Assembly (NCBI GenBank): GCA_037833965.1
Contig: AP031353.1
Coordinates: forward strand, 15,874,501-15,938,500
DNA from: Marchantia polymorpha subsp. ruderalis
Taxonomy: Eukaryota; Streptophyta; Marchantiopsida; Marchantiales; Marchantiaceae
Direction of reading: 5' to 3'
Length of the DNA stretch: 64,000 nucleotides
The position numbers and the translations under genes were made by a program. Below, piece by piece: positions 1 to 64,000 of the stretch (positions are counted from its first letter, which is position 1; every line of letters begins with the position of its first letter). The notes under the pieces were generated by a model, which worked only from the letters and a program-made list of their open reading frames with translations, did not search any database and was not told where the DNA came from.

Positions 1-3000
1 TCTTCAGGGCATTATTAGCCAGACGCAATACTCGTAGACTTTGGAGCTGTGCAAAAGCCAGTGGCTCCAGCTCTCTAATCTCATTGTGATCCAAATACAA
101 TTTCTCAAGAGAACTGAGTCCTCCCAAACCATCCACCTGCACACGCAGTTGTGATCAGCAGTTTTTGAAGGATACAAAGCTCAATGTAATACGGAATTGC
201 GGAGAGTTGTCTATAAATTTGAAGGCATTTCTAGAAGTGTTGGAGAAGCAATAGCCTTCTATATAACAATAAGGACACGTACGGACATCAGTGTTGAGGA
301 CATCTTGAGAGTGTTTCCTGTTACACGTTTCGGGTAGCAGACTCTCAAATTGGACTTTGCGAGTAATATACATGTCATAGATGTCCTTACAAAGCTTCAA
401 GTATTGTCCTGTACTTTTATGACCCTTAGGGTTAGTAAAAGCTTTTTTGATCAAGGACAAAGCTTAGAATCGCGAGGTGTGGAAAAACCTTCGAGATTTT
501 ATTATCCTGCAGGGCGAGTAGCCTCAGCATTGGAAACTTGTAGTACAAACTTAGGGATGCAATGCTCGTGATGGTATTGCCTCCCAACTTCAAGATCTCC
601 AGAGATTGCAAACTTAAATTCTGATCATCAGACGTGCTTGCCGCGCAGGCGGAAGTCCGTCCCAGGCGATCCATCTCAGAGGAAATGGAAAAGGGTTCAG
701 GATACAGAATCACTCCTACACCGTCTGACGGTGCCTCAAAAAGAGGCCTGTCCTCAAACTTATTGTTCTCCAGATGCAGTATCCTAAGATTTTCCAGAAA
801 CCTGCGTAAAAGACATCACAGGTCAGACCTCCGTCTAAGGAATTATGAAAGGAACACGTTAAATCCATATTGCTGAAGTTCAAGACTGGGTAGTGAGTGA
901 ATCAGCATTAAGCGAAGGCAATAAATGTAATCACTCAGTCTTCACATGCTAGAGGGACAGATGCAGGCTACGATTACAGGGAAAAAAGATCCAAGAGGAA
1001 GACAGAACACAGCAAATGAAGACTTCATTAAGGCAATATCTGTTTCCCACTCTAAAGATCCAAGCCTTTGTTTTTTCCCCCTGTTAACTTCCAATGTTAG
1101 CAGGAAAATATAGATCGAGATCTAGAGAACGCTAATATTATAAGTAGTAGATGCTGCATTTGTTCATTGCAGTAACCACGTCAGATCTTGCGACAAAGAG
1201 TCTGATTGTTGGTGGGTGATTGTTGAGGCTCAGCCTCAAGTGTTTCCTTCCTATTTAACCACAATGAATCCTAGAGTTTTTTTTCCATCGTCAAGTTCAT
1301 AAGTTTACACCAACTTATTGTAAGTCCAGTTCCACACTTCTCTCCGCAAGTTCACTCTCTTCGATACATAAGGTCTGGACTCAATTAGTTTCGATCCCCA
1401 TATTCCTCGACGTTCCCTGTCTGCACTGTAAAGTTTATGCTGCAAAGACTACAGACGGCGAAGATGTGAAAGCTGTTATGGACGAATCTCCCTTCCCAGA
1501 TCCGAGCCTCCCACATCTTCACTTTTTGGCAATACAGAGAATGGTCGGCATTATTAGGCCAGGCCTTTCGATACTGTGTCACCTCCCATATAATTAAAAA
1601 GCAGAGGCTCGCTCAGTTCATCATAGTTTCTCCAGGTGCAAGCTTCTCAAGAAGTCCTCGCCTAGAACGTTTTTCTCCTTTTAGTGGGACGATAGCAGCG
1701 AAAATGCAGACGTCTATGATTAACGTCACCACTTAAGTCTTGAAGTTCCAGTCTCTGTCCATATCATTTTCGACGATACTTCTTCTGAGATGGATGAAGC
1801 ATAAGGACGGTATTGTTTACTGAAAGAGTATACGTTCCAAACTTGTCGAGTAATATATAGATTCACTGAAACAACTAGTGACTTTGTAAAAGACACAATT
1901 AAAATTTCAAAGGAGGGATACCTAAGAGGATGCACAGATGTCAGCAGGTTGTCGTTGAGATTGAGCTCCGTGAGTCCACGTAATTCTGAACTTTCGAACA
2001 CTTCCCCACAACTTCTGAGCCTCTGCCCGGAGAGATCAAGTACCTATGCGGATCAGATCTGCGATTAAATGGCAGCGAGACGAAGCTCATCCGTAACTCC
2101 GGACATGCACTTGTCATCTTGAATCTCTAAGCACTGAAACTGCTGGTTCTTTCTTACGCAGGTCGTGTACAGTTCTGCTGAAATACTAACCTCAAGCTTG
2201 GAGAATTGACTGTGACCCACGAAATCCTCCAACATGTCCCGAGTAAGTCGTCCAGAATACTTGTTGCGGGACTGTGTTAGTTCATTGCTTTCCACATTCC
2301 TTCCATCTAAAACCTAGTTGAGAAAAAAACTGTGTCCTTTCAGCTCCTATGTCAAGGCTGTAGGAACTACCGGCCCAACCCCGAATTTTTTGTTACATAA
2401 AATGTCTGAGCTTCTCCTGTTTGCTTTCAGCAGAATAAGTCAACCCACCGCAATATTGGTAGAACTCGGGAATTACAGAAAGGACACATCTGGAAACATG
2501 AAGACGGGAAGAAGAATATATGCACAGATCTTTCATGGAGTAGAAAGAGGCATTACTTGTAGATTCCACAGACTAAAATTACGATATTGAGCTTGTTTAG
2601 CAAAGCATACTCTCACTTTAACTTAAGTAATGAGGGAGGCGGATGATTTGTTTCAGATAAGCAGATACACTTAGTGAAGGACGCGTATGTTAGTTGCAAC
2701 GTAGTAATAAGGAATTTAGCTACCCCTGAATCTTCCCAAATCCATGTCCACCGACGAGAAACCTACTTTTAGCTTCCTCAAGGTAAATACAGTATACATC
2801 CGGTAATCATGACAATCACAAAGGGAATTGCCGGAGAAATCGACGACAATAAGCTTTTGCAAACCGCGTATGTAGTTCAGCTCACTCAATTCAGACAGAA
2901 GATTATCAGATGCATAAAGTTCCATGAGAGAGGACAAATTCTCCAATCCCTGCACGTGCAAATATTGCTAAATTAGGAATTCCTATCGAACAAAATATTT

Positions 3001-6000
3001 CAGACTAGTACGCTACCGAGGAAAAGTCGTAGTCACTAACGAGATGGAGGTTGGGAACTGATGTAGTACGCAGAGAACACAAATTCACTATACCAAAGAG
3101 GATACAGTGTGAACACTAAGCATGAACTCAGTAACCTCCAACAAGCATTCGTATGGTGCTACCTCTGACAGCAAGTCTTGTGAAGGATTTTATGAGCTTA
3201 CTTTTCTGAATGTGACTAGAATATGGAACATTGCTGTGTGCTACGAAGGAGAATGACCAGGAGCGTCACTAAAATATGCCCATGTTTCTTTCAAGGTTTA
3301 CTCGAACCATGAATTAATCACAAACTTTGGCTCTTTCACCATAAGTAATGCCCTCCATCTCTAGCATGCTTTATATACCTCTAAATTCTGCATTCGATAT
3401 TTAAAGGTTAAGTACGCAATACCTTCAATGTATCAATTTTATTGTTGTCAATCGAAAGCTGTTCCAGCATTTCAAAAGAGGGAATTTCTCCACAACACGA
3501 AATACGATTTCGGCGCAGATCAAGCCTCCATAAAGCCTTGACATGCTTCAGTTTTGGTACCTGCAACGTCAGGGCACATCCAAATTGGCATTCGGACTAG
3601 TCGAGTTGCCAACTTAAGTGCTCGAGGACGCTATGTATTGGCAATTGGGGCACTCAAAACTTGAATTTGATTTGTTTCCGCCTTAAAGTGAAGAATTCAA
3701 TCTTTGTTGCATTTTCTATTCTTTAATTATGTTCACCTTTCCAGTAAAAAGGAAGGAGAGACTAAATCTGCCAGTTAGCACCTGAGTGATAAGGTTGTCC
3801 TCAAGAACAAGTTCTTCCAGTAAACTGCAGTTATCCAAACCCTCGATAACCGTGATTTCATTGCCAGATAGGAACAAACGCCTTAAATTTGGCAATTTAT
3901 CAAAGCAGTGCATGGTCTTGAGTTTATGATGCTCAAGGTGCACCTCCTCAACATCATCGTACCACGCTCGATCAGCCTCAGGTTGAACATAGAGCTCTCC
4001 TCTCCTTTCCGCCATATCAGAGCGCGGGAATACGGTGCAGGGACACACTCTGCAGGGGCTCATGCGATAGGGACTCAATCTGAATGGATCATCAAGCCGT
4101 TTCAAGATAAGATCATTGGTAAGGGATGCCCGATCTTCCAAATTATCCAGAGCATCACTTTCAATCTCGCCATGGCCTTTATCGTTGCCACCTTCAGATC
4201 GGCTCTCAGATTGAAGATCTTTCTCAGCAGATGGTACCGATAAGGCAGAAGTGAATGGTAGCAGGTAGCCCCATTCTGTTCGGGGTTTTGCGAAGAGTAG
4301 TGCTGGAGACGAGACATACTTTCTATCTGCCTCAACACGCTCCTCTGAACATGATGACAATACCTATAATAGCTACATTAAATTGATGAAATGCAGATGC
4401 AGAGATTCGAATGCAAGGGAGCTCTAAACTAAAACGAATAACTTGCTCAACAGGTAATCACTGCATTCATTCCTGAATTTAGATGGTAATCGGCGATCCT
4501 GTTAAAAAACCACAAAGTTAGTCCGATTTCACATAACTATGTCAGTTTTCTGAAATTTTAAATGTCTTAAGACGACCTCAGGATATCTCCACATCTCACA
4601 CGGAATATATTTCCTCGCTAATTATAGATCAAAAGGATCAGAGGAAGCACCAGACGAAGCCCCAAACCGATATCGAGATACTACAGAGTAACGAAGAAAA
4701 GCAAGCCAACCATCGTTGATTGTAAGTAGTTGAGCAATTAGATACATAAGAGTTCTTACCAGAAGAAATAGGATTACTGTCCAGCTCAACCAACGAAGGA
4801 AGAGCTCTAAGTACCATCATCGGATACTCCATGTCGTCTGCGATAGGATTATCCCTAAGATTAAAAGTTGATAACGTAGGTACCTGAAGAACATCAGTCA
4901 TGAAAATTCAGAAATCTAGCCAATGCAAGTCCTAAAGCCGACGCAAGAGTCATGGGGCCAATAAGTCCTTCAAGCAGAATTGAGTACAGAGCGGCTAATC
5001 TTAGTCATTCACTCTAGTATTTTACATGAGAAGATTTTAGAGTCCGTCTCGAGTTTTTTTTAAAGGAATATGAATTTCAGTCTAGGTAAAGGTTTTGAAT
5101 GTACTGCCGTAACACAAAATTCTCTATCCTCGTCTGAAGTGGGAAACTTTCCTCACCTGAGAATGAAGGTATGTAAAATCACTTGGGTTCCAAATCTGAT
5201 TTCCTCCAAGGTCCAGACTTCTTAAGGTGTCTAAACCATTCAATCCTTCTATTCGAGCTACCAAGTTATAACTCAGATCCAATTCCTCGAGAAGTGGAAG
5301 CTCATCAAGGCCCGTCATTTTGGAGATGTTGTTGAAGCTCAATATGAGGATTTTCAAAGAGCCCAAGCCCCGGAGAACGTCAACATTGTAAAGGTTACTT
5401 CCATGAAGATTGAGATTTGTCATAGACTGTAGATTTGAGGCACAACTCATTTTGAGAATATACTCAACGGACAACTTCACTACCGGATCTGCCAAGTCGG
5501 TAGAAGGCCTTCCAGACACAGAAGCGTCTAAGTTTCTTGCTTCGCACGGTGGACAATCCGTGCATTCCATGGATGCACGATCACAATTTTGATGTTGTGA
5601 AAGGTCTGAGTCTGACAGGTCCATCAACTTGCTCATGTCAGTCAAACACTCAACCCCTTCCCCTGAAATCCCAGGCGAACTTGGCGTTTGCCCGCCAGGA
5701 GTATTACTGTTGAAGAAGTAATCAAACTCAACCAAATACTCAGGAACCACGAGGGCAGCATCAAAGACGAACCATGAGCGTTGTTTTGAATCTGTCGGAT
5801 GAGATCTGTATACCGAATCCGCGTGAGGGTACGATGTTTTCTTCAGAACACTACCTTCACCATCGACTGCACCATTTTACAATTGCTCACGAAGTCAAGA
5901 TGTGCAAAGTAGATGAAAACAATCTCAGTAACATGGTGGTGATTCCCAGATCTGCATACACCAATAATACAGCTTGATATATTCCAAATTGAGATTGATA

Positions 6001-9000
6001 TTCCATTAGTACGAGAGAGACACACGCTAACCTCAAGCAAGACGTATGATTCGATGTGTTAAAACAGTGAAGAATGAAAAAACACATAGATGGTACAAGA
6101 AGACTAATTCCGATTCACATGTAAAGACAAAGAAAAAATACGTTTTCAATTTAACGGGACAGTGATAAAATCCGAGAACGTTGTAATCTGCTAAGAATCG
6201 TGCGCCACCACCACAAAATTATCCAAATCTGACAAAAATGGTCAAGAATTCAAGGTCTTAGTTCGTGCTTGTTACCCTTGTTACTTCCCCCGAATTCCTT
6301 CCTCCGCGGTATCTGCGTGTATTTGCATCGCACATCTTTTACAGATGTCCCAAGACAAGTCTTTACTACTAGCAGCCAGCCTGTCGTTCTGCCTTTTGGA
6401 ACCTCAGTGTGAGGTTGATCTGCAAATATCTGCGTAGGGATAACTCACCGTTAATAGCTACTACAAATCTCTTATTCAAAAACCGAGTTTTCGAGAGTGC
6501 ATGACCACTGCATTCATTATTGCGTAGTGTATAAAGAGTACTAACTAATTGAAATATCTGGTTGAACAACTAATGGTTCTTTCCGTTCTGCCAATGCGTG
6601 AATCTCAAGAGACCCAGAAGGATAAAAATGGTTATTGAGGTGAAATCAAGCTCGTAATCCTTGTTTCACTGTTCAATTAAAAGTAGTAAAACATTTAAAA
6701 TAAACTCCTCTTCGTTGAGGGAGGTACTTGTTTGATGTGGAGTTCGTTAATTCGCCAACAAGGGTATTTCCCGTCTCAAAGGGAGCGCGCAACTACTGTA
6801 ATATTCCTACATTTGAACAGAAATTTACTTGAAATAGAAATTCTCCAAAAGTATATGGTAGCAGTCATAAGACAAGATTAGTACCTTCAAACGACATCGA
6901 TCAGCAAGACCGACTGAATTTGAAAGTACCACAGGACTACTGCAACCATGGGCCACTCTTTCTGGAGATAGTGGAAACCCTCCTTCGACAATCCGCTGGA
7001 GTTCATCAGGTGCTTGAAATGTCTCTCCGCATAGCAGATACTCGACATTCTTGTTTCCAGATTTCAGCATCTGGAAATATAAAAGTTCAAAGTCAGTCTA
7101 ATTGATTGAATGAATTAAGAAAACATAAGTGCTGTACACTACAGACTCGAAGTATAAAATACACTGTCATTGCGGCACCCATAGGCTCCAGGTGAGAGAT
7201 TATACTCATATAACTCATTTGATCAACGGTTCCAATACCAGACTGTGCAACTCACTTTGGTTTCATGCTGCCTTTCAAACTGATCTTGTAGGAAGCGGTT
7301 GTGGATCCGAGTAACATTGTGAACTTGAACTCCACTGATGCCAAGTGGTGTGTAGTCATCGGCAAAAAACCTTGACATAACAAGCTCCACACAACTCTTA
7401 TACCAGACGTCTTTTGTATTGCCTATTTCCATGCGAATATTTCCCCCTAGAAACAGCAAATAGAATTCATGTTAGCTTGAACAGTAATTCCATCCCAAAA
7501 CAACTACGGGTAACGAACGGACAATTGATTCAGCACATCGGATAGAACTCGATACTGGAGCTATATACAAAAGGGTACTCTAGCATTCGAGGAATGCCAT
7601 CACAAATCGACAAGATAGGTGCTACCGACACCTAGAGTACCCTTTTGTATACTCTAGCATTCGAGGAATGCCATCACAAATCGACAAGATAGGTGCTACC
7701 GACTCAGATCGAGCAGTGTTCAAGGTAGCCTGTTTGCAAGGAATGGAGAAGTTGTATTAATGACGGTTCACTCCTGAGATTCTAATGTAGGAATGCTACG
7801 AATTGGTTAACGAACCAGAGTCAAGTTCAACCATAAGCCAGTGAATATTGAGGTCGATGGCAGCCTGTTCGCGCGCTCTGCTGAGCTGAAGTTCTTTGTT
7901 GAGGAAATCAAGCCTGTTCAACACCTTACGTTTGTGCTCATCTAAAGTTGCGGCTTTATTTCTGCAGTGCACCAACGACCGATTTCCTCTTTCTGGTGAT
8001 TCTGTCAATCCTGAGACAGACTTTTCCGTATCAGCCCCATCAACCATATTCTTCTCCACATCTTTGGATGCTCTCACAAGTTGTTTCAGTGTTCTGCAAA
8101 GCTTGGTCAACGATTTCCACATGCGTATATGTTAGCAATCTAGCAACCATGATAGACTGTTCATAAAAAAGGTATTTGCATATTGGTATTACTACGCTTT
8201 ATTGCTGTGGTTAAGCTAGTGCAGATCCATATGGCATAACTTGCTTTGAAAACTTGGAATCTCTATTGTTCGTGGCAATCTTATCTCTAAAAACGTTGAC
8301 ATTGCTCTTTGGTAAGCTGAAGGACCTTACTTCTGTAAGCCCTTGATACGCTTTGACTCAACTGGGAAGGTGTTGACATTAGCTCTGCTCTGCTGCAAGG
8401 ACTTGATGCACATGCTGTAGTACACCCTTTTCCTCGTGTACGTAACCCGTGCTGCCTGCTTGGCTTCTGCAGTTAGCTCTAGAGTATCCAGCTTTTGAAG
8501 ATTTTGAAGACGAAATAGTATATATGTCTGTGTTGCACCGAACAAGACAGACTCGAGTTAGTCAGAATGACAGTGGCCACAAATTTAGTGCCAGTGGTGG
8601 TATCAGATTCCTTAAAGTTCGCACAAACTAGTATAATTTGTTTCAACATTGACCTTCACCGCTTTTGACGGCTCCCCAGATGATTCTACCTGATAGTTGT
8701 GAAGTAGTGAAAGTGGACTGGGACCCCAATGTGGATCTGAAAATCGCAGATCTTTTAACTTTTTCAACCTTGTCAAATTGCCAATTTCCTGCACACGGTA
8801 CCCAATGAACAATACAACTTCAGTGTTGCTGGTAAACTTGCTCTGATTCGGTGTACTACGCACAGACCAGCTTACAAGACTTACTTTTTCTCCTTACAAC
8901 TACTAGCAATTGCATCCGGATGTTAAAGTCAACAATACGTGAACTGAACTGGAGTTCAGACGATTCTCAAGCAGTTTTACCACCAAACGTCGAAGTTTTT

Positions 9001-10306
9001 CCTTGGCATGAATTAAAGAGAATTCTTATTTACTCTTGTACACCGAACGACACAACAAATAAGAACCTTGTAAGTCGTAGGTGTGAAAGACGGAGATCAC
9101 CTTGAATGACCCAATGTCTGTGGCAGAGACGTTCAGATACTTCAAGGACTTCACTTTTAGTATGTTGCCAAGCTGGGTCAACGGATTTCTTGCCAGATTG
9201 AGTTCTTTGAGTTGCAAGTTTTCCAGCCCATCCACCCATCTTATGAGATTGTTGGCTAACCACAACACTCTGAGATTGGTAAGGTGACTAAGATTTGAGA
9301 TACGCGTAATGCAGTTGTTGTGTAGAAGTATCTCTTTTAACTTCAAACAGTTACTTAGTCCCTCGATCCTGCACCATTCATAAACTAGACAATAAGAGAT
9401 GGCCTGCTCCAGGTGTAAACACTTGTGAGCAAAGAAACTTGAATTTGCTGCGCAAGTTTGAAACTGACAATTAAAAAACGTACGTATCATGGGCATATAT
9501 AAATCGATTTTATGAGCAGTCGCTTCCTTCAAAAGGCACGGGATAAAGGCGAACTTATAGGATCCAACTTCACTGACAATGTCAAACATCTGTCGTTCAC
9601 ACAAAACATTCATACCTCTGAATTTCGTTTTCACTCAGTCTCAGAATCTCTAAGTGTGGAAGACAATGAAGGCCTTCGATGCTCCTTAAGTTTTGCTGGA
9701 CCAGAGAAAGTGATGTCAGGTTCGGGAAGAACGTCATGCAACATATCCGAGGGAAGTTGAACAAGAACATCTCAAGAGTTTTGATGTTCTCGGGATCCAT
9801 CAGCTGCTCTTCACTGATGTCGTTGTATTCACATATATCTTGCAGTGCTGTGGAAAACGCAGAACCGAAAATTCAGAGGACAGTGTTTTAGTTTTCCCAC
9901 AACCCAAAGGTTCATGTCATACTCATCTAAAAGTCGAGCACATATTTTGTAAGCTCAACTTGGAGTGAGGTAATTCTTAATTAATCTGCTTCACCACAAG
10001 GAGAACTTTTAGCTCCGTATTTTCGACTGAAGTCTGAAAAACAGTTCTTGATGCCAGGTTAATAATACGTACAGGCCCAATTCTCATTGACCAACTCTTA
10101 TTTCTTCTCACTTAGCTAATCAGGCCACGCTCTCCGATGTCATATAGACCCGATTACGAGCTGATAGGTAGTCAAGGACGGCTGTCTGCTTATGCAAGGA
10201 GGAACTACTTGATTACTCTTAATCAAGACAGATTCCGATCCATACCTTGACTCTCATCTGTCGAAACGAAACGCAACATCTCTTTCAAGCTCTTATTCAT
10301 CGCCAT
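1..10306 (-). CDS. LRRC9: LRRC9-like leucine-rich-repeat protein, 3' end beyond the window
   Basis: Leucine-rich-repeat protein resembling animal LRRC9, a large family linked to cilia and flagella; in a plant it would act in sperm flagella (inference). Start ATG is 10304-10306. Exons I support: 10246-10306, 9616-9847, 9101-9368, 8690-8788, 8331-8527, 7816-8093, 7256-7446, 6885-7070, 5157-about 5850, 4778-4883 (end uncertain), 3782-4363, 3423-3560, 2767-2949, 2191-2313, 1922-2043, 489-801 and 136 to the window edge. Repeat blocks show the LxxLxLxxN pattern, for example LKILILSFNNISKMTGLDEL. A non-LRR insert, with RFSDPHWGPSPLSLLHNYQ and then a K/R-rich helical stretch, is the family hallmark. 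Phases agree at nearly all joins. The exon between 5.85 and 6.88 kb and the join between 4.36 and 4.78 kb are not resolved. Introns reach about 1.1 kb. Confidence 0.9.
7566..7703. repeat. 54-bp direct repeat plus 18-bp inverted repeat in an LRRC9 intron
   Basis: Two identical 54-bp copies lie at 7576-7629 and 7650-7703. The 20-bp spacer between them contains 7632-7649, which is the exact reverse complement of 7566-7583, the 18 bp overlapping the start of the first copy. The block sits in the LRRC9 intron between 7447 and 7815. The identity of the copies suggests a recent event. Confidence 0.95.
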
Positions 10307-11384
10307 TAGCTCGTCAGCAAAACTCCGCTGTCTTGTTTGGAAATTATGAATGGGTTGCGCTGAACACGAACGCAACGCCGCAGTCTTGCTTGCGGATCTT
10401 CATTTCTCGAACACTGAAGTGTGAAATTTCACAGCAACAGTCTTGATTGATGACTCTTGTCGATCAAAATTTGGACCTCCAACACCGCTTGTGGCATACT
10501 CGATACACAAGAGACGGGCAATGCCTTACTACTCTCTGCAGACAGCTTGCTTTTCAACGTTGCGGACTCATGACTCCTCACGAGTAACTCTTCAAAGCTT
10601 TTTAAGAGTGGACTCCATGAGCCATGGATGCAAGCTTTCCAATTTGATCCGACATGTTGCCGATTGTAACCTAAATCGAGTAGGTCAATGTGGACTCACA
10701 AGAGCCCCAGTGGCAATTTGTCTGTGGTCCAGAACTTCAATGTGCATCAGTACAAACGTGCATTCTAGACATTGTACAGGGTCAAAGCTCTAAAAGTCGA
10801 AATGACGCGCCATCTCACTCTCTTGAATATGTTCTCCTGAGTTCAGTCCACTCTGCACGCTTTTGATTGGGCCTAAAGATTCCATCAACCGTTGATGAAA
10901 TGCGCCTCACGAACTTTCCATCAAATATTCTGAAAAATGTCAGTGAAACAGGACTCCACTTTGGCTGCAAGCCCAAATCAGGTACTGGAAATGCCTTGCT
11001 CAAGGAAGACACTCACTGCCCACTCGCTCAAGGAGAAATCTTTGCGTGCGATGACGATGAGGGAGCAAGGCCGTTCTGTGCCATTCGTGTGGGGAAGGAG
11101 CCAGCTAACCACAAAATTGTAGGTTTCACACGCTAGGAAGCATCTCATGAAACATGTGTGGAAAAAACTTCATACAGAGCGTTTATCCGAACAGGCTCCG
11201 TTTAAAAAAGGACTCCATATGCACAAACCTAATGCGCACCACATCAGTCCACACCACACATCCACACTTGAGGGCGCCGTAGTAACGACATTACGAATAT
11301 CCTCCAGACGAATGGATTGGAACCAAGAAATGTTGGCAGAGGAAGAGCAGTACGCCGATCAAGATCGATAGTGTCTTTATCACC
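10307..11384. other. intergenic, 5' flank of LRRC9
   Basis: This stretch holds the putative promoter and 5' untranslated region of LRRC9 on the minus strand. Several short open frames are present on both strands, but none has recognisable family features or consistent codon use. I see no RNA gene here. Confidence 0.5.
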
Positions 11385-12105
11385 AGAGGCGTCGAAGTTC
11401 TGTTGCTCCGTTGGAGGGTTCTCGTGGGTCAGGACTGACCAGGGCTTGAAAGATGTTTTCCGACCGTATCGCAGTGTTCTCGATGCGGAGGTCATGGTGG
11501 ACACGGGACGTGCTCCAGATTATGGCTTGGTCAATTTCGGCATTGAGCGCTCCATGAACCGAGCCTTTTATCCACCCCATAGCAAGGATAACAAGGCCGG
11601 CCCATAACTGCGACCAAAACTCAACGAAAATCTAGAGGAAGCTCGGATCGCTCCGGATCGGGCATGTAGAGGAGGAGGAGGAGAATGTCACAATTGTGGA
11701 GAGACAAGGCGTTGGGCTCGGGAGTATATCATTCCCGTAGTAGTGGTGGAGGAGCTGGAAGCGGTTCTCGCTACCACCGAGGAAATCGCTACCGCAGTAG
11801 TGGTCAGAGCGATCGATATGGTGGAATTGACCGCTACCGAAGTGGGGGAGGAGAGGGCCACGGGAGTAGCCGGTCCTATGTAACTTGACAGAAATACGGA
11901 TCCGATCGATTCGGAGCTCCAGATGGATACACGAATGGCCAAGGATGTGGAGCCAATGAGCCAAGGCGCTCGACTGGTTATCGTTGAGATCGGAACAGGA
12001 GCCGAACTGAAGCGCTGCTTCGGCTGCGTTTCCTCACTCGAGGCGATAGATCGGCGTCTGACCGCCCCACCAGTGGCCACCAGGTTCATCGCGATGAAGT
12101 AGAAT
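11385..12105 (+). pseudogene. Processed pseudogene of an RZ-1-type glycine-rich RNA-binding protein
   Basis: Remains of a nuclear RNA-binding protein with, in order, an RRM, a CCHC zinc knuckle and a Gly/Arg/Ser-rich tail, as in plant RZ-1 proteins. The RRM runs from about 11395 to 11575, with VGGFSWVRTDQGLKDVF as RNP2 and DYGLVNFGIERSMNRAF as a degraded RNP1. The end of the RRM, GRPITATKTQ (compare GRTITVDKAQ), appears in another frame just downstream. The knuckle at about 11686-11727 reads CHNCGETRRWAREY, so the His and last Cys are lost. A tail rich in SGGG and RYGG-like units follows to about 11880. There is a stop at 11605-11607 and at least two frame changes. No introns separate the domains, which suggests a retrocopy. 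A poly-A tail or target duplication was not identified. The functional parent is not in this window. Confidence 0.75.
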
Positions 12106-14107
12106 ATAGTACACCAACCATTTCTACCACTTGTTCATTCTTTTTTCTCTTTAAATCGTTACCTTTCCTTCTCATAACACCACTCCAATCCTTGGCTTTG
12201 ACCCCTATCGTTTCTCCCATCTTGCACTGGTCAAATCGAAATTTCACTGCTTCACTCGTTTCTGGACCTCTATTGGTCACGAAAGACTCAGAAAAAGCTT
12301 GCAGCAAGCGTTTTCAAATTCTGTCCTGACCTAGAAACAGCTCCAAGTGAAAGGTGTTCCAAGTTTCAACGAAAAATCATGATTTTCTCGGACGAGAAGC
12401 ATATTTCTCGAAGAATAAGAATATTGTTTCCCACTTCTATGATTATCGACGTGCGAAAATTGCGAATTCTCTCACATCGGCAATTATAGACGCGGAAACA
12501 AACATGGACCAAATGGTCGAGCCTTTGTCTCAGCTTCTAAAGAAACCCTGCACGCGCCGAGCCAACGTTCAGATGGCATCTGTCTATTCCAAACGTAGAA
12601 GAAATACGCGCATGCATTCAAACGTACTCGTTCGGCTGGCAAGAGGATAGTTTAGACATCCATCCGTCGATTCATTTCAAACAATGTTCGCATAGATGGA
12701 CAGACGGATCGATGGACGGGCGGCCAGAGCGGCAGTGAAGCGTCACGTGATCCACATCGTACTTCGCGCTGCTCTGCGCTGTACTGTAGTTGGTGCGACT
12801 ATGGCGACGACGGACCGCGCTCTGTGGTTCCGGTGCTTGAGGTTAGAATGTCCGGTCACTCCCGTCTGTACGGAGGAGCCCACGAGAGAAATTGCCGTTC
12901 ATGCGTTGTGCTTAGACGCAACTTGAAGAAGCCACGGGTTTTATTTCTAATTCGACAATGACAACAGGCTTCTGCTTCTAAGCTCTACGTGCATCTATTA
13001 GAATTTTAGGCTATGAAATCCTTGAGCTGAACTGCGTGGAATGATAGTGATTCTACAGTCAAATGTTCAGCTTGTTTGTTTGATTTCGAGTCTTATAAGC
13101 TGTCATGACAGAGCCACAGTAGCTAGGGCTTAAGCCACAAATGCATTCGTTATGCCACTTGTTCTCGTCAGAGTTCTCAATGTAATCTGTACATGGTAAT
13201 CACGCAAGAACGGACTGGATACAACAGGCTGCAATAGCTTTCACATCAAGAGAGACCTCAAGGACTTCATAAGAAGTCTCTCTACTCATTGTCCATGATC
13301 ATACTTAAGAGTTTTAGTCAGCTCTTCTGTGAGTCAATTTACCCGTTCAGGACTCAGGTTGCACTCTGGAGTGTTTCTCAGTGTTTTCTCGTGTTTTGTT
13401 GCTCGTAGGTTGTGAGTGCTGAAACCCATTGGAGTTTGGATATTTCGGGCGTTGTGCATTTAGATGCACAACGCCCGGATATGCAAGCCTCAGAACAGTT
13501 GCTTCGAGAGTACATTATACTAATTGGGGGACGGGACGGGACGGGACCGAAAAGCCAAAGAAGTTTGACATTGGGTATGGCTGCTGCAGAGAGGAAGTGA
13601 CAAATAAATTTTTTTACCACGACATTTAGATCCATGGACATGTACTTTAAGTGTCACCTGCATAAGCCTACGTTTGTGCCCTGAAAACTCACAAAGGAGG
13701 ATGGGTGTGCGTTATCAAACCTCCAAGCTACAGGGTAAAGTGCAAATTGCTCGTAGTGCGTGTTTAAGCGATTCGTGACTCGTGACTGAAGGAAGCTGTG
13801 AGAAATACACCTAAAACTTACTGCCGTGACTAGGAAAGTAGTATCCGGACAGAAAAAAGTCTCATTCATACATACTCCGTTCCACAAATGTTCAACTTCC
13901 TTAATGAGCATGCACGTCTGCAATCCCCTTCAGAGACCAATATTAAGGCAGGAGAAAAACTGAAGGACAACAGCGAGCACCATGTTGTAAGCACATCAGT
14001 TGACACGGAGCAGTACTGTAACTAGAACTCCTTCTTCGTGACTTGGACCCCTGTCATCGCTGACAGTTGCGCCTCGTACGAAGCTGAATGTTCCGGTTAA
14101 GAGCATT
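12106..14107. other. intergenic, kinase 3' flank
   Basis: No gene can be supported. It contains a perfect hairpin at 13446-13477 (listed separately) followed by a short run of GGGAC repeats near 13530-13548, and it leads into the 3' untranslated region of the kinase gene near 14.0-14.1 kb. Confidence 0.45.
13446..13477. repeat. perfect 14-bp hairpin, 4-nt loop
   Basis: Left arm 13446-13459 (CGGGCGTTGTGCAT) and right arm 13464-13477 are exact reverse complements around the 4-nt loop TTAG. It lies in intergenic DNA about 0.6 kb beyond the kinase stop codon. No conserved RNA family was recognised. Confidence 0.9.
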
Positions 14108-17100
14108 TCACAGATCCTCAAACACTTTCTGGTCATCAGGAGTGAGCACAAACTCATGCTTCATAGGCTCCAGTTTCGAATAATCATCAAAGCATGTAGC
14201 ATCATCATCCGCCTGCAAGCTCAAATACATTAGGCTGGTTCAATACAATATCCGATGTACATGATCTCTTCTAAACCTTCAACCGTGAAAGGAAAAACTT
14301 TTTTCGGGGCTATTTATATAATTGAGTAGGTCCGATGAATGAAAATACTGATGGTGAGTGGAGTGAATAAATTTTAAAGAAAAAACAGGGTAAGAAAATA
14401 CTTAGGAGCAGATTATTGCAAACATGACAAGTTGGTGCAATACCGAGACTTTAGGCCTTATAGGAGGAGCATCCTTCTTGTTGTAAACGTTGTCCCAGTT
14501 TGTAGATGAAAACCATGCATGTGTTTTAATCTCCTCCACTCCATTCTTCAGGCAACCGATTCTGGTCATGACAAACAGACCAGAATGATTTTCAAAAGTT
14601 TGCAATGATCCATCAATGGAGTAACGATTCCTACTTCCACGAACAGATACTCAATCGCAACAAGCTTTAATTCTCGATGTCAGTCAATGATTCTGTAATA
14701 GTGTAGGATAGGTGCAGAATTTGCAACTTTAATCTTGGCAAAATATTTACACTTGGCCGTTCCAACCCAGCAACCCGGTTTCAGGAGAAAAAGGGAGAAA
14801 CAAATTTTCCTGTAATATATTTTGGGAATCTTTATTCTAACTTGGGCTAAGCAGTTAAACTAGCTTTCAGCTCTTTGGGTTTAAGTAGTAAAAATGCACC
14901 GTTTCGTAAGATCAGCAACCAAGAGCCTCCTGATCAGATCCTTGGCACTGCAGCGCTCATTCCAAGCACGGAATAAAGTTAGGGAAGACTCTCAAGTAGG
15001 GAAGCTGGTATTACTGACTAAATATAATCTTTATAATTTGTGGAAATATGACCTTCATTGGGTACACAGCAGATAAAAGTCATTGGTAATTCTAGTGCCA
15101 TCATTCTTGGCACACTGTTCCAGTTGTTCTGTTTTAGTTCATATTGGTTGCGTAAGCTTTTGGACCATACATAGGGTACTGTATGGGATTACTCATTCGC
15201 TAAAAGAGATCATCCTCATGCAACCAATTATGACAACGAACATATTCTTGACTGGATGACTTAAATTGCTTAGACCCTGCGACCTACCTCTCTGAAAAAT
15301 GTTTTGGGTACTTCACTTCTCCTTTCAGGATTTTTTGATGACATCCAATGACCTCTGCAACCAACCATTTTAGAGTTTAAGATTCTAGTACAGAAGGCAA
15401 TCTCGTGACCTACCTTCGTGAGAAATGTCCTGGGAAGTTCAATCTTCCACTCAAGATTTTCTGATAAGTGCCAAGGGCGTCTGCAACCAAACATCATACA
15501 GCACGTTCGCTTATGGTATCCAAGCCTACCCACGAACCCGAGACTGTTTCTCAAACAATCACTCTGATACAGTTCAAAGTATGTTCAATATGTGCTACAT
15601 TCTCCTTATCTTTTGACCTACAAGAACAAATAAGGTCCTCATGCAATAACCCTTAATAGCTTGAAAGTTTCACCAAGAGATACTACAGGCAAGAACCGAA
15701 CCATCATCATAGAAGGGTGGATAGCCAGCCAGCATCTCAAAAATTAGTACGCCATACGCCCACCTGCTCGAAAAAAATTGAAGATATCTTCATTATTGAT
15801 TTGTAGTCTGAAGTCTTATCTAATGTTGTTGTGTTCAGATACGACAAACATGCACGAAGACACCTTCGGAAAACTCGTGATATACCTCACCGTGATTTAA
15901 CCATTGTAATTCTTGAGGTTTCAAGTCTCACCAGTCTACCGGTTTTCCATGACCTTTGTTGAGGATGATTTCTGGTGCTAAATAATCAGGTGTCCCTGAA
16001 CAGTTAACGAAAATCTAAATCAAGGACGTCATGGAAGAAAATCAGCATCGAGGTCTACACTAACCATTTATATGACTGTTACTTGCTTATATGGTGCACA
16101 TGAACTGAACGATCACTCTATCGTTCTAGTTCTTTTGGAACTCTTTTCTCATATACTTTCAGGACATTGCACTCAGCCAGGAAGGACCAGGCAATTACCA
16201 CATAATGTGTATGTTCTTCGATCAATCTGCTTGGCAAACCCAAAATCGGCAATCTTGATATTCCCCTTGTTATCAAGAAGCAGATTCTCGGGCTGTACAC
16301 ACCCACAACTTTTCGGGTTTTGATTGGCACATCAACTAAAAACAAAATTATACTTTTTACAGCTGGCTCTCCAGTGTTCGTTACAGTGGAAGAGAGTGTC
16401 CATGTACACGTACAGAAACAAGTATTCACGAGCAATATGTTATGCACCTTTACTTTGTGAAATAAAAAGGAAGAATTATTACATTTCCACTTAAGCTGCA
16501 CCCAGTGCACACACAACTTATGCACAAGGATAAGCTTACCGTCTGCTTAACATTTGACAGGCTACTGCCAGTTTTGTCAAGCATAGTAAAGGAAGAGTAC
16601 CTTTAAATCTCTGTATATGATGTCCATCCCGTGAAGATACTCAAATGACAGGAGAACTTGTGCTGCATAAAATCGCTGCCAGCCACAATGTGGTTACTAG
16701 CAACCGTCAGGAACCAAGGAGCATAACACAAGTGAACTCATCGGTTTTATAGGGTTATTTTTGTTGTCCTGAGTATTTGATCCACGCAATGAGTATCTGG
16801 GAGTACCGGGTTCACTAAGTGAACCCGACCTAAACTATGAAGCGTAATGACCATAGCGGTTGGCAAAGTAGGTGGATTTACAGATATCCAGAATCAACCG
16901 TCTGGACAAAGTTATGAATTATTAACGCATAGCCAAAGCATTGACGTATGAGGCAGTGTGTTTTGAGGATAGCCTCCTCAAGCTCGATCCTGTATCAAAA
17001 TCTGGAAAGGGTTGATCCAGAAGGAGGGTTGTAGCCAATTTATGAAAAGATTAAAAAATTGTGAATAAAAGCAGAAAGCAAGACAGCAGCATTATGGATC

Positions 17101-19819
17101 CATATGGTAAATATCGGGAATACATATTACTACACGGACCCAATCACCATACCCCCCCTAACCCGTAATCGTAGACCAGAAAAGGTTGACTTTCCGTTTC
17201 TAAATAGCTTCTCATCCGTGCTGAGACAATTTTGTCAACCTGACTGCAACGAGCAGAGAAAATCAAATTTTTGAGTTCCAATTTCTGACCAGAGAGCAAA
17301 TGCCAACACAAATGACCATGAGTTACCAGGACCTCTCTTCTTATGAGAACGAAAAGATTAAGCTGCTCGTAGCTTCAAAGTAATCAATAACGCTATGAAG
17401 GCGAGCTGCTTTGATGCAAGAAGATAAGATACATCTTGATGGCCCTTTTGCAGCAGAATCTCCGGATAACGAGGCAATTTACACTTTCAAATCCGAATAC
17501 AGAGTACGTACCATATAGCCTATTCAGCTCTTTCCTAACGCTAAAGGTACTTGTGGGATGTTGTATACATCAGATCAGATGCAGCTCGGTTTACCAATTG
17601 GGACTGAGTTTTTGTAAGAGGTGGGAAGTTGCAAAGCTCGCATCTATTTCGACGGCAGCTTTTGCATATAACATGGCCCACATGTGCCCTCAACGCAAAT
17701 AAGAAGTTACATATGGTAACATAATCTCTTCTTAAAATCTCTGTTGATAGCGTGAAACAGAAGATGGCGACTTCAGCTGCTCAGAAGTGTTGGTGTAAGC
17801 TTTCTCCTGTCATTCTAGGACGCTGGTGAGGAGTGTAAACCTTAGCTTAACACATGAGCGCCGCCTTCTCTTGCTGAGGAACCTGGGTAGATGTTTGCTT
17901 GGAAAGTAAATTCTTTTCTTTCCTTACACAAGAGGATTAACATACAATGATAACATAAATAATTCATCGAAGAAAATAGGAAATTAGCGAGGCCTCAGCA
18001 GCAATATATACGTGCGACATCAAGACACTCACTGTAGTCTGCTCATCAAATCTTCCGGTGCTGCGAAGATATGTAAAAAATTCACCACTGCGCACATGAA
18101 AAACAAGGTCAGAAGACTGTTGGAAGACTTAACCTTACGTGACCTGTTAGAAGCATAAGATTATTTGCCGAAACGGTTCTTTGGAATGAGTTTCAGAAGA
18201 TGCCACGACTGCTGTCTTTCGTTTAAGGTTTCCGCAAGTAGAAAGTCTAGCTCGTACACTACAGAACAGTGGCAACGAAACAAAAATCTAGCACTCGTCT
18301 TCCATATGATCAAATTTGTACTCTCTGAGGTCCCTTGGAGCAAGGAGCTGATCATTTGCAATTCAGATGGAGCATCAGAAGAGGAACTAAGGACACACTC
18401 AACATAGAACTCACCCGCAGACGTACTCCAGTACAAGATGAACGCACTTATCATCCTGGCAACAGCCAAACAAGTTGACGATAAACGGGTAATCTATTTT
18501 CTGTAATATTCCCTTCTCTTGCTTCACGTGGATGACCTGCAGTCCGATAGGTAGTTAGTGATCACAAGGAATGCTCGTTCGAGTGATAGAACACGTAACA
18601 TGCATACTTGAAAAGAGTAAGGTTGTTGTAGTCATTCACATTTCCAAGACAATTGTTACTAAGTGGTGAAGTTACTTAATCCAGGTGTGCGTTCTGGTTC
18701 GAATACAAACCTGTTTCGTCTTTAATATCGAAGCCTTCGACAGGGACTTTGTCGCGCACACAAGGTTCTGTACCTGTGGTTGGTAATGAGCTAAATGTAC
18801 ACGACCGAAGCTGCCTGTCCCTAAGCACGGGCCTAATTTGAAATCCGGGAACTTCGGCCTCTCCAGCCATACCTGTGCATCGAAACATAAGTCCATTAAC
18901 TGCTGGGCATATGGAATCTAATAACTTGTAGACAACAATGACCACGAAAGGTTACCACTAAACAGAAAATTCTCACCTAAGACTTTATACCGCCTCGTTC
19001 CCAAAAATTTATTACTCAAAAGCCTATCTTATAACATACACCGCAACAAGCATATATCTGCGATCTATTTTTACTGAGTGCCCAGATACGAGACATATCA
19101 GACCTTTGATCTGATAAACAGCGGAGGATGCTCTTCGGGTCGTGCAGAGAAAGAACAAGAGAACAAAGGAAAATCATTCGACCGCATTAAATTTGTATGC
19201 CTGAGCTGCCCATTTAACCGACATACAGAAAAGCATGTCCAAGACTTTGGCAAATTGCAAAATATTCGCAAAAATGCTCCAAGGACTGTCAACAAGCCTG
19301 GGATTCTTAGATGACAAAAAACACGGACATGAAACTTGTAGCATTACAGGATTCTTGTGCGTGGTTTACTGGCAAGTGGATTTATAGAGAGCGAGGTTGT
19401 GATGATAGATAAAAATCTTATAAGTTCTTTGCACTGAGAACATCGCCTGTGAGATCACTGAGAGACAAAACAAGAAAGAGATAATCAGCTTGAAGTGAAG
19501 CAGGTCGTGACGATAACAAGAAGAAGGTCGAAACAGAGCACCAGGCACAATGCTCAGGAGATCATTTGACACTGAAATACTGGCCATTGCAGAGGATCGC
19601 GAGAATCATATGGCAAAGCCTCGATCACCGGACTACCTTATGCCTGGGTTGTACTGGAGCAGATGCACTTCTGGAAAGAGCGGATGCTGCGGGTGGATGT
19701 TGTGGGTGGTTGTACTGAGCAGGAGCACTTTCTGCTCTTGGTTTACCACCGGGAGGCGGGGTAGCCGCAGGGCTCATGGCCCCGGCCCCCTGGCTTTGCG
19801 TGAATAGTTTGTTAAACAT
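14108..19819 (-). CDS. cAMP-dependent protein kinase (PKA) catalytic subunit-like AGC kinase
   Basis: Ser/Thr kinase very close to the PKA catalytic subunit. Coding exons: 19637-19819, 18711-18872, 18415-18536, 18033-18087, 16601-16675, 16199-16292, 15932-15995, 15702-15763, then either 15414-15480 or 15288-15354, then 14900-14947, 14444-14561 and 14108-14212 (stop TGA 14108-14110). All phases agree, giving about 384 aa. Exon 1 supplies a 61-residue Pro/Ala/Ser-rich head. Visible motifs are the glycine loop LGTGSFGRV, the lysine in CATKSLSK, the catalytic loop YRDLKPENLLLD, DFGFAKQ, the activation segment [15 protein letters not shown], and the AGC tail FDDY. The terminal FxxF of PKA is replaced by a VFEDL end. 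The start at 19817-19819 is the first ATG of exon 1. An alternative 5' end just upstream of 18872 is possible. A role in sperm motility is inference. Confidence 0.94.
15288..15354 (-). CDS. kinase alternative exon, copy 2 (His form of the alpha-G helix)
   Basis: Second twin exon, also 67 nt with the same phases. It encodes [17 protein letters not shown]. About two thirds of bases (45 of 67 by hand count) and 10 of 22 complete residues match copy 1. The acceptor TTGCAG and donor GTAGGTC are kept, and there is no stop. The intron to copy 1 (15355-15413) is only 59 nt. Since 67 is not a multiple of three, including both copies reaches TGA soon after the junction with 14947. Skipping both also gives a stop four codons on. 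Confidence 0.88.
15414..15480 (-). CDS. kinase alternative exon, copy 1 (Tyr form of the alpha-G helix)
   Basis: Exon of 67 nt, the first twin in transcription order, entered in phase 1 and left in phase 2. It encodes [17 protein letters not shown], matching the alpha-G region of animal PKA (YEKIVSGKVRFPSHFS) and keeping the tyrosine. The acceptor is TTGCAG and the donor GTAGGTC. It joins exon 15702-15763 (ending DD plus G) to exon 14900-14947 (starting T, then AKDLI). Confidence 0.93.
16807..16827. repeat. 10-bp palindrome in a kinase intron
   Basis: Arms 16807-16816 (CGGGTTCACT) and 16818-16827 are exact reverse complements around one base. It lies in the 1.36-kb intron between the exons ending at 18033 and starting at 16675. 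Confidence 0.8.
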
Positions 19820-20640
19820 TGGAGCAAACTTTTGTAAGTGAAAATGTTCGCGAGAGACTAAAACTCCAAAGCAGGCTTCTGCGTCATTCAACCTCGTCGA
19901 CTTTCGACTAACGGGCTACTCGATGAGCCTCGTCGCCAATTGGAAACTGTGATCAATGCAGTCTTTCATGACCACGATCATGGTATTCTGATTCCGCCGC
20001 GGAGATCCAGCCATACACAGAGTCCGCCCGCCCGCGGGCTCCCACGGCTCAATATCGCTCCTTCAAGTCCTCGGACTCGATTCAACTCGGTTCATATTGA
20101 TTCGAGTCGAATGGTTCGTCCGAGACGAGACGAGGCGAGGCGGGGCGGGGCGCGGCCATTCCAAGGCGCTTGACGAGCCTGCGTCTCGTCGCGCCTCTTC
20201 CTTCTGCTGGTGCTCATCTCTCAGGCCTTTTTCGCAAGAGGGCAGCTATTGTGAAACTCGGGGGCCGACACTTCGCACATTGCACCTCTTCCCTCCGGCA
20301 CCAAGAGATCTGTGGGGCAACACCACGGCGGCAGACTGCCCTCTTTGCGACAGGTGTCACTCCCCCACAACGTTCTCGGCTTTCTCCTTCCCAAAGATTA
20401 TGGAAGAGTTTTCCCGCAAGTTTTCGATCCACCTCTTCTCCGACGACACCACATTCCGCAGATCGTTTGGATGATTCCTGAATCGTCAGGGCTCTTTGAC
20501 TGTGACGGACTCCAGCGGTTTCAACTTCGACAGCTCTTTGTAGGACTCACCACCCCGCTCGGTTCTAGTAATATTGTCATGTCTGCCCCAGAGCCTCTCT
20601 TCCGGGGGAGACAATCACAAAAGTCCCCCGATTGAGAGGA
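19820..20640. other. GC-rich 5' flank of the kinase gene
   Basis: CpG-rich DNA immediately upstream of the kinase start, with runs of GAGACGAGGCGGGGCG-like sequence near 20130. It is likely promoter and 5' untranslated region. Open frames on both strands here reflect base composition and match no family I know. Confidence 0.45.
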
Positions 20641-23600
20641 AGGACCTGGATGTCAAGTGGCATGCCACGTATGTGACAACAGGGTTCCAGCTCGGCTCGT
20701 GACCTCTGCCAAGGAGGGCTCCGGTGCACTTTTGAAAAGACTTATTTGGAGTGACCATAAATGAAACTGGGCTGGATATGCTAGCCACATTAGATAGCAT
20801 GAACCCATAGCAGCTTAGAAAAATAAACCATCACTTAAGATGTATGCGATCTCATTTGTCATGTGATTGATACTCTGTTCAATTTGGTTACATACCTTCG
20901 AGTTTATGGTAAATTCTTACTAGCTCGATGGTTCTCTCATTTGGTGCTCCACGCCCAAAAGAGTTTTTTATTGCTATATTTCTTGGTACAGTACATGATC
21001 AAAGGTTTAACCCAAGTTCTTCACAACCTCTTCCTTTAACTATAGTAGATTTTGATAATATGAACGGTCTATATCAATCTATTGCAAACCAGGTTAAGGG
21101 TTATTGTACACGCGTTGCAATGTTCAATCATCAAACGTCATATATCAAGGTGTACAGTTTTCGGGCTTCTCGTCATTGATCAATTTAGAATAGACATGAC
21201 GTCGAATCTAAAAGTACATCCATTTTAATTGCACTCCTCTATGGTCTTCTGTGTGAATCCAATATTAAAAGTCGATGGCAGTAGGAGAAAATTATGACAT
21301 AAGCTCATGAACAAATCAAGTTAACAGGTTGGATCTAAGATTTCTTTAAAAGTGATACTTGGAACTTTACCAATACATTCTATGAGCATTTTAAATGTTA
21401 TGAGTTAAGTCATAACATATAACTGAATTTAACTTCGGTAGATTAATTCCGGTTACTTACGGTAATTAGTGTCTTAGTTCATAAATAAAAGCTTATCAAA
21501 CCTCTTATTGATATAGTATTTTGAATCTTTATCAGTAAAGTCTATTGTGTTCCAGTAATGGTGAAACCCTTATTCAGTTGTCAGTTATTTGTTTGTGTTT
21601 CACTGTGAGAAATCTAGTAAAACCTGTTCCTGTCTATTAAAAATTTAGACCACATGCATTGACTCTATTCAAGTTTTGTAAAATATCAAAGTTACTGTTT
21701 ATGAAATTCATATGCACATTTTAATACACATAAATCTAGTGGGTAATTGTAGCAAATATGCGTTCCTACAAAAGGTATGCAATTATATATAATTTATGAT
21801 TCTATTCCAGGTATATATTTTGTAACCCACTAAGGTGTGGAACAATTCAAATTGATGCAATTTGTCAGATAAATAAAGATTACAACGAAGAATGAATAAA
21901 TATGATAGATTTGCAGATGTGTATCCATCAAGGCAATTCTTACTATCTTTGTTACAATTGTAAACGTTTCTTGGCCTTCAGCCATATGATTATTGATAAT
22001 TATTCCCATATAATAATTAACAATATCATATAAAGAGTATTTGAAGACCTAAATTTCGTAATCACATTGCAAGTTCAAACAGCCATTCAAAACTATATAG
22101 AAAATTTGTCATAGAGTGTGAGAAGCTATCCGAATCACACAGGTGGAATTATAGGTTTATCTGCATTAAGAAATTTAACAATCTATTGATTTTGATTTTC
22201 AATATATTCATCTAAAAGAAAGCTTAAAAGGAATCTAAAAGGAATCAACTAAAAGGAATAAGATATTGTTGCAATTCTTAGGAGAAATATTCAATAATTT
22301 AATAAGGTAAAAGCAGGCAGAGCAAGAACTGAATGTAACTGAAATCTACTCTGATCTCTCGTTCAAGTAAGGTTTCACTTGTCACTTAAGTACATTGATT
22401 TCAGAAACATGGGCGTTTATCAATCTGTTAAATTTCACGATTGTTTTTTATGTGAAGCCCAATCGTAACATATAAACGTGTAGATATACACGGTATTCCT
22501 TCCACATATGGACAATTTATCGCTCAGCTTTCTATCATTTTTCTTGATAAAGCAATGGATCTATTCACGATCTACGGTGAGTTGTTAATATTCACATGGA
22601 TCGAATATATCTTCCATGTTGCCTTCCTGTTCATGCATTTGTACCTCACACGACGAAGATCATGACTCATGTCAAACTATCATCTATGAAGTATCTGTGC
22701 CGATTTTATAAGCTGAAAGCAAAGAAATTTAGATCTAAGTAGATCTTTCGAAGCAAATCGACTGCATAGTGCATACCATGTTACAGGAGGGCACGTCATG
22801 TGCACTGCCATTTCGGTCACTGCGTAATTTGCTTCTTACTACCAATGAAAGTCTCATGGATGTCAATTTGACTTCCTGGTTCAAACCTCTGGGTCAAACT
22901 AAAGACGCTCGAAATGAATGATGTCTCGTCGATGCAGATGAACATAACCGAACTACGACGGATGTGATGCTTGACGTGACACTCTTTATTATCGAAGACC
23001 CTACCCTCTCCTCGTTTCTCATTTCAATATGCCTCGAGAGTAGAGACTCATGGGCCCTTTCATTCGTCCCGTCTGAGAGTAGACAAGTGAATAATCATTC
23101 GCTTGCTAGTGCTTCAGAACGACTACAGATTCCTCATGGTGTAGCAGTCAACATAGTGCTTATCCCCAGTCCAAAGTATCCCAACTCCTTTTGGAAATGG
23201 ATAATCTGTGTCTGGTAATTGACGTGACAGTTGGAAGTTCTGTTTTATTCGAGGTCAGAGTGCTGATACTATATGTGAGTTTGACCTTTCAAGATCTACT
23301 TCAGTGCTCGAGGAGGAGGGTTCCAACGTAGGATGAACTTTTACCCATGATAAATGAGTGAATGAAAAGTGGGAATCTGTTTGTAAGCAAAACACAAATT
23401 CAAGTTTAAACAACCTTATACAAATCTTCTGCGCAGTTTTCTTCAAAACTAAAAGTAGAGTCTTACTACTGCCTCTATTATCTAGAAAAAATTTATTATT
23501 AGGGTTTTAAATATTTAGAAACTGAATAATACAGCGAAACATGATGGGATTATTTCATAAGTATTGAATGAACGAAACCAAAGGCCTAGAATGAAGCAAG

Positions 23601-26000
23601 GGCCCAATATAATCGAAATAGGAAACATGTGCTAATTAACCTTAAAGATAATAAATAAAAAAATGGATTGTTTATGTAATTGTAAAAAATCCTTTCAAGT
23701 GATTGGTATCCAATGAATACACGTGCATACTATACATTACATATATGAAAACGTAATTGGTATCCATGTTACATAGTATGGTAACTTTGTGAACACTCAC
23801 AATTGTGTAAGTCTGTCATCCATATATTCCAAAGTTACAGCAATAAAATAAATAAACTTTCTGCACACACCCGTCTAATACAGACTATGCTATTCCACTA
23901 GCCTACTCCAAAACTATGTTCAGTATTTCGATGCCTTATTTTCGATACATTCACCAAAGTTAATTCCATAGACTGTACACACATTATTTCTTCCGAGCAA
24001 AGCACTACATCACAAATGGTGACAAAACAATCTATTTCTTTCAGTTTCACGTAGCTCTTTTCCAGAGTCTTGTACCCAGATGCATGGAGGAAATGATGAT
24101 GATTAACAAAAGGTCCTAAGAAGAACATGTCTGCGATGAGTTCATGTGGGGTCGAAGGCCCGAAACTGTTGTCCCTGAAGCACAATGATCAGGACAAGAG
24201 GGAGGTTAAACCCCCTCGGAAAGATCACGTGATGGTCTGGATTTACCTGTACTATACAGCAACATGATGATTGGGCATGCCATCACACAAAGTGACACCT
24301 CGTCTCCTGACATAAGACACAAGAAGGGTTCATTGAAGAGGTGCATCTCTTTATTACATACTCAAGCAAAAGCTGCGAAGAATATTCAAGTAGATCTATG
24401 TAGGAGGAATCCAGCAGGATGATGAGGATAACTGCTACTGCAAGCCACTCCCCTCCCCCTAGTTGATGGGAAAAGGCAATGCTGGGTATGTGGTTGTCAT
24501 AGGCTCATATAGTGGGTCAGGATGAGCGACTGCTCATCTTACCGTTTCCTGCTATATTCAGCATGCAACTGAATGCTGTGGGCCGTGGCATACACACGCT
24601 GGCGACAAATCAAAAGTCCAGAAACGCTTGCAAGCTCTTTCAAGACGAAAGAAAAGCGTAGAAGAAGAGCAGAGCATGCAAACGACATGTGAACTCTCAT
24701 GTTCTAAGAGGATGCGTGGGAATGTTTGCCATGACTCTGTAACTGATTGCTTACGTCTAGACTTATCGGTGTCTGTTCAAAGTCTCCTACGTGAAAATAA
24801 AAATGTTAACTAAACACTCGGATTTCCTATGGAGGACTACACAAACCTTCATACTAATAACCCTATTGGTACATGCCTTCTGACATTGGTAACCATTTTT
24901 TAATTTGGTGGGGCACGAAAGGGGATTCAATTCGTGTTCCTACTCTCCCTGCCACCTAATTCTAGAAAGACCTTCTCCTCGTTTCAAGAAATTTTCTTTA
25001 AGTCTAAGTTTCACAAACAATCCAAACTGTTAAGTTTCTGTTAATCAAGAAGGGCGAAAAAGATCTGATCTAACGTAAGTGGTAACACTTCAAACAATTT
25101 TGGCGGCCCTTATATAGATGCAACATCTTCAGAGAGCCATGACAATAGTAGACGCTTCTTGTGGTTGAAATACTTTGCCAGTCAAAAAGCAAAGAAATTG
25201 AAAAATGGCACTTTAGAGATATTTAGGTGACAATACAATTCAAACTTTACTGAGAGTTCCTAATATGGAAACTGACCCGAGTAGACAAAATGTTCTCGGT
25301 GCATACCAGAAATGTCTGCTTTTGGCAATCTTTGTAACAATGCGGTAGAGTAGAATGTCCGATACTATACTATCGAGATTCTACATCGGTGAAAACCCGC
25401 AACCTAGGCACGAGTGTGCACACACAATGACGATCACTTCCAGCTGCATGTAAAAAAGTCGACGAAAGGACTGAATTCAAGATGTAAAAGATTGTAGGGA
25501 CTTTTTTGGTTGCGGGTGGCGTTTCAGAATCAAAAACGTCAAGACACTGGTCCAACAGATGTAATCCATTGTAACCTCCAAGACGAGGTCTCCCCGCAAC
25601 GGACTGGACTCTCTTCCGCACTCTGCTTAGGTCACTGATAGTGGAAAGTCGGAATACGAACAAGGATACGTTTGGATTTCAAATGTTACACGCATGATCG
25701 TTGTTCGTATCACAACGAGAAACGAATCCTAAAGTGAGAAGACTCGACGAGACACTTATCTTCAGGAGACGACACTGCACTAAGAAATACATGGCGGCCG
25801 ACTTTGGTCACTGCAGACAGGGAGATAACAACGGAAGCTCACGCAGAACACGCACCAGACGAAGTGCAGAAATAAAAAACGCATCCGCTCCAAAAAGCAC
25901 CGGCGGAAAGAACAAGTACACGCTTACAACTGCGAGCCGAAGTGAGAAATGATTCGTCGAAAATTGTCCAACCAAGCTCTATTCCAAGGAAGGTCGTAAG
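20641..26000. other. gene-poor stretch with an AT-rich, CpG-poor core
   Basis: No gene can be supported in these 5.4 kb. The part from about 20.88 to 22.5 kb is strongly AT-rich and poor in CpG. Another AT-rich patch lies at about 23.46-23.85 kb. Near 22,220-22,262 the unit AAAAGGAAT recurs three times. The composition fits decayed, methylated mobile DNA, but no domain survives that I can recognise. Confidence 0.45.
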
Positions 26001-26006
26001 AAATAA

Positions 26007-26012
26007 TTTATT
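26007..26012 (-). other. AATAAA polyadenylation signal of the purF-type gene
   Basis: AATAAA on the minus strand, about 60 nt beyond the stop codon of the amidophosphoribosyltransferase gene, at a typical 3' UTR distance. Confidence 0.6.
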
Positions 26013-26072
26013 GAAGCCTCAAGTCCCTAAATATATTGCCTATCTACAGTACACGGGTCCTCTCGACGCTAA

Positions 26073-27953
26073 CTAGGGTACACCGGCGGGAGCGACGGGC
26101 TTGCGACTGCTGCTGCTGTTGTTGTTCGAGCTGCTGTTGGAGCCATTGTAGGTATCTACTAAACCGTCGACCAAGACTTTGTGGGCGATTTCTTTCTCGG
26201 CTGCGTCCTTGGACAGGTCCCGCGGCGGGACGGGGTAGTTTCCCGTGAAGCAGGCGTCACAGAAAGTCGGGGCTTCGGTGCCGAGCATGTCTCTCAGTTT
26301 CTCCAGCGGCAAGAACGCGAGCGAGTCGGCGCCCACGAATTTTCTCGTGTCCTCCACGTTGAGTCTGTAGGAGATGAGCTCCTCTTTGGAAGGAGTGTCC
26401 ACTCCGTAGTAACACGAGCCCAGGATGGGCGGACTGGCGATTCTCAAGTGCACCTCCGTCGCTCCAGCTTCCTTGATCAGCCTGACAATCTTCGACGACG
26501 TAGTTCCCCTGACGATGGAGTCGTCCACCACCACCACCCTCTTGCCTTGCAGCACGGGGCGCACGGGAGCGAGCTTTAATTTTACCCCGAAATCCCTGAT
26601 CTTTTGTGAAGGCTCAATGAATGTGCGGCCCACGTAATGCGATCTGATCAAACCCTGCTGGAAGGGAACCCCGGCTTTCGCCGCGTAGCCCAACGCAGCC
26701 ACGACTCCGGAGTCCGGCACGGCGATCACGACATCGCACTCCACAGGGGCCTCTGTGGCCAAAATCTCTCCGAACTTGTACCGAGACTGATACACCGATA
26801 GACCAAAAACGACCGAATTCGGCAGAGCGAAGTAGATATGCTCGAAAATGCACGCCTTGCGTTGCCTTTGCGGCATAAGGCACAGCGAGCTGATTCCGTC
26901 CTTGTCGACAACCACAACCTCTCCAGGGTGTATCTCCCTCTCGTACTCTGCTTCGATCAAATCCAACGCACAAGTCTCGGAAGCAAAGACGACAGCTCCG
27001 TTCTTGCGCCGCCCCATTACCAGGGGGCGGAATCCATAAGGGTCCCGAACCGCAACGAGCTTATCCTCAGTCAAAAAGACCATCGAGTAGGCACCTTCCA
27101 GCTGCTGGCAGGCGTCCACAAGACGCGCAATAAAAGGCCGGGCCTTGGAGATGGCAATTAAGTGAAGAACCACTTCCGTATCGGAAGAGGTGTTGAAAAT
27201 GGAACCATCTTCCTCCAACATAGTCCTGAGCTCGTTGTAATTCACCAGGTTTCCATTATGAGCCACTCCCACGGATCCGAATCTGTACCCGGCCACGAAA
27301 GGCTGCACGTTCTTCAGCACGGATTCTCCAGCGGTGGCGTACCTCACGTGTCCGACGGCGGACGAGCCCGGGAGCTGAGTGAGCTTCGACTGGTCAAAAA
27401 CCTCCGAGACTAACCCCATGCCCGTGACGGAATGCAGCGAGCGCTCATCACAAGTAACAATGCCCGCCCCTTCCTGCCCCCTGTGTTGCATCGCGTGCAG
27501 AGCCAGATACGCGAGCCGACTGGCCTCGGAATCGCCGAAAATGCCCACCACTCCACACTCTTCCCGCAGCATATCGCCATCTTCCTCGTCGTCCTCATCG
27601 TCACCGCCGCGCCTGCCTGCGAGCCATCCCACCATGGGATTCGGCTCCTCCTCGACCACTTCGGCAGCGCCCGCAGCAGCAGCAGAAGCCGAAATTCCCC
27701 GCCGAGCCGACTGCTGCCCATACCCTGCTCTGTCTCCGCTGGACGAATTCACCGGCAAGTCCGCCGCGGCGGACAATCGACATCGCAGATCGCCTGCAGC
27801 TCGTTGCGCTCTTCCTTCAGCAGGTCCGACGACACTCACCACCCTCCTCGAGAAGAGCTCGTTCCCTCCAAGAAACCTGCTCCTGCCGGAAGCAACAGAC
27901 TGGGCCTCCAGACCCAGCGCAACATTGCTCGTCGAAAGTGCGGTGGCCGCCAT
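26073..27953 (-). CDS. ASE: Amidophosphoribosyltransferase, plastid-targeted, single exon
   Basis: Catalyses the first committed step of purine synthesis, PRPP plus glutamine to 5-phosphoribosylamine. The protein has 626 aa in one uninterrupted frame. Residues 1 to about 100 are Ala/Ser/Arg-rich with few acids, as expected for a plastid transit peptide. An acidic linker lies at 118-126. The mature N-terminus should be Cys133 of EECGVVGIFG, the glutamine-amidotransferase nucleophile. HNGNLVNY (232-239) follows. The PRPP loop is VVVVDDSIVRGTTSS at about 473-487. Cysteines 368, 514, 565 and 568 match the four 4Fe-4S ligands of the Bacillus-type enzyme. The Asn/Ser-rich end (603-616) is species-specific. 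No introns are needed. The start is the first ATG of the frame and gives a full-length protein. Confidence 0.97.
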   Translation of the reverse strand: MAATALSTSNVALGLEAQSVASGRSRFLGGNELFSRRVVSVVGPAEGRAQRAAGDLRCRLSAAADLPVNSSSGDRAGYGQQSARRGISASAAAAGAAEVVEEEPNPMVGWLAGRRGGDDEDDEEDGDMLREECGVVGIFGDSEASRLAYLALHAMQHRGQEGAGIVTCDERSLHSVTGMGLVSEVFDQSKLTQLPGSSAVGHVRYATAGESVLKNVQPFVAGYRFGSVGVAHNGNLVNYNELRTMLEEDGSIFNTSSDTEVVLHLIAISKARPFIARLVDACQQLEGAYSMVFLTEDKLVAVRDPYGFRPLVMGRRKNGAVVFASETCALDLIEAEYEREIHPGEVVVVDKDGISSLCLMPQRQRKACIFEHIYFALPNSVVFGLSVYQSRYKFGEILATEAPVECDVVIAVPDSGVVAALGYAAKAGVPFQQGLIRSHYVGRTFIEPSQKIRDFGVKLKLAPVRPVLQGKRVVVVDDSIVRGTTSSKIVRLIKEAGATEVHLRIASPPILGSCYYGVDTPSKEELISYRLNVEDTRKFVGADSLAFLPLEKLRDMLGTEAPTFCDACFTGNYPVPPRDLSKDAAEKEIAHKVLVDGLVDTYNGSNSSSNNNSSSSRKPVAPAGVP

Positions 27954-28860
27954 AAGGACTTGCCCCTCCCTGCACTTCAGAGCCTGCGAGTGACAAAGAC
28001 CAACTGATCCTTCCTTTCCTTTCTACTACTGCCCCCCTCCCCCCACGACCTCCGAGCTCAGCTGCGATCCGCTTTACTCTGCTCTGCCCTGCTCTGCTGC
28101 TCTCGTGGCAACCTTCTCTGCTCTTCTCGTATGATCTCAGCTCCTTCTCTCCCTCACCTTCCTTCTCTCGCGTGTTCTGTTTCGGTTCCCGGTTCGTCCC
28201 CTGGAACCACGCGACCATAAACCCTAAACATTTCACAATCTCGCAGTAGCCTGGGAACTGCGTCAGACGGCTGACGCCGTCGAGCGAGTTTATCTTGGGA
28301 GGGAGCTCTTGTAGGGGCGTGGTGGCCCCCATGCTCCTGGCGGGACAAGATACCGAACTGTGCGAGGGGTTGCTTTGGGATCTTGGGTTTGATTCTCGAG
28401 AACAGAAACTGGACGAGGAGAGGAGGCCATGTACGGGACACGTAAATCCGGCCTCCATCTCCATGCCCGTGCGGCGACTTCGCGACGGCTGCACGCAGTC
28501 GTCGCGATCTGGGGGAAGATCGTACTGCCGTAGAGTACCGAGGGGCAGCCCGTCAGAGGCTGACACGTGGAGAGGAAGGGCCAGATGCTGAATTGTTGTA
28601 AAAGCGTCGACTGTTCGATCCCTGTCGCGATGTCGACCGGCGACGTCCCAGTACGGCCTTTGGACTGCTGTGGCTGTCGTGGTTGCCCTGGGGAGGGAGT
28701 TGCAAGTCTTCGAGGGTGGGAGGGGAGGGGAAGGGAGGGGGGCGGAGACTGGGACGAGCTGAGCTGAGATGAGCTCGCCCATGGCATATGCGGATAAGGT
28801 AAGGGACACGCAAGTCGTAAACGGTTACAGTCTAGGGGAGCTCGCACGACGGGAGCTGCT
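27954..28860. other. GC-rich 5' region of the purF-type gene
   Basis: Likely promoter and 5' UTR on the minus strand. It is C/T-rich on the plus strand at 28.0-28.17 kb (GA-rich in the transcript) with long G runs near 28.71-28.75 kb. A 330-codon open frame that overlaps the gene in another frame is judged a composition artefact. Confidence 0.5.
28219..28227 (+). promoter_or_regulatory. telo-box (AAACCCTAA)
   Basis: AAACCCTAA, the plant interstitial telomere motif known from promoters and 5' regions of growth-related and translation genes, lies 266 bp upstream of the amidophosphoribosyltransferase start. One copy only, so the regulatory role is inference. Confidence 0.4.
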
Positions 28861-31638
28861 CATATTTCACGTGTGTCCGGGTGCAGATTTTTGCAAGCTC
28901 CAGTCTCGACGACTGTGCGAGGCCCGCGACTCCCGGTAGCCGGAGTTGGCGCTGGGGTGTCCCGGACCAGAACTTTCCCGCTGGTTGCTTTCCCTCGACA
29001 CTCTTGCTTCAACGTACTTTCTCCCGTCGTAGCTGCCGGAGCAGTCTTCACAGTGGATCCGGCACGATGAACAGCTCCAAGGATTCGATCTCTGAGTTTA
29101 GGTTCGGTGTATTCAAGATAAGGGAGGAGAGGGGGAGAGAGCGCGAGGAGAATGGGTTACTGAAGTTTAAGGTACAGCGGCTACTGAGTAATTACAGTGC
29201 TTATATGATCTTTTGTTCTTTAGCCATGAACACCAGCAGTGTCGTTGCATAGTTAAGCTTTCTATCTTTCTCTCTTTCACTCTCTTGAACCAAGGTTTCA
29301 ACTCGCCGCCTTTGACTCCTGCGGCATTTCTCAACATCATATCAGAAGATGGGCAGGTGATGGAGACATCTGTCACGTGATAGGGTGGGTAGGGATATGA
29401 AAGAGATATTTTTCCCTTCAATGTGCCGAAGATTCTATGTTTCGGTGGCTTATGCTTAGGTTCTCGGTGACAGATTTTTCCAACCACCCTCTTCCCCTAC
29501 AGCTTCACCGAAATCTCAGCGGAATTTTAGTCTTGCATACTTCCCATCAATCTATACCAGACTTCCGATTTTCCAATTCGGTATCGCATGCGACCAACAA
29601 TATCACACTCTTGATATACATACAGGATTAGATTTTTTCGATGTAAAATAGCCCAGCAGCCTTCTCATTATTTTCCTCAACAACGTCAGTGAAAACAGTC
29701 ATCTAACACATTTCTTACGTGAGATATTGAACCGAAGACTAATTATGGTGCATGCGATGTGCGCATCCAGCCAATCATGCAAACGTTGCTGTCAAATTGG
29801 TCTGTACAGTTACAGGTGGAGGTTTCCCTCCTCAATAACCTGTAGGCATCTCTGGAGGAATGCTGTACAGTGGAATCAAGTGTGTCATGCGTACTGGTGA
29901 TATGAGAACTTTCGATGTTTTTGAGGGTAATTATGGCTAAAAACGTTCGCTCTCATTGGCATTCAATCCCTGCCGGATCTCAAACCTCGTCAAATGCTAG
30001 GAGTTGCCCGGTTAATAGTCTCAGCGTACAACATGACTTCACACAGGACTTGTACATGTAGCACCCAAAGATCTGGGATCGCTTATATGAAGACGATGTT
30101 TAAGTGAGGAATTCATGCATCTGAAGATGAAGTGTTTTTGTTCTCAAAGGCAATTCGCTGGAATGCCTGTCTTGTTCCCATTCCTTACATTAATCATCTA
30201 CCTTTGAACCTCTAGAACGCAAATTTTGATGTTCTTTGCGTGGTGGTTGGACAAGGTGGTCACTGTACAGAAAAAACCGATAGGTGTCTTAGTTTGTACG
30301 TTATCTTGATTATCTAGGATAAGTTCAATCTTTAGTACCACTAAGTACAGGGATATCAGCGCCACTTGAAGACTGGAATCTTACTTGAACTGAATAATTC
30401 GGTGGACTTTCTTGCGTTCAGACTATATACAAGTATATTTTAAATGGTGCATTAGATATGGATTGTTCTGCTCAACTAGGGAAATTGAAGAAATCCGCGC
30501 TTACATTACGACATGACAGAGTAGACTCACAGATGTATGACAGATTTATTTTACAGGCACATCGACGTTGGCTTTCAAATGATTGGATCGCCGTCATAGT
30601 CCGGTCCTCAATGCTCAAAATCATCTTCAAGATCTTCAGACAAATGCTTCAACATCTTCATTTCAAACGCTGTTTGCATGAAAAGACATGGTCGACGCTT
30701 CATCACCTGCTGATTTCAAAAGGACGGAAAGGTCCATGAGATCCGAAGTAAAGTAAGCCCCCTTTGGCACGAAGCCCCAGTGACAACAAGAGACGGAGGC
30801 CTACAGTTAAGGGGAACCGACCGTAAATAACATCTATCATGAAGACATGATCATTGAAGGAACACCCAACGATTTCTCCATTTTACTGAAACCCATCAAA
30901 ACCGTCAACGAGGCCGACTTAAGTATCAAGATATAGAACGAAGGCTTCAAAAGCACCATCCTCTTCCCTCAGAGATGCTTTCCTGCAGCTGATCTCCTTC
31001 ATCAAATGATCTCTATAATCACCACAAAGAAGCCATTACAACACCCGGAACCCACTTGACCTCCACTGCGTGAGAATAGTCTCGAATCCAACCATAATCG
31101 GCAATAACACAGTCTATTTTTCGGTAGTCACAGAGCCAAAATAGTCAAGATGTGCACCGTAATTGCGATTTCTTGAGGGTGTCTTCAGGTTCAAGGACTT
31201 AATAGTACTAAAAAGGCTGAAATCAGGTAGAGCTTGCTGATCCTGAAGAAACCCACCGCAAAACTTTCGCTTCCTTATCTTCATCAAGAAGGCAGTGATC
31301 AGATCATACACTTCACCCTCTTCCTATCACATTCAAATGGAGTGGGTACAAGATGGTCAACAAGTTCTTAAAGACATAGTGCTTTAAGAATCCTATGATC
31401 TGGAGTTCAACTGCTACGTAGCTTTGCTGATACCAACTCAACTGATTAGGAGGTGGACAGCTCCAACAACTCAAATTTGTGACAAAGTTCTCTGCAACGC
31501 ATGGCCAAAGTACTCTCCGGCAAATGATGCCAAAGATAGATTCGCTGGCCAGCAATTATTGGTGGACTAACTGGAGATCCACTAAGCCGTTTGATTTTGG
31601 TCGGGATATCAAGAAAGAAAGGATCTATGTGGTATGTG
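28861..31638. other. intergenic, possible scraps of old mobile DNA
   Basis: No gene can be supported. Short open frames occur on both strands. The minus strand around 31.3-31.55 kb faintly recalls a retroelement integrase zinc-finger pattern, but too weakly to call. Confidence 0.4.
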
Positions 31639-34600
31639 TCAATGGGGGGAATTCAAGCTAACTTGTATTCCTCTCTTCGCCCGATCCTGCTCTTGTTTCC
31701 GCAATATATAGCAATAGTTCACCTGCAACAGAACGGAACGTCAGATTTCTCATTCCAAAATCTATTTCAAAATTTTGTTTTAAAACACTTGGACGTGAAA
31801 TCTCAGAAATAATGAGGGAGACTTCGATCTACCGACAGTTCTATTAGTAAGTAAAATATTGAATGGCACAGTATATGGGAGCCTCTAAACGCACCTCGAG
31901 ACGGAAGAGCTTTGTAGGGAATACAAGCCCAGCACCGTAAGAAACACGGAAAGTATCCAAGAAACCCTTAAACGAAAATTTTGGGCGATCCTCCCCAGTC
32001 AGTGGTACTAGGTTTCCAGCACATGCGAACGCATGCGCGTGAACACCCCATTCCCTCAATATCCTGACTGGCAGGTCCATTGATAGATCTACAAAACTTG
32101 AAACTGCGAAATCTCCACCCAAAGTATCCACCATCGGCGGTCTTTCCTCTGCACCAGCTTCGGCTTGTGCAGTCGGTTGAGGAACAAGCCTGGCAGCATT
32201 CGGACCTACACCTCTGGTTCGGAAACCCAAAAGAGCCGATGGCCCTTTCAAATTTCCAAGCAATGATGAATGACCTCCCATAAAATATCGATCACTAATT
32301 GGGGTCGCTTTTGAAAGAAAATTAGGTCCCCATGGCATGATGATACCCCCAGCAGCGCCAAAATTCAAAGCAGCATTCATAAATCCCAAAGGAACGGCGT
32401 ATCTTAGTTCAAACTCCTGCGCACAGAAGGGGGACAGCACATGGTAACAACGTAAGACAAAGGAAAATACGTATATTGATTCCTCTAAAAATTTAGCCGA
32501 ATTTTAAACCGGTTTTTCTTATCGATCAGGTCTCAACAGAAGACACCAAGAACTCAGATGAAAGGGCCTGCATAGTTATGATAAACACATAACAGACGGT
32601 TGCTTTTGACAACGTGAAAAACGGGGACAGTCACTTGAAACACTAGTAAGAAAAAAAGAGCAGACGGAGACATAAGCCAAGAAAACTTTCTCTGCAATAA
32701 TTTGCAGAGAAGCAAATCTGGTCTTGGTTCAGATGCTGTAGCAATTTTTCTTTCTGAAAGGAAATGAGAGTACATTGGCAGTGATCTCCAAATCTTCTAA
32801 GGGACTGACAAGATGATAACAAGCTAACCATCTCATTTTTGGTGATGTACGTATGCAACCTAACCAAGGTATTCGTAGACGGAACATCTCTGTGCGATGA
32901 TTAGAGACTTATGTGGACAGCGTACCTCAGTCAACAAAAAAGAGAAAAGAAGTGCACAGAGCAGTTTTTACCTTTGTCTTTGTGACTTAAAGCTCCAAAA
33001 CAAACTCTCATCCGTTTCTAAGGAAGCAACCACTTTCTCGATCATCGTTCGGCAGTGTTCTAATGTAATTTCCAAAAAAAGAATAACATACTGACTCGCA
33101 TACTACCAGGCTTTACTCTTCATCCTATGGAAGTAAGCAAGGACTTTTAGTCCAGTTTATAGTTAGACTTGTTTTAGTAACGTCTGAAAATGAATACTCG
33201 TCTGTGCACATTTTCCACGAAAGAAGAAACCTCTTCTATAGAGTTCATGGAAAGATCCGGACCAAAAGATCCGGACCATTCACTGGACCTACCTCACCTC
33301 AAAACATGAGGATGGAGTAGTCTTTAAGACTCCCATAAGAAGGAACAAATTACAAGCGAAAGGCCCAGGTGGACATCAGGAGATATTATAGTTCTACAGA
33401 CTCAAACGACGTCCAGTGTTCCGAGTCGCAATATATCTGACTTTTCGTTTTTGTATTGACTTCTCTCAAATCAAACTATGGGAACATCAGAAGCATTCAA
33501 ATTGTTTGCAATGAAAACGCACATCCTGTGGAAGAAATTTGGCCATATATTTTGTTGGGAGAAATAGGTGTAAACCCTAAACAACGTCAAGGACATACCT
33601 GTCGGGCAAATCTCAACAATTTGTCATCAGGTCCAAGTCCAGCAAGCTGAGAAGAGGAAGTGAATGCGAATCCCTGTGTAGGCCGCATAGCAGAATCTCT
33701 CTCGTCAACCTTGTAAGTATACTTCACGGAAGACAACAGATGATGTCCCAACTGCCTTCTGATAGCATGCGATGCTTGACGTGTGGGATCCTCCAGTTCT
33801 CGCCATGTGAGGTTGTAGCTGAGATCATGGCTGTCGTCATTGATCAGACCTACAGAAAACCCTTTCAGCCGTTCTCGATAGGAAGAGTATTTTTGCCAGT
33901 CTTGAGTAAGTATTGTTGCGCGAGAAACCAGCGAACTTTGGAGCCCATGGAAACGAGGATAATTGATCCCAGCACTCAACTCTGAGGTGGTATCCCATCC
34001 ATAGCAGCCAGTTGCATCTATTGTTTCACCGTAACCCAGCAGATTCCTCCACTTTACAGTACCGTCGAGGGTCCATGTCTTGGTCTAAAAAGAAATGATC
34101 ATGCAGCGAAATAAATTCAGATGATGCCTTAATGCCGTGAGAGTCAAGGAACTTACAATTGGATAAGAATTTGTCTTGGTAGTGCCACTAAGGGACCTGC
34201 AGAAGCCAAATTTGAATATCGGATGTTGTTTACAGTGCTCACCTCTGGCTTAGAAAATATGCCCACGTCGCCCGAAAAGGGGCGCTTTGATTCCTCCACT
34301 TCGACAATGACATTAGCTGTTCCTGGGAGCTCCTCGGGACCAGCATCAATGGTAATTGTACACTTTTCAAAAACTCCCAACCCTCGGAGTCGGGCATTCG
34401 CCTTGACAGATTCTTGCAAGAGCTCTTGCATTGTCCCCGCTCTCTTGACCTCATCCAATTGAGCTTCTAACACACTGTCTTTGGTTTTCACATTTCCCCT
34501 AATCTGGACATCGTGCACACGAATCTTAATAGGTTCTTTCGCAAGCTTCTCCGAGAGTTTCTTGGCGAGTCTCGGGGCATCCCAGAGCGGATCGTCATCA

Positions 34601-34788
34601 TCGTGATCATCATCGATCATCTCCTCCTCATCGTCGCCCACCTCTTCCGCGTCCTTCGCCATTTCCGCCTGCTCTACCCTGTCTCCTTCCTCGTCGCCCA
34701 GAGGACTCTTCGTCGCGTCTTTCTTGCGCCATTCCTCCCCGCCGAACTCAGTGACCTGCTCCTCCTCGTCCACTTTTTCTGTCCCCAT
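31639..34788 (-). CDS. SAM50: SAM50-type Omp85 protein of the mitochondrial outer membrane
   Basis: Core channel of the sorting and assembly machinery, which inserts beta-barrel proteins into the mitochondrial outer membrane. Exons: 34243-34788, 33599-34084, 31895-32416 and 31639-31722, all joining in phase 0, giving 545 aa. Residues 1-66 form an acidic cytosol-type head. One POTRA domain follows at about 86-170, starting IKIRVHDVQIRGNVKTKDS. The rest is the 16-strand barrel, with the Omp85 signature region LLGFRTRGVGP in exon 3. The last exon, 27 codons, gives NYCYILRKQEQDRAKRGIQ and the C-terminal beta-signal-like end. The short acidic head and single POTRA favour SAM50 over plastid OEP80. 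No plastid transit peptide is visible. Confidence 0.95.
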
Positions 34789-37700
34789 TGAGGATTGCGC
34801 GCAAATTCACCAAACCTACCACTTCTCGAATCCGCCCCCTATTCACCTGCAATTAAAAGGCCATACGACACTCGCATCACTTGCACCATTCGGGCCTTGC
34901 AACGCAAGCAGCCCACTACGGCAAATCCAACCAACGCATGCAAAACCTCAAACACTCGGACCGAATCCTGATCGCCATCCACGACGCAAAACCCCAATCG
35001 GAGAAGCAAAACAGGCCCCGATCGACACGCAGCTGACCGCACGCTGCACTACCCACACTGAGTGACTCACCCAGCTGTGCTCCGGGACAGGTCACAGTGC
35101 AGAGCCATGGGAGGGGAATCTCATGGAACGCGCGCATCAGCCGAAACGAGATCGGATGCTCGATCTCTCGCGCGTACGTCGCCCGTCTCGCCCGTACCTC
35201 TTGCCCTCCATGCGCGACGCTATTGGGCCTCCTCAGCGCGATGGTTTCTTCCCCTTCCGCTCGAGGAGTGCCGACCTCTTCCCGTCTCCGCAGCCTCTCC
35301 TCGTCCTCGTCCTCGTCCTCCTTCCTGCTCTTCTCGTTCCCACACGCCCGAGCGCAGCGCCCACGAGCAGCCAGGCGCCCTACCACGTGGACCCCGCCCT
35401 CGGACTACGTTGCGCGCATGAGAGGCCAGAGCTACCCGGTACAGTCCCGGGCAATCCTTCTCCTCCATCTCTCTCCACCTGAGGTCGCCGTTTACGTCGT
35501 TCGGACAGGAGCTCGATGCGTACACGTGGCGCAGTACAATGATTGGATGCAGTGTACGTCCATTGCATTTTCTCGATAGAAGCCCAAGAAGGAAAATTGG
35601 CACACATGTAGAATTTTGCGAAGGTCTCCGGGAAGAATGTGAGAAGATGTGAGCAACGAGCTGTTCCCTGCAGCCAAAATTGCAGTGCCATTGGAGTCTG
35701 CCTTCTCGGGCGGGCGGTGCAGGGAGGACTCGTGTGCCCCTTCTGGTATCCTTGCCACTGTTCGACTTGTTATTGAGAAGCAGTCGAGTTTCTTAAACCG
35801 AACAGTTCTTGTGCGGTATGCCGCTTAGGCTTCACTGTGGCGTAAGACGCTTATCTTGACAAGAATGAAAAAGGAGTGAAAAAGGTTAGCATGTTGGAAG
35901 AGTTCTCCTTTACTCCTTTTGATCGCTAGTTTTCATGCATTCTGAAAGTCTGTCTCTGCTGTGGATGATCACAAATTCCAAAGAGGCGAGCAGTTGAGAC
36001 TTCAAAGGCACACGCAGCCTACCATCACGATGTGGCTTTTCGAAGTTGGAATCACACTTTAGTCGTACCAATATCCTGTCCAGACACATAACTAGCACAA
36101 GATGGTTGAGCCTTCTGAGCTCATTATAGATCTGAATTCCGAGTTGAAAGAGCCTCATTGCTACTGTGCTGAGAACAGCTAAAGCCTATCATGGGTGAGA
36201 CAAGCCTTTCTCTGAAACTTTGAGCTATCATCGGAAGTGAAAACGATACTGGTCCCAGACCTACAACCTTATGAGGCCATGGAAATCAGGTGCGGAGAAG
36301 AAAAACGAGGGACAGAGAGACGCCACCAACAAGGTCTTCTCGATGTGCTTTTTTGATGGTCAAAAAAACAAAACAAAAGTCACCCTGAATAATGTATCAA
36401 TCAGACCGACTTCTTTCTCACGTGGTTCTCACCGATCGCCAAAATCATCAAGAGCTGGGTATCTCTATTGTCCGTGCGATCCAAAATTGGTTGCATATTG
36501 CGAGGACTGATAGAACATATTCGGTGTGCTTAGTGCAATGACTGAATAATATACAGAGTTTTGGAATCTGAAGGACAAGACCCTGCGACTTTTTCTCCCT
36601 TGAGGCACAGCGGATTACAGTTTTCTTAAGATGAGATCCATTAAGTTGTGAGCTGATAGTCCTACACCGTGGGCCAAGTAGACTAGATTTAACATATTTT
36701 GGCTGACATTTGTATGCAGTGTCTGGAATTCCAGGCGTAAATTTATATGAGCCCTTGAATATAAGAGACCCTTGAAAGAACAGAAATTTCGTGTTCTGAC
36801 GAACAATGCCTGGTTTGTAAGAAATTCTGAGAGAGCTGTAAATTCCAGCCTGCCTGCAGTTCGGTGTGATCTGGTTTCGTCCAGATTTCTCACCTTTGGC
36901 ACTCTCCACGAGGCTCAGAGGGGGCATCCTTTCGTCTTACCATATCAGAAAGTCTTGTTAAAGCTCTGGGATTCTTTGACCCAAAGTTCTAGTACAACTG
37001 CCTGTCAAGCATGTTATGGGGTTCGGAATCTGGGAGGATTAAAGTCAAAAGGCGTCACTGCAAGCGCGTGGATACGGACCTAGAGAACATATAATCTCCA
37101 AAAGCAGTGTAAAATAATTTTAACGAGCACGTAACCTTAACGTCACTGAGCAGCTGGATCATCTGATCTGTAGTTGAGGTGACTCTTGTCCCGACCTGTG
37201 GACCCAAAGTAGCTAACGAGCTGGGTACGAGCAAGTTGTAAAGCTGAACAGACAGGTAATTGAGCTGGATTTCGCTGTGGACATGTTTTCAGCCAGAACT
37301 AATCCTTGGCCCCTACTATTTCTTAGCTTGAAGAAACAGAACCTTGACCTCCAGCAAGATACCGCTGGCTAATGGGTCATGGGGAGCTCTCGAAAAACAG
37401 TCTTGAAAGTGCAGAAACCATGGGTGAGATGTCGTGTTCGACCGAGAGCCAAGGCTTATGCTAGGCGATGCATGCCTAGAATGGGCCTTGATTTCTCCGC
37501 AGCTGCATTACGAAAAAAGTTCCTGAAACCTATGGTATGACTCGAACTCCGACCTCGCACCATCACCTTGAGAGCTTCGCTGGAGACTATTGCGTACCAC
37601 CATTAGAAACAGCCTCTGTTTTAGACCTCGTCAGACTTGATAATCGACTGTCGTTCGTCGACGTCGGTTTGCATGTTGAGAAAAGCAAAACAATGAGCTT

Positions 37701-38379
37701 GTTCATGGTTCAGTACGGAGAACGTAAAGAGGTGTGCAACAACTGGGAAATGTTATACCAAGAGCCTGTCATTAGAGAATGACAAAAGCCGGGACACTTA
37801 TCGATCCACTATTCAATTCTAGCCAAATTTCCAGTTACAACAATCTTACTTCCTCTCGCTTTGCTCTGTAAATTTCTGTTGATTACAAGGGGCTCTTATA
37901 TACAAGGGGCTTATCTTAGCCCTGAGATTACGAGAAAGAATGTATGATACAATCCTCACACATGTACAGATAAGAAAACTATAAACAGTATCGGTGAACG
38001 TTTCGATCACTGAACTCACGTGCTTAGCCTATGAACGAATTTTGGTATAAGGTCTCCATTGCGGAGCTAGATGGGTACATATGCGAACAATCACGTTCTT
38101 ATAACTTTCTTCCACCACAAACCCACTCATCAGGGCAGTTCCCAATTTTCTATATGCTCAACCGGCTTCACCGCCAATATATTCAGCTCTCTAACTTTAC
38201 AGATGATCCGCCACTGCTCGGTAGATTAATTATTTGGTTTCACCAGATTCAACGAGCCACCCTCAACCAACCTGCTGCATTTCAGATCCCTCCAGTCCAA
38301 AGCATGTCATACAGCAGTCCAAAAATGCCACAGCTCAGAGAAAAGGAAAGCCGGACCCATGAATTGAACAGACCTGCCC
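34789..38379. other. intergenic, SAM50 5' flank and beyond
   Basis: From 34.8 to 35.5 kb the DNA is GC-rich (likely SAM50 promoter and 5' UTR) and carries a CCTCGT-type repeat at about 35299-35331. Open frames of up to 160 codons here look like shadows of that composition. From 35.6 to 38.4 kb I see nothing supportable. Confidence 0.45.
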
Positions 38380-39006
38380 TTAAGCACTCTCGTGACCTGC
38401 AGCTTGGTGTAGTGCTCGTTGCTCCCTCGTTGCGAGTTCCACCCCTTCCCGCATTGGCTTGTAATCTTTGTATTCACGGTCCGGTGGAGGTCCACCCTTC
38501 AACCAATCGGTGACCCAGGCCATATTGAAGCTTCCACTCTTACCCAAAAATTTGCCTTGACGGGGTGTTGAAGGCAAAGAGTGCCCATGGGCAACGACTT
38601 CATCATCGTCTGCGTCTTGAGGGACCCAGTCACCGGCATGCCACAATTTCCACCAGCCGTACTCGACCAGGATCAGAAGCATTGCTACGAAGGTGAGTGT
38701 GTAGCCGGCGATGGTGACATATCCAATGTAGACGAGATCCACTCGTTCATCGTAAGAGTTGAAGGCCAAGGCACACCCGTACCCGCCTCCGATGCCGATC
38801 AGCAAACACGTGAACAGAAACCCGGCTTGGCTGAATCTGCGCTCCACTCTGCACTCCTCGTACAAATTCCGTAGCATGACACCGACCACACAGAGCCACA
38901 ACGACAGAAGCAACAGACACATCGACGAATCCTCTATCAGATTGTTGATCGTCACTCCCTGCTTCTCACTCCCGTCATCCTGCGGTGCTTCTTCGCCGGA
39001 CGACAT
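38380..39006 (-). CDS. Uncharacterised protein with three predicted membrane helices
   Basis: Uninterrupted 208-aa frame whose first ATG is 39004-39006. I do not recognise the family. The N-terminus (1-27) is acidic and hydrophilic. Three hydrophobic segments follow at about 28-46 (LLLLSLWLCVVGVML), 61-83 (GFLFTCLLIGIGGGYGC) and 90-116 (VYIGYVTIAGYTLTFVAMLL). A Trp-rich turn (EYGWWKLWHAGDW) and a hydrophilic tail of about 75 residues with the charged motif PPPDREYKDYKPMREG come after. No signal peptide is seen apart from helix 1. Clean alternation of charged loops and helices argues for a real gene. A spliced continuation is possible but not needed. The 5' flank is GC-rich like those of neighbouring genes. 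Confidence 0.65.
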   Translation of the reverse strand: MSSGEEAPQDDGSEKQGVTINNLIEDSSMCLLLLSLWLCVVGVMLRNLYEECRVERRFSQAGFLFTCLLIGIGGGYGCALAFNSYDERVDLVYIGYVTIAGYTLTFVAMLLILVEYGWWKLWHAGDWVPQDADDDEVVAHGHSLPSTPRQGKFLGKSGSFNMAWVTDWLKGGPPPDREYKDYKPMREGVELATREQRALHQAAGHESA

Positions 39007-42000
39007 CTCGTCTGATTTTCCACCTTCTGAACAAGCGCTCCTGAAACGAAGAGTACGCTTAAACTCTCACAAATCTCCTCTTCCACAAGAGCACTCCCGA
39101 ACTGCTAAATGTCTTTTCTCCACGATTCTCTAGCTTCTCCCACTCGCTGGGCGATTGTCAGCGAATATCAGATAAAAAGCTCGCTTCTTGATGCACATGT
39201 GAGAGAGTGATCTACCCCCTGAGGAAACTCAATCCCGATCCAAAGCCTCAGACATTGCGCCCCAGCGAGCCGGATTCTAAACTCTGATTCCTACTGGCTG
39301 ACTGATCAAGAGCGTACGAGAGCCTCGCAAGAGGATCGAGGCGGGAGCAGATGACACTTGCAACTCGGCCAAGTCTGGCATCCACTGGGGAGCTTGCAAG
39401 AACCGTACTCCTGCTGCTCCTCCTCCTCCGCCCAGCCAGCCGAAGTCTCAGAACATCGAGATGCCCACCGGGGGAACGGGCCCATTCACAATGGCAAAGG
39501 TGATGCCGATGGCGCGAGCATTGTAAGGAGCGCCTGGCAGTAAACAAAGTCGCCTCGATGCGGAGTCCAGGGAGGCAGTGACATCACTGTCCGTCCCGCC
39601 TCTGCCCTAATGGCGCACGGGCGAGATCTGTCTGCACTCGCTCCACACGGCGGCAAAGCGCAGCGCAATTATTGTCGCTGCTCGCAGCCACTCGGATTCC
39701 CCTTTCCGTTTTTCTGCAAAGCACGGCCTCTGCATCTGCTTTGCTTCGCTCATGCGATAAAGCAGGTCCGTTCGGCCTCTTTTCCTCTCCGAGAGGGACC
39801 CGGTCGATGTCGCCTGGGCGATTGATTCTCATGAAATCCCCCTCCCGCGACCGATCGACCCCATCACGTTGACTGCAGTGGTATTCAAGTCAATGGTCCC
39901 AGCGGGGCCAGCTGTAGACTGTCATTGGCAGACAAATTTCGGCCTGTTCTGTATCTACTCGGAGACAGTTAATTTTGCATCGAGGGTGGTGGGGGAGGCC
40001 AGAATTCTTCCGGAGTGTTTCACTTCTGAGTCAGTGAAAGTTTCTGCGTGAATTTTGCACTATGCGAGCTGCCGAGTGTTGGCGCACTCACTGCCTCGCC
40101 ACTTGCAAGGGATCTGGAATTTGGAATTTGGAATTTGGAGACGTGCTGACGTGAATTTGGAGACCTCCTTTGAGAAGTTTTGAGAAGTTTCGTCGTCGGT
40201 GGGCCTCTCGCATGCAGTAGAATCCAGCCGGATGACGTGGGAGCCGTCGATGAAGGTCGACGACGGGATGCCAAAGCTTTCGGCTGCGAGGCATTCGGGA
40301 TGCCGATTTCTTCGTGCTGGTCGTGTTCTGTGCAGTGCAGTGCAGAGGGAATTTGTGACGCCGTGGCGAGACGAAGCTTGGATCTCTCGCCTCGGAAACA
40401 GTCATTTGCTCCCGCAAGTAAGGAGAGGACGGCGACTGCTCAGACTGTCGGCGTGTATGTATCGATCTTGATGCGGATCGGATATTTGGATCTGCTCGGA
40501 CGCTGAAAAGATTACTCAGCAGAGGAGGAGGAGAAGAGTTTACAGTGCCTGCATGGTGAGTAGACTCGTAAGATTCGTTGATGGAGTTAGCTCTTAGTTT
40601 TGACAGGGTACATTCCTGAAGGCTCTAAATGGGCCTTTGACTTTGATCCTTTCCATCGCCCTTTGCTACCTCCACACGAAGAAGTCTATAACTCTCGTCA
40701 GGTGAAGGATGCAGGGTTCTGTCCAAGGATATCACATTGGTTGCTACATTGACTTGCTTAGATAGGACAAGCAAACAAGTGGGGCTGAAAGTGGATGCTG
40801 CGCTGCCAGATTCAGATGCGAGCGCGATCATGATGAACACGACGGGACGCATCGCCTCTTAGCCCTCTAGTTCACTCCTCGACGGACACTTGCAGGCGTA
40901 ACCTTATGTTTCCGTTTTGACAGGCAGATATCACTGCCACAGAAATCACTACGCTCCGTGAGAAGTGAAAAGAGTAGAGAACATAATTCTTCGAAGTAGA
41001 TCCTTCAACTCAAGGTTCGAGAACGCACATGATGAATTTTGAGTTCATTTGATTTTGGTTTAGATCAATGTGATGAATGAAAGTCGTAAAGGCCAGCAAC
41101 GCGTCTGGTGTTGAACTTCCAAATTGTTACATACCACTAACATTGACATATCGGTCACCACTGAAAGTTTCACACGGAAAAAAATGGCAATGCACTGCAC
41201 AGAACCTCATAGAACTTGGAAACCTTTCGATGAAGGACTGGGACATTCCTCGACGCGGAATAATTCAAATATGATAGATTTATAAGCCAACCATCCACAA
41301 GGACAAAATTGCATTGGACAGCCGACAAGTGTGTCCAAGCCATACGCTTAGGATCTGAAATCGTACCCACGTACGAAGAAAAACTGTGTAAGTTTAAAAC
41401 GACCGCCTCTGAAAAAGGTGTAGGGTGTGCTGGGGCAGGACCACTCCCGGTACAGCAAGGTTCACCAAGAAGCGCTATAACGACGCACGTCGTCTACTAC
41501 TAACTTTCAAAAGAGTGAGCTCAGAACAAAATGAGGCCACTCAAAGCTTCGGGCAGATCCGTTCTCTTCGCTCCACACGGCTACGGACAGGTCAAACTGG
41601 AGTGATGACTACCCCAGAGGCGCCAAAGGTAGGCGTCACGGTAAAGAAGCTGACAGGCATGCGCCTCATTTGGACTATTGACAACAGAAAAGCTCCAGGT
41701 GCAACACGGTTCCTACTCGAGTGGGTGAGTATGATGATGGCTGGAGTTCTACTGAAGCTCAGGCCTGTCAAGTCTTCTTCGTCAGCCGTAAACGGGTAGT
41801 AAGAAGAGAGTACATCAACTCAAAATCGCTATCCACTTAAGCCTGGGTTATATACCTACCTCGTTTTATCTCCTCTGCTTGACAATTCTTCTTCCTATTC
41901 CGGATAAATCTCGAGGAAGCAATTTTTAGTCCGGGAGCATACCCTGGTCTGTCAAGCGAAAAGATTAGGCATTCTCCTAAATGCCTCTGTGCCTCATACA

Positions 42001-42059
42001 GATCTCTATGTTTAGATTTGTGGTCTGAAAATTTCATGGCCGAACATGAGTACGAGTCT
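39007..42059. other. intergenic between the membrane protein and eS6
   Basis: GC-rich from 39.0 to 40.5 kb, probably the promoter of the membrane-protein gene. GAATTTG repeats about three times near 40112-40138. From 40.6 to 42.06 kb there is no supportable gene. A 124-codon plus-strand frame at 41425-41799 has no recognisable features. Confidence 0.45.
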
Positions 42060-44134
<2,075 letters not shown>

Positions 44135-45869
44135 GATGTCGGCTCTGCTGGGGCTTCAAGCGGTCGGCCGCTGCAATTGTGCTCTTTGCAGTGCCGAAGC
44201 AATGAATTTCGAAAAGACTTCGACCCACACGCCGTCGCCCTAAAGACGAATGCCACAACCCTAGACATCATGGCATGTCATGCCATCCATGCATGTTGGG
44301 ACTAATCCTTATGTGTTAACAACCACATTCATGGACAGAAGATCAAAGAACCATCCATCGTCACCTTGAATTGACAAATGGCGATGAGCCACCGCCGGAG
44401 TAAAACTATTCCGTTCCCCATCTTTGGATAAATTAATCTTGCTTCCTTAATTAGAAGATAATCATGCATTTCTTCGTCTTACCCCATCACCATCTTCTGG
44501 CCAACAATGGTATGTATTGTGAAACGATACAAAATTAACTTTGAGTGGCAATATAGAACCAAAATTAACGGTGAGGCGGTAATAGAAACAAGTACCCTTT
44601 TGAGGAGTTCGTAATGTCAGAAAATTTTCATATTGTAGAGGAAAATAAATTTTCAATTTATTATAGGACTAAACTATCAAACTGACATCCCGATAAATAT
44701 CACGGATGCTCGGAAACATTACAAATTTGGTGCATCCGGGCATGCTACACTTCGATTGTGGGCATGGCCACCATAACTACTGTATATGTTAACATCCTCC
44801 CCTATATCGAATATCACGTTCTTCTAAATGGCAAGAACGCAATGTGAAGCGACAGGGGTGCCCGGTACAAGAACCTCTCTCACGTGGTAAAGGTCGGTCG
44901 CAGTAAAGGACCTCCTTGCTCGGACCTCCACGCTGGCGCAGGCTCTGCCAGTCACAGATCTCGGTATCTTCGGACTTTCTCTCCTGTTTTGATTTCTTGT
45001 CTCCATTGCTCGACACAAATGAATTCCACTATTCGCAGGCAGCCTGTTGATTTAGCCAGTTTCAGGATCAGTGGTCTTCCAGTCGCTGTCTTTCGAGAGT
45101 GATCAGAGCGGTCGAGCCGGTCGAGGCCTCAATTTCAGTGGACTGACGAAGCAGTGGATGCCACGAATTTCCCTCCTGGCTTTGAGGGAATTGAGAAGGT
45201 GCTGCTGACAGTTCGTTGGGATCGAGGATTTGGTACTTGTTCTGTGGCTCTACACCAAGTTTGCGGTCCGTGCAACACGATCCTAGCTAGCGGTGCTGTC
45301 CCGTTTGGAAGCGCGATTTTTCGGATTTTGCTGACAGACGAGTAACGCTGGATGCCCTGTTTTGGAGCATGCACAACGGTAGCGGTCATTACGACTCGGT
45401 GGTTCTCTTTGTTGCTACCAGATATTGAGAGTGCGGAGCCCGCACTGAAACCATTTTCTGTGGGTTCAATCTACTCTTGTAAAACAACATATGTTCTGCT
45501 GCTTTGAAAATCCGTGCGAGCGAATCCCTGGAGTCTGGAAGCGTTGGGCCTTCTCGTTGTAGACGTCACCACATTCGTTCTGTACATACTCGACGTGATC
45601 TGGGTGTGGATCCAAGTCTACGTTGATTTCCGTTTGCAGCCCTAAACAACGTTTGACTGGAATTGCGGGAAATTGCACAGAGCATTAGGTGATGTTAATG
45701 CGAAACCGCAGATTGTAGAATTTGATTCACATTTTGGGTCAAGGAAAGCACCAATCAAGAGGAGGTTTTTCTAGAATTTCGGTGGCTGCTCGAGTCAGAG
45801 GAATCATCAAGTGGGTGCACTTGCTTACTTGTACAGCGCAGTGGCAGGGGTTGTAGACAGAGATCAGAT
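44135..45869. other. shared 5' region between divergent eS6 and SDHAF1
   Basis: About 1.7 kb between two head-to-head genes. It holds 5' UTR and promoter sequence for eS6 (minus) on the left and SDHAF1 (plus) on the right. Short open frames on both strands at 44.8-45.7 kb match no family. Confidence 0.5.
44257..44263 (+). promoter_or_regulatory. telo-box core (AACCCTA) upstream of eS6
   Basis: AACCCTA lies 123 bp upstream of the eS6 start codon. Telo-boxes are common in plant ribosomal-protein promoters. A seven-base match is weak by itself, and position is the main support. Confidence 0.35.
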
Positions 45870-46118
45870 ATGAAGGGGAGGCTGTCAGGTATTCAGAAGC
45901 AAGTTTTGAGCTTGCACCGCTCGTTGCTTCGGGCAGCCCGTGCAAAACCTCCAGAGACGCGGGAGCAAATTGAGCGATTTGTGAATGCGGAATTTCGTAA
46001 GAACGCAGCTATAGACAAGAAGAACTACCAGCAAATTGAGTACTTAATTAGACGCGGTCAGAAGCAGCTGGAGATGGTGCGCACTTCGGACGGGTTTTCA
46101 GTGGTAGAAGTAAAATGA
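45870..46118 (+). CDS. SDHAF1: Succinate dehydrogenase assembly factor 1 (LYR family)
   Basis: Small mitochondrial matrix chaperone that helps insert Fe-S clusters into the SDH2 subunit of complex II. The protein has 82 aa in one exon, a normal length for plant members. Diagnostic features are GIQKQVLSLHRSLLRAARAK at 7-26, where the family has LYR, and IEYLIRRGQKQLEMVR at about 56-71, which matches the conserved IEYLxRRGxxQL block. The Y of LYR is here His (CAC, one base from TAC). The start is the first ATG of the frame, and no upstream in-frame extension is needed. A possible AATAAA lies at 46547-46552. Confidence 0.92.
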   Translation: MKGRLSGIQKQVLSLHRSLLRAARAKPPETREQIERFVNAEFRKNAAIDKKNYQQIEYLIRRGQKQLEMVRTSDGFSVVEVK

Positions 46119-47560
46119 TGTGCTCGCTGAGTCACTTTGTGTGAGCTGATTTTTTTCATCTTCAGCCTTTCATGGAACTAATTCATATATTGCCGGAGAT
46201 GCCCGCAAGCTGTCTTTGATGTCATTCGTCACAGCGGTGAAACATTATTCCGGTATCTCATCGCAGCTTGAGGGCCTCTTAAGGATGGTTCGGTGATTCG
46301 GTACTTGAGCTCGGGTGTTTGGTTCTGTATCTCGCTCTGTACCCTTCAGTAAGATATTCGCAGTGGGAGCGATCGCAGTGGAATGCATCTGGATTCCTCT
46401 TTACAGAGAGACAAAACATGACATTGCCCGTGTTGGAGTTTTTCTATGTATCCAGGCTGCAGGCTGCAAGCCATCGTGTGCTATTAAGAGTATCCAAACA
46501 TTGTCCGACGCGTTCCTCACCCAACCATATCATGCCATTCGAACGAAATAAAACGATCTTACTCTTACGTGGAATTGGGTAACTGCGTACGGTTTTTATC
46601 AACGAGTGGGGCTGTAATGTACAGTGAGGAAGAAGCTGCGCCTCCTCCCGTTTGGATTCGTCCATAGACTTGATCATGCCTCGTACCATATTGGATGTCT
46701 GCGTCTCTAAATGGGCTCGCAAACAAGACACGGAAATCTGGCGGAGAGCTACTTGGCGAATATGGATAGAATCTCGCTTGTTGCTCTCCATGCGGGATGG
46801 TTATAAATATCGTGACGACTGACAGTAAGTCATCGATTTCAGTTTAAGAAAGAAGCTGGATACTTGATTTGATACACAGAACACAATCATGCTGAGTTCG
46901 AGTGGTACATTTTTCTGAAAGGGGAAGTACGAGTACAAATTCATTTTCGAGCCCATTCAAAGGGATTTATGAACTCTCGATAAGTTTCAAATAGGAAACA
47001 ACCGATCTGCACAAATTTTCAACCACAGAATTGGATAAACGGCGCCAAGTCTTGGTATGAGTACCTGCTGTTTAGCTCATCAAAAAATGGAACACTTCGG
47101 GAACCAACCGGACCTCAAACGAGAATCTTGCACCGGATGACCGGGGAATGCAAATTGTGCGACTTCCATTATTATTAAATACACAGCACGCTTCACTTCA
47201 AAAATCACTCATTTGACACTTGGTTCTCGACGGCTGCAGCGGTCCTGCTCCATCCAAATTGTCATCGCTGGCTTCCAAACAAGGACCATACGGACCACTT
47301 TTGAAGGACCCATGCAAACACGTACACCTCTTGCCGAGGTGTGCGTATCACACGTGGCAGAATACTTCATCCCCTCTATGGCAAAAGTGGTGGGGCCACT
47401 CGTCTCCTTTTAAATGATTAATGAATGAATGACCGGGCAAATTATCCTAATCAAAGGATGCACCCAGTCCAGCGAGGAGCCATCTTACGATACAAAATGG
47501 TGCACAACTGTACAGCAACCAACATTGATGCTATGATGTCGGCCTGGCAAGTAAAAAGAT
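46119..47560. other. intergenic, convergent 3' flanks of SDHAF1 and the RHIP1-like gene
   Basis: Convergent gene ends. There is a candidate AATAAA for SDHAF1 at 46547-46552. Otherwise I see no gene, RNA or repeat worth naming. Confidence 0.45.
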
Positions 47561-50500
47561 CTATATTCCAACTCCATACTGGCTCGCAATCTTCGCCACC
47601 TTCTTGTTGAGACTCGATCGCTGTTGTTTGGCCTCCCACGCCATTGAAGCAACCTGATACACAAGCTTACACTCATTAGCTCGAACCTTGCACTCATAAC
47701 GCCAGTAGGTGTCAAAGTCCTGCCAAACGTATTCAGCATGCTTTGGGTACATATACATCCTCTCCTTGGAACACAATATTCTGTTCAAAGAAGCCTAACA
47801 AAGCTAATGCTTACGAAGAAAGCCACACGGATCATCTTCAGGCCGTTACAATCAGATTTTCAGATTTTCCGCTATTATTGTAATCCTCTCCACATGACGG
47901 TTCAGTGGGTTTTCCCGTTTTGGCCACATTAACAGTCCTCGTGTTGTTGACTTTGTGTGTAGAGAAAACCTAGATGAACATTTACGATTCTATCATTCAA
48001 CCCTGCCTAGAGAGAAGAGACAACTCTTCAGAACATTACCTCAGCACGTAATTTCAAAGCTTCTCGTCCGGGTAACTCCCTCAAATCATCCATAAGACCT
48101 ACAACCAGCAAATCGTCATTGGAGAAACCTCACTTCGGGTGAACTTAGCTTAAATGAAAACATTGACCACAATGAGCGTACAATAAAGACATCAGCATGA
48201 CATACTGCGAGACGAGCACTTCGTGTTCTAAGAACATTAAAAATCATCACAGCTTTGGACAATTCGTGGTCATCAAGAAACAAAAGGAAAGAACAGAATC
48301 GAAATAAGCGATGGGATTAGAAAGTTGAAACTCACGTCGTGCTGAACTTTCAGTCTTGTAGACCGTATTCACCAGACTCCGCAGTTGGCTGCCGGTATTT
48401 CTGATGCAAAACATTGAACTCGATCAGTTCTATTCGTTTTGGTGGACAAAGAGAAAAAACGAAAAATTACCCAGAAAAAAACTTCATCCTTACTTCAGCT
48501 TTGTCCGGCCCCTCGTCAGCTCCTCTTCAGCAAGCTTTGCTCGTTCCTGCAACACAAGGCCAGTCGACACAGGTTTTGAGCAAAGTACTTTACGAGGTCA
48601 TATCCATAAAACCACAGAGATTTAGATTCAGAAAAATGAAGTAGGTAACCAGAAAGAAACACAACTTTTCGGACACCAATAGCTCTGCAAATCCTCGGAA
48701 TAAGAAAAAGACAATTGGATCTACCAAATCGCACTCGTCATACTGACTCTCGACCGTCAAGTTTGCTGATATCAAGAAGTACCTCTAGCTTCTTGCTTTC
48801 ATTCTTCAACAAATCGACGGACTGACGCATCTCCTTTACTTGTTTATCCGCGCTGATAACCATTTGCTGCATGATTGAGTCGGTCCGAACTTCAGTTATG
48901 AGCCCTATTATTCAGATTGAAGACCGACTCATTCATAAACCTCAACTTCTTTTCTGAACAAATGTTGACGAGAAGAAGCTGCTGCTAGATTTCTAGACTT
49001 TGCATTAACAATGACGAAACCTATGACCTTCATTTATACCTCTTCACTTTGAAATCTTCCGATTGTATTGCGAAACAAAAAACGCCTTGGTCCTGTGCAT
49101 GAAACATTATGAAGGAAATTAGGAAGTAACCTATATATAACCGAAAGGCAACGAACATCAAACTGATTTTATACCGCACTGCCTTTTCTATTCCACGTGT
49201 GTAGTTCACCGAAGGAGAGACAACTTACTCCTCATGAGGAGCAAAGCTCCACTAATTCCAACTCCATATGCTATATTCGGATTATCTCTAGCAGCCAAAA
49301 CACCCTCTGCAGTGGAAACATTTATCACAAATCACGTAAGACGGGATTTAATGCCAAGCAAAGTGGACATAATTACGGAAAATAGGGTTTAAATGTTTCT
49401 CATTTCCAGACGTTAGACTCGTCTCACAGTACATAATAATAAAAAAAATTGTAAACTTGCGATGACCTTTGCTATAAAATGCTTCACGGCAATGATAATC
49501 GAGCAAGACGCTTGCACATTTAATTCTCATTGAAAATCATCTTGCTATTGTTGCTTCTGAGTTATCTTCAGAAATGCCAACAACTAAGTGAGGAGTCTAG
49601 TCTGAGGAGACTTATAATGTCTCCTCAGACTTGACAGTGAGCCACACACCTTTCAATTTGCCGAAAAACAGGTCCTCATAAACTTTATACTCGCTCTGAG
49701 CCTTGTGCAAGTATTCCTGTGTGGGTAAAAAAAGAAAAAAAAAAGGATTGTGAGTTCGTTTCGACTTTAAGATACGCCTAAACCACCAGATGTTCTGGTC
49801 CAGACTCCATCAGGTTAAGAGTTATGCTCTTATGAGTTCTCCCTTCTTCGTTCTTTGGCTCTTGTAGTCGAATGAAACATGCGAAGATAAATTAGGTCAA
49901 TCTGTGTAGAGCTTCCATCTGGCAATTCCCTTGTTGGTCCCTTCAAAACTTTCACATTCCATGCGCTCTTAAAGTCTTTGGAAAACTTTGTTAATCCCTT
50001 TGTACCAAGGATGCGTGGATATCTAGGGAGGTTTTATCATGATCAAAAAAAATGGAGGAAGATGGAGCTCGAGGCACAAGAATATGTGGGGATACATGAT
50101 GAGGCACAGAAGTTGCAAGCCTTGAAACAAAGATAACTGCTTGGCCAGCAATAATATCATCGAAGCAGCAGCACTCACTCGACATAAGAATCAGCAGTCT
50201 TAGCAGTTTTGAGGACATGCAGTCTTGCCGTGCATGGTAATGCTTTGTTCACCCTAAACCTACAGTATTGACAATTCATAGCCGAGAATTGTCAAATGAG
50301 CTGCAGTCAAACTCACACCATGCAAGCGTACTTCTTCGGTGAGCACCTCGGGTATACAGAAGTAGCAAATTGCCCAAAGTTCCCACGTTCCATAGTCACA
50401 AGAATTTAACGCTGTTTTTCTCTCTAACTAAACATTCTTCATATAAAAACATCGTGGCTGAACCCTAAACCTAGACGAGGTAGAACAACTGCGTACAATC

Positions 50501-50975
50501 TGGTATGGAATTCAAAGAAACAGAGGATCAAACAGCGGGGAAGCGCGATGGTTCTTTACGAATCCAAAATTTTCAAATGTACCATATGCGGACTCTCACC
50601 GATCCTCAGCCTTTCCGTCATCAGATTAAATGAACAACATTAATTCCAGAAAATGTATCAACTACCTCAACATGTGCAGAGACAGGCGATCATAACGCGA
50701 TTTCCATCAAATTCGCATGGTTGACAGGGACAGCGAAACGATCTACGCATTGTTACAACAAAAGATTCGACACAAAAGACGAGACGTCATCGTACCTGGG
50801 CGACGCCGTAAGATTCATTTGAAACATCATACAGTTGACCAATGTGGACGCGGGCCGTCTGGAGAGCTTGATCTTTGCCCTCCACAAAGTTCCGCTGCAA
50901 TTCCTCGGCCTGGGCAGTGGCAGACTGGATCCATGGCTGGTAATCAGGAATCCCTCCTGAATTGTCTCCTCCCAT
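47561..50975 (-). CDS. RHIP1: RGS1-HXK1-interacting protein 1 (RHIP1)-like
   Basis: Resembles Arabidopsis RHIP1, a protein reported to bind RGS1 and hexokinase 1 in glucose and G-protein signalling. Exons: 50796-50975, 49650-49716, 49229-49306, 48941-48981, 48783-48866, 48494-48546, 48336-48400, 48040-48098 and 47561-47653. The phases close exactly, giving 239 aa. The start is ATG 50973-50975. A short hydrophobic stretch AYGVGISGALLLM in exon 3 may anchor it in a membrane. It is followed by long coiled-coil-like helices (VKEMRQSVDLLKNESKKLEE, RAKLAEEELTRGR). The most conserved block is LMDDLRELPGREALKLRAEV, and the C-terminus is SSLNKKVAKIASQYGVGI. The family assignment rests on remembered similarity, mainly in the C-terminal half. 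The 41-nt exon is the least certain. Confidence 0.85.
49599..49631. repeat. 13-bp perfect hairpin in an RHIP1-like intron
   Basis: Arms 49599-49611 (AGTCTGAGGAGAC) and 49619-49631 are exact reverse complements around a 7-nt loop. It lies just past the donor of the exon ending at 49650. Confidence 0.85.
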
Positions 50976-52217
50976 GATCGCTCTTTGAACGCCAAATCGA
51001 CACTGTAAAAATTCTCAGACTCTCCTTACCATCCTCGACGATCCACAATGTCCAACTCAAAAAACGCTCTGACACATGAAACGTGCTCTGAAGATAGAAG
51101 GTGATTGATCAATCACTCCCAACTCTCCTTCTGCCCCTCCCTTGGCCCTTCCTTCCTTCCCCTCCTTTTTCCGTAGCACCAGCAGCACATACCGATGTTG
51201 TCGAGGTTTCTCTCGATCCAGGCGTCCCCGGGTTAATTAACCATGGTAACTTTCCAAGCATCCCTCAAACACAGTTCACAAGGTGAAAACTAGGCTTATA
51301 CTGTTTCCAAAGGATTTGTACTAGTTACAGAAATCAATGACATGAATAAATATAAAATTAATTCTGGGCACTTACGTCATAATTCATTTCGAAGAACTTG
51401 TTATTAGTTTCCACAACATAACTCATTATTCCGATAGTTCTTGCCGAAAACATTCCCGAACTAGCTTCAGTTTAGATTTGTGAAACACTCACATTTAATC
51501 TATCATTATCAACTTGCACCAAACTTATAAAACCCTCCCTTTTACTTTTAGCTGATATCAAAGAAGACAATAACAATTCCAATGTTCAGTGCTTACGATA
51601 AATACGTCATAGATCTTGTGGAAGCTACCAATTTCAGTTCGAATAAAACTTTGCATCCGAAGGGATATATCTTTCATCGTTGAAGGAGGAACAATTAATT
51701 ATATGTACACTCATGTTCACATGTGTAAATATCTATCTACATGTTACAAATGTTATTCCAAGAAATATGAACAGGTTTTATCATATTTTTATACACATCC
51801 GCAAACGATATGATAGTCGTACATAGTTACATTACATCATATCATTTACTGCAAGGAAAATTTTGCTTCATGCTGCGTCTCCCTTATTTTCTTGTGATGG
51901 ATGGATCAAAGACGACTCTTAGCGAAACTAATCACTGAAATAACTTTTGAGCTGGAAGTGGTGACGGGTCCAAAGGCGTACTCGCGTAGAAATCGGTCAC
52001 AGCTATATCGATGCGCAATAGCGCCAATGTAGGCAAGCGAAGTGTCGGAAGCCGAAATTGTCAGAACTGAGGCGCAGTCGCGAAAGCCGTGGAGGAAGTA
52101 GATGCAAGTTGGTGTGAGTTGGGCTCGCCTCGCGCTCTGATCAGGTTGAAGAAACAGGCAGTTGCGGATTTCCATCTACTATTAGAATTCCGTGCGGAAG
52201 AGCTCGGCTTCGACGCC
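50976..52217. other. divergent 5' region of RHIP1-like and VPS25
   Basis: Head-to-head spacer. A pyrimidine-rich tract (CCTTCC-type) lies at about 51125-51175 near the RHIP1-like 5' end. An AT-rich middle follows at 51.3-51.9 kb. The 5' UTR of VPS25 is probably from about 52.0 kb. No other gene is supported. Confidence 0.45.
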
Positions 52218-53512
52218 ATGGACCAATTCAAAATGCCTTACTTCTACAATTATCCGCCTTACTTCACGTACGATTTGATCAGTTCCCGATGCTGATATCA
52301 CCTTGTAGAAAATTGAAGTCTTGATGGAGCTGACACTGACGTTTGGGTTATCTCTCTGCTGTTTCTTGCCACAGTTTGCAACCGGTCAAAGATACGAGGG
52401 ATAAACAAGTTCAGCTCTGGAAAGAGTTGATTCTGAAGTATTGTAAGAATTACAAGATCTTCATCATTAATCTCGATGAAGAGTTTCCGCTGTTTGTGAA
52501 CTCATCAATTGAGAGTGAGTCGCTATCCTGTCCTCAATGGGCACTACTTGATCGTTGACATTTGCTCGTTGATATTGCTATGTGTGGAGAGTTTACAGGT
52601 GCAATTCTTGTGCTACAGGTGTCCTGAAACCTTGTTTTGCTTTCATGGGCTCCGTGGCTGTCGTGACCAGGGAAATTGAGTCATGAAGCTCGAGAGCTTT
52701 TTTTGGGAGCTCTTGTAACCGAAGGTTCGTTTCCTTCTGACCTGGATTGCTAAAGTGGCTGAAGATGAGAGCTAAACCTTTAAGTAGCTCGTCGAGTGCT
52801 ACATGATGTCCGGTTTGAACAATGGCTCGTGCATCAGTACCCTCCCAGCTTGAATGCTTGTCTGCTTTGTATCGCAGGTAAGGCTGAGTGGCTAGACAAA
52901 GGCCATCGCAAATGCCTAATCCTTTGGCGTACAATTACGGATTGGGCCAACCTGATTTTGCATTTCGTGAGTGGATCAGAACCTGTGGAACTTCTTGCAG
53001 CATTTAGGTCAGGTTGTTCTTTGATTGTTGCAGAGAAGATTTTATTTTTTTGCTTTATAACTAATCTGGGAATTGTGGCTGCTGGAGTCTGCTTGCACTA
53101 AATGCGACCGTGTGGTTGCTGCAGGTCAAGGAAAATGGTTTTGAGGACGGTGTCATGACTCTAGACGAGATTCGCACTGGAGATGAAACGCGTGGGACAG
53201 GTAGGGTTCACACGAACCGTTACTCGTAGATTCTGGCTCATTTTCCGTGTTTGCAACATTCGATGGCAGTGACTGTTAATCAATCATCTCCGCATCTTCT
53301 TATCCAATCAAAACCATTATTTTAAATTTCCGGCACTTGTGCATTAGTTTTCTGACTCATAGAATGCTCATCCAATGCTGCCGCGTACAGATATTGCTGG
53401 AATAGATAGAACGGTTCTTATCAAAGCCTTGCGGGTTCTCGAACAGCGCGGCAAAGCAGCTATGTTTAAGGGAACTTCTGCCGATGACGAAGGGGTGAAA
53501 TTTTCGGCCTAG
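52218..53512 (+). CDS. VPS25: ESCRT-II subunit VPS25
   Basis: Subunit of ESCRT-II, which sorts ubiquitinated membrane proteins into multivesicular bodies and binds VPS20 of ESCRT-III. Exons: 52218-52267, 52375-52514, 52671-52724, 52878-52966, 53125-53200 and 53391-53512. The phases close exactly, giving 176 aa, the same length as human VPS25. The N-terminal MPYFYNYPPYFTLQP carries the PPxF motif used to dock VPS22/VPS36. Two winged-helix domains follow, with EWLDKGHRKCLILWRT (compare EWLDKSKSSFLIMWRR) and IDRTVLIKALRVLEQRGKA. The end is EGVKFSA. I chose ATG 52218-52220, in good context (GCCATGG), because it aligns with the usual N-terminus. The frame stays open upstream to an ATG at 52089. 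A possible AATAAA lies at 53909-53914. Confidence 0.96.
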
Positions 53513-54700
53513 CTCGAATGAGTGTAAAGTAGACCCCCGGCTTCCAAGGACACGGAACACATTGTGCTCTACAGTCTTGACGCTCAAAGCATCAAATCAA
53601 GTGCGTCCCATGAATCAGGAAAGCATGACATCACTCTCTTCACCTGCCGAGATCATCGCTGTTGATGTCAAAGGACCTTACTTTGTGTGATCGATCCGGA
53701 CTACACCACACCTTTCCAGGTCTGATCTTGCAGAAATCTCTGGCAAATATCATGTTACACATGAAACAGTTGAAAGATTTATTGCTGTAACCACTGCTAA
53801 CATGAAACCTAGTGATGTTTATATACCTCTATAGAATCCTCTGAAAACAGAGGATTCTATAGAGAAGAGTGCTCAAAAGCTTTATGAGGCCACCTGGTAA
53901 TCGTTGTTAATAAATGAGAATCGTACCAGATTATACGTGTACTTTGAAAATACGTGGAAGCCAGTAGAGCTAAGAATCGTGTTTGTTCAGTTTGATCAGG
54001 AAATTGATGAAGCATCGAACCATCTCTAAGTTCAGCTGCATTCAGTATCCTAGCTTTGGTAGTCGTTGGGATACTATTAAACGACCTAAAATGTTTGGTT
54101 AGACTTGAAATGTTTGTATTTTCAGTGAGATCCGCATGTTATCCAAATGTTATTCGTGGATGTAGTCCTTGATTTCGGAGGGATGAGAAGAAAGTAGGTT
54201 ATGAAAGGACCCTAGGACACTCTGAAGAAACGTTTAGTGGATACGGAGTTTACATCGGGCCCAGTAAGTGTACTGGCCCCGATGTATGGGTGGAGTTTAG
54301 AAGACCTTAGTCACAGCACCTAACAGGCGTTTTTTGGGGCCATTGCGAGGGTCAACTCTCTGCATGTCTGAGTGGACTCATTACAGTTGGAAAAGTTCGG
54401 ATAGGTGCTGAGGAAGATGTTTATTGAACAAAAAATCTGCACGTGGTCGTTTTTCGCCGATCAGTGGAAGGGACTACATGTACAGTTGTGGAAGAGTACC
54501 TCCCATAATAAGAAAATGTTGGTGATTTTAGGACTGTCATGGAGTTCTATTGACAGTCTCTCTCGGAAGTTCATGTACAGATTTTGGTGTATTAAGTGGC
54601 ATGTGTAAATTAAATTGAGTAAGACTCTATTAACTTGGAAGGAGAAGAAGGGGAGGATACGTAATTGTTGGACGAGGAATCTTGAATAAGGTGAGAAAAG
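53513..54700. other. VPS25 3' flank
   Basis: 3' flank of VPS25, with a strong hairpin at 53827-53864 and an AATAAA at 53909-53914. Beyond about 53.95 kb nothing supportable is seen. Confidence 0.45.
53827..53864. repeat. perfect 17-bp hairpin, AAAA loop, in the probable VPS25 3' UTR
   Basis: Left arm 53827-53843 (CTCTATAGAATCCTCTG) and right arm 53848-53864 are exact reverse complements around AAAA. It lies 315 nt beyond the VPS25 stop and 45 nt before an AATAAA, so it may be transcribed. Confidence 0.95.
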
Positions 54701-56708
54701 CCAAAACCAAATCCAGATCATTCACAAAAAATGAAATTTTATTAAGGTCCACTTTAGAGCACAGAAGGTTGTCAAATGGAACTTCCAATATTGGAGTGTA
54801 GCTATATAATCACTTTTGTAAAATAGTAACGTAGATGTATTGGAGATAAGAGATTACAGTGACTGAATAACAAAGCCGGCTAACATCGAGATATAAATCG
54901 ATAATACCATTCAGTAATTTGAAACCAAAGATTCACTATAATCAAAATTAAGTTAAGATAAAGAGTAGAAATCTCAAAGCTTGCGGAGATGCACCCTTAC
55001 ATCAATAAGTGATTTCATTATATTTTCATAGTTAAAGTATAAGTCTAAAGTTAGAAAACTAAGACTCGAAATCTCCTTATATAGCTAAATTTGAGGACAT
55101 TGTTTAGAATTAATTTGAATCTAGCCAATCAAGAAATATATGAACACAAACAAGATTTATTTATTTAAAATTTCAAAAAAATTCCAACACATTTGATCAT
55201 CTATCAAAATTAACAAATCATGTAAATATTTATTTTTTAAAATCATTATTTGACATTGTTTCTCTTGCACCTAAAGAGAAAATATTTATAATCACCAATC
55301 AAAATGATCTAATCACACTTGATCATGATTCATGTTACAAAAGCTTGCCAAAAGATAGTTTTGGACATAAGATGATTCTTAGATTTCCAGCTTGGAATGT
55401 ATTGCGAGTGGGTTTGAAAATGCTTTCAATATTACCTTCATAATACCCGGTCATTTCATAAAGCTAGGAAATTATAATGAATTAACATAACTTCACATAA
55501 TTGAAGAACGAGTTGTATAGTCTATTGCTTTGATCATTACAGGTTGTGTACTGATATTCTACAATCATATACACTATATATATATCATGAAAGATATATA
55601 TATATATATATATATATATATTCTTATCGATAACAATTTGAAAATTTCTTCATTCCTTGACTAAGTACTTTAATTACAAAGAACTGAAAGTTAAGTTATG
55701 AAGTTTCTGGAATTATTGCCTCAATACATATTACTTCATTTTCATGCAAATGTATGAAATTGTCATATGTTGTATACATTGTTATGATACGAGATTTGTT
55801 AGAGGATTTGGTATCACTTTAATTGCTGCATTTGCCAATTAGGTATTGAATACTGGAATAAGTTACTATCGTGGACTTTTGTATTTAGTATTTTATAGAT
55901 TCTCCATTATCATTTCTCGTTAACTCATACAACTTCTTTATATCAATTATTATTCAACTAGAATCACATCACGCTTGATGTAATTTAATGGACTGACTGA
56001 TCTTGGAGTTTTCCGTGACATCAAAGTATATTAGACCTACGAGTTCTGAACTGGGGAGACATGCATGTGAGTTTTGCATATTCTAAAGGTTATGATTGCT
56101 ATGACAATTCTAGCAATTCTTGATAGTTGCTCGTTCTCACCAACTTCTAACATGGTGGCTACAATTAAACTCATCCTTCAACCCTTGGAAACGTCGGAAG
56201 TGAATGGAAGATTATATTCGTATACCGAGAACTAAGGAATGAGCTCCCGGCTTACATTTGAAAAAAGTTGAGGAACCTTATTACAATTGGACCACAAGGC
56301 AGTCCATGGTAATGAGTTTTCAGTAGATATGGAAACTCTCGAAAGGTTATGGATGCGGGTCCAGTCCAGGCCAGCAATCAGAAAGTTGGAAATCTAGGGC
56401 TGCTGGAAGCAGTGGGTGACCATGCCCGCCGCCGCACTCCAAATGATCTCGTCCTGTGCATGCATTCGGAGAAACAGACTGACGAATCATGGTGAACAGG
56501 ACTGGATGACTCGAACTGGTCAGCTGACAGAACTCTGAATTGGAGGTTGCACTAAGCTCCCGTCTTAGTAATCAGCTTTCGTAGTCGCGGCATGTGGTCG
56601 ACAGCAAATCACTAGCGTGCCCGTGAGCTTCGGATCGATGGTTGACTGCTGCATTGGGTGTTCTGTCCTTCAAAACGATTTCTGTAACGCAGTTGCCCCT
56701 CGGAGACT
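54701..56708. other. AT-rich, gene-free stretch
   Basis: Strongly AT-rich and CpG-poor from about 54.7 to 56.05 kb, then of normal composition up to the SET gene, whose promoter probably lies at 56.4-56.7 kb. No domain is recognisable. Confidence 0.5.
55574..55621. repeat. (TA)n microsatellite
   Basis: Two nearby TA runs, 55574-55584 and 55594-55621, inside the AT-rich stretch. Confidence 0.9.
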
Positions 56709-57287
56709 ATGACGGGGGCCATGTCACATAGCGGACACTCTGCCACAGCCGGTGCAGCAGATTGCGCCGAGGATGGTTTATTGTCCTTCAGCTCTGCGCA
56801 GAGCATCGATCTCCATCCCGTCGCTCATCTGAATACATTTGGGCTCGAAATCCGATCGACACCTGCCAAGGGTCGAGGCGTCTATGCTACGAAAGACATC
56901 CCGGGGGGCTGCATTGTTGAGATCTCCCCCGTTTTGCTGATTCCCAAGGAGCAGTATAAGGCAGGAGTGAACCAGAGCGAGCTGAGGAACTATGTGTTCA
57001 CCTGGAGTTGGGGCCCGGGGAGAGGGGGCAGGAATGGAGACATGGCTCTGGCGCTGGGATTGGGAAGTATTTTCAATCACAGTCGACGTCCCAATGTCTC
57101 GTACCGATTGCGATCGGACAATTTGACGATCGAGTATACGAATACTTCGGATATTCGTGCAGGGGAGGAGCTGTGCATTTACTACGGGAACGTGCGATTT
57201 GAAGAGGAGGAGCTGGAGGATGACGATGACGATGATACCAATTGGGAAGAGAAAATGGCAAGATTGGACGTGTTTGACAACTCTTGA
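56709..57287 (+). CDS. Small single-exon SET-domain protein
   Basis: SET domains transfer methyl groups from S-adenosylmethionine to lysines, usually of histones but also of other proteins. The protein has 192 aa in one exon and consists of little but the SET core. SET-N is KGRGVYATKDIPGGCIVE at 54-71. The LGLGSIFNHSRRPNVSYR block spans 116-133 and holds the NHS cofactor motif. AGEELCIYYG at 151-160 has the catalytic-region tyrosine. There is no pre-SET or post-SET cysteine cluster and no other domain. An acidic patch (E/D run 165-176) follows. This short stand-alone architecture, with CIYYG, is shared with plant and fungal proteins of unknown substrate. Base composition is more GC-rich than its AT-rich left neighbour. 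ATG 56709 is the first in frame; a second Met lies four codons on. Confidence 0.87.
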   Translation: MTGAMSHSGHSATAGAADCAEDGLLSFSSAQSIDLHPVAHLNTFGLEIRSTPAKGRGVYATKDIPGGCIVEISPVLLIPKEQYKAGVNQSELRNYVFTWSWGPGRGGRNGDMALALGLGSIFNHSRRPNVSYRLRSDNLTIEYTNTSDIRAGEELCIYYGNVRFEEEELEDDDDDDTNWEEKMARLDVFDNS

Positions 57288-59300
57288 GTTTCCACCTTCA
57301 GGTTATTATGAAAATTTATGCAGCGGCTCTGAAGAGGCCAGTCAGTTTTGCCGGATACTCCAATATTTCTATTCGCTGAGAAATACCAGCTTACAGCTTC
57401 TGTAAGTGCTCCAGCAGATGCTTGGCCCTGGTGCAGGATTCACCACTGCAGGATCCACGTGATGAAGTCAGCCCGTTCAGAAGACAGTGACCTAGGAGCA
57501 TTATTCAGGGGGTGCCTTTTCCCTTGATTATCGTTGTTGTTTTCAGGACATTCCGAAATCATGCACCGAGTGTTGCTTCTCGGTTGCTTTTCAGCTATGG
57601 CTTGCCTACCTCAGAGTTCAGAAATTGAGAAGGTGACAGGTTTACCTCCGTGTGATTACGAGGTTACTCATGTGTTAATATCACGCAATCTTGGGAGACA
57701 ATGTTGAAACATGGCCGGGAGGATCGAGACATAGTTTCAAGTCTCGGGAAGTATCGTTTACCTTCTCAGCGAAAAGCAGCAGCTACTCAAAATCTGAGAT
57801 ACGCTAGTTTCAGATTGCGTTGGGTTATTGAGTTCGTGTCAGGACGGAGCTAGTTACTCTCAGGAGAATCCAGATATTATACGGATTCATTGCTTTCGAA
57901 GGACGGAATATTGGGGAGTATAAGCCTTGTTGTGTGTGCTCGCGGCGAATCAAAGTGCAGGCTAGTCCCTGCTTATATGTTTTCAAAGGAGCCAGGACTG
58001 TTTCATTGCTCGGAGTAAGAGTTGTCTTCTTCAATTCATCGGATTGAATAGAGCCAATTTACAGGTTTCAGCGATCTACAGTGAATGTCAGAAACACTTG
58101 CAAATCAAGAAGGAGATTTTTAAAATTGTGGAAAGATCAAGGTGCAGAGCTGGAACTTTGCTAGTGTTGAGGATCACAGCGACAACTCTTTCCCTAACCT
58201 CTTGTTCCCTAGAAGAAGGTAGTTCTCTGACCACTGTTGGTTACTCATTTTTGCTCGGGGTCAGTTGCTGGAAACTAATGAGTGCCTGCTACATGATGGC
58301 AATTTGGAATGTGAATTTTACGAGTTGGATTCCTGATAGATGATCCCTGTGACAAACTCGAAGGTCTAATCAGTTTTCTGTTGTACCCAATTTCTCGAAG
58401 CTTCAGTTCTCTGTCTTGTGGTTGTCAAAATCCTATTTCCATAGAAGTCAATACAGCTGTCACTAAGTCCATCCGAAATGGCCAGCTTCTAATATTTCAT
58501 TTACATGTTGCCATATTGACAGATTTTGCTATTTTATCAGCATTATTTCGCTTGCAATCCAGAAGATGACCACTAAGCCAGGAGTGCAGAGCTCAATGCT
58601 TTACAGCTTGCTCGCTAAGTTCATCATTCACACTTAAATCTCTTCTGAGAATCGAAGTTCTTGAAAAGGAAGATAGACTGAAGTCGTCAAAGCCTTTCTC
58701 ATCTATTCACTAAATTATAATTACAAGAATTAGTGAGTACATCCCTGAATGCGATTAGCTGACCGAGAAGTATGACATGCCCCATGTACCAGATTCTCTA
58801 GGTATGATATTTGTAGTTAGCCTTTTGATGCACATTGCTAAACTTGTCTGTTGTGCCTTTTAGGAACTTGACGTCGGCAGGAATATCTTGAAGAGTTGCC
58901 AAAAGAATTAGGTGTGTATTCCACCTAGAGAGTTTGGCCCTTAATGAAATGATGTCAGGGGTGAACTTCCGGATACCGCCAGTCTCGCAAATTGTCAGAT
59001 TATGCGCATATCGTAAAGAGAATGAACACATGTCCAAGCACTGTTCTAAAACCTTCATTGTTTTTTTCCTATTTGATCCCATGGCCAATAAAGAAATATA
59101 TGCTGGACAAGAATGTTAAATGGTCAAGTATGATCATTGGTCATATGAATGCAAGCAACACAAGCTTCAGAAACAACTTGAAGTGTTGTAGATCTCTTAC
59201 AACACTCTAAAGAACGCCAGGCGATTCAAGACTAACACGAAGAATTACCTTGATATACTTCCCGACCACCACAGTTTTGGCTGTGAAGTAATCATAACAG
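57288..59300. other. intergenic between the SET gene and the Copia fossil
   Basis: No gene supported. Short frames only. The right part may include eroded sequence of the neighbouring retroelement, whose left limit I cannot fix. Confidence 0.4.
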
Positions 59301-60350
59301 TGTCTATCAATAATCATCCAGTGCCTCTTGATAACGATGACGTAACTAGTGTATAGTCTGACATCTAAAGTCAAGTAGAAGATTTGCAGTCTTGATTCTT
59401 TGATGATGCGGCTTCATCACAATTGACCGGATCTCTCTTCTCAAGTAAGACTCTTGCTTGGAGTCTTATTTGAGAAGAAAGATTCCAAGCAATCATGACC
59501 TTCTAGTATGTGGGTTTGATCTCTCACTTTGAACAAAAAAGGGTTCCCTATGTTTTCTACATGTTTGACGTCAAGCATAACCTGCATTCTGTCAATCGAT
59601 TCATTGATCTTGGCCAATGTCAAGCGTAACCTGCTTCCTGCCAATCGAGTCATTGATCTTGGCCACGTACCGCTTTTTAATCCGAATAAATACTTTGCAA
59701 CCAATGGAGAGAGACTTTTAGACGCTACAGTGGCTGAAAGGCACTATCGACCATGACACTTTGTTCAAACGAGTTCATTTGCTCCAACCACAAGGTTACA
59801 TTGACGCAAATTGGAGCTCAAGCCTCGACTCCTTTCAAGTCAACCGGTGCATACGCGTTCACACTCGCTAGGGAATCACTCTCATGGTGTTCCAAGAATC
59901 ACACTCGCTAGGGAATCACTCTCATGGTGTTCCAAGAATCACAACCTCGCACTGCTCTCATTGACTGAGAGAGAATACAAAGGCCTGTCCCTTGGAGCAC
60001 AAAAAGTCATCAGGTTGCTATAGCTTACGCAATAAGTCAATCAGACGATGATGAACCCAATAAAACTATCGTGCAACGTCGCGAAGGTAGCTTATGCACT
60101 TCGGGTTCTTGATTCGCAAGTCAACAACTATTTATTGTGACAACAAAAGTGCGATTGAACTCGCTAGAAATCCTAGTTTCATGCAATGAGTAAACAGATG
60201 GGAATGAGAAGCAGAATCTTGGAAAAAATTACAGTTCAATATCTCTTGACCAAGTAACAAACTGCCGACGTCCTGACCAAAGCACTGTCTAGTTCGGAAA
60301 ATCAACCAGCATAGACACTAACTTGGTCTTTGAAGTCTATCAACACCCTG
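59300..60350 (+). mobile_element. Fossil Copia-type LTR retrotransposon, 3' part of pol
   Basis: Remnant of a Copia-family element, recognised by the end of pol (RNase H region) in plus orientation: LTEREYKGLSLGAQK near 59.96 kb, TIYCDNKSAIELARNPSFM near 60.13 kb and ADVLTKAL near 60.27 kb. These are standard Copia signatures in the expected order and spacing. The element is broken in several places and contains short local tandem duplications, so it looks old. Terminal repeats, primer-binding site, gag and integrase were not found, and the limits are approximate. Confidence 0.75.
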
Positions 60351-63300
60351 CAATGACTCTTCGCATTCTAGCGTCCCCACTGAAGAAACAATTCAATCTC
60401 CCTTCTAGTCGAAATTTTTTTCTGGAAATTTCCTAAAACGCCCATTACTTGAGCACCGACATCGTGCCAAGTCTTAAAGATCCAACATGTCCGAGATGTC
60501 AAACGCAACACAATACTGGCATCGAACACCAAGCACTAATCCTCCTGGTCCATACTGGCTTGACACTAAATTGCAGTCATGTTTGTGCTGGAAAGGTGTG
60601 ACCACAGAACAGAGACATTCTGCTTTTTTGCCGGCTGGGAAGACATCGCTAAGGATAAGGGCAAAGGTGAAGGTTGATGAACAGAGATGATGTAATCAGA
60701 GCTTGCTCGAGATTGAAATAACATGGAAAGGACTACTAGACACACCATAGACCCCAACTCCGTGGCCAACAAAAAGAAATCACGGTTTCAACAGGATTTT
60801 ATTTCATTATTTAATCATTTTTTGAGAATGAAAGTAATGAGATTAGTTATCTATAAATGCAATAAATAATCTGTAGAGTCCCGGTTATGTGAACACTCTA
60901 GACTTTCACAACAGTGAAGGGCACAAGTCCTGATTTTAAAAAAAAAGTTTTTGTTATCTAGATGGGTTTACCAGAGAAAGTAAAAGATTTATTAAATTAA
61001 ATTTTGCGATGATAGTTTGTCACAATTTCTTTGTTGATCTAGGTGGCTTTACTAGATACCGGCTGAAAACACTCAACTAAAACTATGAGGTGATAGTATG
61101 TGACAATGTCTTTGTTAATCTCTATGAGTGACACGGATGAGTTCAACCAGTCAAGTTTTAGTATTTTGACTACTTGTTCACCTCAGGAATTTGTAGTTTT
61201 GTAAACACCATAAGTTGTTGAAGTAGTTCAAAATCAGTCTTTAATTTTCTTGTGAACAAAAGGACATGATACAATAGTGAAAAAAACAAACAACTTTTGG
61301 TTTTTGTGACACGTATTAAGAATAGATTTATTGAACTCATGAAGTTTGTCGTAGAATTAACTTGACCATGAACGGTGTCAAGTGATTCATCAGTGATGAA
61401 ATGAGAAAAGTATATTAACAAATAAAAAGTAACACCCATTTTTCTATAGAAGGTATTACATTATATTCAAATTCGGCCAAAAAATGAAAGTTTAAATCAA
61501 AATTATTTTGCTTTGAAAATTATACTTATTTTGTCGAGATAGGAAACATACAGAATCCGCCTATATAGAGGCCCGGTGGTACGGTGACCAGTGGAACTTT
61601 TACAAGGGCCCATTCCTCAATATAAGGTTGTTGCTCTGGTCGTGTTCAGTTCCTCCGAGGTCAGCAGCAGTTGTCGGCTTCAGCAGACCAGTCCCCTGCC
61701 TCAATTATCAGCTGAGGCCACAAATGACCCCAGCCGGAAGAAGTACAATGCTGTAATGATTATGATAGGAATGTCAATTTGAACCATCATTACAAGCCGA
61801 AGCTCAACGAGTAAGAATGGCGAGGGCTGGGACTCACGTCAATCAAACTTATGCTTCAAAAATACTGAATTGTCGTCTTCAAACGAATCTCTATGCTTCA
61901 AAACTACTGAATTGTCGTCTTCAAACGAATCCCAATGCTACATCAAAATATTTGCTTTGTCCTGTCAAGTCTTCACTTTCTTCTTAAGCAGATTAGAATG
62001 AAATGTTGTATATCATCTTGCAGATCATACATCCAATCACATATAATTATTTGTGAGGTCATAAGAAAAACTTTTCGTCAAACAGTTTGAATCATGATAG
62101 GAATGCAGTGTATTCGGAATCTGATGACTAGAACATTGTACTTCGATACTTCGCTCATTTCAAACAGGGAATCCTTATTAAAGGAAAAGAAAACAGATTC
62201 ATCGAAGTGTATAGGAATAAATTCATCTTCAACTTGAAAAGAATAACATGAATTCTTCAACTTTATTGACCTTAGATTCCAATGTTCATCGGAGATATGG
62301 AACATGTTCCATCCACATGCGAATTAAGCTGAAGCAGGTCTAAGTTTTTATGCCATTGGTATAGTCAAGCAGTTGGACACCAGATACCAAAGGTCAGCGG
62401 AGGAATCCTCAAATACAGGTTCCTACTGCCAACCAATGTTGAGATCAGAAACGTATTAAGTCAATGAGGAAGAAGCGACCGGAAGTACTGTAATGATGAA
62501 GAGATGCACGAGAAACATACGTTCACATGATTTTTCTTTTGTGGGCATAAAAAAGTAAATGCTTCCAGCATTGTTGGCCTTTTTTTAATGTATAAGGTTT
62601 TCTATTTTGATGAGAGTACTCACTACCGAAGATGCTTTAACCAAGTTAACGGAAATTCATGAACCCTCTGATGAACTTCAGAGACTGGACAGCATATGGT
62701 TCACATGTTCGGCAATAGACACACCATGGATAGAATCACCCAGAATTTCACATGTTGTCGTCTGGGATGTGCAATTGACTTGAGCATTTGACTTCGTCTC
62801 TTCGTCGCGTAAGCCGAAAGGAGCTATTATCATCGTTGCTGACTAGAGCCGATGCTTTACAAGAGACTTTTGAAGTTCGTTATGGCGACAAATATCCAAA
62901 CCTAGGCCCCTTTGACCGCAATTCCTTTATGTAGCAATGAAAATTTTCTATAATTGGTCCTGTTCTATGCTGTATCAATTTTTCTTTCAATAGAATCTGC
63001 ATATGCCATCCCCAGCAAACTATCTCTTGGTAAAGGCTCGTATCCAAATAAGATCCTCGCGGCCTGGTACTAAGTAAGTCAAGTGAAGACAATGTGTATG
63101 AATTGAATTCCCAACTGTTCAAAACACCCTCCGAACGTAGACAAAGTTGGAATAGTTACCAGATGTTGCAAGCAGGCAATGTGCCTCTACCGATTCTATT
63201 GATATTGTGATGCATTACAGGGAGTATTCTAAACACTTGAAGGGGCTAATGCAGCCCCATTAGTGCGAAACTTGACATTTACATCCTTTGAGTGTTAGGG

Positions 63301-64000
63301 TTAATTCCCGGGAGTAGTGTTGTCACCTGTTTCTTGTGTTTGAGGTGGATCAAACTTAGGATTAGTCTAAATGGTGGAAAAAACCCTATTCTTCTTAAAA
63401 ACAATTTTGGGTTTTTCATAAAACCTTGAAAAGCCTGATTTCAACCATGGTTTTGCAGCAGTCTATCAACTGAAATTACCGCGCTTTTGGTGATAGCGTA
63501 CATTGTTATGTTAGATATCATTTTTGAGTGGATAGCACAAAGATTTGTATTTGACGATAACGAGTACCAGGAGTTGTGCATCACGGCCCTAATCATAGAT
63601 CAGTGTACTCCAAAATTGATCAACAGCGACACAAGACTTACGACTAACACTCGTCGAATGAATTCCCCCCACCCCATCCATCCTTGATATCAGCAACCTA
63701 ACAAATCTTTTACTCGCACACACAAACAAATATTTGACGGTCCAAAACGGAATGTTGTCTCCGAGGTTCAAGATTTTGATAGCTTGATGTGAGAATTGTT
63801 TTGGACAACTCGTTGTCACCGGAGAATTTTTTGAAGTTTATGAGCCAGGATATGATCATAAGATAAGCTCGTATAAGGCCGGATAATCAAGTACAGAATT
63901 ATTGATACCATGATATTAGCATGTGGAACGAGTACTTTTGTTTCATGTGTTTATAGTTAACTAAAATCAACTAATAAAATCCAAAATCAACTTCCAATTT
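60351..64000. other. right-end gene-free stretch
   Basis: AT-rich, especially 60.78-61.56 kb. A diverged direct repeat of roughly 84 bp spacing lies at about 60.95-61.13 kb, recognisable by the shared TTTGTTRATCT-type core. No gene is supported. A 66-codon frame at 63487-63687 is too short and featureless to call. Confidence 0.45.
61851..61934. repeat. 42-bp tandem duplication
   Basis: Units 61851-61892 and 61893-61934 lie head to tail and differ at only a few bases, mostly near the unit end. Confidence 0.9.

Follow-up and report, generated by a model that had tools for sequence, protein, structure and literature searches.

Mutually exclusive exons that arose by tandem duplication are a known kind of alternative exon. 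In JNK, exons 6a and 6b form an alternative exon pair in the C-lobe of the kinase, and the twin exons described here resemble them as apparently exclusive alternatives for part of a protein kinase's C-lobe, although JNK is an animal MAP kinase and the twins belong to a plant protein kinase A (PKA) gene and encode its αG segment. Exons 4a and 4b of OGDH are described as duplicated exons that are used singly, the branch points of the intron between them lying under a steric threshold of about 50 nt from the 5' splice site, and one twin supplies the enzyme with a Ca2+-regulatory motif (PMC7969005). The OGDH case is from a vertebrate and has mapped branch points, whereas in the plant kinase the whole intron between the twins measures 59 nt and its branch points are predicted only. 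In the docking-site and selector-sequence arrangement of the Dscam type, duplicated acceptors share a motif that can pair with a complement elsewhere (PMC6071210); the plant twins likewise have two acceptors sharing a motif and one downstream complement, but unlike in Dscam-type docking, their pairing energies did not exceed chance when compared with shuffled sequences.

Several catalytic subunits are also made from single PKA genes of animals, as in the Cα 1/2, Cβ 1-4, and exon 4-skipping variants (PMC3625193). According to the same source, the human variants differ in their 5' exons or by the skipping of exon 4, whereas the plant gene exchanges a segment of the core C-lobe. A 2018 review treats the existence of working cyclic-nucleotide-dependent kinases in plants as controversial (PMC6174285), while a 2016 paper on the antheridium of a liverwort reports an adenylyl cyclase and refers to a cAMP-dependent kinase being expressed there (PMC5159850). 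Among the titles and abstract beginnings listed in searches of an open-access library, we found no plant PKA with an exon pair of this type.

A complete PKA catalytic-subunit gene was found on the minus strand at positions 19819 to 14108 of the window, by which we mean the entire 64-kb stretch of DNA analyzed. It runs from ATG to stop in 12 coding exons, the ninth of which is present twice (Table 1), with GT-AG borders at every intron and an in-frame stop 5' of the ATG within the 120 nt examined. By sequence similarity the gene encodes a catalytic subunit of the PKA type, matching PKA-C better than PKG or other kinases, which bears out its earlier identification as a plant PKA catalytic subunit. 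Among the best 60 of 147 PDB matches, the protein with exon 9A (isoform A) scored up to 362.4 bits with PKA Cα, 318.1 with yeast PKA type 1, and 275.0 with PKG1; for the protein with exon 9B (isoform B), the corresponding values among the best 60 of 145 were 360.3, 314.6, and 270.3 bits. All of the catalytic motifs were found in the spliced protein, namely, GTGSFG of the Gly loop (residue 79), ATK for Lys72 (101), QEKG for Glu91 (121), and YRDLKPEN (195), together with DFG (215), TYTLCGTP with the activation-loop Thr (226), and APE (237). Pfam matches of each isoform were confined to two kinase families, with no cyclic-nucleotide-binding domain, unlike in PKG. The AGC C-tail contains FDDY and terminates in F-E-D-L, with Leu replacing the last Phe of FxxF.

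Table 1. Exons of the PKA catalytic-subunit gene and associated features, as positions in the window
Feature	Position	Strand	Basis or remark
Exon 1	19819-19637	minus	spliced gene model
Exon 2	18872-18711	minus	spliced gene model
Exon 3	18536-18415	minus	spliced gene model
Exon 4	18087-18033	minus	spliced gene model
Exon 5	16675-16601	minus	spliced gene model
Exon 6	16292-16199	minus	spliced gene model
Exon 7	15995-15932	minus	spliced gene model
Exon 8, common to both isoforms	15763-15702	minus	donor ATG/GTTCGG, on the weak side
Exon 9A, αG segment, Tyr at PKA position 247	15480-15414	minus	gene model, structure alignment
Intron between the twins, 59 nt	15413-15355	minus	gene model
Exon 9B, αG variant, His at 247, Glu at 254	15354-15288	minus	gene model, structure alignment
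Hairpin, candidate docking/decoy element in intron 9B-10	15232-15141	minus	folding, shuffles
Exon 10, common to both isoforms, holds out-of-frame TGA stops	14947-14900	minus	gene model
Exon 11	14561-14444	minus	spliced gene model
Exon 12	14212-14108	minus	spliced gene model

The twin exons proposed in the preliminary description were recovered with matching phase and splice sites. Each is 67 nt long, preceded by TTGGTTGCAG and followed by GTAGGTC, and similarity between the two extends slightly into the introns over these motifs and then declines. The twins are identical at 45 of 67 bases, whereas elsewhere in the window, on either strand, no ungapped match exceeded 34/67 for 9A or 36/67 for 9B. 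A repeat finder reported the pair as two 95-nt copies with 73% identity. At the protein level, recomputation gave the same likeness as first described (10 of 22 residues in common), and in a protein scan of the window the pair scored 60 to 62 points, the next best being 27 or 32. The ungapped DNA scan and the protein scan revealed no third copy of exon 9 in the window, nor did any of the other 11 exons have a second copy there above chance level. The pair appears to stem from a single exon that was duplicated in tandem long ago.

The reading frames of the twins apparently leave exactly one of them as the productive choice. Either 9A or 9B alone gives an open frame of 384 amino acids. The combination of both leads to a stop in exon 10 (328 amino acids), the skipping of both to a stop after four codons (VPRI*, 276 amino acids), and retention of the 59-nt intron to a stop formed by the 9A donor's TAG (295 amino acids). 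The preliminary description had predicted a TGA in the next exon for the first of these and a TGA four codons later for the second, and had reasoned that exactly one twin must be chosen; both stops are where it placed them, and its reasoning is supported at the level of the frames. The usual rule for nonsense-mediated decay (NMD) sets a distance of 50 nt between a stop and the last exon junction. Since the stops of the two-twin and skipped forms lie 130 and 152 nt before that junction, these forms are NMD candidates, and NMD probably removes products with both twins or neither.

The 59 nt between the twins compare with 168 to 1,357 nt for the eleven other introns in the model. Goodall and Filipowicz, in 1990, reportedly placed the minimum length of plant introns at about 70 nt, and some plants may splice shorter ones. 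Adenines of this intron that keep a distance of 10 nt or more to the 3' splice site all lie within 46 nt of the 5' splice site, and the branch point candidates of the form YTNAN are at 36, 37, and 44 nt. In vertebrates, a steric limit of about 50 nt between the 5' splice site and the branch point has been described, by which an exclusive exon pair is enforced (PMC7969005). 9A would hardly ever be joined to 9B, because this vertebrate limit exceeds the distance of every possible branch point from the 5' splice site. A YTNAY motif was found no more than 60 nt upstream of 9 of the 12 acceptors, the exceptions being those of 9A, 9B, and exon 8; its lack at the twins fits two competing, weakly marked acceptors. 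When donors were scored with approximate plant weights, those of 9A (9.73) and 9B (9.12) were the two highest of 12, the next being 9.02, and the exon 8 donor was the fourth weakest (4.67), which is not exceptional in this gene, where donors 4, 10, and 11 score lower.

We consider it probable, at roughly 0.75, that exon 9 of this PKA gene was duplicated in tandem to give a mutually exclusive exon pair enforced by the 59-nt intron, with the frameshift and probable NMD as a second safeguard and two kinases as the outcome. Both twins would be spliced in vivo, and the 59-nt intron between them would stay unspliced. Transcripts containing both twins, neither, or the retained intron would stop early and probably be subject to NMD. 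The productive transcripts would encode two full-length kinases differing in 12 residues of the αG helix and the loop to αH, isoform B having an altered grip on the regulatory (R) subunit or on substrates.

This reading depends on 9B being a functional exon. Its 67 nt contain no stop or indel, and its acceptor is intact. Both twins are credible versions of one C-lobe segment, as had been claimed: isoforms A and B scored 361.1 and 358.9 bits, respectively, against the PKA structure 1atp, and the Pfam Pkinase score of B (226.9) was slightly above that of A (223.3). Even as isolated 22-residue peptides, the twins matched PKA-C in 56 of 56 (9A) and 56 of 57 (9B) of the PDB matches listed, though weakly (best E values, 0.045 and 0.46). 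Against one PKA Cα segment, 9A and 9B had BLOSUM62 scores of 60 and 56. The residue of animal PKA is found at Ile244 and Val255 in B only and at Tyr247, Ser252, and Phe257 in A only.

Neutral decay was simulated by 22 random substitutions, with 20,000 runs in each direction, using as the reference the same single PKA Cα segment; a profile drawn from more of the family would be preferable. Decay from 9A gave a mean score of 7.8 (standard deviation, 14.0), and the value of 56 with an open frame was reached in 2 of 20,000 runs; decay from 9B gave a mean of 6.0, and 60 was reached in none of 20,000. The similarity of the twins to each other, 62, compares with a neutral mean of about 32 and was equaled or exceeded in 265 and 289 of 20,000 runs. 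Because random decay almost never retains such a fit to PKA, it is very probable that 9B is a genuine exon. The preliminary description had concluded that both copies are under selection, and the simulation supports that conclusion. Its argument, that the peptides have diverged while keeping the core pattern, is too loose, since dN/dS is near 1 (0.83 to 0.89 on only 22 codons; NG86, 0.43/0.48; YN00, 0.44/0.53) and the base differences are spread evenly over the codon positions (8, 7, and 7), with no excess at the third. The support for selection is in the kind of change, not in its rate.

The same ratio and even spread leave room, taken by themselves, for relaxed constraint on one copy, and they are what could be expected if 9B were a recently dead copy, formerly functional and now unspliced, with 9A alone in use. 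It would also agree with such a copy that B departs from the PKA residue Tyr247 and differs in charge from Lys254, and a loss only a few substitutions old would go unseen. Against this, the PKA fit of B is close to that of A, at a level that neutral substitution so rarely preserved, its frame is undamaged, and its donor is the second strongest of the 12 by the approximate weights, so that we regard a dead 9B as unlikely. A contig search with isoform A matched 15 stretches, two of which encode kinases (one 41% identical, the other a fragment at 38%), neither of them informative on the twins, and the viral contigs gave no match to isoform A. The 41% identical PKA-like kinase is at positions 3929 to 4842 of a 6.3-kb contig (L001) in a bin labeled Rickettsiales and is probably eukaryotic contamination.

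Competing RNA pairing could bias or enforce the choice of twin, instead of or beside the short intron. Such competition has been proposed to arise when one stem arm is duplicated along with an exon (PMC6071210). In the plant gene, an GCAACCAA element of intron 9B-10 (15151-15144) would hide one acceptor at a time, its possible partners being the 9A acceptor, the 9B acceptor, or an intronic decoy at 15227. A span of 576 nt on the transcript strand contains four copies of the motif TTGGTTGC (at 15490 and 15364, at 15227 in intron 9B-10, and at 14922 in exon 10) and a single copy of its complement, with five further sites on both strands of the rest of the window. As many copies plus complements in the flanks were seen in 3 of 20,000 shuffles (direct copies by themselves, 31; complements by themselves, 546), for a motif that was picked after being noticed and with overlapping words that count the decoy twice. 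The intronic copy (15227-15220), which is as in both twin acceptors, and GCAACCAA, complementary to both, form the arms of a predicted hairpin (-25.9 kcal/mol; z score, -3.77; 0 of 200 shuffles as good). The predicted duplex of the element is strongest with the 9B acceptor (-24.2 kcal/mol), followed by the 9A acceptor (-19.2) and the decoy (-17.0). However, when introns 8 and 9B-10 were paired with the four twin splice sites, none of the eight best duplexes surpassed those of shuffled introns (159 to 924 of 1,000 at least as good), the best partner of the 9A acceptor was a stretch other than the GCAACCAA element, and in the predicted ensemble the element is paired with the decoy and leaves the acceptors free of it. 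The idea of an RNA switch in intron 9B-10 is a lead only, and that pairing enforces or biases the choice seems to us improbable.

Two further features of the locus were recorded. The 11-nt sequence TTGCATGAGGA (transcript orientation) is directly repeated, once in each of the introns that flank the twins (15213-15223 and 15636-15646), and is absent from the rest of the window. The exon 10 acceptor (14940-14949) is perfectly complementary over ten bases to 15467-15476 inside 9A, which could be chance in 881 nt.

The least probable of these readings is a dose switch in which the forms with both twins or neither are NMD targets lowering kinase output and the choice of twin matters little for the protein; it accords with the early stops of all non-exclusive products tested, those of the two-twin and skipped forms being separated from the last junction by over 50 nt, but it leaves the PKA-like peptide in both copies unexplained, as one unconstrained out-of-frame exon would suffice.

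Exon 9 aligns to PKA Cα residues 242 to 263, which we take to be the αG helix and the loop to αH, and all 12 residues at which the isoforms differ are within it. At position 247, A has Tyr and B has His; at position 254, which is Lys in PKA, A has Arg and B has Glu. Position 196, at which Trp196 of PKA contacts the R subunit, is Tyr in both isoforms, and yeast PKA likewise has Tyr there. Tyr247 is described as a contact for both the R subunit and the P+1 residue (PMC3625193, PMC13167742), and two anchors are reported for the P+1 residue of the PKI peptide in the ATP-bound form, the P+1 pocket and Tyr247 of the G-helix (PMC13167742). The substitutions H87Q and W196R have been reported to disrupt the interaction of R and C subunits (PMC3784516). 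The swap would most likely affect the grip on the R subunit or the choice of P+1 residue, and the grip of isoform B on the R subunit or substrates would be changed because Tyr247 is replaced by His and Lys254 by Glu.

If only one twin is used at a time, one gene would make two kinases that differ in a partner-gripping helix, and two kept versions of the R-subunit and P+1 helix in a plant PKA would point to inhibition or targeting tuned by splicing. The twins would constitute a natural A/B experiment on αG and a compact model of mutually exclusive exons for plants. A further reading, and a rather unlikely one, is a splicing switch in which A, with Tyr247, is an R-subunit-controlled PKA and B, with His247 and Glu254, has weakened R control or another P+1 or docking preference, the choice being made by tissue (for example, sperm-forming versus vegetative) through acceptors competing for one intronic complement.

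Other reading frames were noted elsewhere in the window. On the minus strand, a stop-free frame of 649 amino acids (26073-28022) had chloroplastic amidophosphoribosyltransferase 2 as its best structural match (811 bits; next, 460); this chloroplast-type neighbor of the kinase gene favors a plant origin of the window. Two frames at 31844-34806 on the same strand, with Omp85 (31844-32503) and POTRA (34153-34806) domains, perhaps belong to one chloroplast envelope outer-membrane protein; the Omp85 frame had no PDB sequence match at an E value of 0.001. Three leucine-rich-repeat frames (Pfam LRR_4) at 3716-9634, also on the minus strand, possibly form one gene, and a SET-domain frame (Pfam SET) lies on the plus strand at 56688-57287.
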